From Spinacia oleracea (taxonomy: Eukaryota > Streptophyta > Magnoliopsida > Caryophyllales > Amaranthaceae), in assembly GCF_020520425.1 (NCBI RefSeq), contig NC_079492.1:620001-684000 (forward strand): 64,000 nucleotides of DNA, read 5' to 3'. Below are positions 1 to 64,000 of the stretch, in pieces; the first letter of the stretch is position 1, and the number at the start of each line of letters is the position of its first letter. The position numbers were made by a program, and so were the translations under genes. The notes beneath the pieces are model-generated. The model did no database searches. It saw nothing but the letters and a program-made list of their open reading frames with translations, and was not told the DNA's origin.

Positions 1-663
1 CTTAGCATTCCTCTTCTTTCCAGATTTCTTGAACTTGCCCCCACGCACCATAAGCACATCCTGCTTATCACTTTTGAGCGTCTTTTCAGCGGTCTTCAGC
101 ATACCGTGAAGCTCAGTGAGCGTTTTGTCCAGACTATTCATACTGTAGTTCAGTTTGAACTGATCATACCCGCTATGAAGAGAATGGAGGATGGTGTCTA
201 TAGCCATTTCCTGAGAAAATTGCTGATCCAGCCGACTCATATTCTCAATGAGTCCAATCATTTTGAGAACATGTGGACTTACGGGCTCGCCTTTCTTAAG
301 CTTGGTCTCAAGAATTTGCCTATGAGTCTCGAATCTTTCGACTCGAGCCAGATCTTGGAACATGTTCTTCAACTCACTGATGATTGTGAAAGCATCTGAG
401 TTGATGAACGTTTTCTTCAGATCCGCACTCATGGTGGCGAGCATTAGACATTTCACATCCTTGTTGGCATCAATCCAACGATTGAGGGCAGCCTGAGTGA
501 CCCCGTCGCCAGGAGCTTCGGGCATCGCCTCATCTAGGACATACTCCTTTTCTTCCTGCATAAGAACTATTTGCAAGTTCCTTTGCCAGTCAAGGAAGTT
601 TTTCCCGTTCAACTTCTCCTTTTCGAGAATTGATCGAATGTTGAATGAATTGTTGTTTGCCAT
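1..663 (-). CDS. Copia Gag (UBN2-type) N-terminal 221 residues, partial
   Basis: From the ATG at 663-661 the minus strand reads open for 221 codons to the window edge. The protein starts MANNNSFNIRSILEKEKL, followed by NGKNFLDWQRNLQIVL, which is the hallmark opening of copia Gag proteins (N-G-x-N-F-x-x-W). Further on it has a helical region with DLARVERFETHRQILETKLK and a basic KKSGKKRN segment just before the window ends; the CCHC zinc knuckle would lie beyond. Gag forms the virus-like particle in the cytoplasm and binds the element RNA. No stop or frameshift is visible in this part, so the copy may be relatively young, but pol is not in view and activity cannot be judged. Confidence 0.85.
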   Translation of the reverse strand, partial: MANNNSFNIRSILEKEKLNGKNFLDWQRNLQIVLMQEEKEYVLDEAMPEAPGDGVTQAALNRWIDANKDVKCLMLATMSADLKKTFINSDAFTIISELKNMFQDLARVERFETHRQILETKLKKGEPVSPHVLKMIGLIENMSRLDQQFSQEMAIDTILHSLHSGYDQFKLNYSMNSLDKTLTELHGMLKTAEKTLKSDKQDVLMVRGGKFKKSGKKRNAK

Positions 664-1654
664 ATTAAAAACTACAATTGAAAAGAATAAACAAATAAAT
701 AACCATTCACAGTTTCTCTTAATAAACTTAAATTCTAGCATACATGCATAATTCAATGTTTATTAAGCATTTTATTCAAGTTATGTGTTCCGGCAGGTGT
801 GAATAAAATGATTCCAAGACATATTTAAAGCAATAAATAACTTAAAACATGCATAAGATATTTGTGATCTAGTATGGCCCGACTTCATCTTGAAGCTTTG
901 ACTTCAAAGTCCGTCTTGAAAATCTCCGTGGGAGGCACCATTTTCTTCAAATAGGATAAGCTATAACTAATTACAACTATTTGATGGTACGCAGACCATT
1001 TTGAATTGAAAAATAACTTTGGTGCTTTAGACCAATTACATTCAAATTAATGGTACGCAGACCATATTTTCTATCCTATTTGGGCCATACTAGTCACTTC
1101 ATAACCTGCAAAACAGTACATATACAATATATACCATTCACCCATTCATTATCATGAATGGCCCACATAGCTGGTTAGTAAAACACATTATGCATCACGT
1201 AAACATTTGCAGCAATTAATCAAGGGCACCAATAATCTACCAATTATTCAGTCCTTATTAATTCTAATCGAGTTGTTTTAACCTTAAGGATTTGTAGACC
1301 TAATCAAGAGTTTATGACTAAAAAGCGCTCCCACTGAAACCAATAAATTCATATGCTTTACTAATTTTAAACATAAAATTGTATTTCTAGTCTAACCGGA
1401 AACATACAAATTTAATTAAAATTTAAAGCTCATATAAATTTATAATTGAATCCAAAAATTTAATTTAATTTCAGTCGCATTTAAATTAATCCATGATTTT
1501 AATTTTAGTAAAATAATTAGAATAAATTCCATTTATTATAATTATAATATTCAAAATTAAAATCCAAGAAATTAATTCAAATTATTAATTTTAAAATTAA
1601 TTAAAATTACTTGAACTGAAATTTTCAAATTAAACATTCAAAAACGATCTAATC

Positions 1655-2290
1655 GTAACGCAAACACCCTACGCGTTGCACGCCCATGGGCCGCACGCAC
1701 ACAGCCATTGCTGGCCATGTGCGCGCAGCTCATGCGCTCGTCGCATAGCTGCTGCTGTCCTATCGCAAGCCTCCGCACAGCGCCCCATCGCACGCGAGCT
1801 ATCGCTCGCAGTGCGCGCGCGCGAGATCGCTCGCTGGGCGCGCTGGCTCGCTCGCTGCGCGCGCGAGCCATCGCTCGCTGGGGCGCGACATCGCTCGATG
1901 GGCGAGCGACATCGCGCGCTGCGCGCGCGAGCCATCGCTCGCTGGGGCGCGACATCGCTCGCTGGGCGAGCGACATCGCGCGCTGCGCGCGCGAGCAGTG
2001 CTGGGCGCAGCGCTCGTGGCACGCGAGCTTGCGCTCGCTGCGCGCGAGGCTGCGCGCACTTGTGCGAGGCAGCGCGCGTTGTGGCGCAGCTCGCTTGCTG
2101 CCCACACGCGACTGCCTTGGCTCGCCCTTCGCCCATGCCCATTCGTTCATTGCTCGTGGAACACGACACAAGGCAGGGCTGCTGCCTTGTGCTCGTGCAC
2201 TACGCCCTTGCTCATTGCATTCGTGCCGCACGGGCGACGAGCTCCCTTGCTCGTCGTCGCATGCCCGCATTATACAACACCCCTTAAGGG
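1655..2290. repeat. GC-rich, self-complementary block in the copia leader
   Basis: In AT-rich surroundings this stretch is dominated by gcgagc/gctcgc words, with short units such as GCGAGCCATCGCTCGC repeated in both orientations and an approximately 75-bp unit repeated at about 1855-1930 and 1930-2000. It lacks stop codons in several frames on both strands, which is a composition effect rather than coding. A related block lies at the same place in the other copia element (48725-49385). As RNA it would fold very strongly. Confidence 0.85.
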
Positions 2291-3047
2291 TAACACGAAG
2301 CGTCCATTGCTTCGTGCGTGCAAGTTATTTGAACGAATCGCATAAAAATTTAAAATTTATATTTAAAATTAATGACAAATTAATAAATATTATTAATTTC
2401 ATAATTTTAGGGCGAAAAATCGAAAATTTATTATCCAATTGATTTCCGATTGATATGGATTCAAGTCTAGGTCATAAAAATTTAAAATTTATCGTAAATT
2501 TACAATTTTTATGGTGGTTTTTAATCATAGGTTTCTAATTAAATTACAATTAATTATGAAAATCAAATTAATTCTAAATTATTCTAATTTTCAACAATTA
2601 ATCATAATTACAAATTAGATTGCATAATTAACAAGACTAGGCATTCAAACTTGTTAAACATATGCAGTAGGTCAATCAAAAATTCAAGATTTATCAACAG
2701 GAATCGCAAATATTTAATTTAACATCTTAAATTTACGAAATTTTGCATTCGAAAAACTAAAACCTTCGAAAAGTCATAGTTAGGCTTCGAATTTGAGAAT
2801 TCTGGGTTCGGCAGAAAAACACTATTTTTGTCAAAATTTTAGAATGCCTTTTACATGCGGAATTGACACAAAAATCACTCAATTCGGATGAGTAACGAAG
2901 AAACTGCCGAAAAACTGCGTACGTATAATTAAATAAACGCAATTTGCAATTAATTAACAATTACGAAAATTAATCACCCCTTTTAATTCTTGCAAATTTG
3001 TAATATTTAACCATGTTCATGCAATTTAGATTATGAAAATAATAAGG

Positions 3048-3061
3048 GGCTCGTGATACCA
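3048..3061 (-). other. Primer binding site (initiator Met tRNA)
   Basis: Minus-strand TGGTATCACGAGCC starts 2 bp inside the LTR. It is a one-base variant of the common plant PBS TGGTATCAGAGCC, complementary to the 3' end of tRNA-iMet. The identical variant occurs at 47991-48004, so it is a family trait. Confidence 0.85.
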
Positions 3062-3062
3062 C

Positions 3063-4446
3063 TGTTAGGTTATGATACATATGACATTACATAGATCATG
3101 CGGAAACAACCATTAACCCAGGACAACATATTATTTACACATAATCATATAGCATAATTTAGATGCATACTCTTTGTTGCGTGCCCTCCCTAGCTGCGCC
3201 CGAACCGAACAAGAACAAGTCTTTTAGGACTCCAAGTGTCGTCCCTCCGTAGATAGTCCACAGCACGTCCGGATCCGCCTTAAGATTGACCAACTAGAAT
3301 CGCCCTTAAGGTACTAGAAAATTTCGGCACTTTATGAGCAAGATGTGTTTTAATTTTCTCTCAAAAAACTCACTTTTGAATACTTTGAAACTTATGTATA
3401 AATTATGACCCCTAGGCCTTTATTTATAGAGTTATGGAAAAGGAATCGTAATCCTAGTAGGATGCGAATTAATTGGAATTAGAATCCTACATGAATTCTA
3501 TTTAATTAATTTATCCAATTAGGAATAGAAATTTAATCATACACTGACTCTTGTAGATTCAGGAATCACGCATGAGCACAAACTCACACACACACGGCAG
3601 CCACAAGGGCTGCCCATGCGCGTGCGAGCAGCAGCCCGCGCAGCACGGCCCACGCAGCCGTGGCCCTTGGCGCGCGCTGGGCCTGCCTTGCGGTAGGCCT
3701 GGGCGCTGCCTTGGCTGGGCTTGTGGCGCGCATGCTTGCTGGGCGATGGCCCCGGCTTCGTGCTGGGCCTTCGTCCGGCAAGCCTCGTCCGATGCTAATT
3801 CGTACGATACGCTTCCGATTAAATTTCCATTTCCGGAATCTATTTCCGATACGAACAATATTTAATATTTCCGATTCCGGAATTAATTTCCGTTTCGAAC
3901 AAATATTTAATATTTCCGTTTCCGGAATTATTTTCCGATTCCGGCAATATTTCCGATTCTGACAATATTTCCGTTTCCGGCAATATTTCCGATTCTGGTA
4001 ATATTTCCATTTCCAATAATATTTTCCGATACGTACCATGTTTCCGTTTCCGGCAACATCTACGACTTGGATAATATTCATATTTCCGATACGATCCATA
4101 TTTCCGTTTCCGGTAATATCATCGTTTCCGGAGTATTCATTTCTTGCCTGTGACGATCTTAGCTCCCACTGAAACCAAGATTCGTCGGTTCCGAATATTC
4201 ATAGATGGAGTATTTAATGCCATTAAATACTTGATCCGTTTACGTACTATTTGTGTGACCCTACGGGTTCAGTCAAGAGTAAGCTGTGGATTAATATCAT
4301 TAATTCCACTTGAACTGAAGCGGCCTCTAGCTAGGCATTCAGCTCACTTGATCTCACTGAATTATTAACTTGTTAATTAATACTGAACCGCATTTATTAG
4401 ACTTAACATAGAATGCATACTTGGACCAAGGGCATTATTTCCTTCA
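3063..4446 (-). repeat. 5' LTR of the copia element (1384 bp)
   Basis: It begins TGAAGG and ends CCTAACA on the minus strand. The U3 part carries a run of CGGAAAT/CGGAATC units (3830-4140), then a GC-rich stretch (3590-3790), then a TATA-like CTATAAATA near 3417-3425 with a TSS probably 25-35 bp downstream. The same three modules in the same order occur in both LTRs of the 46601-57019 element, which fixes the boundaries. Confidence 0.88.
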
Positions 4447-5177
4447 AATGGTAAGGATAAGCTAGTCACACTTTCTTATTCGTATTAAATGGTGTCTTTA
4501 CTCGTCTCGTCAAATAAATTTTTAAATAGTCACACTTATCTAATTAATGATAGACACACTTCCTTACAATTCATTAATTTATGTTTACACTTTGTCTCAA
4601 GATATCAAATAAGAATAGTAGAAAACAGGAAGTACGATTCGTTAATATTATCGAATACTTTGCTTAACTAGGATTCAATAAATTAATACATTAATAAACA
4701 GTAAGTAAGTAAGATTCAATAAATTCAATAAGTAGTAAGATTCAATAAGTGCAAGTCGTGAAATTAAGACAAGGCGGCTTCTTGTCTCGTCTCGTCAAAT
4801 AAATACTAAGGGGGCGTCTTGTCTCATCTCGTCAAATAAATAAATACTAAGGGGGCGTCTTGTCTCGTCTCGTCAAATAAATGTAAAGCTAATGCTAGTC
4901 ACACTTTCTTATTCGTAATAAATGGACTAATTGGAATTAATACTAATGGGGTGTCTCGTCTCGTCAATAAATGTAAAGCTAATGCTAGGTGCAAGTAAAC
5001 TTTTTCGTAATAAGTAAGTAGTAAGAACTAACTAGGTGCAAGGCGTGTAATTTATTGTAAAGCTACCCTATCAAGTCAAGACTTTACAACTACTTTTAAA
5101 AAACTTATCCCCTTTTACTCTTTAAACTAGAATTAAAACTTCTCTCTCTATTCCCTTTCACTCCCTAGTAAAACAAC
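4447..5177. repeat. Imperfect tandem repeats upstream of gene remnant
   Basis: The words tctcgtctcgtcaaataaat, ctaagggggcgtcttgtc and cacactttcttattcgtaat recur several times (for example near 4483, 4785, 4825, 4865 and 4950) in a short-period imperfect array. The same words recur at 21170-21545, so the two sites share an origin. No coding potential. The end of the stretch is CT-rich (5140-5165) and could be the 5' UTR of the adjacent gene remnant. Confidence 0.6.
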
Positions 5178-6730
5178 ATGCCACGAAACATAGTGTCCCA
5201 ATGTGATTTAGGAAAAATTTCATCCCGACGACGGAGGTTGGTTTATCATCCTAAAACTGTGTGTTACTTCAGACGTTCAGGACCTTCGGAGGGAGACGAG
5301 TTTGACCTTAATACCACGAAGTAGTACGATTCATATGCTGAAATGAATGTAGGTTATAATGTGCCAGAGGATGAAATCAAAGAAGAGCTATTCGCATCTA
5401 CAGAATCTCGGAAAATGGTTACCAATCCGCACAGGGTGATGAAGCTTTTGGATAACTCGACCGGTCTGGCGTACTTGCCCGTCCTTGAAGATCTGGCAAA
5501 CATACATCGAGGGGTTTGTTGTTTCGTGAACTGGTAATGTCATTATCACCACGGTACTACGGATGTAGTACCAAGGGAACTTTCCCCAATCATGAACATG
5601 AATCCTAATATTGACCTGGCAATCATCCCGACGTACACCTTGCCCAAAGGGGCAGCCACCATATTTGTCGGTCCTTACACCGACGCCGTTCATCTAATGC
5701 AAGTATCAGACACGATCACTGAAGTTGACATTGAGGTGCATCTTTGGAGAATATCAATTATGGATCGAAGGTACTACGTACTACATTAAAATTTCATCCC
5801 AGCTGGATTCTAAGGACGACAAGAAGCTTGTGGTTCCTAAGGGGTCGATGTTTGTTTGTTGGAATATCAAAGACATGAAGAGGCCCTCATTTGTTGATAA
5901 TTTTCAGGTGTTGGTAGTGACACATTCCCCGTTGGTATTTGTCTTGACTGAGTGTCGCATTTCCAGAGACATGATCAACGACGCCCTCGCTACACTAGAG
6001 GATCGGTACATGTACCGTGCTGAACTGTTCGGGGACGATCACTGTGTTCGAGGTCCCGGCGTGGCTGTTGTTATGTGGAAACCATTCGATATTTATCCAC
6101 GATTTTGGCTTACAGGATATGGGGTTGAGGGTTCATTGCTCGGAGCTACTTTTAAGGTAATAATTTCATATTCTCTTTCTATTGCTAATAATTTCATATT
6201 TTATTTCTATTTTAATTCAATTGTTAATATTTATTGTTATATTTATTTTTTATATTTATTGTTTAGCTATATTATCATACACCTTGTTTGTGACTTCTAT
6301 TGTTAATATATATTGTTTAGCTATATTATCATACGTATTTACTATAAGTTAGTTACTTTATTGCCAATTTCTTGTAGTGCTAGTTACTTATTATAACCAC
6401 AAATAAGTAATTTGGTTACTTAGAAGGGGTTTGACTAAAAGTATTTGGTTCAAAATAAATAATCGTACTTGTTAATTTGGTACTTATGGACAGTTGATAC
6501 ATGGATTTAAAGTATCTGGTTACTTATTAGAACCATAAATAAGTAATTTAATTCATACTTGTTGTAATCACTTTTATGGACAGTCCTTAAACCAACCAGG
6601 AACAATAAGAAGGATCCCTATCCCAACCCCAATAAGAAGGATCCCTATCCCAACCCCCCTGGAATCATCATCTGAAGAGGAATGGGATGATGACATGGCA
6701 GCTAGGTACAGGCCCGGGGATCAGAACTAG
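5178..6730 (+). pseudogene. Unrecognised two-exon gene family, copy 1, disabled
   Basis: I do not recognise this family. It is defined by alignment with copy 2 (8578-10106): both share LVYHPK/LFYHPK near the start, then VGPY/IGPY, VPKGSMFVCWNIKDM versus VPRGAVFLCWNVKDM, FVLTE(C/S)RI, and a 3' exon starting SLNQPG followed by IPIPT and an acidic tail. The reading frame opens at ATG 5178. It meets in-frame stops at 5322-5324 (TAG) and 5535-5537 (TAA), then shifts frame between about 5735 and 5785 before the conserved VPKG block. Exon 1 ends at a GT donor after 6156; exon 2 runs 6584-6730 in phase 0 and contains a 24-bp tandem duplication (IRRIPIPT twice). Three lesions make it a pseudogene. The conserved hydrophobic cores suggest a globular protein; no catalytic motif was seen. 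Confidence 0.7.
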
Positions 6731-7146
6731 CGCGGGTGATGACGACCCCTCAATACCTGATTGGAATACCTAAACGGGGATATGCCCGACCGTGGGATAT
6801 GCCCGGCCGTGGGTGGATGGATGCGTTTATTAATTATGCTACTTTATTAATTTATGCTACTTTTAACTCACGTGTTTATGTTTTGAACGTAATATATGTA
6901 CTAGTAATGTACCCAAATATTGAACATTGAATGTACTCTACGTACTAATAATTATTGTTTCTTTTAATTTTACAAGGTTGTCATTGAATGTACTCTACGA
7001 ACATTGAATATTGAACATTGAATGTACTCTACGTACTCTACGTAATAGCGTGCTTGCTTGTGACTTGTTTATTGCATACTTGTTTACTATGATGTGAGTT
7101 ACTTGATTACCATAAATAAGTAAATTTAAAACCTCTTAATGGACAG

Positions 7147-7340
7147 TCGTTAATCAGCCGGGAGCAATAGGAAGGATCCCTATCCCAACCCCCCTTGAAG
7201 AGGAATCACCCAATTTTCCAGACATTGACTTTCAGACTTATCTGGATGAGGAAGAAGAGGAATCACCCGACTTTCCAGACTTTGACTTTCAGACTTATCT
7301 GGATGAGGAAGAAGGGTATGATGTCATGGCGTCTTGGTAA
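7147..7340 (+). pseudogene. Orphan 3' exon of the same unrecognised family
   Basis: After an AG acceptor at 7145-7146 the sequence matches the 3' exons of copies 1 and 2 (SLNQPG..R.RIPIPTP), with a one-base loss near 7153, and then an acidic tail ending at TAA 7338-7340. The tail contains a perfect-looking 60-bp tandem duplication encoding EEESP(N/D)FPD(I/F)DFQTYLD twice. No upstream exon is present, so this is a fragment left by local duplication. The flanks (6731-7146 and 7341-7804) share other words with each other (for example atgaccccTCAATAC and GGGTGGATG..TTTATTAATTATGCTAC) but hold no gene. Confidence 0.6.
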
Positions 7341-7804
7341 AGGGAATCTGGACTTGATGATGACCCCTCAATACATGAATGGAATATCTAAACGGGAATC
7401 CGATCGACTGCGGGTGGATGCATTTATTAATTATGCTACTTTTACCTCTTGTTATTAATCACTCTTATTATGAATTACGTACACTATCTTTTATGTTATG
7501 AACTAAATGCAACGTTTATTAATTTTGTTTAATAATTATGAAAACTAATGAATTGTTAATAATTATTGTTTTATTTTCACCGTTATTATTCACACATAAG
7601 GAAACACTAAAGTCAAATATGGAAATCGTCAAGGACACCTCCCTCTTTTATAAACATATCTATCTTTTTAAGACATCTCTCTATTTAAACACATCCCTCT
7701 CTGCCTCTTTCCTTTTTATTTAAGACGCCTACCTCCATAGCTCCCTCTTTCCTGTTTAGCTTATCTCCACTTTCTTTCTCCCACATTTCATCTTTATCCA
7801 CATA

Positions 7805-8284
7805 ATGCCTACCACTTTCAGTTCCAGTTTCATTGTTGACTTCAACAACTACATGTGGAACTCCTTGGTAAGTAACCTGGCAAATTCTTAACTTAGTCTA
7901 TACAATTTCCCTAATTAATATATAAACTTTATTTTGTAATGAATGAAGGTTATTCTACGTACTTTCAACCCAAATCCCACCGACCAACTCGTCGGTAGTC
8001 GTTTGCTCCGCCCAAACACGGACGCTTTTTGGAATGTCAACATCACATATGGCTTAGATTCCCCATATACAATCGTCGGTGATGGGTGGGAGCGTTTCCT
8101 TAGGGATAACCGAGTATGCGTCGGAGACAGTCTTCACTTTCATTACGCCGGCTTCGATCAGATCATGGTGGATGTTGTTACCCCCACTGGTGTATTTAAG
8201 ATATATGGAGAGAAACTCGAAGAAGATGAATCGCCTGAGCCGGTACGACGGCATTTTCCTGGACGTCTAAGGGTATGTCCGTAA
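7805..8284 (+). CDS. Short B3 DNA-binding domain protein (two exons, 132 aa)
   Basis: Exon 1 is 7805-7867 (21 codons, MPTTFSSSFIVDF...) and ends at a canonical GTAAGT donor. Exon 2 is 7949-8284, starting after an AAG acceptor, phase 0. Residues about 40-110 match the back half of a plant B3 domain: YTIVGDGWERFLRDN, then VCVGDSLHFHY, then a strand ending in VDVVTP. This is the same architecture as the first domain of the gene at 28926 (MLGDGWKKYLVDN, VVVGDTLEFRY). B3 proteins are nuclear and bind DNA in the major groove; this one has a single domain and a short acidic tail. No lesions were seen. An alternative donor GTATGT at 8272 could extend the transcript into another exon. A member of the REM-like B3 group is the best guess. 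Confidence 0.7.
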
Positions 8285-8577
8285 TTATTGTTATTTACGT
8301 GTGGTAATATGTTAACAAAAGAATTATTTATGTGTTTTTACATCATTATATTTAATTTTATACTACTCCCCCATAAAGAGTTACATTATATAGTTATTTT
8401 ATTGACAGTTACTATTTAAACGCTAAACCCAAGTACCAATCCCCCTTGTTGTTATCAGTGGTTTTTCAGAATATCCCCCTTTCATCTCCCCCTTTCAAAT
8501 TTCTCTTTCAGAATCTCCCCCCTTTCATATTTCTCTTTCAGAGTCTCCCCCCTTTCATCTCCCCATTTCCATCATCA

Positions 8578-10106
8578 ATGGGTTATCATAAAAAACAAAA
8601 TCAAAACATAGTCTCCCAATCTTCCTTAAGCCAAATTTCATTCGAACGTATGAGATTGTTTTATCATCCTAAATCTTTGTGTTACTTCAAACGGTCAACG
8701 TCAACCGAAGGCGAACTCGATTTAAACAACACAGGCCACTATGATTCATATTATCACTTAAACGTGGGGGACCAAGTTCCAAACGCTTTAATTCGTGGCG
8801 AACTTCAAGCATCAATGTTGAAACGCCGGATTTTCACTAACCCTACCAGAATTATGGTGCAATTAGACGGTACGACGGGTCCGTCGTACGTGCCACTTCT
8901 TGAAGACCTCGGTGGTAACTTTCATCCTGTCGCCCCCACTCTTCGTGGAATGGTTTTGTGACTACAACGATGATGTTGTTGTCGTACCATATGATCTTGG
9001 TCCTATCATAGCACTGAAGCCGAATATCAACCTAGACGCTCCGATTTACACACTTCCCATTCGAAAGGCCTTCATATTTATCGGCCCTTATGTCATTCAT
9101 CAAATGGAAGTACACCGAACTGTGACGGAAGTCACCATTGATGTGTCTAAATTCACTGAGACAACTAAACGATGGTATTACATAGTCAATTTTTGTTCCA
9201 ATCGGGGTAAATTAGAGGGGGGCACACATGTTGTGCCGAGAGGGGCGGTGTTTCTGTGTTGGAACGTGAAGGACATGCAGGCCATCATTTGTTGACAATT
9301 TTAGTCTACTTTTACAGAAATACTCACCTATGGTGTTTGTTTTAACCGAATCTCGCATTCGTAACGAAATGATGGAGGTTGTTTTAGATCAACTACCGGG
9401 GTTATATAGTTTTCGTGTATTTGGGGCGCAATCAGGAGGTCCGGGCGGGGTTGTGATACTCTGGAAAAGGTTCGAAGTGCACCCGCTCTATGCTGATCGG
9501 GAACTAGGTCAGATGGCTAATTTTACTTTTAAGGTAACTTTCATTTAACATGCAAGTGTAGTTGTTCGATTTTATTGTGATTGGATTTCATCAAGCATGC
9601 AGGTGTAGTTGTTCGATTTCATGCATTGTGATTCATTCTTTGTCGTTTCCCATTGTAGATTACTTCTATTTTATATTCATTCTATTTATATTCATTCTAT
9701 TCATTTTATTGCCATTCTATTTGTATTAAGTTTTGGACGTTCATTCTTTGTTGTTTTAAGATCAAGTGTATGATTCAATTATAATGCTATTTATTCTTTG
9801 ATTCTTTGGATTTTACAGTCTTTGAATCAACCTGGGGCTAGATCAAGGATTCCTATCCCTACCGTGCCATCTCGTCCCTCCTGGAGATTGGAACAAGAGG
9901 AGGTTGACGAAGAACAGGAATCTGATCCACCAAGCGAAGACAATGATCTTTTTGAGGGAGAGGAAGATGAAGACGAAGACGGTATTTTTGAGGGAGAGGA
10001 AGAGGAAGATGAAGACGAAGAGGAAGAGGAAGACGCGAGCATGTGTTCCACTTGTCTAACCCCTTCTTTAAGTGATGTAAGTTCTGAGCATATGGACGTC
10101 GAGTAA
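8578..10106 (+). pseudogene. Unrecognised two-exon gene family, copy 2, frameshifted
   Basis: The best-preserved member of the family described for 5178-6730. The frame opens at ATG 8578 (MGYHKKQNQNIVSQSS) in a CT-rich leader, and runs to about 8935, where a net +1 shift next to a run of five C's is needed to continue into EWFCDYNDDVVVVPYDLGP. A second break falls between about 9275 and 9330 after CWNVKDM. The frame then reads MVFVLTESRIRNEMM to a GT donor after 9533. Exon 2, 9819-10106, starts SLNQPGARSRIPIPT and ends in a long Glu/Asp tract (EEEEDEDEEEEE). The family is unknown to me. Because the second half of the protein is still well conserved, the lesions may be recent, or may be sequence errors at homopolymers. 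Confidence 0.65.
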
Positions 10107-10172
10107 AGGGGATCCCGGGAGTGTGCCCTTGCGTTTATTTAAAGTTGTGTTTTATTTTTAGTGTATCTATAG

Positions 10173-12264
10173 TGTTGAGTAATATAGTGTTTTGATGATT
10201 ATGAACAAATGATGATTATCTAACTAATGTGTGTATTGTTTAGATGTGCATGAACAAGTAATGAAGGTTAATAAAGATCATTTAGTTGGAAATTTCTGAA
10301 GATATATACAAGAAGAAGTGAAGTTCCTGAAAGGAACTCAAGAAGTGAAGGGAACTTCAGAAGAGAATTCTAATTATATAAGTATACCATTAGACTTAGA
10401 GTTTGTGTCCTTAACTACTGCATACTTTTTTATTAGTTTGGTTTTCTTCATCTTGCTTGTATTGGTTGTCATCACTGACTTTATGGTTTTGATGACAACT
10501 AGCAAACGACTAACCTATGTTTGAGTTTCAATATGTATACGAAACAAATATAGGTTTGATGAAGAAACAAACATGAAGAGTTCAAGTCAATAAATCAAGT
10601 ATCCAAGCTGCAACAAAGTTCTTCAAAGGAACACAAACAGATCAGTTCCTCAGCAGATCCTACGAGGAACAACGAGTATAAAGTTCCTGAGTAGGAACAA
10701 GCATGGAGAAGTTCCAGAGGCGGAACTATCAACATGAGGCTCTTGAGTTGGAGCATCATGAAGCATGAAGAAGAAAATAAGAGTTTATTTTCTAGGATTC
10801 ATGTAAGTATGTAGAAACTTGAATAATTGAGGAACACGGTGCCAAAAGGAACTTGTCGGAACTTATGAGAAATAACGTCAGTTTATCTTCCTAGAATACT
10901 CCTAGTTTTAAGGTAATTTTAAATGTCAATAACGTGGCTTTTAACACTCCTAGTTGTTAGGGATTTACCTTTGACTTTGAGTATTTATCTCCTAGTAAAA
11001 CTCTATTTATTTATGTTTTTAAAATAAAAGATAATTTTTATAAAATCTTATTTTAGTTAGGATTCTGATTTTTATATCATATATTTATTTATTTATTATC
11101 TAAAATTCGTTTTTAATAATGTCCTATTCATTCTAGGATTTGTTTTGAATATCTTTTGTAGTTTAATGTGTTTAAAATTTTATTTTTCATAAATAAAAAA
11201 TAATTAATCTTTTTGTAAAATAAAATCTGATTGTTAGTTATTTTATTTTAATAAAATTTATTTTTCTATTTTATTAAAATCAGATTTAAAAGGTTTTGTT
11301 TTAGAAAATTAAAATCATTGTTTTACGTTGTTTTGGAAAAACTACATTAGTGGAGAAATAATAGGAGATCATGGAAAACCTGATTATGCTTAGCCCTAAC
11401 TCCATGATTTTCTCTACTGACTAAAGTCATGGTATCATGCCTAAATTGAAGGGCTTAGTGGTTGTTAGTGGAGAAGATTATGGAGAAAGTGGTTGAGGTT
11501 TCTTCCTCTATAAAAGGAGAGCTTTCTCATTCATTCAAGAGTGTCTGACTTGCGTTGTCATTCCAAAAAGGGTCTGGTTTATGTGGAATAATTTTACAGA
11601 AATTATATTTTGTTTTCCACGTTTTTAGAGTCAGTTCCTACAGTTCCAAGTTCCTGACAGTTCCGAGTTCCTTTACAGTTATTCACTCTCTACATATTAG
11701 AGTTTAATCAATTATCAAATGTCTATATTTTAAGAGTTGTTCAAGGGTTGAGTGAGCTCTTGTAATGGGTAATTTGTCAAGGGTTTGAGTGAATTCTTGT
11801 ATAAGTTTTGGGCAGGAACTTGAGTGAGTTCCTGATGTGTATGGGGTAGGAACTTGAGTGAGTTCCTGTTGTATTTGGGGAGGCTTTGAGTGAAGTCTAT
11901 GAGAGAGAAGCTGATAGGCTTTGAGTGAAGCAAAAGAGTCAAGAGAGACTTCTAGGGAAGTCAGTGAGAGCGTAGTTGTTTGAGGAACAACTATTGGAAC
12001 TTGAGTTCGTAGAGGAACTCAAGTAATGCCCGAGTTCCTTATAGGTTTGTAACTGAGTTGTTGCCCTATAGTGAAAAGAGTTTAAGTTGAAATCCCTAGT
12101 GGGTCGAGGTTTTCTTTCTAGTTGGGCGTAGAAAGTTTCCTCGTAAAATCTCTCTTGCATTGTTTCTCTACTTGCTTAAAGTTTCTTTATAATTCCGCAA
12201 AATTGGCTAGAAAGTTCCATACTACAATTCACCCCCCCTCTTGTAGTGTTCCATCCGAATAACA
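10173..12264 (+). repeat. 5' LTR of the LARD-like element (2092 bp)
   Basis: It is a direct repeat of 17369-20673 without the MULE. It contains a TATA box at 11509-11517 and, downstream, many GGAAC/GTTCC words. Small frames on its minus strand (11730-12160) recur identically in the other LTR and are not genes. Confidence 0.9.
11509..11517 (+). promoter_or_regulatory. TATA box of the 5' LTR promoter
   Basis: TATAAAAGG sits in a context typical of plant core promoters, in the middle of the LTR, so that U3 precedes it and R-U5 follows. The same motif is present at the matching place of the 3' LTR (about 19918). Transcription would start about 30 bp downstream, near the CATTCATTCAAG segment. Confidence 0.6.
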
Positions 12265-15200
12265 ATTGGTATCAGAGCCGGAACTCGCTGATAAGCAGGA
12301 AACCCTGCTGAGTTAAGTTCCTGGAAGGAGGAACAATTACAAGAAACTTGATGAAAGGAACTCGATCCTACCCATTCAAAGGAACAAGGCAGATCTGACT
12401 TTTATTGTTGAATAAAAGTCAGTCAAGGTATAACTGGCGATCTTCTAAGGTAAATATCTATTCCTTTAGACCTTCTTTGTGTGCATACATTAATTTATTG
12501 CGTGTTCCTTGCATTGTTTCTAATGGAACTTCTGTTTTGTTTTGATTTAAAATTGAATTTGAAAAATCTAAAATCTATATTTAATAAATGATTTTTCAAT
12601 TTATTTTTTCAAACTTCAGTACATTAAATTTATTTCAAGGAAACGTATTTTGAAAATGCATATCTGTGGAACTCGGAGTTTTTAATTTTTAGGCAACAAA
12701 ATATCCTACTTATTTTTTCTCTGCCTAAAAACTATTATTTTATATGCTTCATGAATATATTGAATATCATTTATATGAAGGCATATTGTATCTTGGTAGT
12801 AGTTGTTGTGTTGATTAATTTCTTAACAGTTACTACTAACAAGAAGGGACCCAAATCTGTTGGGTTCCCTCGACAAAGAAATTGGTACAGGAACAAACAA
12901 AGGTGCACATTAATATGTCAGAGTTCCTGTTAATTTAAGTTCTACATTGAGGAACTCGCTGGATCATTGTTGACCCACGAGTTATACTTAGGAACTCACG
13001 AAGGTGCGACATTATAAAAATACATTACATCATCTCCCCACATCCGAACAAGGATCAAAATCCGAAGAGAAACTTTCGAATAAAGGAACTCATTTCAGCA
13101 CCATTCCAAGGAACAGATAAAGGCTGCAACGAAAAGATCCTTAATGATACAGTTAAGGTAAACATCTAATTTTTGAGATCTTTATATGCATACGCTATTT
13201 ATTTAAATCAAGTTCCTAACAACGTTTTATGAAAATTGTTCAAATATATTTTAAAATTTGTTTAATCGATTTTGGATTGTCTCAAATATGTTTTTGTGAG
13301 ACAAATTTCAGATTCTAAAACTGATTTTGCATTCATGCATTATTTGAATGGTTCAAGGAACAAGACAAAGGAACAATGCATATAGCCACTCTTGGAACTT
13401 GGTTTCCCTGCAAAGGAAACTTTATTCTTTGGGCTGCATAAGTTAATGTTATATCATTTTATTGTCCAAATAATGGATTTTTCATGTATTATGAGTATAT
13501 TGAATATTTATTATATGTATGCATGTTAAATCTTAGATCTAGCAGTTTAAAATAATCATTTTCTAAGATGCTACTGCTAAAAAGAAAGGAACTGAAATTA
13601 TGTCAGGTTCCCAAGACCATGAATTGTTTACAGGTCTGTTAGTATACAATTTTTGTATACTTTAATCTTCTAAATTATGCTACCTAAATATATTTACTAC
13701 TAATGCATGATTTTGGAATGTAGTAGAAGCGAAATTATTTTTACAGGTTTATAACTCATGATTGAGTGTGTGTATGAGGTAAAGGAACAACATCAGAACT
13801 ACACCAAGAAAAAATGAGTTGGAAATCCATTAGATTCGTTGGAACAGTGAAGAGGAACTCAGGCTCGGAACTTGGAACTTAAGATGTAAACTAGTTCCAG
13901 TTCCACCAACATGTAAGTTCCTTTCAAATATGATGGGTCATATCAACGAATCAACTCACATGAACTATATAATTGGAAGTCACTTTGAACATCTCAAAGG
14001 AACTCAATCATGTGAAATGTTAGTAAGTTGTTCCCTCATTTTACTTGTGTTAATTAATGTTGAATATTTTTTTGATAACCTGTTTCCCTTAAATTGTTGT
14101 GCAAACTAACCTTATTTGTGTCATAGGTTTTATTTTGAAATTTAATATTTATAAAATGCATAATAATAAGTTCCATTGATCAAAGGAACTCTTCCTAAGA
14201 TCTGGTGGAACAATCAACGAACTCAAGGTTACAGTAACTTGATAAATGGTACATAAACTATTTGACATTAAATTTATGGTGTCAAAGTTTTTCATGTACA
14301 AGTTCTTGATTCTTGTTAACCTAAGTTCCATGGAACAAAATATATGTTTCATGTTTCTTTCGTGAAGTAAATTTTCCAGGAACATTATATGTTGTTATTA
14401 TGTTTGAGTATATATTTATTTAGACTAACTTGCTAATCATAAATTTGCACAAAAGTATTACACTTGAGTTTTATTTTTTTCCAAATTACTCATATTAAAA
14501 TAGCTCAAGATGGACAATTTTCATGAATACCATAGGAACATGTTCTAGCTTACTTGAAACATGAAAAATGAGGTGGCTCCAACTAAGGGGGAACACCTCG
14601 TTATATCTCGACAACGATTGTTCTATGAGAGAAAATTCACTATATTGTTTGGTTCTACCTACAATGGTTGTAACTTTGGAGAACTAAAAAGATCAACTCG
14701 ATCAATCAATATCATGCAACAAGTTCCACTACTTCTCTAGTAGTAGAGAAATTGCCAATTTCAATCATCGAGTTCCTATGTGCACTACAACTTTCATTTA
14801 ATCAATTTATCAATGACATCGGCAAAGGAACTCGGAGAAGGTTGGTTCTTGAAAGGAACAACCAGTAAAAAAGGTATTGATTTTTAGGAGACTCTCACTC
14901 CATTAGCTTGCTTATAAGGTAATTATGTATAATTTTATGTTGATGCACATATGGGACTTAGGTTGTTCCAAACAGAATATGACTTCTTTTTGCCTATAAG
15001 GAACAATGTCAAGTTCCTTCTTGAAAAAAAATTTAAAATTACTATTTTTTGTTTTCAAGAGAAACTGATTCATTAGTATATATATTTACAATGATATATA
15101 TACATAAGTGTAGATCCTAACGAATTTTTTTTAAAGGGTTCATGAGCATAAGTGTTTATATTAACATGATGAAGGAACTTTTGAAGAATGATTGACAATA

Positions 15201-17368
15201 TTCGAGTGTAAGTGAAAGTTTCCATAAGATATGAGGGCATCAAGATGATGGAACTAGCACTCAAGGAACTCGAACATAAATTCATCAAAATTAGTCCAGC
15301 ACCTCAAAGTAATCATACACATGATAAAAAATTATATAAGGTACATTTTTCTTATTCATATCATATCATGTTTTAATGTGTTATATTGTTTACTTATTAA
15401 TTTAATTGTACAAGTCTTGAAATGCATTATGTGATTATGCTTTCCTTATGATTTCATCTATTCATGGACTGTTTAGAGGATCAATACTTAATGAAGCAAT
15501 GACATGAGCATAACCTAGTCTTTTCTATGAGTTTTGTTGATTTGGAACTCCTATACATATTTAGATAAGGCAATTATGTATGCTTAAAGTAAATGTGTCG
15601 CAGTTATATTTTGTGCTGTAAAAGGCATACTCACTTGCCCAAAGAGTATTAGAGGTCTCATAATAGAACTATATGGATGCTATCAAACAAGAAAATCCTA
15701 AGTTGCCAAAGAAACAATGGAAGAAACATTGATGGAACTAGGCAAGTAGATTCCCATAAAAATAGTTCTTTATCTTGCTTAATATTGTCAGAGGGAACAA
15801 ACCTATATTTTAACCAACTTCCACTTATCCACACCATATGTATTTGAAGAACAACATCTTTCCACAAGACTGGTTTGTGTGTTCGTGATTGGGTTGAGCA
15901 TTATACTACATTCGCAAAGAGTGTTCTATTGTGCCGAGCCATTAGCATTATTCTACAACCTTTGGGTTGTGTGTCCGTGCTAAGTACAATCATACTCTAC
16001 AATCCAGTATTGTATCTCTACGTTGTATTCTTTATTCCTATCATTAACATTTCATAACTTCGAAGATCCTTATTTCCAAAATTACCATTCCACTCATATC
16101 CCGACACTTCAAATATACTACTTCCCACGAGCTCTAAGTTAATATTCATTGATTTGTATGGTTTGATGATACATAAAGAGTTATAAATGGATGGATACAT
16201 TTTGAGGGGGAAGTTTGTGGAAGAAGTGAGAAGCAAGTTTATTATACTTTATCAATTGATATTTCGAGGGAAATCATTAGATGGAGCTACACTTACAAGC
16301 TCCAAAATGAAGAGAGGAATGGTAAGAAACTCTGGGGGAATAAGAGAGGAACAAATGTAAATGATTCATATTTGGTGGTGGAACTCAAGTATGTATGAAT
16401 ATATTTTCTCTTTACTGTTGTACTTAAAAACTCTAGGAAAGTGCCACAACGTGTAATGACACCCTTGTTTCAAAAAAAAAAAAGGTATGATGAAAAAAAA
16501 AATGAAAAAAAAAAGAAAAAGAAAAAGAAAAACAAGGGTGATCAAATCTTTATTATTTCCTAGATGACATATGATTCTGAAGACGTTTACTCGTGGAATC
16601 AGTTGAAAGGGGAACATAAACAAAAATTGAAAGAACTTGATGAAATACGTTCAAGTTCCTTTTATCAGTGTGTTTCTCAAGGAAAGTTGGTGGTTGAAGA
16701 GAAGTGAACTTGATTGGTACATATCATGGTGAACGTGTGTTATGTTTAGAAGAAATTTCAAGATTGTGAGGTAAAGTGATAAACTCTAATGATTGTTAAG
16801 AACCTCACTTTGAAAACCTAACTATAGAGCACACTATCTATCTCAAAGTTCCCTCTATTCAAATTGTTCCATAAATTTCTCTCATACTTCTTTGAGCCCG
16901 ATATTACAATATCATACTCTCTTAATCCATTTTTGACTTTCAAATTTGATCTATGCTTGACTTTAATTTATTATTTGTCAAGTTCCTTCAGTAATTTTAA
17001 AGTTGGATCTTTGGATTGTGAATTGGAAATTCGTGTAGCATATGCATCCTAAGTTTGAAAATTGAGCATCTTGAGACTTTTAGGACTAACAAGTGTTTAA
17101 CCTTTATGGTGGTAATTGTGGCATATAGCAATATGTATATATGATTTACCTAAAGCAAATATGTGTAAGAATGTCCTTTTCGATAATGACAAAAGGGGGA
17201 AGATTATGTATAATGCTTATTGTCTAATATAGTCAAGTCTAAATCCTCTTATGCATGACTTGTTCAATAGTTTCCAGTCTGTATTATTAAGGGGGAATTA
17301 ATGTAAATCTTTAATGTCTAATTTGCGATAACCATCATTTGTTTGTCATCATCAAAAAGGGGGAATAT
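12265..17368 (+). other. Non-coding internal domain of the LARD-like element
   Basis: No credible protein is encoded. The stretch is AT-rich with a striking density of GGAAC and GTTCC words, often in aaaGGAACTC or AAGTTCCT contexts; for example, five copies fall within 12280-12400. An A-rich run interrupted by G lies at 16471-16530. A polypurine tract AAAAAGGGGGAA (17354-17365) adjoins the 3' LTR. Confidence 0.8.
12267..12279 (+). other. Primer binding site (initiator Met tRNA)
   Basis: TGGTATCAGAGCC, starting 2 bp after the LTR, is the canonical plant PBS complementary to tRNA-iMet. Confidence 0.9.
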
Positions 17369-20300
17369 TGTTAAGTAATATAGTGTTTTGATGATTATGA
17401 ACAAATGATGATTATCTAACTAATGTGTGTATTGTTTAGATGTGCATGAACAAGTAATGAAGGTTAATAAAGATCATTTAGTTGGAAATTTCTGAAGATA
17501 TATACAAGAAGAAGTGAAGTTCCTGAAAGGAACTCAAGAAGTGAAGGGAACTTCAGAAGAGAAGTCTAATTATATAAGTATACCATTAGACTAATTAGAG
17601 TTTGTGTCCTTAACTACTGCATACTTGTTTATTAGTTTGGTTTTCTTCATCTTGCTTGTATTGGTTGTCATCACTGACTTTATGGTTTTGATGACAACTA
17701 GCAAACGACTAACCTATGTTTGAGTTTCAATATGTATACGAAACAAATATAGGTTTGATGAAGAAACAAACATGAAGATTTCAAGTCAATAAATCAAGTA
17801 TCCAAGCTGCAACAAAGTTCTTCAAAGGAACACAAACAGATCAGTTCCTCAGCAGATCCTACGAGGAACAACGAGTATAAAGTTCCTGAGTAGGAACAAG
17901 CATGGAGAAGTTCCAGAGGCGGAACTATCAACATGAGGCTCTTGAGTTGGAGCATCATGAAGCATGAAGAAGAAAATAAGAGTTTATTTTCTAGGATTCA
18001 TGTAATTATGTAGAAACTTGAATAATTGAGGAACACGGTGCCAAAAGGAACTTGTCGGAACTTATGAGAAATAACGTTAGTTTATCTTCCTAGAATACTC
18101 CTAGTTTTAAGGTAATTTTAAGTGTCAATAACGTGGCTTTTAACACTCCTAGTTGTTAGGGATTTACCTTTGACTTTGAGTATTTATCTCCTAGTAAAAC
18201 TCTATTTATTTATGTTTTTAAAATAAAAGATAATTTTTATAAAATCTTATTTTAGTTAGGATTCTGATTTTTATAGGAAAAATTACATTTAATAATCCAA
18301 CCTTTTGACGATTTTCCGTTAATAATCCAACCTTTCGATTAATATCTAATAATCCAACCTTTGCACCCCATTAACTTTTATTGCTCCTAACCGGTCATCA
18401 ACCCACTATAGCAGGTAATATGAACACGTGTCATGCATACATTCGCTATAATTTATTAAAAAATTAATTACTTTTTTTCCTTCATTTTTTCTGACTTTTC
18501 TTTCTTTCTTCTTCCTTCCTCCTTCACTCATGCCTGTAATTTTTGTTATAGTGAGAGTCAGAGTTAGCCCTCCTCCCCACTCACTCTCTCTCTCTCTACA
18601 CCACCACCATATAAAACCACCGCCTTCCTCTGCTCTTCCACAGTTCCACCACCTCCCTCCACTACCGCCACGCTCATCTCCTTTCTCCTTTCCTCCACCC
18701 CGTAACTCACCGTTCACTTTCTCCTCTCACTATCACTTACGCACCCCGTAATTCCTCGCCATTTGCCCTACATCATTGGCTGCTTCGTCCATAAACTAAA
18801 TTCAGTGAAGCATCCATAAAAAGGAGATCGAGAGGAGGGAGAGAAAGAGGAGATTGAGGGGAGCACCCATCCTTACCACCGCGACTCCACTGTCGCCTAA
18901 CCTATTGTTTCCCTCAAAACCTTTCGAATTCCACCATCTGAATCCATACGACCTTTACCCATAAACACAAAGCTAATTAAAACACTCAGTAGCCAATAAC
19001 CGTAACACAAACTCACGCACATTACCTATTTTCACTCTCCTATGGTCCACCGCAACACCAGTACACCACCTTGACTCCACCACCTTTGCACCACCCTATC
19101 AGCGTGCCTCCAACCACCCAATTAAACCCCGCCCCTTTTGGTCCAACCCATCTCATCTCGCGCAAGCCCATGCCATTTAATTTTCTACTCCTCCTTTGTT
19201 TCGTGCCTCACCAAGTACGGGTTTTGAAAGTTGAAACTCATTACCGATTTACTGTAGACATAAATTAAAATATCAACATTTACTTCCTTTTCATGGATTT
19301 TAAAAAAAATAAAAATAAAAATAAAATAAAAACGTGACCTTTTTAGCCGGTCTCCCGTCAGTTAGGATCAATAAAAGTTAATGGGGTGTAAAGGTTGGAT
19401 TATTAGACATTAATCAAAAGGTTGGATTATTAACGGAAAATCGTCAAAAGGTTGGATTATTAAAAGTAATTTTTCCATTTTTATATCATATATTTATTTA
19501 TTTATTATTTAAAATTCGTTTTTAATAATGTCCTATTCATTCTAGGATTTGTTTTGAATATCTTTTGTAGTTTAATGTGTTTAAAATTTTATTTTTAATA
19601 AATAAAAAATAATTAATCTTTTTGTAAAATAAAATCTGATTGTTAGTTATTTTATTTTAATAAAATTTATTTTTCTATTTTATTAAAATCAGATTTAAAA
19701 GGTTTTGTTTTAGAAAATTAAAATCATTGTTTTACGTTGTTTTGGAAAAACTACATTAGTGGAGAAATAATAGGAGATCATGGAAAACCTGATTATGCTT
19801 AGCCCTAACTCCATGATTTTCTCTACTGACTAAAGTCATGGTATCATGCCTAAATTGAAGGGTTTAGTGGTTGTTAGTGGAGAAGATTATGGAGAAAGTG
19901 GTTGAGGTTTCTTCCTCTATAAAAGGAGAGCTTTCTCATTCATTCAAGAGTGTCTGACTTGCGTTGTCATTCCAAAAAGGGTCTGGTTTATGTGGAATAA
20001 TTTTACAGAAATTATATTTTGTTTTCCACGTTTTTAGAGTCAGTTCCTACAGTTCCAAGTTCCTGACAGTTCCGAGTTCCTTTACAGTTATTCACTCTCT
20101 ACATATTAGAGTTTAATCAATTATCAAATGTCTATATTTTAAGAGTTGTTCAAGGGTTGAGTGAGCTCTTGTAATGGGTAATTTGTCAAGGGTTTGAGTG
20201 AATTCTTGTATAAGTTTTGGGCAGGAACTTGAGTGAGTTCCTGATGTGTATGGGGTAGGAACTTGAGTGAGTTCCTGTTGTATTTGGGGAGGCTTTGAGT

Positions 20301-20673
20301 GAAGTCTATGAGAGAGAAGCTGATAGGCTTTGAGTGAAGCAAAAGAGTCAAGAGAGACTTCTAGGGAAGTCAGTGAGAGCGTAGTTGTTTGAGGAACAAC
20401 TATTGGAACTTGAGTTCGTAGAGGAACTCAAGTAATGCCCGAGTTCCTTATAGGTTTGTAACTGAGTTGTTGCCCTATAGTGAAAAGAGTTTAAGTTGAA
20501 ATCCCTAGTGGGTCGAGGTTTTCTTTCTAGTTGGGCGTAGAAAGTTTCCTCGTAAAATCTCTCTTGCATTGTTTCTCTACTTGCTTAAAGTTTCTTTATA
20601 ATTCCGCAAAATTGGCTAGAAAGTTCCATACTACAATTCACCCCCCCTCTTGTAGTGTTCCATCCGAATAACA
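17369..20673 (+). repeat. 3' LTR of the LARD-like element, interrupted by a MULE
   Basis: The LTR halves 17369-18275 and 19486-20673 match the 5' LTR closely. The interruption is the element at 18276-19476 plus its 9-bp duplication. The MULE therefore inserted after the retrotransposon did. Confidence 0.9.
18276..19476 (+). mobile_element. Non-autonomous Mutator-like element (MULE), 1.2 kb
   Basis: It is bounded by the 9-bp target duplication ATTTTTATA (18267-18275 and 19477-19485), which is diagnostic of Mutator-type insertion. The terminal inverted repeats are about 118 bp (GGAAAAATTAC...), each containing three copies of the word TAATAATCCAACCTTT. The interior (about 18480-19260) differs in composition, being C/T-rich with coding-like CCACC and CTC runs; it looks like captured 5' genic sequence, as in Pack-MULEs. 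No transposase is present. Frames inside it on both strands (18406-18751) are low-complexity and not credited. Confidence 0.85.
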
Positions 20674-20678
20674 TATAG

Positions 20679-21965
20679 TGTTTATCGTGTGTAGTTAAAG
20701 TTGTATTTTGTTTTTAAGGAATCTATCGTGTTTAGCGCGGCTATCGTGTGTAGTTAAAGTTGTGTATTGTTATTAATGTAGCGCATCTATCGTGCTCAGA
20801 CAAACTTTTTTTCATCCCCTCTATCGTGTTTTTAATCTTCTTTTTATTATAATTACTTTAAAACTTAAAAAAGAAGATTTAAAGTTTTATGTATTAAAAC
20901 TTATAGTGTTAAAGATTTAGCTTAGAGGCGCATAATTTCAAATAAAAGGTTTCGATATTTAATAACATCAACTTGATTATACATTTAAAAGAAACTCACA
21001 TACATACTAAGTTACATTTCCTTCTATGTCAAGCCACCATTGTTTCTTGTGATAATGTTTATCCACCAACCCCGTCCAACATTAGCGCACCAAACATATG
21101 GAGATGGACATAGGATTTAATCTCTATCAATTACAAACTTACAGTACATGTCACACTATCTTATTAGGTGTAATAAGTAAGTCGTAAGAACTAACTAGGT
21201 GCAAGTTGTGTAATTAATTACTAAGGGGGTGTTTCGTCTCGTCAAATAAATGTAAAGGTAATGCTAGTCACACTTTCTTATTCGTAATAAATGGTAAGGA
21301 CTAAGTACGTAAGAACTAACTAGGTGCAAATTGTGTAATTATGTACTAAAGGGGTGTCTCGTCTCGTCTCGTCAAATAAATATAAAGCTAATGCTAGTCA
21401 CACTTTCTTATTCGTAATAAATGGTAAGGACTAAGTAGGCCCTGTAATCAATACTAAGGGGTGTCTCAGCTCGTAATACTCGTATATCGTCAAATAAATT
21501 TAAAGTAAACACTTTTTCGTAATACTAAGGGGCACCTCTCGTAATAAGTAAACTACCCTTTTATTTGTTTTTTTATTGTGGTGCACCTATGGTGTTTTTA
21601 ATGTAACGCATCGATTGTGTTTAGAAATCCTTATCTTATCTTAACGTTAGGGTCACACCGTGTTTAGAGGCATTTAATTTAAAAGACAGGTTTCGAAATA
21701 GAGTACATACTAACACACTTGTTTAATAGATACACACATTAAAAAGAAACTACATTCTTTAAACACATTATGACTACTTCTTCCATTCTAACACACAGTC
21801 TTCGGTACCAACATACATATATACTAAAACTGCACTAGATATCATAAAAATCAACTACATAACACACATTATCTAAAATCCCACTACTGGTTTACATCTG
21901 TAACACATGGACGGAGAGTGGTGGAGTACGGAATAAATCGTACTACACGACTTGAACTACGCACA
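20679..21965. repeat. Intergenic repeats shared with 4447-5177
   Basis: Words such as atcgtgtgtagttaaagttg (20690, 20745) and gtctcgtctcgtcaaataaa (21235, 21360) recur. The second group, with cacactttcttattcgtaat, matches the array at 4447-5177. No gene is seen; the end (21830-21965) may be 3' UTR of the F-box gene. Confidence 0.5.
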
Positions 21966-21970
21966 TTAGT

Positions 21971-23093
21971 TTATATGACTTCTAGCTGCCCATAATGTTG
22001 CCCATGAAGGAAATATCTATATATATAACTTCCATGACGGAATACCAAGATCTTACCCACGACAGAGAAACAATTTGTCCATAGATGAGGGCTAGGGATG
22101 CTTAAACTTTGAACCACGTCAATGCTAATTTGTTCACGCCATGAATTTCTCCCTTGCATGTCTTCAGTAGGTACGTCTAGTACCCACAAAGTAAGAAGGC
22201 CTTGTTGGTAACTAGCCAAACAAATAGATTCGAAATACGATTTGCCTGGGTTTCGTTCCCATCCAAAAATTTGTAATGGCCAGTGAGTGTTGAAATACTC
22301 AGTTGCTCCTGTGGGCAACGCAATGAATGCGGAGGTTCCATTTTTTGACATTGTAATGGAATACGTAAGGCAGATAAAATTTAGAACGTTCACCTAAATA
22401 ATCACCACAGTCCGAAAAAACATACAATCCATCACGGCATGCCACCATGTCATCGAAAATCAATCTCCTATGGCCTATGTGAAGATTGACATGTTTCATA
22501 ATGAACTCACCGTTTGTGGATGTCATACCCGACATTCCATAGATCATTATCATCAGTATCAATGTGCATTATAAACAATAAAAGAGTATAATCGATTGGA
22601 TGATTACTAATTTCCATTCCAAAACCATAACCACAAACCAAAAAAACATGACAATTATCGGACTCGTTGTAAGTTCCCTTGGATACCTTTACTTCACGAG
22701 GCCAGTCTATGTAACTCCACATTTGCATTGCTGGATTACCGATAAAGATCATTGAAGATTCCTCGTCCTCTCCATATGTCGTGCCCACAAGTAAACCATT
22801 ACTAGATGCTAGGAGACGACGACAGTTTTTCTCCAACCATATCTTCGATTCCATGGGAATATCACATACGTTCAATGCTTCTGGAAGAAAACAAACCCAA
22901 AAACGTGTGTCCACTCCAAATGGCCATGACCATTCTTGGATGATCAAGGATTCTACTTCCTTGGTTAGTGAATTTTGGCATTGATTACAAATGAAAACCT
23001 TATCAGAAAGGTAGCCTTGACATTCTTTAGACGTAGCCGCAAATCTAAGCAATGGTTTAACAGATAACAAAGACATTATCTCGAAATAAATTG
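21971..23093 (-). pseudogene. F-box-like protein gene, frameshifted
   Basis: On the minus strand the frame begins at MSMDPIYFEIMSLLSVKPLLRF, an F-box core (DPIYFEIMSLLSVKPLLR...KECQGYLSD), after a likely 3' splice site TTTCGTAG at 23095-23102. A C-terminal substrate-binding region of F-box-associated type follows: GNPAMQMWSYIDWPR, VCGYGFGMEISN, then after a break GLYVFSDCGDYLGE and EYFNTHWPLQIFGWERNP. Two frame changes are needed, at about 22510-22560 and about 22305-22390. F-box proteins bridge SKP1-cullin ubiquitin ligases to targets in nucleus or cytosol. A CT-rich leader with a GT donor at about 24389 (minus) could be a 5' UTR exon joined across a 1.3-kb intron. With two breaks it is probably a pseudogene, unless the breaks are sequence errors. 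Confidence 0.65.
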
Positions 23094-23579
23094 GATCCAT
23101 TGACATTCCTACGAAAGAAAAAGCTTTATAAATTACCGGCAAGAGAAAGGGGACAAAACTGAAGATGATAAGGATGTGTAACACAAAGGATTTATACAAA
23201 GGAAATATGTAACTTACAATGACAGTTATAAAAAAGGAAAATCGACTCATTATTTAACTTACAATGACGGTTATAAAAAAGGATTTATACAAACACAATG
23301 ACCGGTTATAAAACCTCTATACGGTTACTAGTATAATATAATCATTTGTTATAATATAATCCTTTGTTATTGTATCATTTGTTAGTGTATCATAGACACA
23401 TGTAATTCCATTGGCCATGGACACTAATCATTTGTATTTGTGTCATGGACTCATTCGCTGTATTTGTGTCATGATAATAATACCTAAGATGGGTCATACC
23501 TAAAATGGGTCTACGTTAATCTAATCTAAGTCAAAATATGATAATCATAGAGTATAACAGTTAAATACCAACAATAAAC

Positions 23580-23960
23580 ACGAGTTTTAATTTATCCCGC
23601 TCTATTAGTAGTTTTATGAATTTTCTAGTTTTAACTTAAGAAACATGTGATTCTTATTATATGATAATGTGGCTATAATACAATTCTAGTGAATTATTGG
23701 ATTCAACTTTCCCGTTAGATTATTGGATTAACCTTACTCGTGTTGAGTTTGTTCACTTTGGCATATTATTTTTGAATTGGATTGATTAGCTTGGCATATT
23801 ACTCGTGAGTGTTGAATTACATTTAAAGTATCTTGTATTATCAAATATTACATTTAAAGTATTTTGTATTATCTAAAGAATTGGTTCGTTCACTTTGGCA
23901 TATTACTCGCGTTGAATTATGATGATTTGCGATAGGAATTGGTTCGTTCACTTTGGCATA
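23580..23960 (+). repeat. Direct duplicate of 25650-25960
   Basis: About 300 bp beginning TTTTAATTTATCCCGCT and containing GATAATGTGGCTATAATACA and TTCACTTTGGCATATTA recurs at 25650-25960 with moderate divergence. The first copy lies between the F-box gene and its putative 5' exon, the second in the intron of the truncated B3 paralogue, so the neighbouring loci share a duplicated segment. Within it TTCACTTTGGCATATTA repeats several times. The rest of 23103-24389 shows no coding sequence. Confidence 0.7.
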
Positions 23961-24539
23961 TTACTTAAATTATTCAAATTTGATATTTACATGCATTTGT
24001 TATCCATTTGTTATCCATTTATATGCAAGTGATCTTATGTGACATATTCTTATCCAACAAATAATCTACACTAGTATAATAAATATAATCATTTAAATAT
24101 ATAACGTCATTTTAAATATAAGTTTTTAAGTCGAATTGTGAGTTGCATTTGAAGTTACTTGTGACTCCTAGTAGTAATACAGATAAATAATAATGATAAA
24201 CACGAAATGCAGTATTAAGTGACCCCTAGTATGAAATAATTGGATTGATCACCTTAAAACCCAACTAAATCAACACAAACCCAGCATAATCGATAACAAA
24301 TTACAGTAATCGAATGAAGTGAAATCAACAAATCATTATTAATAACAAATGTGACTAATTTAATAACAAAGGTAGCAAAGATATATACCTGCCTCTTTGA
24401 GACCCGGCTCTTTGAGATGAACAAAATGGATTTTGAGATTAAGAAAATGGCGGAAGAGAGATAGGATTGTGCTCTAGTGTTTGTGATGTGTGAGAGAGGG
24501 AGAGAGAGAAATCACTTTACATATATTAGTTTAGTTGGT

Positions 24540-24790
24540 TCAACCTTCTTAAATGTGAAAATGGAAAATGTGAATGGAATGTAAATAGACTAGGAATTTA
24601 TTAAATGGGTCTAACGAAATGGGTCGTGGTAATTGTGTGTTTAACTTGGAATAGCGAATTTTAACTTGAAAAGTCTGAAATCTTAATTAAAAATTATCAT
24701 TATTATTAATTCGTCAACTCATTGCATTAAAGACGGTTTTCATTTCCGATACAACAGTCTTTGTTCTCTGCGTTAATAATGTACCATACT
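24540..24790. promoter_or_regulatory. Putative shared promoter region between divergent genes
   Basis: To the left, on the minus strand, an ATATATG element near 24520 precedes a CT-rich leader for the F-box locus. To the right, a CT-rich leader (24790-24890) precedes the truncated B3 paralogue. The space between is AT-rich and non-coding. This is inferred from position and composition only. Confidence 0.3.
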
Positions 24791-25149
24791 TTGCATCTTC
24801 CTCTTCTATGCCTCTTCTCTCTCTCCTCTGTAGTTTCTCACTCCTCTTTAACTTTCTCTCTCAAAAACACTCTCATTTCTTGCATAACTTCAAGCACATA
24901 CGGCTGATCTTTACCCTAACACGTGGTCTTTTAGTATCCCAGTTACACCCGATGTAGTAACTAATATGGTATGTCATTTTCTATTCTTTCTCAATTTGAA
25001 TTAATGATTGTAATTGAAATCGATAGCGATGGGATTCCTGATTAGGGTTTATCTAATAAGGGAATTAGGAAATTAGGGATTCCTGATGGGATTCAGACTA
25101 GGGTTTTGTAATCTGTTTGATACTCTGATATTGTTTATCTTAGTTTACT

Positions 25150-25520
25150 TGATCTAATAGAAATGAGGGTTTTGGATTCCTTATAAGGAAATTACGGGTT
25201 TTGAATTTGCGAAATTGTTTACTCTTTATGTACTGCTCATATTTCTGCTGATTTATAATAAGGAAATGAGGGTTTCTACTTATAGAAACGAGGGTTTTGG
25301 ATTCCTTATAAGGAAATTACGGGTTTTTGAATTCGCGAAATTGTTTACTCTTTATGTACTGGTCATATTTGTGCTGATTTATAAAAGGAAATGAGGGTTT
25401 CTGCTTACAAAAATGAGGGTTTTGGATTCCTGATAAGGAAATTACGGGTTTTGGAATTTTCGAAATTGTTTACTCTTTATGTACTGTAGTCATATTTCTT
25501 CTGATTTATGATTTATGATT
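25150..25520 (+). repeat. Three-copy intronic tandem repeat, about 125 bp
   Basis: The sequence GGGTTTTGGATTCCT.ATAAGG, followed by GAAATTGTTTACTCTTTATG, occurs at about 25166, 25290 and 25418, all within the intron of the truncated B3 paralogue. Confidence 0.75.
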
Positions 25521-26059
25521 TATAATACTGTTTTAACTATGTAGATTTGATAATCATGCTGTTGATTATCTGTTGATTATATAGGTGATGAAGTATTATT
25601 TTGATCCTAAAGTTGATTTTATTTGTTTCTTTTATGTGTATTTGGGTTATGACGAGTTTTAATTTATCCCGCTTTGTAGTTTTAGGGATTTTCTAGTTTT
25701 AATTTAAGCAACATGGCTGCAAGTGGACTAAACTAATTACCATGTGATTCTTATTATATGATAATGTGGCTATAATACAATTCTAATGAATTATTGGATT
25801 TAATTTTCCCGTTAGATTATTGGAGTGACCTTACTCGTGTTGAGTTTGTTCACTTTGGCATATTATTTTCGAATTGGTTTCATTATCTTGGCATATTACT
25901 CGTGAGTGTTGAATTATGATGATTTGTGAGTGGCATATTACTCGTGAGTGTTGAATTATGATGATTTGTTATATTTCACCTCGTTTTGTTGCAATAGATA
26001 TCCTAACCTATAATCACAGACTATTGAATTATCAAATATTACATTTAAAGTATCTTAAT

Positions 26060-26190
26060 TGTTTATATGCAAGTGATCTTAATTGTTTACTACACTTCAT
26101 TCGATGAGTGTGATTTGTTATCAATTTATATGCAAGTGATCTTAATTGTTTACCACACTTCATTCGACGAGTGTGATTTGTTATTATCAG
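26060..26190 (+). repeat. Tandem 68-bp repeat with an inverted copy downstream
   Basis: The unit TATATGCAAGTGATCTTAAT...ATTCGA(T/C)GAGTGTGATTTG is present twice in tandem just before the coding exon. A reverse-complement copy lies at about 26846-26925 (ATCACATTCGTCGAATAAAG...GATCACTTGCA), and a shorter one at 27383-27410. The two coding exons of the truncated paralogue are thus flanked by inverted repeats. Confidence 0.7.
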
Positions 26191-26928
26191 TTTTCCCGTA
26201 AGCATGCTCGCACTAGGCGTGGAAGACCAAGGTCTTACGAGAGCGCTGGAAATGCCTCTGAACCCCAAGTTAAGAAAGCGTTGGACTATTTAAAAATGCT
26301 ACAAAATGAGGGATGTATGCACCTCATCACGAAGACGTGCATTAGGCAAAAATCAATGGTGATCTAACTCTTTTTTTATATTCATTTATGTTCCCTCTTA
26401 AAACTAAAACTATATATTAGTATAACTCTTTCTTTACATTAGTGTGACTTTTGTTTTGTTGCAGTACATTCCAATGGAGTATGCTCGTCCCTATTTGGAC
26501 ATTGGGCAAGAGCCAGAAATGGAGTTTACTCTTGGTTGTAAGGACATGATGTACAACATTACGATGAAAACGACGTGGAGGCATGATGGAGCTATGTCTT
26601 GGTGCTCATTCAAATACATGGATTCTTTCTTCAACAAGCAGGGAATTAAGGAGAAGGATGTCATTACTTACTTTGTTACTAGCAAAAATCCTCTAAGGCT
26701 TGAGGCAATCATCTTCCCAGCAGTGATTGATTAGTATATTTGTTGATCCTTTATCGAATATGTTAGTCCTATAATACTTTTAGTATCTTGTCTTTTGTAT
26801 GCAAGTTGATGATTGTGTGGTACTTAACTTTAAACCAGCCAAATGGATAACAAATCACATTCGTCGAATAAAGTGTAATAAACAATTAAGATCACTTGCA
26901 CATAAATGGATAAGAACATTAATTGAGT

Positions 26929-27561
26929 TTTATTAGGTATTTCAGTTTAGAACATTAACAAAAAGTAAGTAGTATAAATTAATAAAGAGAATATAATAAT
27001 AGATTTAGTAAAATAATAATTACATGAAAGCTAAAACTTGTATTTACAACTAATTGGTGAGTACGAGTTGCTCTTCGGTTCTGATCGGTTCTGGGTAATT
27101 TAAATTTTACCGTTATTTTGGGGTTACATATCGGATAATCGTGTTTTCTTTTTCGGCTCTCGTTCGTAAATTCGGATCATTTTCTGGCTGGTCAATTCGG
27201 TCATCATTTCCATTAGTAAGCACGCATTTTGGATGTCTTGTCCACTGATTTGTATTAACTCCTTTCTTTACTTGTAGAAACAAGGTGTCATACATTAACT
27301 TTCTTTTTGAAGTACTTTGTATCGTCTAATGTACACCTTCGCGTGGTCATCAATTTATCTAATTCACATTTTCGACTAACTCATCGAATGAAGTGTAGTA
27401 AACAAATGGATAAGAACAATAATCGAGTTTTATTAGGTATTTCCATTTAGAACATTAACAAAAAGGAGTATAAATTAATAAAGAGATAATAATAATAATA
27501 TATTCAGTGAAATAATAATTACATGAAAGCTAAAACTTGTATTTACAACTAATTGGTGATT
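26929..27561. repeat. Pair of about 130-bp direct repeats (26929-27060, 27430-27561)
   Basis: Both copies run from TTTTATTAGGTATTTC through TTAACAAAAAG to ACTTGTATTTACAACTAATT, with small indels. They lie between the two B3-type loci. The sequence between them (27061-27429) has no recognisable gene. Confidence 0.75.
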
Positions 27562-27570
27562 TCGAAAAAA

Positions 27571-27752
27571 AGTTATTTTAGAATACCTTGTTTTTTTAGA
27601 CAGATACGAAACTACGGTCGTACCAACCCTCGAACCCATGACCTTGGGGTTATAATTTGTAAGCATTCCCACTAGGCCATGGAAAGTTGGTGACACATAA
27701 GCTTTAGAAAATAGTAATAACATTACATGGTTAATGTGGGCCTTTATTTTGG
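27571..27752 (-). mobile_element. tRNA-derived SINE, copy 1
   Basis: On the minus strand a box A-like TGGCCTAGTGGG and, about 30 bp on, a box B-like GGGTTCGAGGG form an RNA polymerase III internal promoter, followed by a T/A-rich tail. A second copy at 33032-33200 matches along about 170 bp, which defines the unit. Target duplications were not clear. Confidence 0.65.
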
Positions 27753-28925
27753 ATGTCTTGTTTAACTCCTTTACTTTTCTCCCTGCTTCTACAAGTGGGG
27801 AAAGTACCATTTAATATTACTCTCTTCCCAGTGGTATTGCATTAAAGTAAATAACATTTTCCAATAAAACACTCTAACTACCCCATCCTCCCGTTCCTCG
27901 TTGTCATTTACTTTTCATCTCTCTCTCCTCTCTCTCCTCTCTCTCCTCTGTGCACTTCTCTCTCTTCTCTGCATTTTCATTTCTTTCTTTTTGTTTTTGA
28001 CTCGTCTCTCTCTCTGCTTTCTTCCTTTTCGTGTTTCTCTCTTCTCTTTCTTCTCTCCGCCCTTGCACCTACGACAAGTTTCCCTATCACGTGGTATTTT
28101 TTCATCGATGTTACCCCCAATATCGTAAATCATGTGGTAAGTTATTTAAATTAGGTTTTTCGAATTGTGTGATAATGTCCTGATATTATTTATCTTAAGT
28201 CGCATGTATATTAGGGAATTTAGGGTTTTATCATTTGCGTTTCAATTGTCTCCTGAAATCGCGTTTGAATTGGTTATATGACCTTGAAATACCTTGTTAA
28301 TTTATATTAGGGAATTTAGGGTTTTATCATTTGCGTTTTAATTGTCTCCTGTTTTATCTGAACTTGAAATACCTTGTTGATTATATGTAGGTTTTAGGAT
28401 AATATGTAGGATTCAGGGTTGCATGATGATCCTAATATGGTAGTTGATGATCTCTGTTTAAGGTAAATCAGATGGACTTTTAATTAACTAATTCTTAGGG
28501 AGTAAGAAGCGGAGTTATAGATTAGCTCGGGTTTATTGATTATCTAGTTTTAATTTGACCTTCACTCCTGTTGGGATTAGCTTGGGTGGTTAGTGTTTAT
28601 AATTCTTTATATGTTTCTTGTGGATGTTGACTAGAATTTGACTTATTTGCAGTTTAATGTTTAAAATTCTTTAAAAATAAATAATCAACAAATGGATTGA
28701 TTTAGGGATGTTTCTTGTGGATTTTCACTAGAATTTGACTTATTTACAGTTTACTGTTTAAAATTCTTTAAAAATACATAATCAATAAATGGATTGATTG
28801 GGACTTTCTTGTAAAACTGAAATTTGACTTACAGTTTATTATGGACTTTGTTAATACGACTTTGTTTATAATTTATTTGTTGAAATTAAAACAGGATAAT
28901 CAATAACATGACTTTGTTATATTAG

Positions 28926-30261
28926 ATGCTTCCTGAATATTTCACTCCCAATATTGAAAAAGACCCTTTTGAAAACAGCATACTCTACCGGGTTGTAAAT
29001 ATGAGCTGGGATGTGAGATACGCACAACAAGAAGACACAGGAAGGTATTCAATGCTAGGTGATGGATGGAAGAAATATCTGGTTGATAATGAGGTAGTTG
29101 TTGGAGATACCCTAGAGTTTCGATACTTGGGGAAGCAAGGAAATTTTTTGGTTCATGTAATGTCAGCAGACGGTACATACAAGGCCGCTGACTCGGAATG
29201 GGATGATTCGGACATGGAGGATGAAGTTGATTCTGATATAATATCTATTGATAGCGATAGTGATAGTCATAGTCATAGTAACGAGTCCAGTGTGTCACTG
29301 GTATCTTTTTCTAGTGATACTGATGATGAGGGCGATTTTGCTGCTAGGACAAGTGCTAGGGGGAAAGGAAAAGTTGCTGCTAGGTCAAGTAATCTTGCAG
29401 CTAGGACAAGTGCTAGGGGGAAAGGAAAAGTTGCTGCTAGGTCTAGTAATGTTGCTGCTAGGTCAAGTGCTAGGGGGAAAGGAAAAGTTGCTGCTAGGTC
29501 TAGTAATGTTGCTGCTAGGTCAAGTGCTAGGGGGAAAGGAAAAGTTGATACTAGGTCAAGTAATGTTGCTGCTAGGTCAAGTGCTAGGGGGAAAGAAAAA
29601 ATTGAAAATTTTGATTCTAGTGATAGTGATACCGTGTCCAGTGCATCTGCTGCAGTACGTATTTCTAGTGATGATGATAGGGAGAGTAGTGAGGGTTATG
29701 TTCCTTTTATTGTTGATAGTAGGCGTGGAAGACCTAGATCTAACGAGATCGCTAGAAATGCCTCTAAACCCCACGTCAAGAGAGCGTTGGCCCATATGGA
29801 AGACAATAACCTTGTTGGATTTACGTACCTCGTCACGTCCCCGTTCATTACAACAAACAAAATGGTGACTTACTCTACCTTTTTCCATTCATTCGGTTAA
29901 TGCTTTGAATAGTTAAAACAAAGTATTATAGATCAAGACTAATTGTGTTGAAAATTATTGTCCCAGAATTTTGCTGCAGTACGTTCCAAAAGAGTTTGCA
30001 CGATTTGACTTGGACTTTAAGCAAGGGCAGGAAATGGAAATTGATCTTGTTGTAGGCGGGGACAAGCGATACACGATTCTTATGAAAACGAAGAGGGCCA
30101 AGGGCGATATTTGTTCGTGCTGGTTCAAGCGTATGAGTTCGTTCATCAAGAAGGAGAATATCAAGGAGGATGATGTTATCACTTCCGTTGTTGATGGCCT
30201 ACGAACACGCGCTCCGATTAAGGCAACCATCTTCCGGAGTGACCAGGGTATCGGTTGGTAA
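28926..30261 (+). CDS. B3-domain / AT-hook protein, two coding exons, 406 aa
   Basis: Coding exons are 28926-29864 and 29980-30261 (GT donor after AAAATG, acceptor TTGCTGCAG, phase 0). The ATG lies directly after an acceptor, so the CT-rich leader at 27900-28135 (donor GTAAGT) is probably a 5' UTR exon. Domains: residues about 20-88 B3 (MLGDGWKKYLVDN, VVVGDTLEFRY); 92-137 acidic/serine-rich; 139-227 five 19-residue basic repeats (core SARGKGKVAARSSN); about 266-272 AT-hook RRGRPRS; 314-406 a second B3-like domain (YVPKEFARFDLDF ... FKRMSSFIKKENIKEDDVIT). The protein should act in the nucleus as a DNA-binding regulator, with the AT-hook adding minor-groove contacts. No lesion was seen. A REM-type B3 protein is the nearest description. 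A truncated tandem paralogue lies upstream. Confidence 0.75.
29340..29606 (+). repeat. Coding minisatellite, 57-bp unit, about 4.7 copies
   Basis: GCTAGGGGGAAAGGAAAAGT recurs every 57 bp and encodes a 19-residue basic repeat. Third-position and single-residue changes (T/S, GKGK/GKEK, AAR/DTR) are few, so expansion is recent or copies are homogenised. Confidence 0.9.
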
Positions 30262-30299
30262 TCTAGCAAACCTTATAATACTTTTGCTGAATTGTTCCA

Positions 30300-31200
30300 C
30301 ACAAGCATCCTTTTATATTTGAAGCTTGTGTATGTATATGTAAGGTGAACTTTGGTGTTATGCTTTGGTGTTATGTTTTGGTGTTATGCTTGTATTTGTA
30401 TGTACGTTGAACTTTGGTGTTATGCTTGAATTGTGATCTTATGATATGCTTGTATTTTGTATAACAAATCAACTTTGGTGATATGCTTCAATTGTGATCT
30501 TATGATCGACATGTTTGTATTTTGTATATCAAATCAACTTGGTGATATGCTTGAATTGTGATCTTATGATTAGTATTTACTACTAATATTTTATAATTTT
30601 CCATAATTAGACGTTACTATAATTAACTGTCATTATAACTAGATGTTACTATGTTTATAAGTTTTTATGTTGAGTAGTTACTATAATTAGTAGTTATTTT
30701 ATTTAATTATAATTCGATGTTACTATTTAGAAGTTACGATAATTAACCGTCATTATAATTAGTATGGTGAACTTTGGTGTTATGCTTGAATTGTGATCTT
30801 ATGATGTAAATTATCATATGCTTGTATTTTTGTATATCAAATCAACTTTGGTGATATGCTTGAATTGTGATCTTATGATGTAAATTATGATATGCTTGTA
30901 TTTTTGTATATCAAATCAACTTTGGTGATATGCTTGAATGTCACGATAAACAAGCATTTGAATAATATATAGTCTAGCATTTGGATGTCTTGTCTATTAA
31001 TTTCTTCTAATTTACATCTTCGACGTCTTAAATATACATTAGAAATGATAAACATAATTTTTGAATGTCACGATAAACAAGCATTTGAATAATATATAGT
31101 CTAGCATTTGGATGTCTTGTCTATCAATTTTGTCTAATTTACATCTTCGACGTCTTAAATATACATTAGAAACGATGAACATAATTTTGGACTAATTTAC
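30300..31200. repeat. AT-rich imperfect tandem repeats downstream of the B3 gene
   Basis: The phrase AACTTTGGTG(T/A)TATGCTTGA, often followed by ATTGTGATCTTATGAT, recurs at least six times between 30345 and 30930. Another unit (CACGATAAACAAGCATTTGA...GGATGTCTTGTCTAT) occurs twice at 30942-31005 and 31068-31125. No gene is seen from 30262 to 33031 apart from these repeats. A short repeat GGCTATATTTA(C/T)GATAGGAG occurs at about 32151 and 32202. Confidence 0.7.
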
Positions 31201-32010
31201 ATAATTTTGGACTAGGGTTGTGTAGTAAAATATCCATGGCCTCCTCTCTATGTTGCTCCAAGTCCTACAACAAACTAAACGGGAATACTCAAGAAAAGAC
31301 TTAAATACACAACACGACCATCTCTTATTACTTGAAAAACCCTATTTATCTCCAGTTATAGGGTTTGATATGTCATGAATTATCTATATAGCTATAGACT
31401 ATCACTTTACTTAATTTATGTACTATATCCCATCATAAATAAATGAAGTTAACTACTACTTGATTTATGTACTATGTAGTACTTGAGTTATAGACCATCA
31501 CTTTACTTAATTTATGTACTATGTCCCATCAAAAATAAATGAAGTTAACTACTCCGTACTACTTGAGTCATCTTTATAAGTTCTTGTCAATTGGGGAATA
31601 TTCAAATAATATCGTTTCTTTTTCTCAAGTTTTTGTCATCTTATGGACACCTTCGTGTGGTCGTCGTTAGTCCATCATTTTCGTCTAATTTCGACTTATG
31701 TCCTTGATTAGTTATAGCCATTTAATTTTATAATACCAAAACACTAAAAATGGCAAACACTAAAAATGGCATAATACATGTATTATCATAAGTCGGTCTA
31801 CCCCTTTTCATAATGAATAGTTGCAATAATCTAAAATACATTTGAAGAAGATGATAAATAGAGTATGAGGAAGTGTTTGATGAGAGGTAGAGACTGGAGA
31901 GACAAGTGGGTCAAAAGTGTAACAATTGTGTCAAAGTGTGTCAAGTTTGACAATGTTTTAGTCACAATTTGATGACGTAGTACATAATAAAATAAGAGAC
32001 AAGCTAAGTG

Positions 32011-32058
<48 letters not shown>
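32011..32058. repeat. (ATA)16 microsatellite
   Basis: An uninterrupted trinucleotide run of 48 bp in AT-rich intergenic sequence. Confidence 0.95.
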
Positions 32059-33031
32059 GTTTATTTTTAAATTAAGATAATAAATAAGAGTACGAAGTTA
32101 CATATTAATATAATACTAAGTAAGATCCGATAATACATGTATTATGCTAGGCTATATTTACGATAGGAGGTGCGAGTTAGACTTCTTTACCATAGGCTAT
32201 ATTTATGATAGGAGGTGCGAGGGTGAGGGCTTGGACATACGGGAATAGGATTACGTGTACGTATGCAGGAGGGTAGGTACCCCTAATCAGTGCGGTCAAA
32301 ACATTAATTTTTAAGTAGGAAGAACTATTTGATCCTATTTACAAGATTACAATACTCAACGTCACTAAGTAGAAACAGTCGAAAAAATTTGATATAGAAG
32401 ATCATCAAATTAATGTTTACAAGACTACAATACTCAACGTGATTAAGTAGGAAGAACTATTTGATATATAAGGTCATCATTTCCATTTGTATCTAGCATT
32501 TGTAGCTAGCATTTGATTGATATTAACCCACTTGTCCACTTTTACAAGCAAGGTGTCTTGTCCAATTTACTACCTCAACCCCCTTATTAATTAACTCTCT
32601 TGGGAACGACCCCCCCCCCTATTAATTAATTCTCTGAAGAAGTTTGGGACGACCCGGTCATTGAACCAGACCAACAAAGCCCTTCTTGTATGAGCACAAA
32701 TAGCGTTGCGCGGGACGTTGATCTGAAGGGTCAAATATGGTCTAAAGATGGATCGACCAACTAGGGTAAGTTCGGTTTTCGCATGTAAGAAATGGACCAT
32801 CTACTCTAGAAATGAGCGCTACGCCCTGCTTGTTGTTCCTATTAACGTTGACTTCAACGAATTTGATATGGACTCGCCCAAATCTAAACTAGTTTGGAGA
32901 ATATCTCATGTTGGACTATAGTTATGCGGCTGTGTACTAACTAGGGTATTCATGGTTAACTTATTATGTCTCGGTTTTATTTGGGTTTGAGTGTGTTACT
33001 TCATTTGAATACTCCGTAGTTTTTAAGGGTA

Positions 33032-33200
33032 AGTATTTTAGAATACCTTGTTTTTTAGACGGATACGTAATGACGGTCGTACCAATCCTCTAACCCATGA
33101 CCTTAGGGTTATAATTTGTAAGCATTTCCACTAGGCCATGGGAAGTTGGTGAGACATAAGCTTTGAAAAATAGTAGTAACATTACATGGCTAATGTGGCC
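33032..33200 (-). mobile_element. tRNA-derived SINE, copy 2
   Basis: It matches the copy at 27571-27752, with box A-like TGGCCTAGTGG and a box B that has decayed (GGGTTAGAGG instead of GGGTTCGAGGG). It abuts the 3' end of the FRS pseudogene. Confidence 0.6.
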
Positions 33201-33201
33201 A

Positions 33202-36200
33202 TTATTTTAATTCATTGTACAGATTCCTTGCAGCAATCTTCTTACTTTCCGGCTCAGTACACGATAGGAACCTCTTACTTGTTTCCCTGTGAGCTTTTCT
33301 TTTTGGAATAGGAGGATCCTTGATGAACTCAGCACCAGAAAAAGAACCTACATCACAGCTTCCCTGCTCAGCAATGCTAGGAGTTGCTACATCAGCCTTC
33401 CGTTTGTGGGAAACATTATCATTAACCGGGTCTGATCAGGCCGACAACATTGGGAATTTATCATAGCCACAGATGATTGAGGAGTATCAGGGACAGACGA
33501 CGGAGTGCCCACAACCTTGTCATTGGCCACAGACGACGGAGTGGCGAAAACATTGTCATTTGTCGCAGATTCGGCTTGTGCATCCTTAAGCCTCTTTTGT
33601 TTCACCATTACGCTTACCTCGTCAACCCAGATATCCATTAAACTCATCAGTTCTGTCATAACTAACATACTTTCCTGGTACGCTGATGCCTTTGAGCAGA
33701 TTGACTCCAAGTCTCGCATCATGGAGTCATATATAACTACATCCTCCGTCTTAGACGGATCATGATACGGGACCTTGACCCTTGTATGCTTCCTTGGTAT
33801 GTCCTTCCACCCTCTCCGCATAATAAATCTTTCGGGAATTATATCTTCACGAATACCATTCATGTCATACACCTTAATAATGTGCCTACACATTATACCC
33901 CTACATTCAAACCCCTTGCATTGGCAATATATGTCATGGGTTGAGGTGTGATATGTTACCACGTATTTCACTCGATACTCAGTCGGTATTTCAGCAGCCC
34001 TTGAATTCTTTGGTTTAATCCACTTCCGGTCCTCAAAAATATACTCAATGATAGTACCAGTATCACATGTGATGATTTTGGATGCCTCCGACGTCGTGTA
34101 ACAGAACTTTCGGACCTCCTCTTGCACCAACCAATACGCACTATCTGTATAGATCCTCCGGAACAATGTCTCAACATGGAACGTGGTTGCAAGCTGCCTA
34201 ACAAACCGTTGATCGCTCCTATCTGCCGAGTCTTCATCCATGGCCTTTTTCGCCATGGCATTAAGATAACTCCGCACAAACTGGTAAAGGTATGTGTTGC
34301 GATCCACATATCATTTGAAGAAGTGATTATAACTCTCAGAACGTTGGGTGGTCCGCATGCCAGCCCAAAAAACATCTTTCGTATACGCTGGAATCCACAT
34401 ATGCCTCTCGTTATACATAACTTCACACACAAAAAGTGTAGTTAGTTATCATTATTATTAAACAACAGAAATCATTATTATTAAACAACAGAAATCATTA
34501 TTATTAAACAACATAAATCGTATTTTGAAATTTATACCTTCCAACCATTTGTACTTGTCATTGTACTTGTCATTCTCTTTGACCCGGAGTGAACAATGAC
34601 ATCATTCCAACTCTTTTCAAAAGTAACGGGATCACCGCTATCATATATTATATTCTCTAGATCAGCCTTCAAATCTTCATATCTCTCATGCTTATTCAAG
34701 TATTTGGGGAACTTTTGGAGAATATGCCACAAACACCACCTATGTGTTGTACCTTTCATGGTCTCCTTCAATGCTCTCCTCATTGCAGGATCCTGATCAG
34801 TTAATATCGCACTAGGAGATTTGCCTGACATGCAGTTTAACCAAGTGGTAAACAGCCATGTGTAAGTCTCTGCAATCTCGCGAGAAAGCAGTGCACAACC
34901 AAAGAGTATCGTCTTCCAGTGATGATTCACACCGCAAAAGTTTGCATACGGAAGACGGTACTTATTGGTTAGGTACGTGGCATCGAAGACTACTACATCT
35001 CCAAACTCTTCCTACGCTGCCCTGCTCCTTGCATCAACCCAAACTATGTCTTGAAAATCACCTCCTTCCACGTACCTTTCCATGTGGAAGAAGTTCTGAT
35101 TATCCGTTGTCAACTTGTGAAAGTAATCAACCATTGCCCGGGCATCACCACCACTTAGGTTCAACTTCACCTCTTCCTTGTTCATCTTTTGAATATCCCT
35201 TGAATTACATCGGCAGATTTTCCTCTTCGTCCCTGTCCTCGGCCTGTATTTTTATTATATCACTATTGCTGATACCCGCCTTAGAGCTATTCTTAATGAA
35301 ACGTACTAAGTGTTTCTCTTTTTCCAGTAAATTGCGTTTCCTGAAAGCAGGCACATCCCTGGATTTCCTCGGTGTGGGTTGGTGATTCTGATGGTCCAAC
35401 ATCACTCTCCTAATAATCCAATCACCCTTTTCATCTACACTTGCATACATTTCAACTGGACAACCTACTTTTTTTTATCTCCTTGCCTTAGTCGTGGCAC
35501 TCTGAATTTGCTTTGGTAATTTGCTTCCATCTTTGTATTGCTTTGGTGGAGCTGGTTTTCCAGCGCACTCACAATTCCAAGTCCCACAATGCCTCACTTT
35601 TATATCACTACCCTTCGATTCCCTTTTCAAACTACTAGCGGTTCTGCAAATTCCAAATCCCTTTTGCCTTGCATAGCTAAAGAAATAATCATGCACTTCT
35701 TGATATGTACTAAATCACATGTTTATCTCTGGAGGAGTAATTTCTTCCTCATCCCCAAAACCTGTTTTCACAATCTTCACAATCTTCTTCTTCGGAGTCT
35801 GATAAGGTTCAACCGTCTCCTCATAAATATAATCCTCTTTTACTAGCCCAACAATCTCATCCTTATTACAATCCTCATTATCATAATAATCATAATCAGT
35901 CTCCAATTCATTACACTCATCATCTTCCTCATTAAAAGGAAATTCATTACACTCATCATCTTCCTTATTAACAGCAAATTCATCATCACCATTATCATCA
36001 TTAACACGAAATACATTACACTCAGCATTATCATCATGGTGATCATCACAATACTGCAGTCATATAACTAATTATCAATTAACCAATTAAACTAAATAAC
36101 TAATATCATACTAATTAAATAACCATGGTACCAATTAAACTAAATAACTAATATAATACTAATTAAATAACCAATTAAACTATAATATACGGCAATCCAC

Positions 36201-36470
36201 ATAACTAGTTAGCAACTAATTAATTAACTAGTTACCAAGTAAATGTAGTCAATTATAGTCAATTACCAAGTAATTAGATATCAATTTTAAATCAAAACTC
36301 AGACTGGCCTCTTCAAATTCTCTGGCACCTCCGCCGCCGTCGTATCCGCCGTAGTATCCTCCGCCACCATCATATCCTCCCCCGACGATCTCATCACCTT
36401 CGTCGACCATCTCTAATCTCCTTCTCGCCGGCACTATTGAATAATCCGGCCAATACGGGTCGTTCATCAT
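33202..36470 (-). pseudogene. FAR1-related sequence (FRS) gene, multiply disabled
   Basis: FAR1/FHY3-type proteins are plant nuclear regulators derived from MULE transposases. Order on the minus strand: an N-terminal exon at 36470-36249 (Gly/Tyr-rich), an acidic segment (about 36050-35720), the FAR1 DNA-binding zinc domain (VHDYFFSYARQKGFGICRT ... HCGTWNC), the MULE transposase domain (FGDVVVFDATYLTNKY, then ILTDQDPAMRRAL, WCLWHILQKFPKYL), an intron at about 34540-34435, and the SWIM zinc finger (CQCKGFECRGIMCRHI) with a C-terminal tail ending at TAA 33204-33202. Lesions: stops near 35717 (TGA), 35474 (TAA), 35011 (TAG, where Tyr is expected) and 34309 (TGA), and frame breaks near 35205, 34590 and 33440. 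It cannot make a full protein. Confidence 0.8.
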
Positions 36471-37388
36471 GTAATTTCAATTTCAATTTCGAAACTCTTC
36501 AATTTCGGTTAGTTTTTCTCCCTAGGGTTTGAAGGAAATTGGAGAAGAGGAAGAGGGGGAGAGGAATTCACGATTCACGAGGTGAATATTTTTCCCGCTC
36601 ATCAACGGCTTCCCCGTTACAAATTTTTACTACCCCGTTTTCCCTTTACCCCCTCATTTTCACCTTACTTTACTTATTTGCATTTACACGTCATTTATTT
36701 TTATTTTTGGGCCGCTATTTATTGGGCTCTTGTATAGCCGCTATGTGTAAGTAGTTCCCCGTAATAATAAGAAGCGGCGTATGTAACGAATAAGTGAAGG
36801 GTTTTAAATTTTTGTTTTTGGGACTATTAAAATTTAAAGGGTGTTTTTGTCTTTCTTTTAATTTGAATGTCATTATATAGTTCTGCATTTAGGGTTTTTT
36901 GTACTGTATTTAGTACCTGCGTTTAATAAATACAAAAAGTAAACTAACAAAGTTCAATAAAAGGAAACATTATTAGGAAAAACTAGCTTTTGAGTCCGGT
37001 CAAAGAATGGGCGGTTGTATAGTGGTTATTTAATCTATCTTTTTAAGTTCCATTTTTTTTGAACTTGTGATTTTAAAGAGAATATATGATTTAAATAGAG
37101 GTAAATTTTGAAAGTTGAAATAATACATAAATTAAATAGTATATTAATATTAAGTGTTAATCGGGAAGATGAAGTGGAAGATGTTGAATGAATAGATTAA
37201 TGAATTGATGTTGTATTAGGAAGATGAAGTGAAAGAGGCAATTGGAGTTGTGTAATATATCAAGCAACAAAGAAAAACTAAAATAAAAAATCAAATTGAT
37301 GGAGGAAAGAATGGGGGACACGTGTCATCTAATTAAATGTGTTGACACGTGTCATCTAATCAAATGTGGTTTAGCTTTTTAAATACTA
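36471..37388. other. Intergenic region upstream of the FRS locus
   Basis: No gene is recognised. It contains a duplicated phrase ACACGTGTCATCTAAT (about 37319 and 37347), each with an ACGTG core, directly before the mariner-like element. Confidence 0.5.
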
Positions 37389-37430
37389 CTCCCTCCATTT
37401 CTAAATGTTGTATCCATTTGGAATCTTGGG
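37389..37430 (+). repeat. Left terminal inverted repeat of the mariner-like element
   Basis: CTCCCTCCATTTCTAAATG followed by TTGTATCCATTTGGAATCTT, preceded by TA. It pairs with the right terminus at 60766-60840. A CGGAGGGAAG motif at 37687-37696 offers a rival right end for a 300-bp MITE, but no TA follows it. Confidence 0.7.
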
Positions 37431-38775
37431 GGGTTTTTAAGAAAAATAGAATCTTGGTTTGTATGGGTATAAGTGTAATGATTGGGTGTAAGAGAAATGA
37501 TTGTGTATAAGAATGTGTAAGAGATTCTTTTTTAAAGATTAAAGGAGAGAGAAAATATTAAAGAATTATGGGAAAGGGGATATTTTCAATTAATTAATCA
37601 AAAATCAGAAAAAATCTGATTGAAGTGGGGACCAAAGTACATGAGGTGGATTTATTTTATCCAATGAGATTTAAGCAACAAAAAAAACGGAGGGAAGACT
37701 TCCCAAATTGGGAAAGTCCACTTCCCTTTTTACACTTCCCTCCCAAAACAGAAATTCAGCCAAAAGTTTTCCCTCCAAACTTTCTACATTTACCACACAC
37801 CCTTTATAAATAGAGGTCAATTTCTACCCAAAAACCCTCATAAATTCCAACTGTTTTAATATCAGTTACAACAACAAAAAACCAAAGGCAATAAATGCAC
37901 TACAATTAATCAGCAAGGGGACATTAATGGCTTCAGATCAAGAGGAGGACGAGTTCCTCGGTTTTTCCGATGATGAAGGAGACGGCACGAACTCTGATTC
38001 AGATTATGATGATGATGAGGCAACCCAAAATGCTGAAAGTGAAGTAAATGCTCATCAAATAGGGGACTTTGAGTAAAATCAACAATTGCCAGATCTGAAT
38101 GAAGTGGGACAAGAATATGCACAAGAATGTGAAGTGGGACCACAGCATACATCAGGTATATCAGATAACCACTCAGTTCCATTTTTGTTTGATTTGAACA
38201 TGCCAACACAACAAGAGTTCCCACCATCTCCAATTCATCAAACAGAAACAGAGCAAAATCATCATAAGCCTAGAACCCCAAGGATTAACAACGAATTAAG
38301 GTTGGAAATCTTGTTGTTCCTTCTCTTAAGAAAAGAAAAGCATTCAGATGAACTCATTCATGGGACAAATAGGCAGGCTGTTATAAAGTTTGGTTACACA
38401 AGGAAGACAATTAGACTAATATGGCAGAGAGCATTGGCACATAAGGCAGCCATGGATTCGTATTTCTATGATAGCAAATATCACAACTGTGGGAGGAAGA
38501 GAATTCAAGTAACATATGAGTCTATAGCCTCCATAGGCATGGGGGATAGAACAACCATTATTGATCTAGCAAGGATGCTCAATTTGAGTCCCACAACAGT
38601 TTGGAGAATGGTGAAAAGAAAACAGATAAAACCACATTCAAGTCCCTTGAATCCAGGCATTTCAGAAGAATGCAAGATGGCAAGGATGAAGTGGGTACTT
38701 GGTCTCTTAATGGACTACTCAATACCAAATGATCCCACATATTACAACATGCACTAGTAGAAAAATCGACATGTG

Positions 38776-38950
38776 CTTCCCTTCAAGTGCGGGTTATTTA
38801 GTAAATTGGCAGCACTTGAGATCACTAAAAAAAAAAGAAAAAAATACATTATCACAAGTGCGGGTCATTATAGAAAATTGGCAGCACTTGAGTTTAAGTG
38901 CGGGCTTTGAAACTCAAGTGCGGGCTCATTTCACAAGTGCCGCACAAAAG
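38776..38950 (+). repeat. CACTA left subterminal repeats
   Basis: CAAGTGCGGG occurs four times (about 38784, 38857, 38895 and 38914), alternating with GGCAGCACTTGAG, with the two words acting as partly complementary halves (AAGTGC / GCACTT). These are the expected binding sites for the element's TnpA-like protein. Confidence 0.8.
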
Positions 38951-40880
38951 TTTCTAAAATTACAATTGCAAAAAAAAAAGACAATTCTAAAATTAAAGAA
39001 GCCTCATCTTTCTATCCCTGATTCTTCTCCCTCTTCACCTTCGTTTTCTCGTCGTCGTCGCTTCCTCACTGCCAAACCTCTTCGTCGTTGCGTAGTTGTT
39101 CATGGATGTTGTAGGGTTGATTGTTGCAGTAGCTCCACCCTCCATCTCACTTGTCTCTGCGCTCTCCCTCGTCTCCAGTCTGTACCGCCGCCGCCAACGG
39201 TGGTCCTGAATCCAATATCAACTAGGCAGAGATGAAGAATGAACCAGAATCTTCGAGTCGCCCTAATTTGAAGAAATCGTTCAACTATCCTGGTGAATTC
39301 AAGTTGCCCATGTAATTCCTCTTTCCCTCTTTGTGATTTAATCTACGTTTTAGTTTCAATTCATCTGTAGAATTCAATTCCAATTCATCTATAGATTTCC
39401 CAGTTATCAATTCACCAATTTCTGCTTAATTATTCAATAAATTATCAAACGAATTTCTATTGTGCTAAAGAACTAATTCAGTCCCAAATATAAAGAATTG
39501 GGTTTTTGTTTTTTAACTTTCTTATAATTATTTGTGCAGAATTATGTTGAGTGTCAATTTGATTATCTTTTCTTTCTTGAAAATTAGTTGATGACTTCAC
39601 ATTAAATTATGCATTATTCTTTATGGAGTAGCAATCAAAATGCTCGTTGAACTTAATTGACAGTGTAATACACCTAGCAGGCTTCCCTAATTGAATTGGT
39701 TCATTCTTAGGAAGCAAAAAGTTCATTTGTTAAGAACAACAAGTTAATTGTGATTGTTAAGGGACACGAATCAAAATCAGTTTGGAATTTCATCTTCCCA
39801 GCTGAACTTGTCCATTTTTTCTGGTGTCATATTATGCTTTTCAGTTGTCATGATTTGATATTTAAGAATATTTCAATTCAAAACCCATATGTGTCTTCAA
39901 ATTGTATTTTTGGGACGCTTCTGACTGTTTTACGCTAGTTTATGTCTGGACTGCTGCTATTGTTTACTGCTCTAGTTACTAATGTTGTTGTTTACTGCTG
40001 CTGCATACTGTCTGCATCTATTCTGAACAGCTGCTGCTGCTCTTGTGCATCATTTTATGCGTCACCAACATTGGTGCTTCTTTCTTTAATGATGCACGTC
40101 TCATATCAGCAAGTTCATTTGGGTGGTAGTCTACAGAGCCATGCAGTGTTGCAGCAGCTGGTGTGGGTGTTTAGGGCCGAATTGTGCTTTGTTCTGGTCA
40201 GCAGTAGAAGGATGTTGGGTGTTGGTTATAGCTGGTTGCTTAAACTCAATTGCAAGTTTGCAATGCTACCAGAAAAAGGGTCTTTAAAGTTAGATGTCGC
40301 AAACGCATAGCTGCTGATTGTTGAGGTTTGGTAAGAGTTGACCTTGGTTGACTTTTTCTAATATGTTGTTTGGTCTGTTGTGTCTGATCTGCACTGTTGT
40401 GTTATACATATCTGCTTTTCTACTATTGTTCTACTTCTAGGGTTTCTGTTTCTACCCTTTAAAATCCTTGCAATCTTATATGCTGCAGTGCCGATTCAAA
40501 AGCAGATTGTTGCAAACTCTGTTGTCCAAATGATTATTGCGCTGGCATTCATAAAGATTAGCTTGATTTACGTGGAGCTTAAGAAGATTCACGAGGTTAG
40601 TTATTTGTGCATTTGTTTCTTGTCATTTTTTATCCATGATTTCAGTCACTTGTTCTCTTTCTTATAGTTTAAGATTGTTCCATAAGTTGACATTTACTTT
40701 TAAAAACCCATGCTGGGAAAACTTTGAGCTTCTTGGTTTAAAAGTTGGTCTTTATTTCTTAGAGTATCCTATTAGATGGATGGAGCTTTGTAACTTTTCA
40801 TGTTTTTTTCCCCGTAACTACAATGTTTGGTAGCTAGTACAAAAAAGCTCAGTTCACAATTGTTGTTCTAATCTAGTGAA

Positions 40881-40980
40881 CTGAGTTTGTGAAATGAAAG
40901 ATCAGATCCGAAGCATCAGATCAGAAGCATGCTTGTGAACTGATCTGCTTTGGATCGGATCTTTCAGTTCACAAACTCTG
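40881..40980. repeat. GATC-rich inverted repeat (hairpin), 41-44 bp arms
   Basis: Arms 40881-40924 (CTGAGTTTGTGAAATGAAAG...) and 40940-40980 pair with a few mismatches around a 15-nt loop. Related words (GTGAACTGATCTG, GATCAGTTCAC) continue to about 41180, so this is a cluster of alternating-orientation short repeats in an intron of the CACTA-borne gene. Confidence 0.8.
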
Positions 40981-41726
40981 TTGCTGCTTCTGATCCGTTC
41001 TTCATTTCTGTTGCGAGAAGATCAGAACACTCACAAATGACTACTTCTTGTGTTGAACTATAGACTATTACATACTGAGCATTTCTTGTACCGATCTGCT
41101 GTACTGATCAGTTCACCAGATCAGAACAGCAGTTGTGAACTGATCTGCTGTGAACTGATGCCGCAGATTTGTTGTGAACTGATTCTGGGATGGTGAACGA
41201 AAGTCGTAGCATTGATTGTCACTTATTGAGGTTGGATGCCTAATCTCTGTCTTTTTGTAATGACTGGATTTCATGGTAATATTGTTGTCTTTTTGTGACA
41301 TGATGCATTAAGTTTTTATTATTCACTTTTTGAACCATTTGACAAACAGGTCAGATCTCTTTTCGGAGTCTCAGAGGATTCAATAAACAATCCAAACCCG
41401 AACCCGGGGTATTCCAGATGCTCGCACATATCTTTTGGCTTTGAAGGAGATACGACTCAAGTATGTGTACAATACTAAATGTTTTCCTTGCTGTTGTAGT
41501 ATCTCTCTACCCGTACACATTTTACATGAGCTATTGGATATATATTTATATATATATAAATTTCAATTAGCCATTAATCTTATCTAGTTCAGCTATGCTA
41601 AAATCTGTCTGCATTTTTCTGTTTAGGGTAACAAGCTGGTTGACATTTTTCTGTTTAGGGTAACAAGCTGGTTAACATGGTTCATATTTCTTTTGTGCGA
41701 AAGCTTTATCCATCTTACACAATCTG

Positions 41727-41778
41727 CAATCTCGACAAGGCGATCATCCACTAGTGGATGATCGCCTTGTCGAGATTG
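41727..41778. repeat. Perfect 52-bp palindrome
   Basis: Two 26-bp arms (CAATCTCGACAAGGCGATCA...) meet at CTAG with no spacer, in the centre CCACTAGTGG. It lies inside a putative exon, where it adds an in-frame TAG and changes phase between NLDKAIIH and VDDRLVEIVV. Confidence 0.95.
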
Positions 41779-42074
41779 TTGTATCAACAAATCAAGAACT
41801 TCGTTTTCTTTCTATGCAAGGTAGATGTTTCCAACCAGTTATCATATTTCGTAAAGCGCAAAGCATGCATGTTCAATAAATTGAAAAAGTTCCAACTTGA
41901 CACTTTTGTTTTTTTTAATGTACTTTGCTTTTGGTTGGTAACATCTTACTCTTTTTTCTCACGGGTTCTATAGGTGTTTGCATGACATCTTCGCTATTTG
42001 GTAAATATGAAGATGGGGACATCGTGAATAAGTTACAAGAGATGTATGAGGTATATGGAATTTATCTATATCTA

Positions 42075-44030
42075 TTTAGGTAAAAGGTTTAGTATATCTA
42101 TTTAGATTCATTCGTTAAGAGTTAAGAACGAAAACGACAATTTTAGTCAAAATAATGACATATAACAATCAAACGACCCTTAAATGTGCATAACTTGACC
42201 AAATTAGGTAATAATGAGAATTATAAACATAAACCTAAGTATATTAAACATGTAAAAGGTTTGGAATATCTATTTAAATTCATTAGTTAAGAACTAGGAG
42301 CAAAAACGACAATTTTAGTCAAAATATGACATATAACGATTAAACAACCCTTACATGTGTATAACTTGACCAAACAAAGTAAGAATGAGACTTAGAAACA
42401 TAACACCAAGTATGTAAAACATGTATATGGTTTCAAATACCTTTTTAGGTTCATTAGTTAAGAGTTAGGAAAGAAAACGACAATTTTAGTCAAAATATGA
42501 CATATAACGATCAAACGACCCTTAAATGTGCATAACTTGACCAAATTAGGTAAGAGTTAGACTTAGAAACTTAAAGCCATATATGTTAAACATTTATATG
42601 GTTTGAAATACCTTTTTAGGTTCGTTAGTTAAGAGTTAGGAGCGAAAACGACAATTTTAGTCAAAATATGACATATAACGATCAAACGACCCTTAAATGT
42701 GCATAAATTGACCAAAATAGGTAAGAGTAGGACTTATAAACATAAAAACAAGTATGTTAAACATGTGTATGGTTTCAAATACTTTTTTAGGTTCATTAGT
42801 TAAGAGTTAGGAGCGAAAACGACAATTTTACTCAAAATATGACATATAAGGATCAAACGACCCTTAAATGTGCATTACTTGACCAAAATAGGTAAGAATC
42901 AGACTTAAAAACATAAAACCAAGTATGTTAAACATGTATATGGTTTCAAATACCTTTTTAGATTCATTAGTTAAGAGTTAGGAGCGAAAACTACAATTTT
43001 AGTCAAAATATGACATATAACAATCAAATGACCCTTAAATGTGCATAACTTGACCAAAATAGGTAAGAATCAGACTTAGAAACATAAAACCAAGTATGTT
43101 AAACATTTATATGGTTTCAAATACTTTTTTAGGTTCATTAGTTAAGAGTTAGGAGCAAAAACGACAATTTTAGTCAAAATATGACATATAAGGATCAAAC
43201 GACCCTTAAATGTGCATTACTTGACCAAAATAGGTAAGAATCAGACTTAGAAACATAAAACCAAGTATGTTAAACATGTATATGGTTTCAAATACCTTTT
43301 TAGATTCGTTATTTAAGAGTTAGGAGCGAAAACTACAATTTTAGTCAAAATATGACATATAACAATCAAACGACCCTTAAATGTGCATAACTTGACCAAA
43401 ATAGGTATGAATGAGACTTAGAAACATAAAACAAGTATGTTAAACATGTATATGGTTTCAAATACCTTTTTAGGTCCATTAGTTAAGAATTAGGAGCGAA
43501 AACGACAATTTTAGTCAAAATATGACATATAAGGATCAAAAGACCCTTAAATGTGCATAACTTGACCAAAATAGGTAAGAATGAGACTTAGAAACATAAA
43601 AACAAGTATGTTAACCATGTATATGGCTTCAAATACCTTTTTAGGTTCATTAGTGAAGAGTTAGGAGCGAAAACGACAATTTTAGTCAAAATATGACATA
43701 TAACGATCAAACGACCCTTAAATATGCATTACTTGACCAAACTAGGTAAGAATGAGACTTAGAAACATAAAACCAAGTATGTTAAACAATTATATGGTTT
43801 GGAATACCTTTTTAGGTTCATTAGTTAAAATTTAGGAGCAAAAACGACAATGTTAGTAAAATTATTACATATAACGATCAAACGACCCTTAATTGTGCAT
43901 AACTTGACCAAATTAGGTAATAATGAGACTCATAAACATAAAAACAATATGTTAAACATGTAAAACGTTTAGAATATCTATATAGGTTCATTAGTTAAGA
44001 GTTTGGATCGAAAACGACAATTTTATTCTT
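42075..44030 (+). repeat. 171-bp tandem array, 11 copies plus a partial
   Basis: The word ACGACCCTTAAATGTGCAT or a near variant occurs every 170-173 bp from about 42174 to 43884 (11 times). Each unit also holds GCGAAAACGACAATTTTAGT, AAATATGACATATAACGATC and TAAGAATGAGACTTAGAAAC. Units are perhaps 85-95 % alike. The array fills most of the last intron of the CACTA-borne gene. Confidence 0.92.
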
Positions 44031-44484
44031 TATTTCATTGGTATGAGCAAATTAAGTCTTACTTTATTTTACGATACAATATTTATAATATAACTAACTA
44101 AAGTATACATATATTTTTTTTTATTGTCAATCTTCGTAAGGTACTCAAAAATTCGAGGGAGGAGCCTTTCACGATTGAAGAGATAAATGAAGTTCGAGAA
44201 AAGTTGGCAAACTTCATTTCTAGTGATTGTCTTTGATATTTTCTTGTAGTGAATTTTAGTATTGTTTTTGATATTTCCTTGTAATGAATTTTAGGTTACG
44301 GATGCTAGTTTTTTATGACTGTTATGTAATCGAGTTTTCAACTGTACAATTTAATTATCTATATAATTGGGTACTTTTTTATAAGATGTATGGAGGTTAA
44401 CTAGTGGTGTGGTCCAATTATATAAAATATGTGGCAGGAAAATAGGATATATAACAAATACGGCTCGTTTATAGGCTCGTATAT

Positions 44485-44900
44485 ATATCACAAGTGCGGG
44501 CTCATTCCCAAAATTGGCAGCACAAAAGTTGTCAAGTGCGGGCTCATTTACAAAATTGCCAGCACAAAGTTTGTCAAGTGCGGGCTCATTTTAAAAATTG
44601 GCAACACAAAAGTTGTCAAGTGCGGGCACATTTAAAAAATTGGCAGCACAAAGTTTGTCAAGTGCGGGCACGTATTCGAAAATTGGCAGCACAAACTTTG
44701 TCAAGTGCGGGCACGTATTCGAAAATTGGCAGCACAAAGTTGTCAAGTGCGGGCACATTTTCTAAATTGGCAGCACAAAAATAGTTTTGTGCGGGCTCAT
44801 ATATTGGCAGCACTTGAGAAATGCCAAGTGCGGGCAGGCCATGTGTTGCACATGTAAAAGCCCGCACTAAACCCCTTAAAATGAGCCCGCACTTGAGGTT
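44485..44900 (+). repeat. CACTA right subterminal tandem repeats, about 43-bp unit
   Basis: About nine units of CAAGTGCGGGC(T/A)CATTT plus AAAATTGGCAGCACAAA follow each other from 44491, then the word inverts (GCCCGCACT) near 44862 and 44884 close to the end. Denser than on the left, as is common in CACTA elements. Confidence 0.85.
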
Positions 44901-45738
44901 TTTTCCTCTAGTGATGTATGATTTCATTCACATCGATGAGAAATGGTTCTATCTTACACAAAAAAGTCAAAGAGTTTATTTTGCAAACAATGAACCATTT
45001 CCACACAGGAAGCGAAAATCAAGAACTAAGATTCCAAAGTTCATGTTTATGGCAGCAGTAGCAAGGCCAAGGTGGGGACAAGATGGGCAGTGTGAGTGGG
45101 ATGGGAAACTTGGTATATTTCCATTCACAGATGCAGTGGCAGCAAAGAGAACATCCAAAAACAGAGTGAAGGGGACAATTGAGACTAAACCAATCAAGTC
45201 AGTGAATCAGATTGCAACTAGGGCCATGCTAATCAACTACCTAATCCCAGCAATTAAAGAGAAATGGCCACCACATGAGGGGGAAAGGGTGATATACATC
45301 ATTCAAGACAATGCAAAGGCACACATTTTGCAAAATGATCAAGAATGGCAGCAACATTACAAGCAAGATGGCTTCACATTGATATTGACTCAGCAGCCAG
45401 CAAACAGTCCAGATTGTAACATATTAGACTTGGGGTTCTTTAGGTCAATTCAATCACTAATGCACAAAAAGATGCCTAAAACAGTTGAAGATTTAAGTGG
45501 TGCTGTGACTGAGGCATATAATGAACTGCATGCAAAGACTCTATCTAATGTGTGGATGTCACTTCAATATGTTGGAAATGAAATTTTGAAACACAAGGGG
45601 GACAACAACTACCAACTCCCACACAACAAGAAAAAGATTTTAGAAGATGAGGGAAATCTGCCAGAACAAGTTAAGGCCCCAAGGTGGGCTGTGAATGAAT
45701 GCAAACAACTTGTTGATGAATGGAGAGCAAATCAGTGA

Positions 45739-46376
45739 AGTATAGAGCAAGAACGAGAGATTACTTTTTGTGTTTTGGGAACATGTTTTAAAAGTTACAA
45801 GAACAAACAGAATGTCACTTTTGTAAGCTTGAATGAAAGCATCACATGTATTTAAAACATTTTGGAAGCAACATATCAACTGGAAGAATGAATGAATCAA
45901 TTTATTGTTGTTAATCTTTAGTTTTTGTTCATCATACTCACATATTTGTAGTTATTCATGTACATTGCATATTAACATATGATTTCAGGATAATTCAAAA
46001 TCATAAGGGAACATGTACATTGCATATTAACATATGATTTCAGGATAAGTCAAAATCATAAGGCAACAATGCACAAGGCAACATGAACAAGACAGCATGA
46101 ACAAGGCAACAATAACTAGGCAGCAATGCACAAGGCAACAATAACTAGGTTATCACAATCATAGTTTAGTTTTTGTTCATCATAATCACAATCATGTTTA
46201 TTATTTCTAGTTGTAATTGAAACACAAAACATCAATTGAATGAGTCAGCCATTCCTTAAACCATGAAGGGGACATCTTTATGTTTTCAAGGCAACACATG
46301 AATTCATTTTCAAGCCAAGGCAAAGCATGGGGACATGTTGTTCTCAGTTTGTATGTGTTCATCATCATTGAATCCT
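45739..46376. other. Mariner 3' flank, short repeats, no gene
   Basis: After the transposase stop there are two direct copies of CATGTACATTGCATATTAAC...CAGGATAA (about 45957 and 46012) and a short-period CAAGGCAACA(A/T) array (46070-46150). No coding sequence is seen. Confidence 0.5.
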
Positions 46377-46473
46377 AAACTTTAATATCCTCCTCCCAAA
46401 TGGAGTGAATGACTAACACAAACAGAAATGGGAAAGGAAAGTCACTCCATTTGACAGAGGATACTGAAAGTGT
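46377..46473. repeat. Hairpin H1
   Basis: Arms 46377-46413 and 46441-46473 pair imperfectly (AAATGGAGTGA opposite TCACTCCATTT, with ACTTT and TATCCTC blocks), loop about 27 nt. The first of a series continuing to 58560. Confidence 0.75.
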
Positions 46474-46510
46474 AGGAAACTCAGGACATGCAAAATCACA
46501 ACTCCGAACA

Positions 46511-46584
46511 CATCGACTTCAAAATGGAAAGAATGCATATCACATCATTTTCAGATGGAATTTCTTCCCACTTTGAAACCGATG
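46511..46584. repeat. Hairpin H2
   Basis: Arms 46511-46532 (CATCGACTTCAAAATGGAAA...) and 46563-46584 pair with 4 mismatches; loop 30 nt. It is paralogous to H3 beyond the copia insertion, including flanking words TATGCAAAATCAC-like and GATGCGTCAA. Confidence 0.75.
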
Positions 46585-46600
46585 CGTCAAAAGATGTAAT

Positions 46601-47989
46601 TGAAGGAAATAATGCCCTTGGTCCAAGTATGCATTCGATGTTAAGTCTAATAAATGCGGTTCAGTATTAATTAACAAGTTAATAATTCAGTGAGATCAAG
46701 TGAGCTGAATGCCTAGCTAGAGGCCGCTTCAGTTCAAGTGGAATTAATGATATTAATCCACAGCTTACTCTTGACTGAACCCGTAGGTTCACACAAATAG
46801 TACGTAAACGGATCAAGTATTTAATGGCATTAAATACTCCATCTATGGATATTCGGAATCGACGGATCTTGGTTTCAATGGGAGCTGAGATCGTCACAGG
46901 CAAGAAATGAATACTCCGGAAACGATGATATTGCCGGAAACGGAAATATGGATCGTATCGGAAATATAAATATTATCCAAGTCGTAGATGTTGCCGGAAA
47001 CGGAAACATGGTACGTATCGGGAAATATTATCGGAAATAGAAATATTGCCGGAATCGGAAATATTGCCGGAAACGGAAATATTGTCTGAATCGGAAATAT
47101 TATCGGAATCGGAAAATAATTCCGGAAACGGAAATATTAAATATTTGTTCGAAACGGAAATAAATTCCGGAATCGGAAATGTTAAATATTGTTCGTATCG
47201 GAAATGAATTCCGGAATCGGAAAATTAATCGGAAGCGCGTCGTACGAATTAGCATCGGACGAGCTTGCTAGACGAAGGCCCAGCACGAAGCCAGGCCCAC
47301 GTCCAGCAAGGGAAACGCGCGCCACAACACGCCAGCCCAAGGCTGCGCCAGGCCCACCGCAAGGCAGGCCCACCGCGCGCCCAAGGCTGCGGCAGTCGTG
47401 GGCTGCGATGCTCGGGCTGTGCGCGCGCGCGCATGGCGCCCCTCGTGGGCTGTTGTGCGTGCGTGGGTGTTTGTGTTCACATACGAAACCTAAAACGTAC
47501 AGGATTCGTTTAATGATTAAATTCCTAATTCTATTTGATAAATTAATTAAATAAGAGTTTCATTAGGATTCTAATTTTAATTAATTCTTATCCTAATAGG
47601 ATTCCAATTCTCTTTCCATACCCCTATAAATATGTGGCCTGGGTTCACAATTTATAACGAGTATTCAAGTATTCAAAGTGAGTTTTTGAGAGAAAAATTC
47701 AGTCACATTCCTTGCTCAATAGTGCCGAAAATTATTAGTACCTTAAGGGCGATTCTAGTTGGTCAATCTTAGAGGCGGATCCGGACGTGCTGTGGACTAT
47801 CTACGGAGGGACGACACTTGGAGTCCTAAAGACTTGTTCTTGTTCGGTTCGGGCGCAGCTAGGGAAGGCACGCAACAAAGAGTATGCATCTAAACTATGC
47901 TATATGATTATGTGTAAATAATATGTATTTCTGGCTTAATGGTTGTTTCCGCATGATTTATGAATTGTCATATGTATCATAACCTAATA
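46601..47989 (+). repeat. 5' LTR of the copia element (1389 bp)
   Basis: Modules: U3 start, CGGAAAT/CGGAATC array (46905-47235), GC-rich block (47250-47470), CCTATAAATATG TATA-like box (47623-47634), then R-U5. Frames seen inside the GC-rich block on both strands recur in the other LTRs and are not credited. Confidence 0.92.
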
Positions 47990-47990
47990 G

Positions 47991-48004
47991 TGGTATCACG
48001 AGCC
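47991..48004 (+). other. Primer binding site (initiator Met tRNA)
   Basis: TGGTATCACGAGCC, one base after the LTR boundary; same variant as in the element at 1-4446. Confidence 0.85.
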
Positions 48005-48724
48005 TCTTATTATTTTCATAATCTAAATTGCATGAACATGGTTAAATATTACAAATTTGCAAGAATTAAAAGGGGTGATTAATTTTCGTAATTGTTAATT
48101 AATTGCAAATTGCGTTTATTTAATTATACGTACGCAGTTTTTCGGCAGTTTCTTCGTTACTCATCCAAATCGAGTGATTTTTGTGTCCATTCCGCATGTA
48201 AAAGGCATTCTAAAATTTTGACAAAAAAAAGATTTTTCTGCCGAACCCAGAATTCTCAAATTCGAAGCCTAACTATGACTTTTCGAAGGTTTTAGTTTTT
48301 CGAATGCAAAATTTCGTAAATTTAAGATGTTAAATTAAATATTTGCGATTCTTGTTGATAAATCTTGAATTTTTGATTGACCTACTGTATATGTTTAACA
48401 AGTTTGAATGCCTAGCCTTGTTAATTATGCAATCTAATTTGTAATTATGATTAATTTGTTGAAAATTAGAATAATTTAGAATTAATTTGATTTTCATAAT
48501 TAATTGTAATTTAATTAGATACCTATGATTAAAAACCACCATAAAAATTGTAAATTTATGATAAATTTTAAATTTTTATGACCTAGACTTGAATCCATGT
48601 TAATCGGAAATCAATTGAATAATAAATTTTCGATTTTTCGCCCTAAAATTATGAAATTAATATTATTTATTAATTTGTCCTTAATTTTAAATATAAATTT
48701 TTTAAATTTTATGCGATTCGTTCA

Positions 48725-49385
48725 TATAACTTGCACGCACAAAGCAAGGGACGCTACGTGTTACCCTTAAGGGGTGTTGTATAGTGCGGGCATGTGACGA
48801 CGAGCAAGGGAGCTCGTCGCCCATGCGGCACGAATGCAATGAGCAAGGCCATGGTGCACGAGCACAAGGCAGCAGCCCTGCCTTGTGTCGTGGGCTATGA
48901 GCAATGGACGAATGGGCGAGGGCGAATGCAAGGCACAGCAGTCGCGTGTGGGCAGCAAGCGAGTTGCGCCACAACGCGCACTGCCTCGCGCAAGCGCACG
49001 CAACCTCGCGCGCAGCGAGCGCAAGCTCGCGTGCCACGAGTGCTGCGCCCAGCGTCGATGCCTCGCGCATTGAGCGCTGGCTCGCACAAGCGAGCGCTGG
49101 CGAGCGCGCGCAGCGAGCGCTGGCTCGCATCAAGCGAGCGCTGGCGAGCGCGCACAGCGAGTGCTGGCGAGCGCGCACAGCAAGCGCTGGCGAGCGAATG
49201 CAGCGAGCGATGGCTCGCGTGCATCGAGCGCTGGCGCGCGCGCAGCGAGCACCAGCTCGCGCGATGGCTTGCGAAGGAAAGCAGCAGTAGCTATGCGACG
49301 CAGCGCATGGGCTGCGCGCACATGGCCAGCGATGGCTGTGTGCGTGTGGCCCATGGGCGTGCGATGCGTAAGGTTGTTGCGTTAC
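48725..49385. repeat. GC-rich, self-complementary block in the copia leader
   Basis: Built of words such as GCGAGCGCTGGCGAGCGCGC and GCAGCGAGCGATGGCTCGC in tandem and inverted order. It corresponds to 1655-2290 in the other element but its internal repeat pattern differs, so it evolves quickly. It yields long stop-free frames on both strands by composition. Confidence 0.85.
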
Positions 49386-52300
49386 GATTAGATCGTTTTG
49401 AAATTTTAAATTTTCAGTTTACGTAATTTTAATTAATTTTAAAATTAATAATTTAAATTATTTTCTTGGATTTTAATTTTGAATATTGTAATTATAATAA
49501 ATTTTATTTATTCTAATTATTTTACTAAAATTAAAATCATGAATTAATTTAAATACGACTGAAATTAAATTAAACTTTTTGGATTCAATTATAAATTTAT
49601 ATGAGCTTTAAATTTTAATTAAATTTGTATGTTTCCGGTTAGACTAGAAATACATTTTTATGTTTAAAATTAGTAAAGCATATGAATTTATTGGTTTAAG
49701 TGGGAGCCCTTTTAGTCATAAACTCTTGATTAGGTCTACAAATCCTTAAGGTTAAAACAACTTGATTCGAATTAATAAGGACTGAATAATTGGTACATTA
49801 TTGGTGCCCTTGATTAATTACTGCAAATGTTTACGTGATGCATAATGTGTTTAACTAACCAGCTATGTGGGCCATTCATGATAATGAATGGGTGAATGGT
49901 ATATATTGTATATGTACTGTTTTGCAGGTTATGAAGTGACTAGTATGGCCCAAATAGGATAGAAAATATGGTCTGCGTACCATTAATTTGAATGTAATTG
50001 GTCTAAAGTACCAAAGTTGTTTTTCAATTCAAATATGGTCTGCGTACCATCAAATAGTTGTAATTAGTTTTAATTATAGCTTATCCTATTTGAAGAAAAT
50101 GGTGCCTCCCACGGAGATTTTCAAGACGGACTTTGAAGTTAAAGCTTCAAGATGAAGTCGGGCCATACTAGATCACATTTATCTTATGCATGTTTTAAGT
50201 TATTTATTGCTTTTAAATATGTCTTAAAATGCATGAGATCAAAAGCTTGATTATGTTGCATGATTAAAGATTTTAGTTCACTTAAAATCTAACCAACATA
50301 GTAAGAGCCTTAAGTTCCAAACTTAAAAAAATTGAGTTAAAAGGTGCCATGCCAAAATATACACTTGCTTGGATATCCTTTACATCAATCTAGTAATAGT
50401 TTTCGCTCAGCGAGGTGTTACTTATTGGTCCTAAAGGGGCAAGGTACACAAATAATTGTGAGTACATGTTAGTTTTGGTGAAACTCAACGATATAAGTAA
50501 AAGTCCTTTTATGTCGTGGCAAAATCGATAGGTTTACCTAATAAGTTCTTAGACGTACCTATCAACCAAGAATAGTTTCTAGACTATTAGCAAAAGGCTT
50601 TTGCTTACCTAAGATGTTTTAGGATTAAGTCGACAAACTGTGCTTAGTTCTTCAATGATTTTAGGATCTTGGAATCATTTTATTCACACCTGTCGGAACA
50701 CATAATTCGAATAAAATGCTAATGACTTGTTTGAATTGCATGGTTGCTTTAATTTCAAGTTATTATTCATGATAAATGTTTAGACTTTGCATGCTTCAAT
50801 GAATGTTTTAATTATTGTTTATAATTAAATATCTTGTACTGCAGTAAATCCTTTTAGAAAGGTAACAGTAAATTTCCTCGATTGGTAGTGAATCCAAGAA
50901 CGATTCACGGAAATGAGAGAAAGTGAGCAATTTAAAATGTACGTTTCTTATAGCGACTTTTATGGTTGTTTTCGAATATCAAAGTCGAATGGCAAACCAA
51001 TTGGTGCTTGTGAATTCAAAATACACTGTAGTTTTGAGATCATAAAGCATTGAGTCTAATACGCTCAGCTTTACGAATAGTTAACAACCTAATATCTTTG
51101 TCCATTTAATTCTCGAATGAGTCTAGTCCCTAGACATTCGAATAGATCGATGCTTAGAGAACTTTAGAAGCTTCTGGTAAGATCATCTAGTTGAAACTTA
51201 ATATTCAACATAAATTAAATGTTAAGAACCTTGTTGGGGTGACATTGGACATGTCTAACAAAGTATAAAAGTCAACACTAAAGAATTCAATTCTTAAGAC
51301 TATAAGAAAGGGTACAAGAAATAGGAAAACGAGGAACAAATGAAAGGAATTTACGATTCCGTTTCTACCTATAAGTTTATGTTTAAAGAGAAGTGACCTA
51401 GCAATCAAACTTCCTTGGTATCATATACCGCTTGAGGTTCTTACTTCGGTAATAACTCAAACAATGGAAGCTAGGATACACTAATGACCTACAAGTGGGA
51501 AATGAAGCATGGCAATGCTACATTAGTTGTAGGGTCATCTAGTTTGTTTTAAGTCCTTTCAAAGGCTGGAACTTAATGGCTATTTTGTTCCATAATCAAC
51601 ATACCTAAATTTCTGTTTTCAAACACAGAAAGACTCACATTCAAGAAAAACAAAAACAATGTTTGTTTGTTTATTTGAATGAATGGTCAATTACAGGTTG
51701 AGTCAATATGCTTGATTAAAACAAACAACTCTTTAAAGAACTTTACTAGGTTCAAATCAACCCCTTGATTTGAGTTCCACTAATCTTTGGCATTGTTGCT
51801 TAGACCATATTAACAAGTTAACATTCAAAAGCTCTATTTTGATGGACTTTTGAAAGTTGATTGATTTCTAGATCATTTTAAGACAACTAGTCTTACTTGT
51901 TGAAAGTAACAAAAGATATGAACTATTGTTAGAACGCCTAGACAATAGAGTTCAAAGCTAAAGAAAGATTTTATGACTTTATTATTTCACACAGATTTGA
52001 GTGAATATAGGTTTATTTACTCAATGTGATATAAGTTTGAATCTGTTTGGCTAGTTCAAAGATTCAGAAGTATAAATCCACTTGGCAAGAAATCATAAAG
52101 ATCTAGGTTAGATCATGTTGATGATTACTTGAGACCAAATATGATCATCAATGATTGTGTGGTGTAATTTCACAATCTAGGTCCATAAGATATGGCATAT
52201 CTTAGTTGGAATAATCGAAGTCAATTAGTACTTGATTCGATTAATGATGAATCATAAAGACTTTTCCTATAATTTCTAAAACAAAATGCTCAACTACCAC

Positions 52301-53090
52301 CAAACTAAACCAAATTCGTCAAAGCTATTGAAAAGTAATTTCAGAATAACTTTTCATAAAATATATCTAGAGAGTTGCAAAACTCAGTGGGAGCTTAGTG
52401 TTTGTCATTCGACAAACTAAGGCCCAAGTATAGATATATGTTTCATTGTGATTTATTCAAATGAGACACAAGGGTATTGTTTCTACCACGAATTTTTGAG
52501 AACATAATGTTTGTTTGCTCGAAATAATGTCCTTTTGGAGATTCGTTTCCAAAATGACAAGTGGGAGAAAATAGACCTCGAAAGTCTTCGAGGCGAGCAA
52601 CAAACATAAACGGACATTCCGGAGGCTTTTCGAAGTGCTTCAGAAAATCCGAACTTATTCTTTAAGGACTTTAGAAGTGGCTTTAAAGAATAGACATCTC
52701 TTAGAAGACTTTACAAGTGCTTCAAGGAGAACAGAATATTCAAAGGACTTTCAAGTGGCTATTGATATTCTATTGTTTGATGTTCTATACCCTAGTAGGC
52801 ATAGAGTTCAACTCACTGGAACTATGAGATTCTTCTATTAGATAGTGAAGAAACATGGAGTTCGGGTCATTGAAACTATGCGATTCTTCCATTAGATAGT
52901 GAAGAAACCTACAACTTGCAGTCAAACTATTATCATGTAGATTAATGAGTTTGTGACTTGTAAGAAAGCTATGACGAAACCCAGATTCCCTAAAATGGTT
53001 AGAGGCCATATATAGACTCAAATGTTTTAAATGGTTAGAGGCCATAAAACATACTCAATGTTTTGATGACAAAATTGAAATTTTGTTGAT
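49386..53090 (+). other. Copia leader and unrecognisable gag/integrase remains
   Basis: Up to about 50220 the sequence is colinear with the other element's leader (3' of its GC block to near gag), including TGGTCTGCGTACCAT repeated at 49969 and 50036. Beyond that no reading frame of gag or integrase can be followed; stops occur in all frames. Confidence 0.6.
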
Positions 53091-54460
53091 TTGCAAGAAT
53101 AGTTTCACACCTATTGGTTGCAAGTTTGTTTTAAGGATAAAAACCATCAAACATGAATTGTGTTCACACACAAATCTAGATTAGTTGCTAAAAGTTACAA
53201 GCAAATTCACGATGTGGATTGTGTTGAAACCTCATGCAAAATCGTAATGCTTCAAGTCTATAATTCAAGAAATGATTGCATATTGGTAAATATGGCAATT
53301 GGATGACAAAAGTATTCCTCAATCAAATGTTGGAATAAATTATGTACATGGCATGTCATAGGATTTGTGGATCCAAATAATGCTTGAAAAGGAAAGCTAG
53401 CTTATGAAATCTAAGTCCAGATTTAAGCAAGCAATTGGGAATTAGAACTGTATTTTAGTGAAGCTAATAAGTATTTTAGTTTCATAAAATGTACATGATT
53501 CTTATAGATATATAAGAAGTTTAGTGGGAGTACATAAAACTTAATTGGTCCTATGTGTATCACACACATATCTCTCTATTGTGAAATAACATTCAAATGC
53601 TAAATACTTAGATTTGAGATTATTCATCAATGACGGACCAAGGCGAAACTTAGTACATACTGGGTATTAAGATCTATTTACAAAGATCTTATGATATTGT
53701 TTTGGATTAAGTAAATGGCATTTACTAAATCAAACACGAAAGTCTCCATTGGAGATATTCGACCCATGTGAATAAATCTAATTAAAGGATGTTTGAACTA
53801 TGTATAAGCATTTACTAAGTTAAACATCAAAGGATCTAAATAAGATTCTTAACCTATATTATATGTCAAAGAATTTAGCTGGATTTAGTATCTACTGAAA
53901 CTAGATAAGCTAAAGTTACATGAATAGAATTCAATTGGGAATTATTCTGCAAAAGAATTTATCATGTATGATATAATATGAGGATCGCCAAAAACGTATC
54001 GTATGACTTTAGCCATGACGAACATATACCAATTTCTATTGATCTAAGTAAAGATCAACTAGATTGAGATCAAGAATACTTATGGTACTTGAAAAGGTAC
54101 ATAGGAATAGTTCTTGATTCAAGGAAATAAAGATATGCTAAATATTGATGCTACACGCATAAACACTGGCAAAGGATCAAGCAAGACCCTTTGGAGTTAA
54201 CCATTGATAAGGACGAGCAATAGAGCATCGTGTTTTGAAAATGGAAACATGGGTTGGAGACCATGAGTTGTTGCGTGGGAAATTAAAATAATAATTTCTA
54301 TGTTCTAAGATATAGTTGGAGAGTCTTCCACATATCTATGAACTGCTTGGATAGGTAAATCCAAACAAAGCATCACTAGCAACCTAAACAGTTGAAGTAA
54401 AAGTACTTATTGCCTAAAAAGCAATAAAACAGGGTTGTTTATGTTAAAGAGTTCTTCACT
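53090..54460 (+). pseudogene. Decayed copia reverse transcriptase / RNase H
   Basis: Across changing frames one can read remnants of the copia RT order: a GCKFVFRIK-like segment near 53110, a VAK.YKQIHDVDCVET-like segment near 53185, a GFVDPNNA segment near 53360, LGIKIYKD-like near 53665, and near 54390 an EVKVLIA stretch followed by a stop, in the place of the RNase H active-site region. These are recognisable from known copia RT/RNase H patterns but broken by many stops and shifts. No protein can be made. Confidence 0.65.
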
Positions 54461-55614
54461 GAACTTGGGAAGATCACCTATCTGCTGGCTTGATGGTTCT
54501 TCATTGAAAAATGCGTAGAACCACTCTTGAAGCAAGAAAAAGGTCTGCTAACTTGATGGTTCTTCATTGAGAAATGCGTAGAACCACCATTGTAGCGAGA
54601 AAGACTAGATCACAAAATAAACATACTCAAAAGATCTTATCATCTATCTCGAAGAACATTCGATGAAAAGGATATTAAGATTGGCAAAGCATGATAACTA
54701 AACCTATGCAACAAGTGAGAAGCAACACTCACGTTGTAGCACTGGAAATCAAGCATAGCTTTGAATTCCATGAAATGTTTTAAAGATGGGTTAGAGGCCC
54801 ATGGTTGTAAAACATTGGGGTTGAACATTTATCATATATGAAATGTATTTTCATATTCCATTTAATCTTGGTTTAGTATTAAATGATGAGTCCCTTCAAT
54901 TTGACAATATATTCAAGATAGACTGTCAGGACCAGTCCTGTGACTAAGAAATGTCTATCAAGTGAACTTGAATGTCAAAGGTTGAAAATGGTCCCTAGTC
55001 GGAGTTTTCTATAAAATTGGACGCATAGAAAACGTTAGACGACTAGAATGCAAGATGACTAGTAGTTCTGTTTCTTGAACAATGTGGACATGGCAATGTC
55101 ATAATCATTTGCATAGATACTTACTTTGGGAAGACTAGTATCGGACAAGACCTATGAAACTTTACTGTAAGAGATGAAAATCTGTCATAAGTAAATTTCA
55201 TTAAAATTATTAGACACTAAATCCTCAATACCTGAGTGATTTGAGATTACTTGTTTGAGAACTGGTTGCTTTGACGTTGACCAACCGTCGCACCGTAAAA
55301 GGAGGCTATAAAGGCAACGCTCAGGTAATCACCTATCAAACGAAGTCTAATCTCAAGATCGCAAGATTGGGATTGTCCTCCCATAAATCGGGATGAGATG
55401 CTTAAAAGTTGTACAAGGCCACTCGGAGAGCTAGAAACTGTGAAATGCATGGCCGTGCTCGGATGAATCATAGGCTATGATTATCTGTTTATTTGATCAG
55501 TTGAACTCTGAAACCGAGGAACACCTCTGGACATAATAAGGATGACAACTCTTACCTTATGTTCAAGAGCAAGCATCGAACGACAAAGGAATTAGGAAAT
55601 GCACACTTGTCCCT

Positions 55615-55631
55615 AAGGACAAGTGGGAGAC
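55615..55631 (+). other. Polypurine tract
   Basis: AAGGACAAGTGGGAGAC directly before the 3' LTR, the usual plus-strand primer site of copia elements. Confidence 0.75.
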
Positions 55632-57019
55632 TGAAGGAAATAATGCCCTTGGTCCAAGTATGCATTCGATGTTAAGTCTAATAAATGCGGTTCAGTATTA
55701 ATTAACAAGTTAATAATTCAGTGAGATCAAGTGAGCTGAATGCCTAGCTAGAGGCCGCTTCAGTTCAAGTGGAATTAATGATATTAATCCACAGCTTACT
55801 CTTGACTGAACCCGTAGGGTCACACAAATAGTACGTAAACGAATCAAGTATTTAATGGCATTAAATACTCCATCTATGGATATTCGGAATTGACGGATCT
55901 TGGTTTCAGTGGGAGCTGAGATCGTCACAGGCAAGAAATAAATACTCCGGAAACGATGATATTGCCGGAAACGGAAATATGGATCGTATCGGAAATATAA
56001 ATATTATCCAAGTCGTAGATGTTGCCGGAAACGGAAACATGGTACGTATCGGGAAATATTATCGGAAATAGAAATATTGCCGGAATCGGAAATATTGCCG
56101 GAAACGGAAATATTGTCTGAATCGGAAATATTATCGGAATCGGAAAATAATTCCGGAAACGGAAATATTAAATATTTGTTCGAAACGGAAATAAATTCCG
56201 GAATCGGAAATGTTAAATATTGTTCGTATCGGAAATGAATTCCGGAATCGGAAAATTAATCGGAAGCGCGTCGTACGAATTAGCATCGGACGAGCTTGCT
56301 AGACGAAGGCCCAGCACGAAGCCAGGCCCACGTCCAGCAAGGGAAACGCGCACCACAACACGCCAGCCCAAGGCTGCGCCAGGCCCACCGCAAGGCAGGC
56401 CCAGCGCGCGCCCAAGGCTGCGGCAGTCGTGGGCTGCGATGCTAGGGCTGTGCGCGCGCGCGCAAGGCGCCCCTCGTGGGCTGCTGTGCGTGCGTGGGTG
56501 TTTGTGTTCACATACGAAACCTAAAACGTACAAGATTCGTTTAATGATTAAATTCCTAATTCTATTTGATAAATTAATTAAATAAGAGTTTCATTAGGAT
56601 TCTAATTTTAATTAATTCGTATCCTAATAGGATTCCAATTCTCTTTCCATACCCCTATAAATATGTGGCCTGGGTTCACAATTTATAACGAGTATTCAAG
56701 TATTCAAAGTGAGTTTTTGAGAGAAAAATTCAGTCACATTCCTTGCTCAATAGTGCCGAAAATTATTAGTACCTTAAGGGCGATTCTAGTTGGTCAATCT
56801 TAAGGCGGATCCGGACGTGCTGTGGACTATCTACGGAGGGACGACACTTGGAGTCCTAAAGACTTGTTCTTGTTCGGTTCGGGCGCAGCTAGGGAAGGCA
56901 CGCAACAAAGAGTATGCATCTAAACTATGCTATATGATTATGTGTAAATAATATGTATTCCTGGCTTAATGGTTGTTTCCGCATGATTTATGAATTGTTA
57001 TATGTATCATAACCTAATA
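55632..57019 (+). repeat. 3' LTR of the copia element (1388 bp)
   Basis: Near-identical to the 5' LTR with the same modules; followed by the target duplication GTAAT. Confidence 0.92.
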
Positions 57020-57152
57020 GTAATATTCGAGTTACTAAATCATTTCATCATTGAACAACTCAAAAAAACAAGGCCATGAGCAAGGCAGCAAAGGCAAGGT
57101 ATTTACTTACAACATACTTAGAAAGTCATATGCAAAATCACTTCTCTAAACA

Positions 57153-57226
57153 CATCGGCATCTAAGTGGAAAGAATGCATATCACATCATTTTCAGATGG
57201 AAAATCTTCCCACCTAGATACCGATG
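57153..57226. repeat. Hairpin H3
   Basis: Arms 57153-57174 (CATCGGCATCTAAGTGGAAA...) and 57205-57226 pair with 3 mismatches, loop 30 nt. Paralogue of H2; the loop ATGCATATCACATCATTTTC is conserved between them. Confidence 0.8.
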
Positions 57227-57347
57227 CGTCAACAAAAGTAAATTTTGATATGCTTAAACCAATTCATCATTGAACAAAGCATGAAGAAGAAGGCATCAAG
57301 TACATAGAAGCAAGTACACACAACCATCTCAGAATGTCCCCAAGCAT

Positions 57348-57443
57348 CCCTCACACAAACCCCATCCACCAACACTTAGCTCCTGAGAAGCATTATTCAT
57401 GCTAATGGCGCATGAGTGTTAATGGAATATAGGGTTTGAGTGT
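57348..57443. repeat. Hairpin H4
   Basis: Arms about 57348-57383 and 57408-57443 pair imperfectly (ACACAAACCC opposite GGGTTTGAGTGT; CAACACTTAG opposite CATGAGTGTT). Upstream GAATGTCCCCAAGC and downstream GACTCATCATAGATG are also shared with H8 and H10. Confidence 0.6.
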
Positions 57444-57566
57444 CAGCAAATGAAGACTCATCATAGATGACTCAAAACAAATAACAAGGCAGCAATGGAC
57501 AAGGCACAACAATCTCAGTTAGGTTGATTTACAGCATATATGTAGTATGTTTCTAAATTTTAACAA

Positions 57567-57653
57567 CCTCATCACCCTTTCACAAAAGGGATTACATGAT
57601 CACTTCTTTGTTTTTGAAATGAAATTTATCCCCTTTTGTAAAAGGGGACGAGG
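57567..57653. repeat. Hairpin H5
   Basis: Arms 57567-57590 (CCTCATCACCCTTTCACAAA...) and 57630-57653 pair with few mismatches, loop 39 nt. Confidence 0.8.
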
Positions 57654-57803
57654 GAATATGTTAGAAACCAAAATCTAAGATAATCAACAATTACATCACA
57701 GATCACAATGATCAAACTCACACATGGGACATTAGCAAACATTAGGGTTCCAATCTCAGTGTTGTTGAATAGCATCATTGATCTATTGTATCAATATTTT
57801 CTC

Positions 57804-57896
57804 AACTTTAACATCCTTTTGCCGAATGGAATGATTGATATTCACTACTGATCATGTGAAATGACAATCACTCCATTAGACAAAAGGAGTTAAAGG
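57804..57896. repeat. Hairpin H6
   Basis: Arms 57804-57837 (CTTTAACATCCTTTTGCCGA...) and 57865-57896 pair with few mismatches, loop 27 nt. Resembles H1 in word order (CTTTAA, TCC, AATGGA.TGA). Confidence 0.8.
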
Positions 57897-57989
57897 ACAA
57901 GTATTGAAACATAAATCTCAGGATATCAACCTTTAACATCATTGATTATCATTAACACCACAATCAAACATGTTGTTTAAGTGTCATGG

Positions 57990-58074
57990 TGGTCCTTCCA
58001 AAGGGAATTGACAAATTGTGAACTATCGCATTGGATATTTAAAAATAAGTCAATCCCCTTTGAAGGACCACCTA
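57990..58074. repeat. Hairpin H7
   Basis: Arms 57990-58014 (GGTGGTCCTTCCAAAGGGAA...) and 58051-58074 pair almost fully, loop 36 nt. The most stable-looking of the series. Confidence 0.85.
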
Positions 58075-58135
58075 ACTAACAAAAGTGAAACATGCATGAC
58101 ATCAAAATTCATCTCAGATGTCCCCAAGCATCATT

Positions 58136-58230
58136 GAAACAAATTCAACCTACACACACTTAGCGCCTGAGAAGCATCATCACTGATACTAATGGCAGCA
58201 CGAGTGAGTGTAGGTAACTTGAATTGTTTC
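58136..58230. repeat. Hairpin H8
   Basis: Arms 58136-58167 (GAAACAAATTCAACCTACAC...) and 58194-58230 pair with small bulges. Flanked by ATGTCCCCAAGC and GACTCATCATCGATG as in H4 and H10. Confidence 0.7.
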
Positions 58231-58318
58231 TCAGCATATGAAAGACTCATCATCGATGTAACATACAAAGGTACTTAAGGGGACAACTAACCTCTAAGTA
58301 AACAAGACATGAATTGCC

Positions 58319-58400
58319 TTTCTGGTCTAATGCCAGTTTATATGTGACGGAATCAATTGAATTGTTTCCAAAGACATTTAAACTGGCAAAGGATCAAAAA
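58319..58400. repeat. Hairpin H9
   Basis: Arms 58319-58345 (TTTCTGGTCTAATGCCAGTT...) and 58374-58400 pair with 5 mismatches, loop 28 nt. Confidence 0.75.
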
Positions 58401-58465
58401 GCCAAAACAAACCATGCTCATTTTGGTCTCAGATGTCCCCAAGCTTCATTGAAGCACACCATGTT

Positions 58466-58560
58466 CACAAACCATTAGCACACAAAAGCTTCAAACAGCC
58501 AAAGGCTGGATGCTAATGACGCACTGTGGTTTATGAAACATGGATAGTTTCTCAGCACTG
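58466..58560. repeat. Hairpin H10
   Basis: The left part CACCATGTTCACAAACCATT and, around 58527-58560, GCACTGTGGTTTATGAAACA plus TGG are complementary with bulges. Same flanking words as H4 and H8. Confidence 0.55.
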
Positions 58561-58962
58561 AAAGACTCGTCATAGACCTCATTCAAACCCTAACATCACA
58601 GACCAAGCATTCAGGAAAGGCAAACAATAAGAGGGGACTTTAATGAAACTGTTTTTTTCCAATCACATGTTAAAATTTTATTCATAAACCCATCCCATAT
58701 GCTTTCACCCCTCTCAAGGCAACACTAATCAACCAGCAAACATATCACAGTTTCAACGGGCAACATTTTTAAACCAGAATAGAGGACATGAATACACTCC
58801 AAACCCTATAACATCATCAACAAAACAACAACACCCCTTGCCAACAACAGATCACAGTTGTTGGCTACTCCACCTTATGTCTCCACAGCTAACCAGCAAT
58901 CCAAATATAATTAAAAGAGGGTTTATAGAAGACACACTTATCTCTAAGCACCATCAACACCC

Positions 58963-60251
58963 TTAGGTGGCTTTTTTTTTTATTTCATCTTCCTTCACGT
59001 TTGGGGACGAAATCGAACATTGCCCATCAGAAACCTCTGGACCAGCAGTTGTGTTCTCACACTCACCCACATAGTATAGGTCGAATGAATCAGAGTGATT
59101 GGGTTCCTTGCAATCAAGAGGGGACATAAAATATGTTTAATATATTTCACATCATCACATACATTCATGGGATTTATTATTTAAACTGAACAAGATCATC
59201 ATAAAAAGATCAGGTCACAAGATCATCATACGAAGACCATCATACATGTCTGAACTGAACAACATCACCAAAGAACAACCACGGGATTCAACATGCAATT
59301 TAAAGAACATGCAACATGCAACTGAACTAGATCAACTTAACAAGATCAAAGAACAAAATCATCAAATTAATCGTGGAATTGAACATCCAAATCAACCAAA
59401 ACAGACCAACATTCATGGTATTTAACATGCAATTTTAAAAAAGTCATAAAATTCGAGAAAAATCAAGGGATCTCTGACATGCAATTCGAAAACTTCATCA
59501 TTTAACCAAAAAAATCAAGGGATCTCTGACATGCAATTCGAAAATTTATCATTTAACAAAATAAATCAAGGGATCTCTGACATGCAATTAGAAAACTTCA
59601 TCATTTAACAAAAAATATCAAGGGATCTCTGACATGCAATTCGAAAACTTCATCATTTAACACAAAAATCAAACATTTTTGGGACATGCATGATGAAAAA
59701 AAATGAACCAATGTTAAATCTAAAAAAATTCACAAAAATCATCAACAAATGAAAAAAAATCACTAAAATTCACAAAAAATCACAAAAAATCAGAACATGC
59801 AGAGTAACCCTAATTTTATTAGAAAACCTACGTTTCAACCAAAAATCACAGATTTTCTCCAAGAAACACAAAAAATCCCAAAAACAGAGTAAACCCTAAT
59901 TAACTCGAAAAATCAGGAAAAAAACCCAAAAATAAGGAAATATACCTCATCAGATTCGTCTCCTCCAAAGAATCTCAGATCTGCTGGTGTGGGGACTCGA
60001 TCGTCATATTTGGACTCCACCTCTTCACCAGGCTCCACTTCCATTTTCTCAAACCAAGCTTTGAGATAATTTCGGGTACTCGTGTTCTCCTTCTGGGCCA
60101 ACCTCAAATTATTCAGATACTCGCCAGAATACGAGTGCTCGTTGTTGGAACAAATGCATTTCGAGCCCCAATCACAGTTTGGGTCAGGAATTCGTTGCCC
60201 AGAAGTACCAACCGAATAACTCGGAAGATATTTGGAGGAAGAGGATCCCAT
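58963..60251 (-). CDS. Second gene of the mariner-like element: two-exon, 149-aa protein of unknown function
   Basis: Exon 1 is 60251-59946 (102 codons) ending GATGAG at a GTATAT donor. Exon 2 is 59106-58963 after TTGATTGCAAG, phase 0, ending at TAA. The protein starts MGSSSSKYLPSYSVG, which fits an N-myristoylation signal (Gly2, Ser6, Lys7). Residues about 24-36 hold three cysteines (NCDWGSKCICSN), followed by a helical KENTSTRNYLKAWFEKMEVE segment and an acidic C-terminal half with a Lys-rich end. I do not recognise the family. It faces the transposase gene, sits inside the right terminus, and has its own promoter-like sequence. No lesion is seen. Alternatives: a captured host gene or the first exons of a longer transcript that runs on into the hairpin region. 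Confidence 0.55.
59462..59665. repeat. Four-copy tandem repeat, about 51-bp unit, in the intron
   Basis: AAGGGATCTCTGACATGCAA followed by TTCGAAAACTTCATCATTTA recurs at about 59466, 59517, 59568 and 59621. Confidence 0.85.
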
Positions 60252-60576
60252 TAAGAAATTAATAAAACCCTAATAAAACTCCGATTTTATCCCCCAAAAA
60301 AATTTCACCAGAGAATCGATTACCAACCGGGATTTGGGACGACAAAGGGGACAAAACTAGAGGGGATCTCACCGGAATGTCGTTCCGGTTAAAGTTTGAG
60401 AACAATTTTGAGCGAAAAACCCAAAGATCTGAGAGATCTCACCAAAAAAAACGAAGAACATGGGCGGAGAAGGTTATGGTTTTTAGAGAAACAGAGAGAT
60501 TTCTTGAGGAGAGAGAGGGAGACAGGAGGAGAGAGGGATCCGAAGAGAATGAGGAGAGAGAGGGTGAGAGGGACGG

Positions 60577-60583
60577 TTTATAA
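60577..60583 (-). promoter_or_regulatory. TATA box and CT-rich leader of the second mariner gene
   Basis: On the minus strand CCTTATAAACC is followed by a pyrimidine-rich leader (60575-60480, CTCTCTC runs), the usual plant TATA plus Y-patch arrangement, about 320 bp before the ATG at 60251. The start site would lie near 60550. Confidence 0.5.
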
Positions 60584-60765
60584 GGAGAGAGAGGTGAGAG
60601 TGACGTTAGGGTTTTATTAATTTAATAAGGGGGGTGGGTGGGTTAAATGAATAAAATATTGTGGTTGGGGAAAATTAGGTGGGAATATGGGTAGATTCTT
60701 TAGGTTTTTTGGTTATTAGATTGAAATATAAGGGTGTTTTAGGAAAAAAAGTATGTCCAAAAATA

Positions 60766-60840
60766 GAAAGATTCTAAGTGGATACAACATTATGAAACGA
60801 CTAAAAAGGAAACGGATACAACAAAAAGAAACGGATGGAG
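60766..60840 (-). repeat. Right terminal inverted repeat of the mariner-like element
   Basis: On the minus strand it starts CTCCATCCGTTTC and contains TGTTGTATCC twice, the second in the context that best matches the left TIR; TA follows at 60841-60842. Confidence 0.7.
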
Positions 60841-60842
60841 TA

Positions 60843-61650
60843 CTAGGTATAGATGTATTGATGGCCAACTTTTGTAAATTGCTAACATTGTTTACAAAAA
60901 AAAATATTATTTCAACTAATAAATTTAGGAGACGGATAATTTGTTTAGTATTCAATAAGTTTAATAGCTTTTAAAAAAAATCCCTTAAAATATTTTGTTG
61001 GCTATTAATCAATTATATCCAAATGGAAAAAATCATATTTAACCCCCTAAAAAACAAACTAATACGGAATAATGGAGAACATAATTGAAAAAAAAAGGGA
61101 TGGATATACCGATTTTAAGATTTGGTATTCCGTTTAATTACTTGCCAACATCTATATGCCAACAATTTCGGTGTGGGGGTGGGGGTAGTTGAAATAAGAA
61201 GTTGGTGTTTTTTTAGAGAGGTGGGGAAAGTATGGGAAAAGATTGGTCGGGTTTAGTGGTAGTGGTGTTGTGACGACAAAAAATATTTTGTTGCCACTAA
61301 GTTAATTGGGAATGTGAGAGAGAGCACAGAAGTTGATATTAAAGTGAGTTGTAGAGAGAGAAAGTATTGGTGATGAAGGTAGATGAGGAGAATGTTGTAG
61401 CGTTGGAGGAGGATGTGGTAGTGGTGCAGAAGAGGAGACGGTAGTGGATTTTCTATTGGACGACAATGAACTATCAATGGTAGTGGGTGAGTAGGTCGTT
61501 GTGCATTTTTGGTAGTCAATGGTGAAAATTTCTACATAAATGATTTTTACAAAGGTTAATGGTTCTAAATTTGAAAGTTGAATGTCATAGACTATGTAGG
61601 TCGATAAAGAACAAAAATAACCGAAAAGTTAAAAAAAAAAACACATGGTA
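60843..61650. other. AT-rich intergenic sequence
   Basis: No gene, repeat array or transposon end was recognised. Short frames here, including one on the minus strand at 61253-61519, are low in complexity. Confidence 0.4.
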
Positions 61651-62014
61651 CTCCCCCATTTCTTATAACGATTTCTGTTTTCTTAATCGAGTATCCAAAA
61701 AACGTTTTATGCATGTTTCACTTTAGTTCTATTTTAAGTCATATAATTCTTGCCACTTTTAGAGAAATTTGTGATTTTTTTTTTGAAGTATTGTGAAAAA
61801 AAATAATAAAGAAATAACACACCATTGTTTTTTCCTTCTCAGCCATCCCACATCCATTATTTTTTTTTCTTTTTCATCAAACAACAATTAAATTTTGTAC
61901 ATTTTCAATAAAAATACACAACAATAATTATTTTTTTCTTACACATATTTGTCTTTCTTAATACATGTGTTACATTATTCACCAAACACGAAACGTAATA
62001 AGAAATAGAGGAAG
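61651..62014. mobile_element. Stowaway-like MITE, 364 bp
   Basis: TA (61649-61650, 62015-62016) flanks the inverted termini CTCCCCCATTTCTTATAACG and CTTCCTCTATTTCTTATTAC. The interior is AT-rich and non-coding. A fragment of its right end (GAAACGTAATAAGAAATGG) recurs at 62099. The TIR type is recognised by mariner-like transposases. Confidence 0.8.
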
Positions 62015-62622
62015 TAAGAAATTAATATTATGAATTAGTAGCCAACACATACCACACATGATATTCAAAATCAAATTAGTAGCAAACACATACCACACGA
62101 AACGTAATAAGAAATGGTATTATTGTGAAATAAAGTATACCTAAAATTGAGATATTCAAAATTGAAAGAACTTTATGGAATACCCTAAACAGAATGTAGG
62201 AAGAACAAAAGAAAACAAAGGGATCAAAGTATTATTACATATTAGGCGACCAATATTATTGTTTAAATGTATCATCAATTTGTGTTAAGCAAATATATAT
62301 CTGCATAATACACATGCCAATTAGACAAACTGAATTTCATCAACTTTAACCAATATTTGTCCTTTTGAAAAAATAATTATTACAATAGAGAAAGTCACAA
62401 AAATATCTCTATATTTTCTATCAGGAATAATTGACATAAATATAAATATCAGTATTGGCATATTGCCGAATAATTATTATTAGCGCATATTTAGCCGTAC
62501 CTTTTTTGTGACATCTTGATTAACGGATCTTGATTGTTTTTTAAATCACTTCATTAGAGGGGGTGCACGTATAATCGTACACCTATAGAGGCATAGATGG
62601 CTATACTCTAGTATAGCTATTA

Positions 62623-63692
62623 GGGGTCGTTTGGTTGGGGAGAATTATCAAAGGGAAAGGCAATCAACTACCTTAATTCCCCTCTATGTTGTTTGTTAGA
62701 CTAATTCTATCATTCCCTTTACCCCTATGGTTCCCCTACTTTCCTCTACTTTGATTCACCACCTACCCCAAAGAATCATCCTTACGCCAAAGTCCTCTAC
62801 ACCTAACTAACCTTAACTACCATTTTGACCACCCTTAACTATTCAAGACACCACATCATCGACAACCAGTGACCGGAAAACACCACTCCTACCGGTGGCA
62901 CTGCCCTTGCAATCATTGACTCACCACCAGCCACCTTCGAAACCACCCTACCACCACCAGCCACGTCAAAAAACCAACTCCACTACCCACAAAACCACCC
63001 AACTTCCTCGAACTCCCACCCAACTACCATGATACCACCCTCCGACCACCGAAAGTCCAGCCTAACTACCACAAAATACCACACCATTAACCCAATCCAC
63101 TCGGAATACAAAAAACCCTTCACCCGGAAAACCATATCTCTAACTCGAAACAACACAACTACCACAAAAATCCAGTAACAAACCAATCCTAACAGTTCAA
63201 AAAAGAAAGAAAAAAATCAAGAGTAAGAATGGAAAAATACCACATTTTATCATTGATTATGATTTTACATGGTCGAATTCGACCATGAAAACTCATGATC
63301 TGGAGTTTCATGGTCACCTATAAAATCTTCACCTGGCCATTAATGGTAGTGGTGGAGAGACATAAGAAGGGATAGAGAGGAGTCGGCGGCAACACAAACA
63401 ATAAGGGGGGCTCAACAATTGGTCGGTGAGGCTGAGATGGCCGGTGTTAGTGCGGGTGAGGCGGCGACGGCGACAATGAAGGACAACGGCAGAACAGTAA
63501 TAAAGGGAGATATTATCAATGAAAGGTAAGGAATAGAAGATAAAAGGAGAGATGAACATCATAAATAGTCTCACAAAAATACGGAGTACACCCAAACTAC
63601 CCTTTAAATCAAACGGTTTCCCATTTTTTTCCCCCTTCTTTTCCCTTTGTTAATTCCATTCCCTTTACCCCTTTTTAACCAAACGACCAAGG
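62623..63692. mobile_element. Non-autonomous TIR element, about 1.07 kb
   Basis: GGGGTCGTTTGGTT at the left is inverted as AACCAAACGACC at the right (63677-63688), and the subterminal regions share CCCTTTACCCC-like words in opposite order. TTA precedes the left end, as for PIF/Harbinger, but the right flank reads TCA, so the target duplication is imperfect and the superfamily uncertain. The interior has a CCACC-rich part (62930-63060), on which a frame on the minus strand is not credible. No transposase. Confidence 0.55.
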
Positions 63693-64000
63693 TCAACCAT
63701 TAAATTTTCTCCACATGCTCCTTCAATACAAATTTCAAGCAATCTGTTAAGAGTAGTAGAGTACCTATAGTACAGACAAATGTACATAAGTTCAGGACGC
63801 ATGATACACACATCGCGTGCAAAGGCCGCATCGCCACAACTGATTACATTTACGTAATTCTAATGAGTAATGAGGGATCATTGACATCTAGAAATTTGAG
63901 ATGTGCCATGCACATATGCTCATTGACTCACCACAAAGTCCATACATATTCTAATTAAACTTTCAAAACAGAACATGGACAGCTAAATAGCTAACCATAT
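63693..64000. other. AT-rich intergenic sequence
   Basis: Nothing recognised. Confidence 0.4.

Follow-up and report, generated by a model that had tools for sequence, protein, structure and literature searches.

How transposons counter host silencing has been worked out in few instances and is still an open question; the closest instance that we found to the locus described here is miR820 of rice. It lies in CACTA transposons and targets OsDRM2 (PMC3459959). A second point of reference is the trans-species small RNAs of Cuscuta, whose superfamilies vary with a three-nucleotide period, mostly at sites that are synonymous in the frame of the target (PMC6917502). Here we describe a mariner element of spinach, found in a 64,000-nt stretch of DNA (the window), that carries ten hairpins in series. 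As with miR820, the carrier is a plant DNA transposon, of an identifiable family, harboring miRNA-type foldbacks that match a host chromatin gene; it differs in that this carrier is a mariner rather than a CACTA element, about ten foldbacks stand in series, the predicted target is GMI1 rather than a methyltransferase, and a second gene, ORF2, lies on the same strand of an element known here from sequence alone in one genome (PMC3459959). The variation of the H1/H6 arms resembles that of the Cuscuta RNAs; the parasite is here intragenomic, a transposon and not a parasitic plant, and its hairpins are clustered in one element (PMC6917502).

The locus is probably a polycistronic miRNA array borne by a transposon, in which one hairpin class would target GMI1; it is miR820-like, but an array with Cuscuta-like synonymous variation. 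If true, the retention of a host chromatin gene's codon pattern in many hairpin copies of one array would speak for an intragenomic arms race, and would suggest that GMI1/SMCHD1-type proteins play a role in plant transposon control. A search of the open-access literature at listing level found no earlier report, and six 16-nt mature-sequence strings had no occurrence there; three short strings are absent from the main text of a spinach library paper (PMC9029227).

The mariner element and its minus-strand gene

All ten hairpins lie within a single plant mariner element that is split by two insertions (Table 1). The young copia insertion that the original prediction placed between H2 and H3 is borne out, its target duplication being read by eye; the description is corrected in that a CACTA element also interrupts the mariner. 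A 6.95-kb copy (L031) is free of both insertions and likewise has terminal inverted repeats and a TA duplication. Plant mariner-like elements of the Soymar/Osmar type have terminal repeats starting with CTCCCTCC, a TA duplication, and a D..D39D transposase, and the spinach element has the same three features. Its transposase combines a helix-turn-helix (HTH_24, 25.9 bits, over the cut-off of 21.9) with a DDE triad, IDEKW / QDNAKAH / D, at a spacing of 39; HTH_Tnp_Tc3_2 (16.3 bits) and DDE_3 (17.6 bits) score below their cut-offs of 31.5 and 28.6. Omega for the C-terminal part is ~0.18 against the loci L033 and L034. A search of a plasmid collection gave no match.

The hairpin array lies downstream of ORF2, a short two-exon gene on the same (minus) strand, and the annotated spinach protein P0001 has an ending that differs from our by-eye exon 2. 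We know of no plant mariner-like element with an opposite-strand second gene and a hairpin array. The position behind ORF2 would also suit a 3' untranslated region of that gene that acts as a structural RNA or contains an element for translation or stability; this is very unlikely, as the number and order of hairpins differ between mariner families and the codon pattern described below would go unexplained.

Table 1. Features of the mariner-like element, in window positions
Feature	Position	Strand	Remarks
Mariner-like element	37389..60840	.	TIRs CTCCCTCCATTTC / CTCCATCCGTTTC, TA target duplication; ~6.9 kb minus two insertions
Transposase, N-terminal part (helix-turn-helix)	37927..38751	+	In-frame stop 38074-38076
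CACTA-type insertion	38752..44913	.	ATG target duplication; splits transposase; left end by eye
Transposase, C-terminal part	44917..45738	+	Catalytic D...D39D, counted by eye on translation
H1	46360-46495	-	Folding
H1 arm stretch homologous to H6 target-like stretch (FNILLPNG)	46381..46403	+	
H2	46501-46595	-	Folding
Copia-type LTR insertion, young	46601..57019	.	GTAAT target duplication by eye; outside array proper
H3	57120-57258	-	Folding
H4	57326-57468	-	Folding
H5	57548-57668	-	Folding
H6	57780-57917	-	Folding
Predicted 21-nt guide, 3' arm of H6	57806..57826	-	Register inferred
H7	57967-58095	-	Folding
H7 arm stretch reading VVLPKGID	57989..58012	+	
H8	58123-58270	-	Folding
H9	58298-58420	-	Folding
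H10	58442-58588	-	Folding
ORF2 exon 2, 47 aa + stop	58963..59106	-	Predicted by eye
ORF2 exon 1, 102 aa	59946..60251	-	Omega 0.31-0.34 vs L034
TATA-like box of minus-strand unit	60577..60583	-	By eye

Folding, strand, and conservation of the hairpins

The original prediction of about ten hairpins in series within the mariner is confirmed. Folding bears out each of the ten: as minus-strand RNA, their energies fall between -40.7 and -63.2 kcal/mol and their z between -3.2 and -10.4, and 0/200 shuffled sequences fold as well for any hairpin. Plus-strand z runs from -3.1 to -7.2, with 0/200 shuffles in nine hairpins and 1/200 for H4. H2 and H3 are one type (86% identity over 112 nt), and ATGTCCCCAAGC is common to H4, H8, and H10. 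As expected of a plant MIRNA, every hairpin is a single-stranded foldback in which a 20-24-nt duplex is well paired. An Rfam search returned 13 weak matches, none reaching the gathering score and no curated miRNA family; such a match is no requirement for a new MIRNA family.

The earlier description is corrected in strand and stem length: the array is read from the minus strand, where consensus stems comprise 28 to 42 pairs. Energy is lower on this strand in 10/10 hairpins, and z is more extreme in 9/10 (the exception is H8). In a fold forbidding G-U, and in hairpins previously picked by minus-strand energy, minus-strand G.T oppositions outnumber A.C by 26:2 in the window; the addition of L033 and L034 brings the counts to 49:10. 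The G-U excess is partly due to base composition and surpasses the expectation from it, both in the window (P ~3e-4 with hairpin composition, 4e-3 with spacer composition) and with the two loci added (5e-4 and 0.016, respectively). Eight consensus folds, from which rows below 60% identity to the consensus were dropped (H1/H6 44 to 37; H5 12 to 11), contain 285 pairs and 751 G-U cells on the minus strand, and 221 pairs and 133 G-U cells on the plus strand.

Copies also differ on both sides of pairs, as the original prediction would have it: in raw counts, both sides changed at 17 pairs on the minus strand and 14 on the plus strand, and one paired position occurs in four Watson-Crick states. From H4 on, substitution is lower at paired than at spacer positions (0.050 vs 0.101 against L033; 0.103 vs 0.159 against L034). 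Inverted repeats within a DNA transposon could also be transposase-binding or cruciform sites. DNA pairing, however, is strand-blind and leaves both the one-strand excess of G.T over A.C and the codon pattern unexplained, and we give a function at the DNA level hardly any chance.

A codon-patterned arm and its match to GMI1

The H1/H6 class varies mainly at the codon third positions of FNILLPNG, a frame that, like those of the other arms, was spotted by eye before testing. Among variants present in at least two loci, 17/25 codon-variant pairs are synonymous when read in a single frame, which 0/1000 column shuffles match; the fraction is weaker with single-locus variants kept (48/1000). A further test gave 0/1000 and 2/1000 shuffles in two runs, and one with more families, without window-family single-locus variants, gave 1/2000. 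The first two of these tests took single-locus variants in and left them out in separate runs, and four places count twice as loci in all three (L006/L031, L027/L033, L029/L034, and L001/window). H2/H3 is borderline (32-83/1000). For H7, wider arm stretches have no codon pattern (989/1000, 896/1000, and 692/1000), and a 24-nt core selected after the fact yields 4/2000 by fraction and 199/2000 by count, with 57/2000 for the 32-nt arm. Tests of the H4, H5, H8, H9, and H10 arms were not significant. The robust codon pattern is limited to H1/H6.

GMI1, named by homology (P0006), is an SMCHD1-like ATPase gene (GHKL-type ATPase with SMC hinge) with a putative part in host chromosome maintenance. Against exon 1 of GMI1a (C3:5580700-5580722), the predicted H6 guide would form two G-U pairs and leave a single mismatch at one end, and the L056 variant has one wobble-tolerated difference in 23 bases (by eye). 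H6 and family-2 arms have a near-complementary site in a host gene; H1 fits less well. Similarity to GMI1 falls off beyond this ~23-nt stretch (by eye), and the exon-1 peptide has no match in Pfam or PDB. A wobble-tolerant H6/family-2 guide pattern, designed to exclude element copies by the next base (non-A after GG) and at one position more permissive than strict G-U pairing, has a single genome site, GMI1a exon 1 (control 0). The pattern FN.LLPNG, also with non-A after GG, occurs at three places in 894 Mb: in GMI1a, in GMI1b, and in a single copy of the element. Its reversed control occurs at 0. Both patterns cover non-GGA sites only, and host sites with GGA would escape them. A search for FNILLPNG itself gave 231 sites, with 100 among the matches listed, on C1-C3, so that a GGA-ending host site among the other 131 would have escaped notice; another genome site search gave 335 matches, with 100 among the matches listed. 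The site search covers one genome, and GMI1 of related species was compared as protein only.

Scored against 1103 of the 1705 aa of GMI1a, the H6-class arm has a penalty of 1.0, reached by 0/200 shuffled arm sets; shuffles took at most 12 variants per set and the observed value all of them (18 for H1/H6). The remaining arms score like shuffled arms or weakly better (5/200 for H4_a3; 6/200 for H5_a5, which scores at the same site; 13/200 for both H4_a5 and H1H6_a3).

Long, nearly perfect stems suit Dicer, and plant inverted repeats are frequent siRNA sources. The hairpins could thus feed 21-24-nt siRNAs that act on the element itself, as self-silencing or as a host-favored trap, with the GMI1 match a coincidence. 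We consider this unlikely: it predicts neither third-position variation of one arm nor a host exon as the sole site of a wobble-tolerant pattern. The near-perfect match suggests that a jumping gene may use small RNAs to lower a host gene.

Proposed mechanism

The sequence supports the polycistronic small-RNA locus that was one reading of the original prediction: folding beats shuffles, substitutions occur on both sides of pairs, G-U is in excess on one strand, and a single host site is known for an arm that has a codon pattern. Plant polycistronic MIRNA loci have several foldbacks on one strand; the spinach array differs in being borne by a multi-copy transposon family and in being read, to date, from DNA letters only. 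On balance, we favor a model in which the minus-strand unit is a polycistronic primary microRNA and the H6 3'-arm product represses GMI1a, to the benefit of the transposon. The minus strand would hold a second transcription unit, with a promoter near the right end of the element followed by ORF2 and then the foldbacks, which Dicer-like enzymes would cut. The H6 product, and its kin in other families, would pair with GMI1a exon 1 at the FNILLPNG codons and lower GMI1a expression, which may favor the transposon by loosening silencing or by altering how excision breaks are repaired. The array would have grown by hairpin duplication; most changes in the H1/H6 arms would have been synonymous in the target motif and have left self-complementarity intact, and the remaining hairpins may have drifted or turned to other targets. 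It is possible, though doubtful, that the array is a multi-barrel counter-defense, diversified hairpin by hairpin, in which one class tracks the synonymous codons of GMI1 and others (perhaps H7 with VVLPKGI, and more) track further unnamed host genes.

Other candidate targets

Genome-wide searches took in H1, H6/family-2, H2/H3, and H7. The H1 pattern has four matches (reversed control 1), none shown as a coding exon: L061 is an element copy, two are of low complexity, and L060 has no such hairpin at the site and in-frame stops on both sides. No host site was recognized among 12 matches of the H2/H3 pattern, three of them in element DNA (window, L002, and L050) and nine judged by letters alone. 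Nor was one recognized for VVLPKGI, with 8/10 places in hairpins (L035, L052-L057) and 60 places in a wider search, of which those outside the loci compared here were judged by letters only. The pattern LLPKGI has four matches, comprising L035's own site, C3:64362326 with identical letters, and L058 and L059, which are without a strong hairpin and look like chance.

Within GMI1a, a match of H5 to PHHSFTK (3 mismatches in 22; antisense control 6) was rejected because L035 suggests the frame LLPKGI and because, by our estimate, the score is within chance reach over 16 arm sets. A match of H9 was rejected because it apparently spans an intron boundary. The likeness of H2/H3 to RSSSNWK is unsupported (5 mismatches, antisense control also 5).

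Copies and origin of the array

The same hairpin kinds occur in many copies and in several diverged mariner families of the spinach genome; copy numbers are lower bounds because the best 40 of 313 candidates were scored. Inspection of L035 by eye allows H1, H5, H6, and perhaps H2/H3 and H7, to be traced back to a single LLP[N/K]G hairpin. Such a pedigree, together with a host site recognized for one class only, would be consistent with young MIRNA-like loci that arose by capture of a GMI1 fragment in inverted-repeat form and then spread along with the transposon, leaving ancestry and no present regulation. We regard this as quite unlikely, given that similarity to GMI1 falls off, by eye, outside the short target stretch, and that pure decay would neither keep changes synonymous nor spare paired positions; present regulation of GMI1a by the array is the reading we favor. 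At the third position of the Pro codon, the base in H6 of the window is unpaired. The same holds for 14/65 hairpins in a survey that skipped duplicate loci; two of its rows have no identified partner, and three rows with G opposite G, L038 among them, are apparently mis-hits in the loop.

Folding and strand of the hairpin array

The ten foldbacks of the original prediction, H1-H10, are present where it placed them, and its expectation that they fold better than shuffled sequence holds on either strand. Their minus-strand RNA folds have energies of -40.7 to -63.2 kcal/mol (z -3.2 to -10.4), with 0/200 shuffles as good for each of the ten; on the plus strand z is -3.1 to -7.2, with 1/200 shuffles as good for H4 and 0/200 for the other nine. 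Plus-strand energies are the weaker in 10/10 hairpins because of G-U pairs. With arms aligned by Watson-Crick pairs only, the minus strand of the window has 26 G.T oppositions to 2 A.C; adding the diverged copies L033 and L034 brings the tally to 49 and 10 (32 hairpins, chosen by minus-strand energy). The hairpin region is G/U-rich on this strand, and from composition alone a ratio of 1.7 would be expected with hairpin sequence, 2.3 with spacers, and 3.0 with the intron side of ORF2, a short gene of the same element; under hairpin and spacer composition, the excess has P between 3e-4 and 4e-3 for the window and between 5e-4 and 0.016 when all 59 oppositions are counted. This G.T excess points to RNA of the minus strand as most likely the functional form of the hairpins.

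Copies and conservation of pairing

The array region has at least 156 genomic matches (40/313 candidates scored). Copies of the window's own family are 95-99% identical, and diverged families carry the same hairpin kinds in altered number and order. Paired positions differ less than spacers, at 0.050 versus 0.101 against L033 (stretch from H4) and 0.103 versus 0.159 against L034 (stretch starting after H5). Consensus folds of eight hairpin groups comprise 285 pairs on the minus strand, where 96.6-98.6% of cells pair and 751 cells are G-U; on the plus strand they comprise 221 pairs (95.4-99.4%, 133 G-U cells). In these folds, the compensatory changes sought among copies occur, with substitutions on both sides of 17 pairs (minus) and 14 pairs (plus). 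At one position, each of the four Watson-Crick pairs occurs among 65 hairpins (A-T 33, T-A 7, G-C 5, C-G 1); 14/65, including the window's H6, are unpaired there.

By eye, hairpins of the diverged-family locus L035 trace H1, H5, and H6 back to a single ancestral LLP[N/K]G hairpin; H2/H3 and H7 seem to share this origin. A second, numerous mariner family (L038, L039) has at least 33 TSASKWK site pairs, 353-356 bp apart, among the 100 matches listed; the two copies inspected carry one or two H6-type hairpins, with arm TTTAACATTCTTCTGCCGAACGG or TTTAACATTCTTCTGCCGAATGG.

Codon pattern in the arms

Read on the plus strand (target sense), the H1/H6 arm varies as TTY AAY ATH YTN YTN CCN AAY GGN, or FNILLPNG, a frame first spotted by eye in comparing families. 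Among variants found in at least two loci, 17/25 codon-variant pairs are synonymous, which 0/1000 column shuffles reach; with single-locus variants kept, 19/61 are synonymous (48/1000 shuffles; 2/1000 by count). Adding more families gave 0/1000 and 2/1000, and a further run 1/2000 (17/2000 by count). The H7 arm reads VVLPKGI in many variants; wider arm windows were not significant in column shuffles, and a 24-nt core, selected afterwards, gave 4/2000 by fraction and 199/2000 by count. In shuffle tests H2/H3 was borderline and the remaining arms lacked the pattern.

GMI1 as a candidate target

Genome-wide, the degenerate FNILLPNG pattern has 231 matches (reversed control, 0). Among the 100 matches listed, the first five places inspected were four elements and one host exon, C3:5580700, in GMI1 (P0006, SMC flexible hinge domain-containing protein); this copy, GMI1a, has a paralogue, GMI1b, at C3:5796488-5796835. 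When element copies were filtered out by demanding a non-A base after GG, the matches in 894 Mb came down to GMI1a, GMI1b, and a single element copy. With this filter kept and G-U options allowed, the guide pattern of H6/family-2 matched GMI1a exon 1 alone (control, 0).

Over 23 nt, the H6 arm differs from GMI1a at two positions, both G-U-tolerated; H1 has four such differences plus one mismatch, and a variant at L056 has one difference (by eye). None of 200 shuffled arm sets (12/18 variants per shuffle) matched the H6 penalty. The similarity falls away beyond about 23 nt (by eye). That the arm is a nascent, non-functional capture of GMI1 seems improbable, more so than the siRNA reading below.

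Genome pattern searches recognised no host site for H7 or H2/H3. Genome-wide, the searches covered H1-H3 and H5-H7 and gave a single clear host target; these results, and the many hairpins without the codon pattern, count against the miRNA reading. That the hairpins instead yield self-directed siRNAs is an unlikely alternative.

Comparison with the quinoa record P0009, which fuses the two genes, shows that the gene next to GMI1a on its downstream side (L041, about C3:5597484) resembles DMS3. Two partial GMI1-like exon-1 copies (45-50 aa, 53% identity) lie at C3:110814751 (L044) and C3:110857775 (L045).

Proposed mechanism and known relatives

We consider it reasonably probable, from sequence, that the element produces a minus-strand primary transcript whose foldbacks would be cut as plant miRNA precursors are, in a presumed guide register, and that an H6-type product may reduce GMI1. 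In mammals, SMCHD1 is reported to act in gene silencing and at double-strand breaks; either role could matter to a cut-and-paste element.

In rice, CACTA elements carry miR820, a repressor of OsDRM2 that in some species co-evolves with its target site (PMC3459959). The small RNAs of Cuscuta match conserved coding sites and vary there every three nucleotides (PMC6917502). The spinach case would join both traits, a transposon foldback like miR820 and, in the H1/H6 class, periodic variation like that of Cuscuta, in an array within a mariner. Search listings of the open-access literature gave no earlier report of such an array. A spinach transposon survey includes elements of the Tc1-Mariner type; neither "hairpin" nor "miRNA" appears in its main text.

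The host element and other features of the window

The genome totals 894 Mb, with the window on a chromosome of 151 Mb, and the array is contained in the mariner-like element. The copia insertion proposed to break up the array is indeed there. L031, a copy free of the CACTA and copia insertions, is 6.95 kb long. The window's copy is dead because its transposase has an in-frame stop in addition to the CACTA insertion; omega of the transposase C-terminus is 0.18 versus L033 and L034. The N-terminus has two DLN-type motifs (PDLNEV, FDLNMP), which we take to resemble EAR repressor motifs.

ORF2, predicted at 149 aa, lies near the element's right end, with the hairpins downstream on the same strand. 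Its protein matches two Spinacia oleracea records (97% and 72% identical); the annotated P0001 is nearly identical (155 aa, end differing), and Pfam gave no match. Omega of exon 1 is 0.31-0.34 versus L034, whose copy has a stop, and 1.1 versus L031, on five changes only.

Features of the window and related loci
Feature	Position	Strand	Details
Mariner-like element	37389-60840		Terminal repeats CTCCCTCCATTTC and CTCCATCCGTTTC; TA duplication
Transposase N-terminus	37927-38751		DLN-type motifs
In-frame stop	38074-38076		In transposase
CACTA-type element	38752-44913		ATG duplication; interrupts transposase; ends by eye
42-bp tandem repeats	44468-44802		CAAGTGCGGGCTC...; within CACTA right end, inverted copies near CACTA tip
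Copia	46601-57019		GTAAT duplication; interrupts array; ends by eye
ORF2 exons 2 and 1	58963-59106, 59946-60251	minus	
52-bp tandem repeat	59408-59717		In ORF2 intron
TATA-like box	60577-60583	minus	By eye; near element's right end
Diverged-family loci with hairpins			L033, L034, L035, L037-L039, L046-L051 (L047, L048, L050: just some hairpin kinds)
H7-type hairpins			L052-L057

The ORFs at 28926-29900 and 33387-34307 encode a B3 DNA-binding domain and a SWIM zinc finger; SWIM zinc fingers are a frequent component of Mutator-like transposases.
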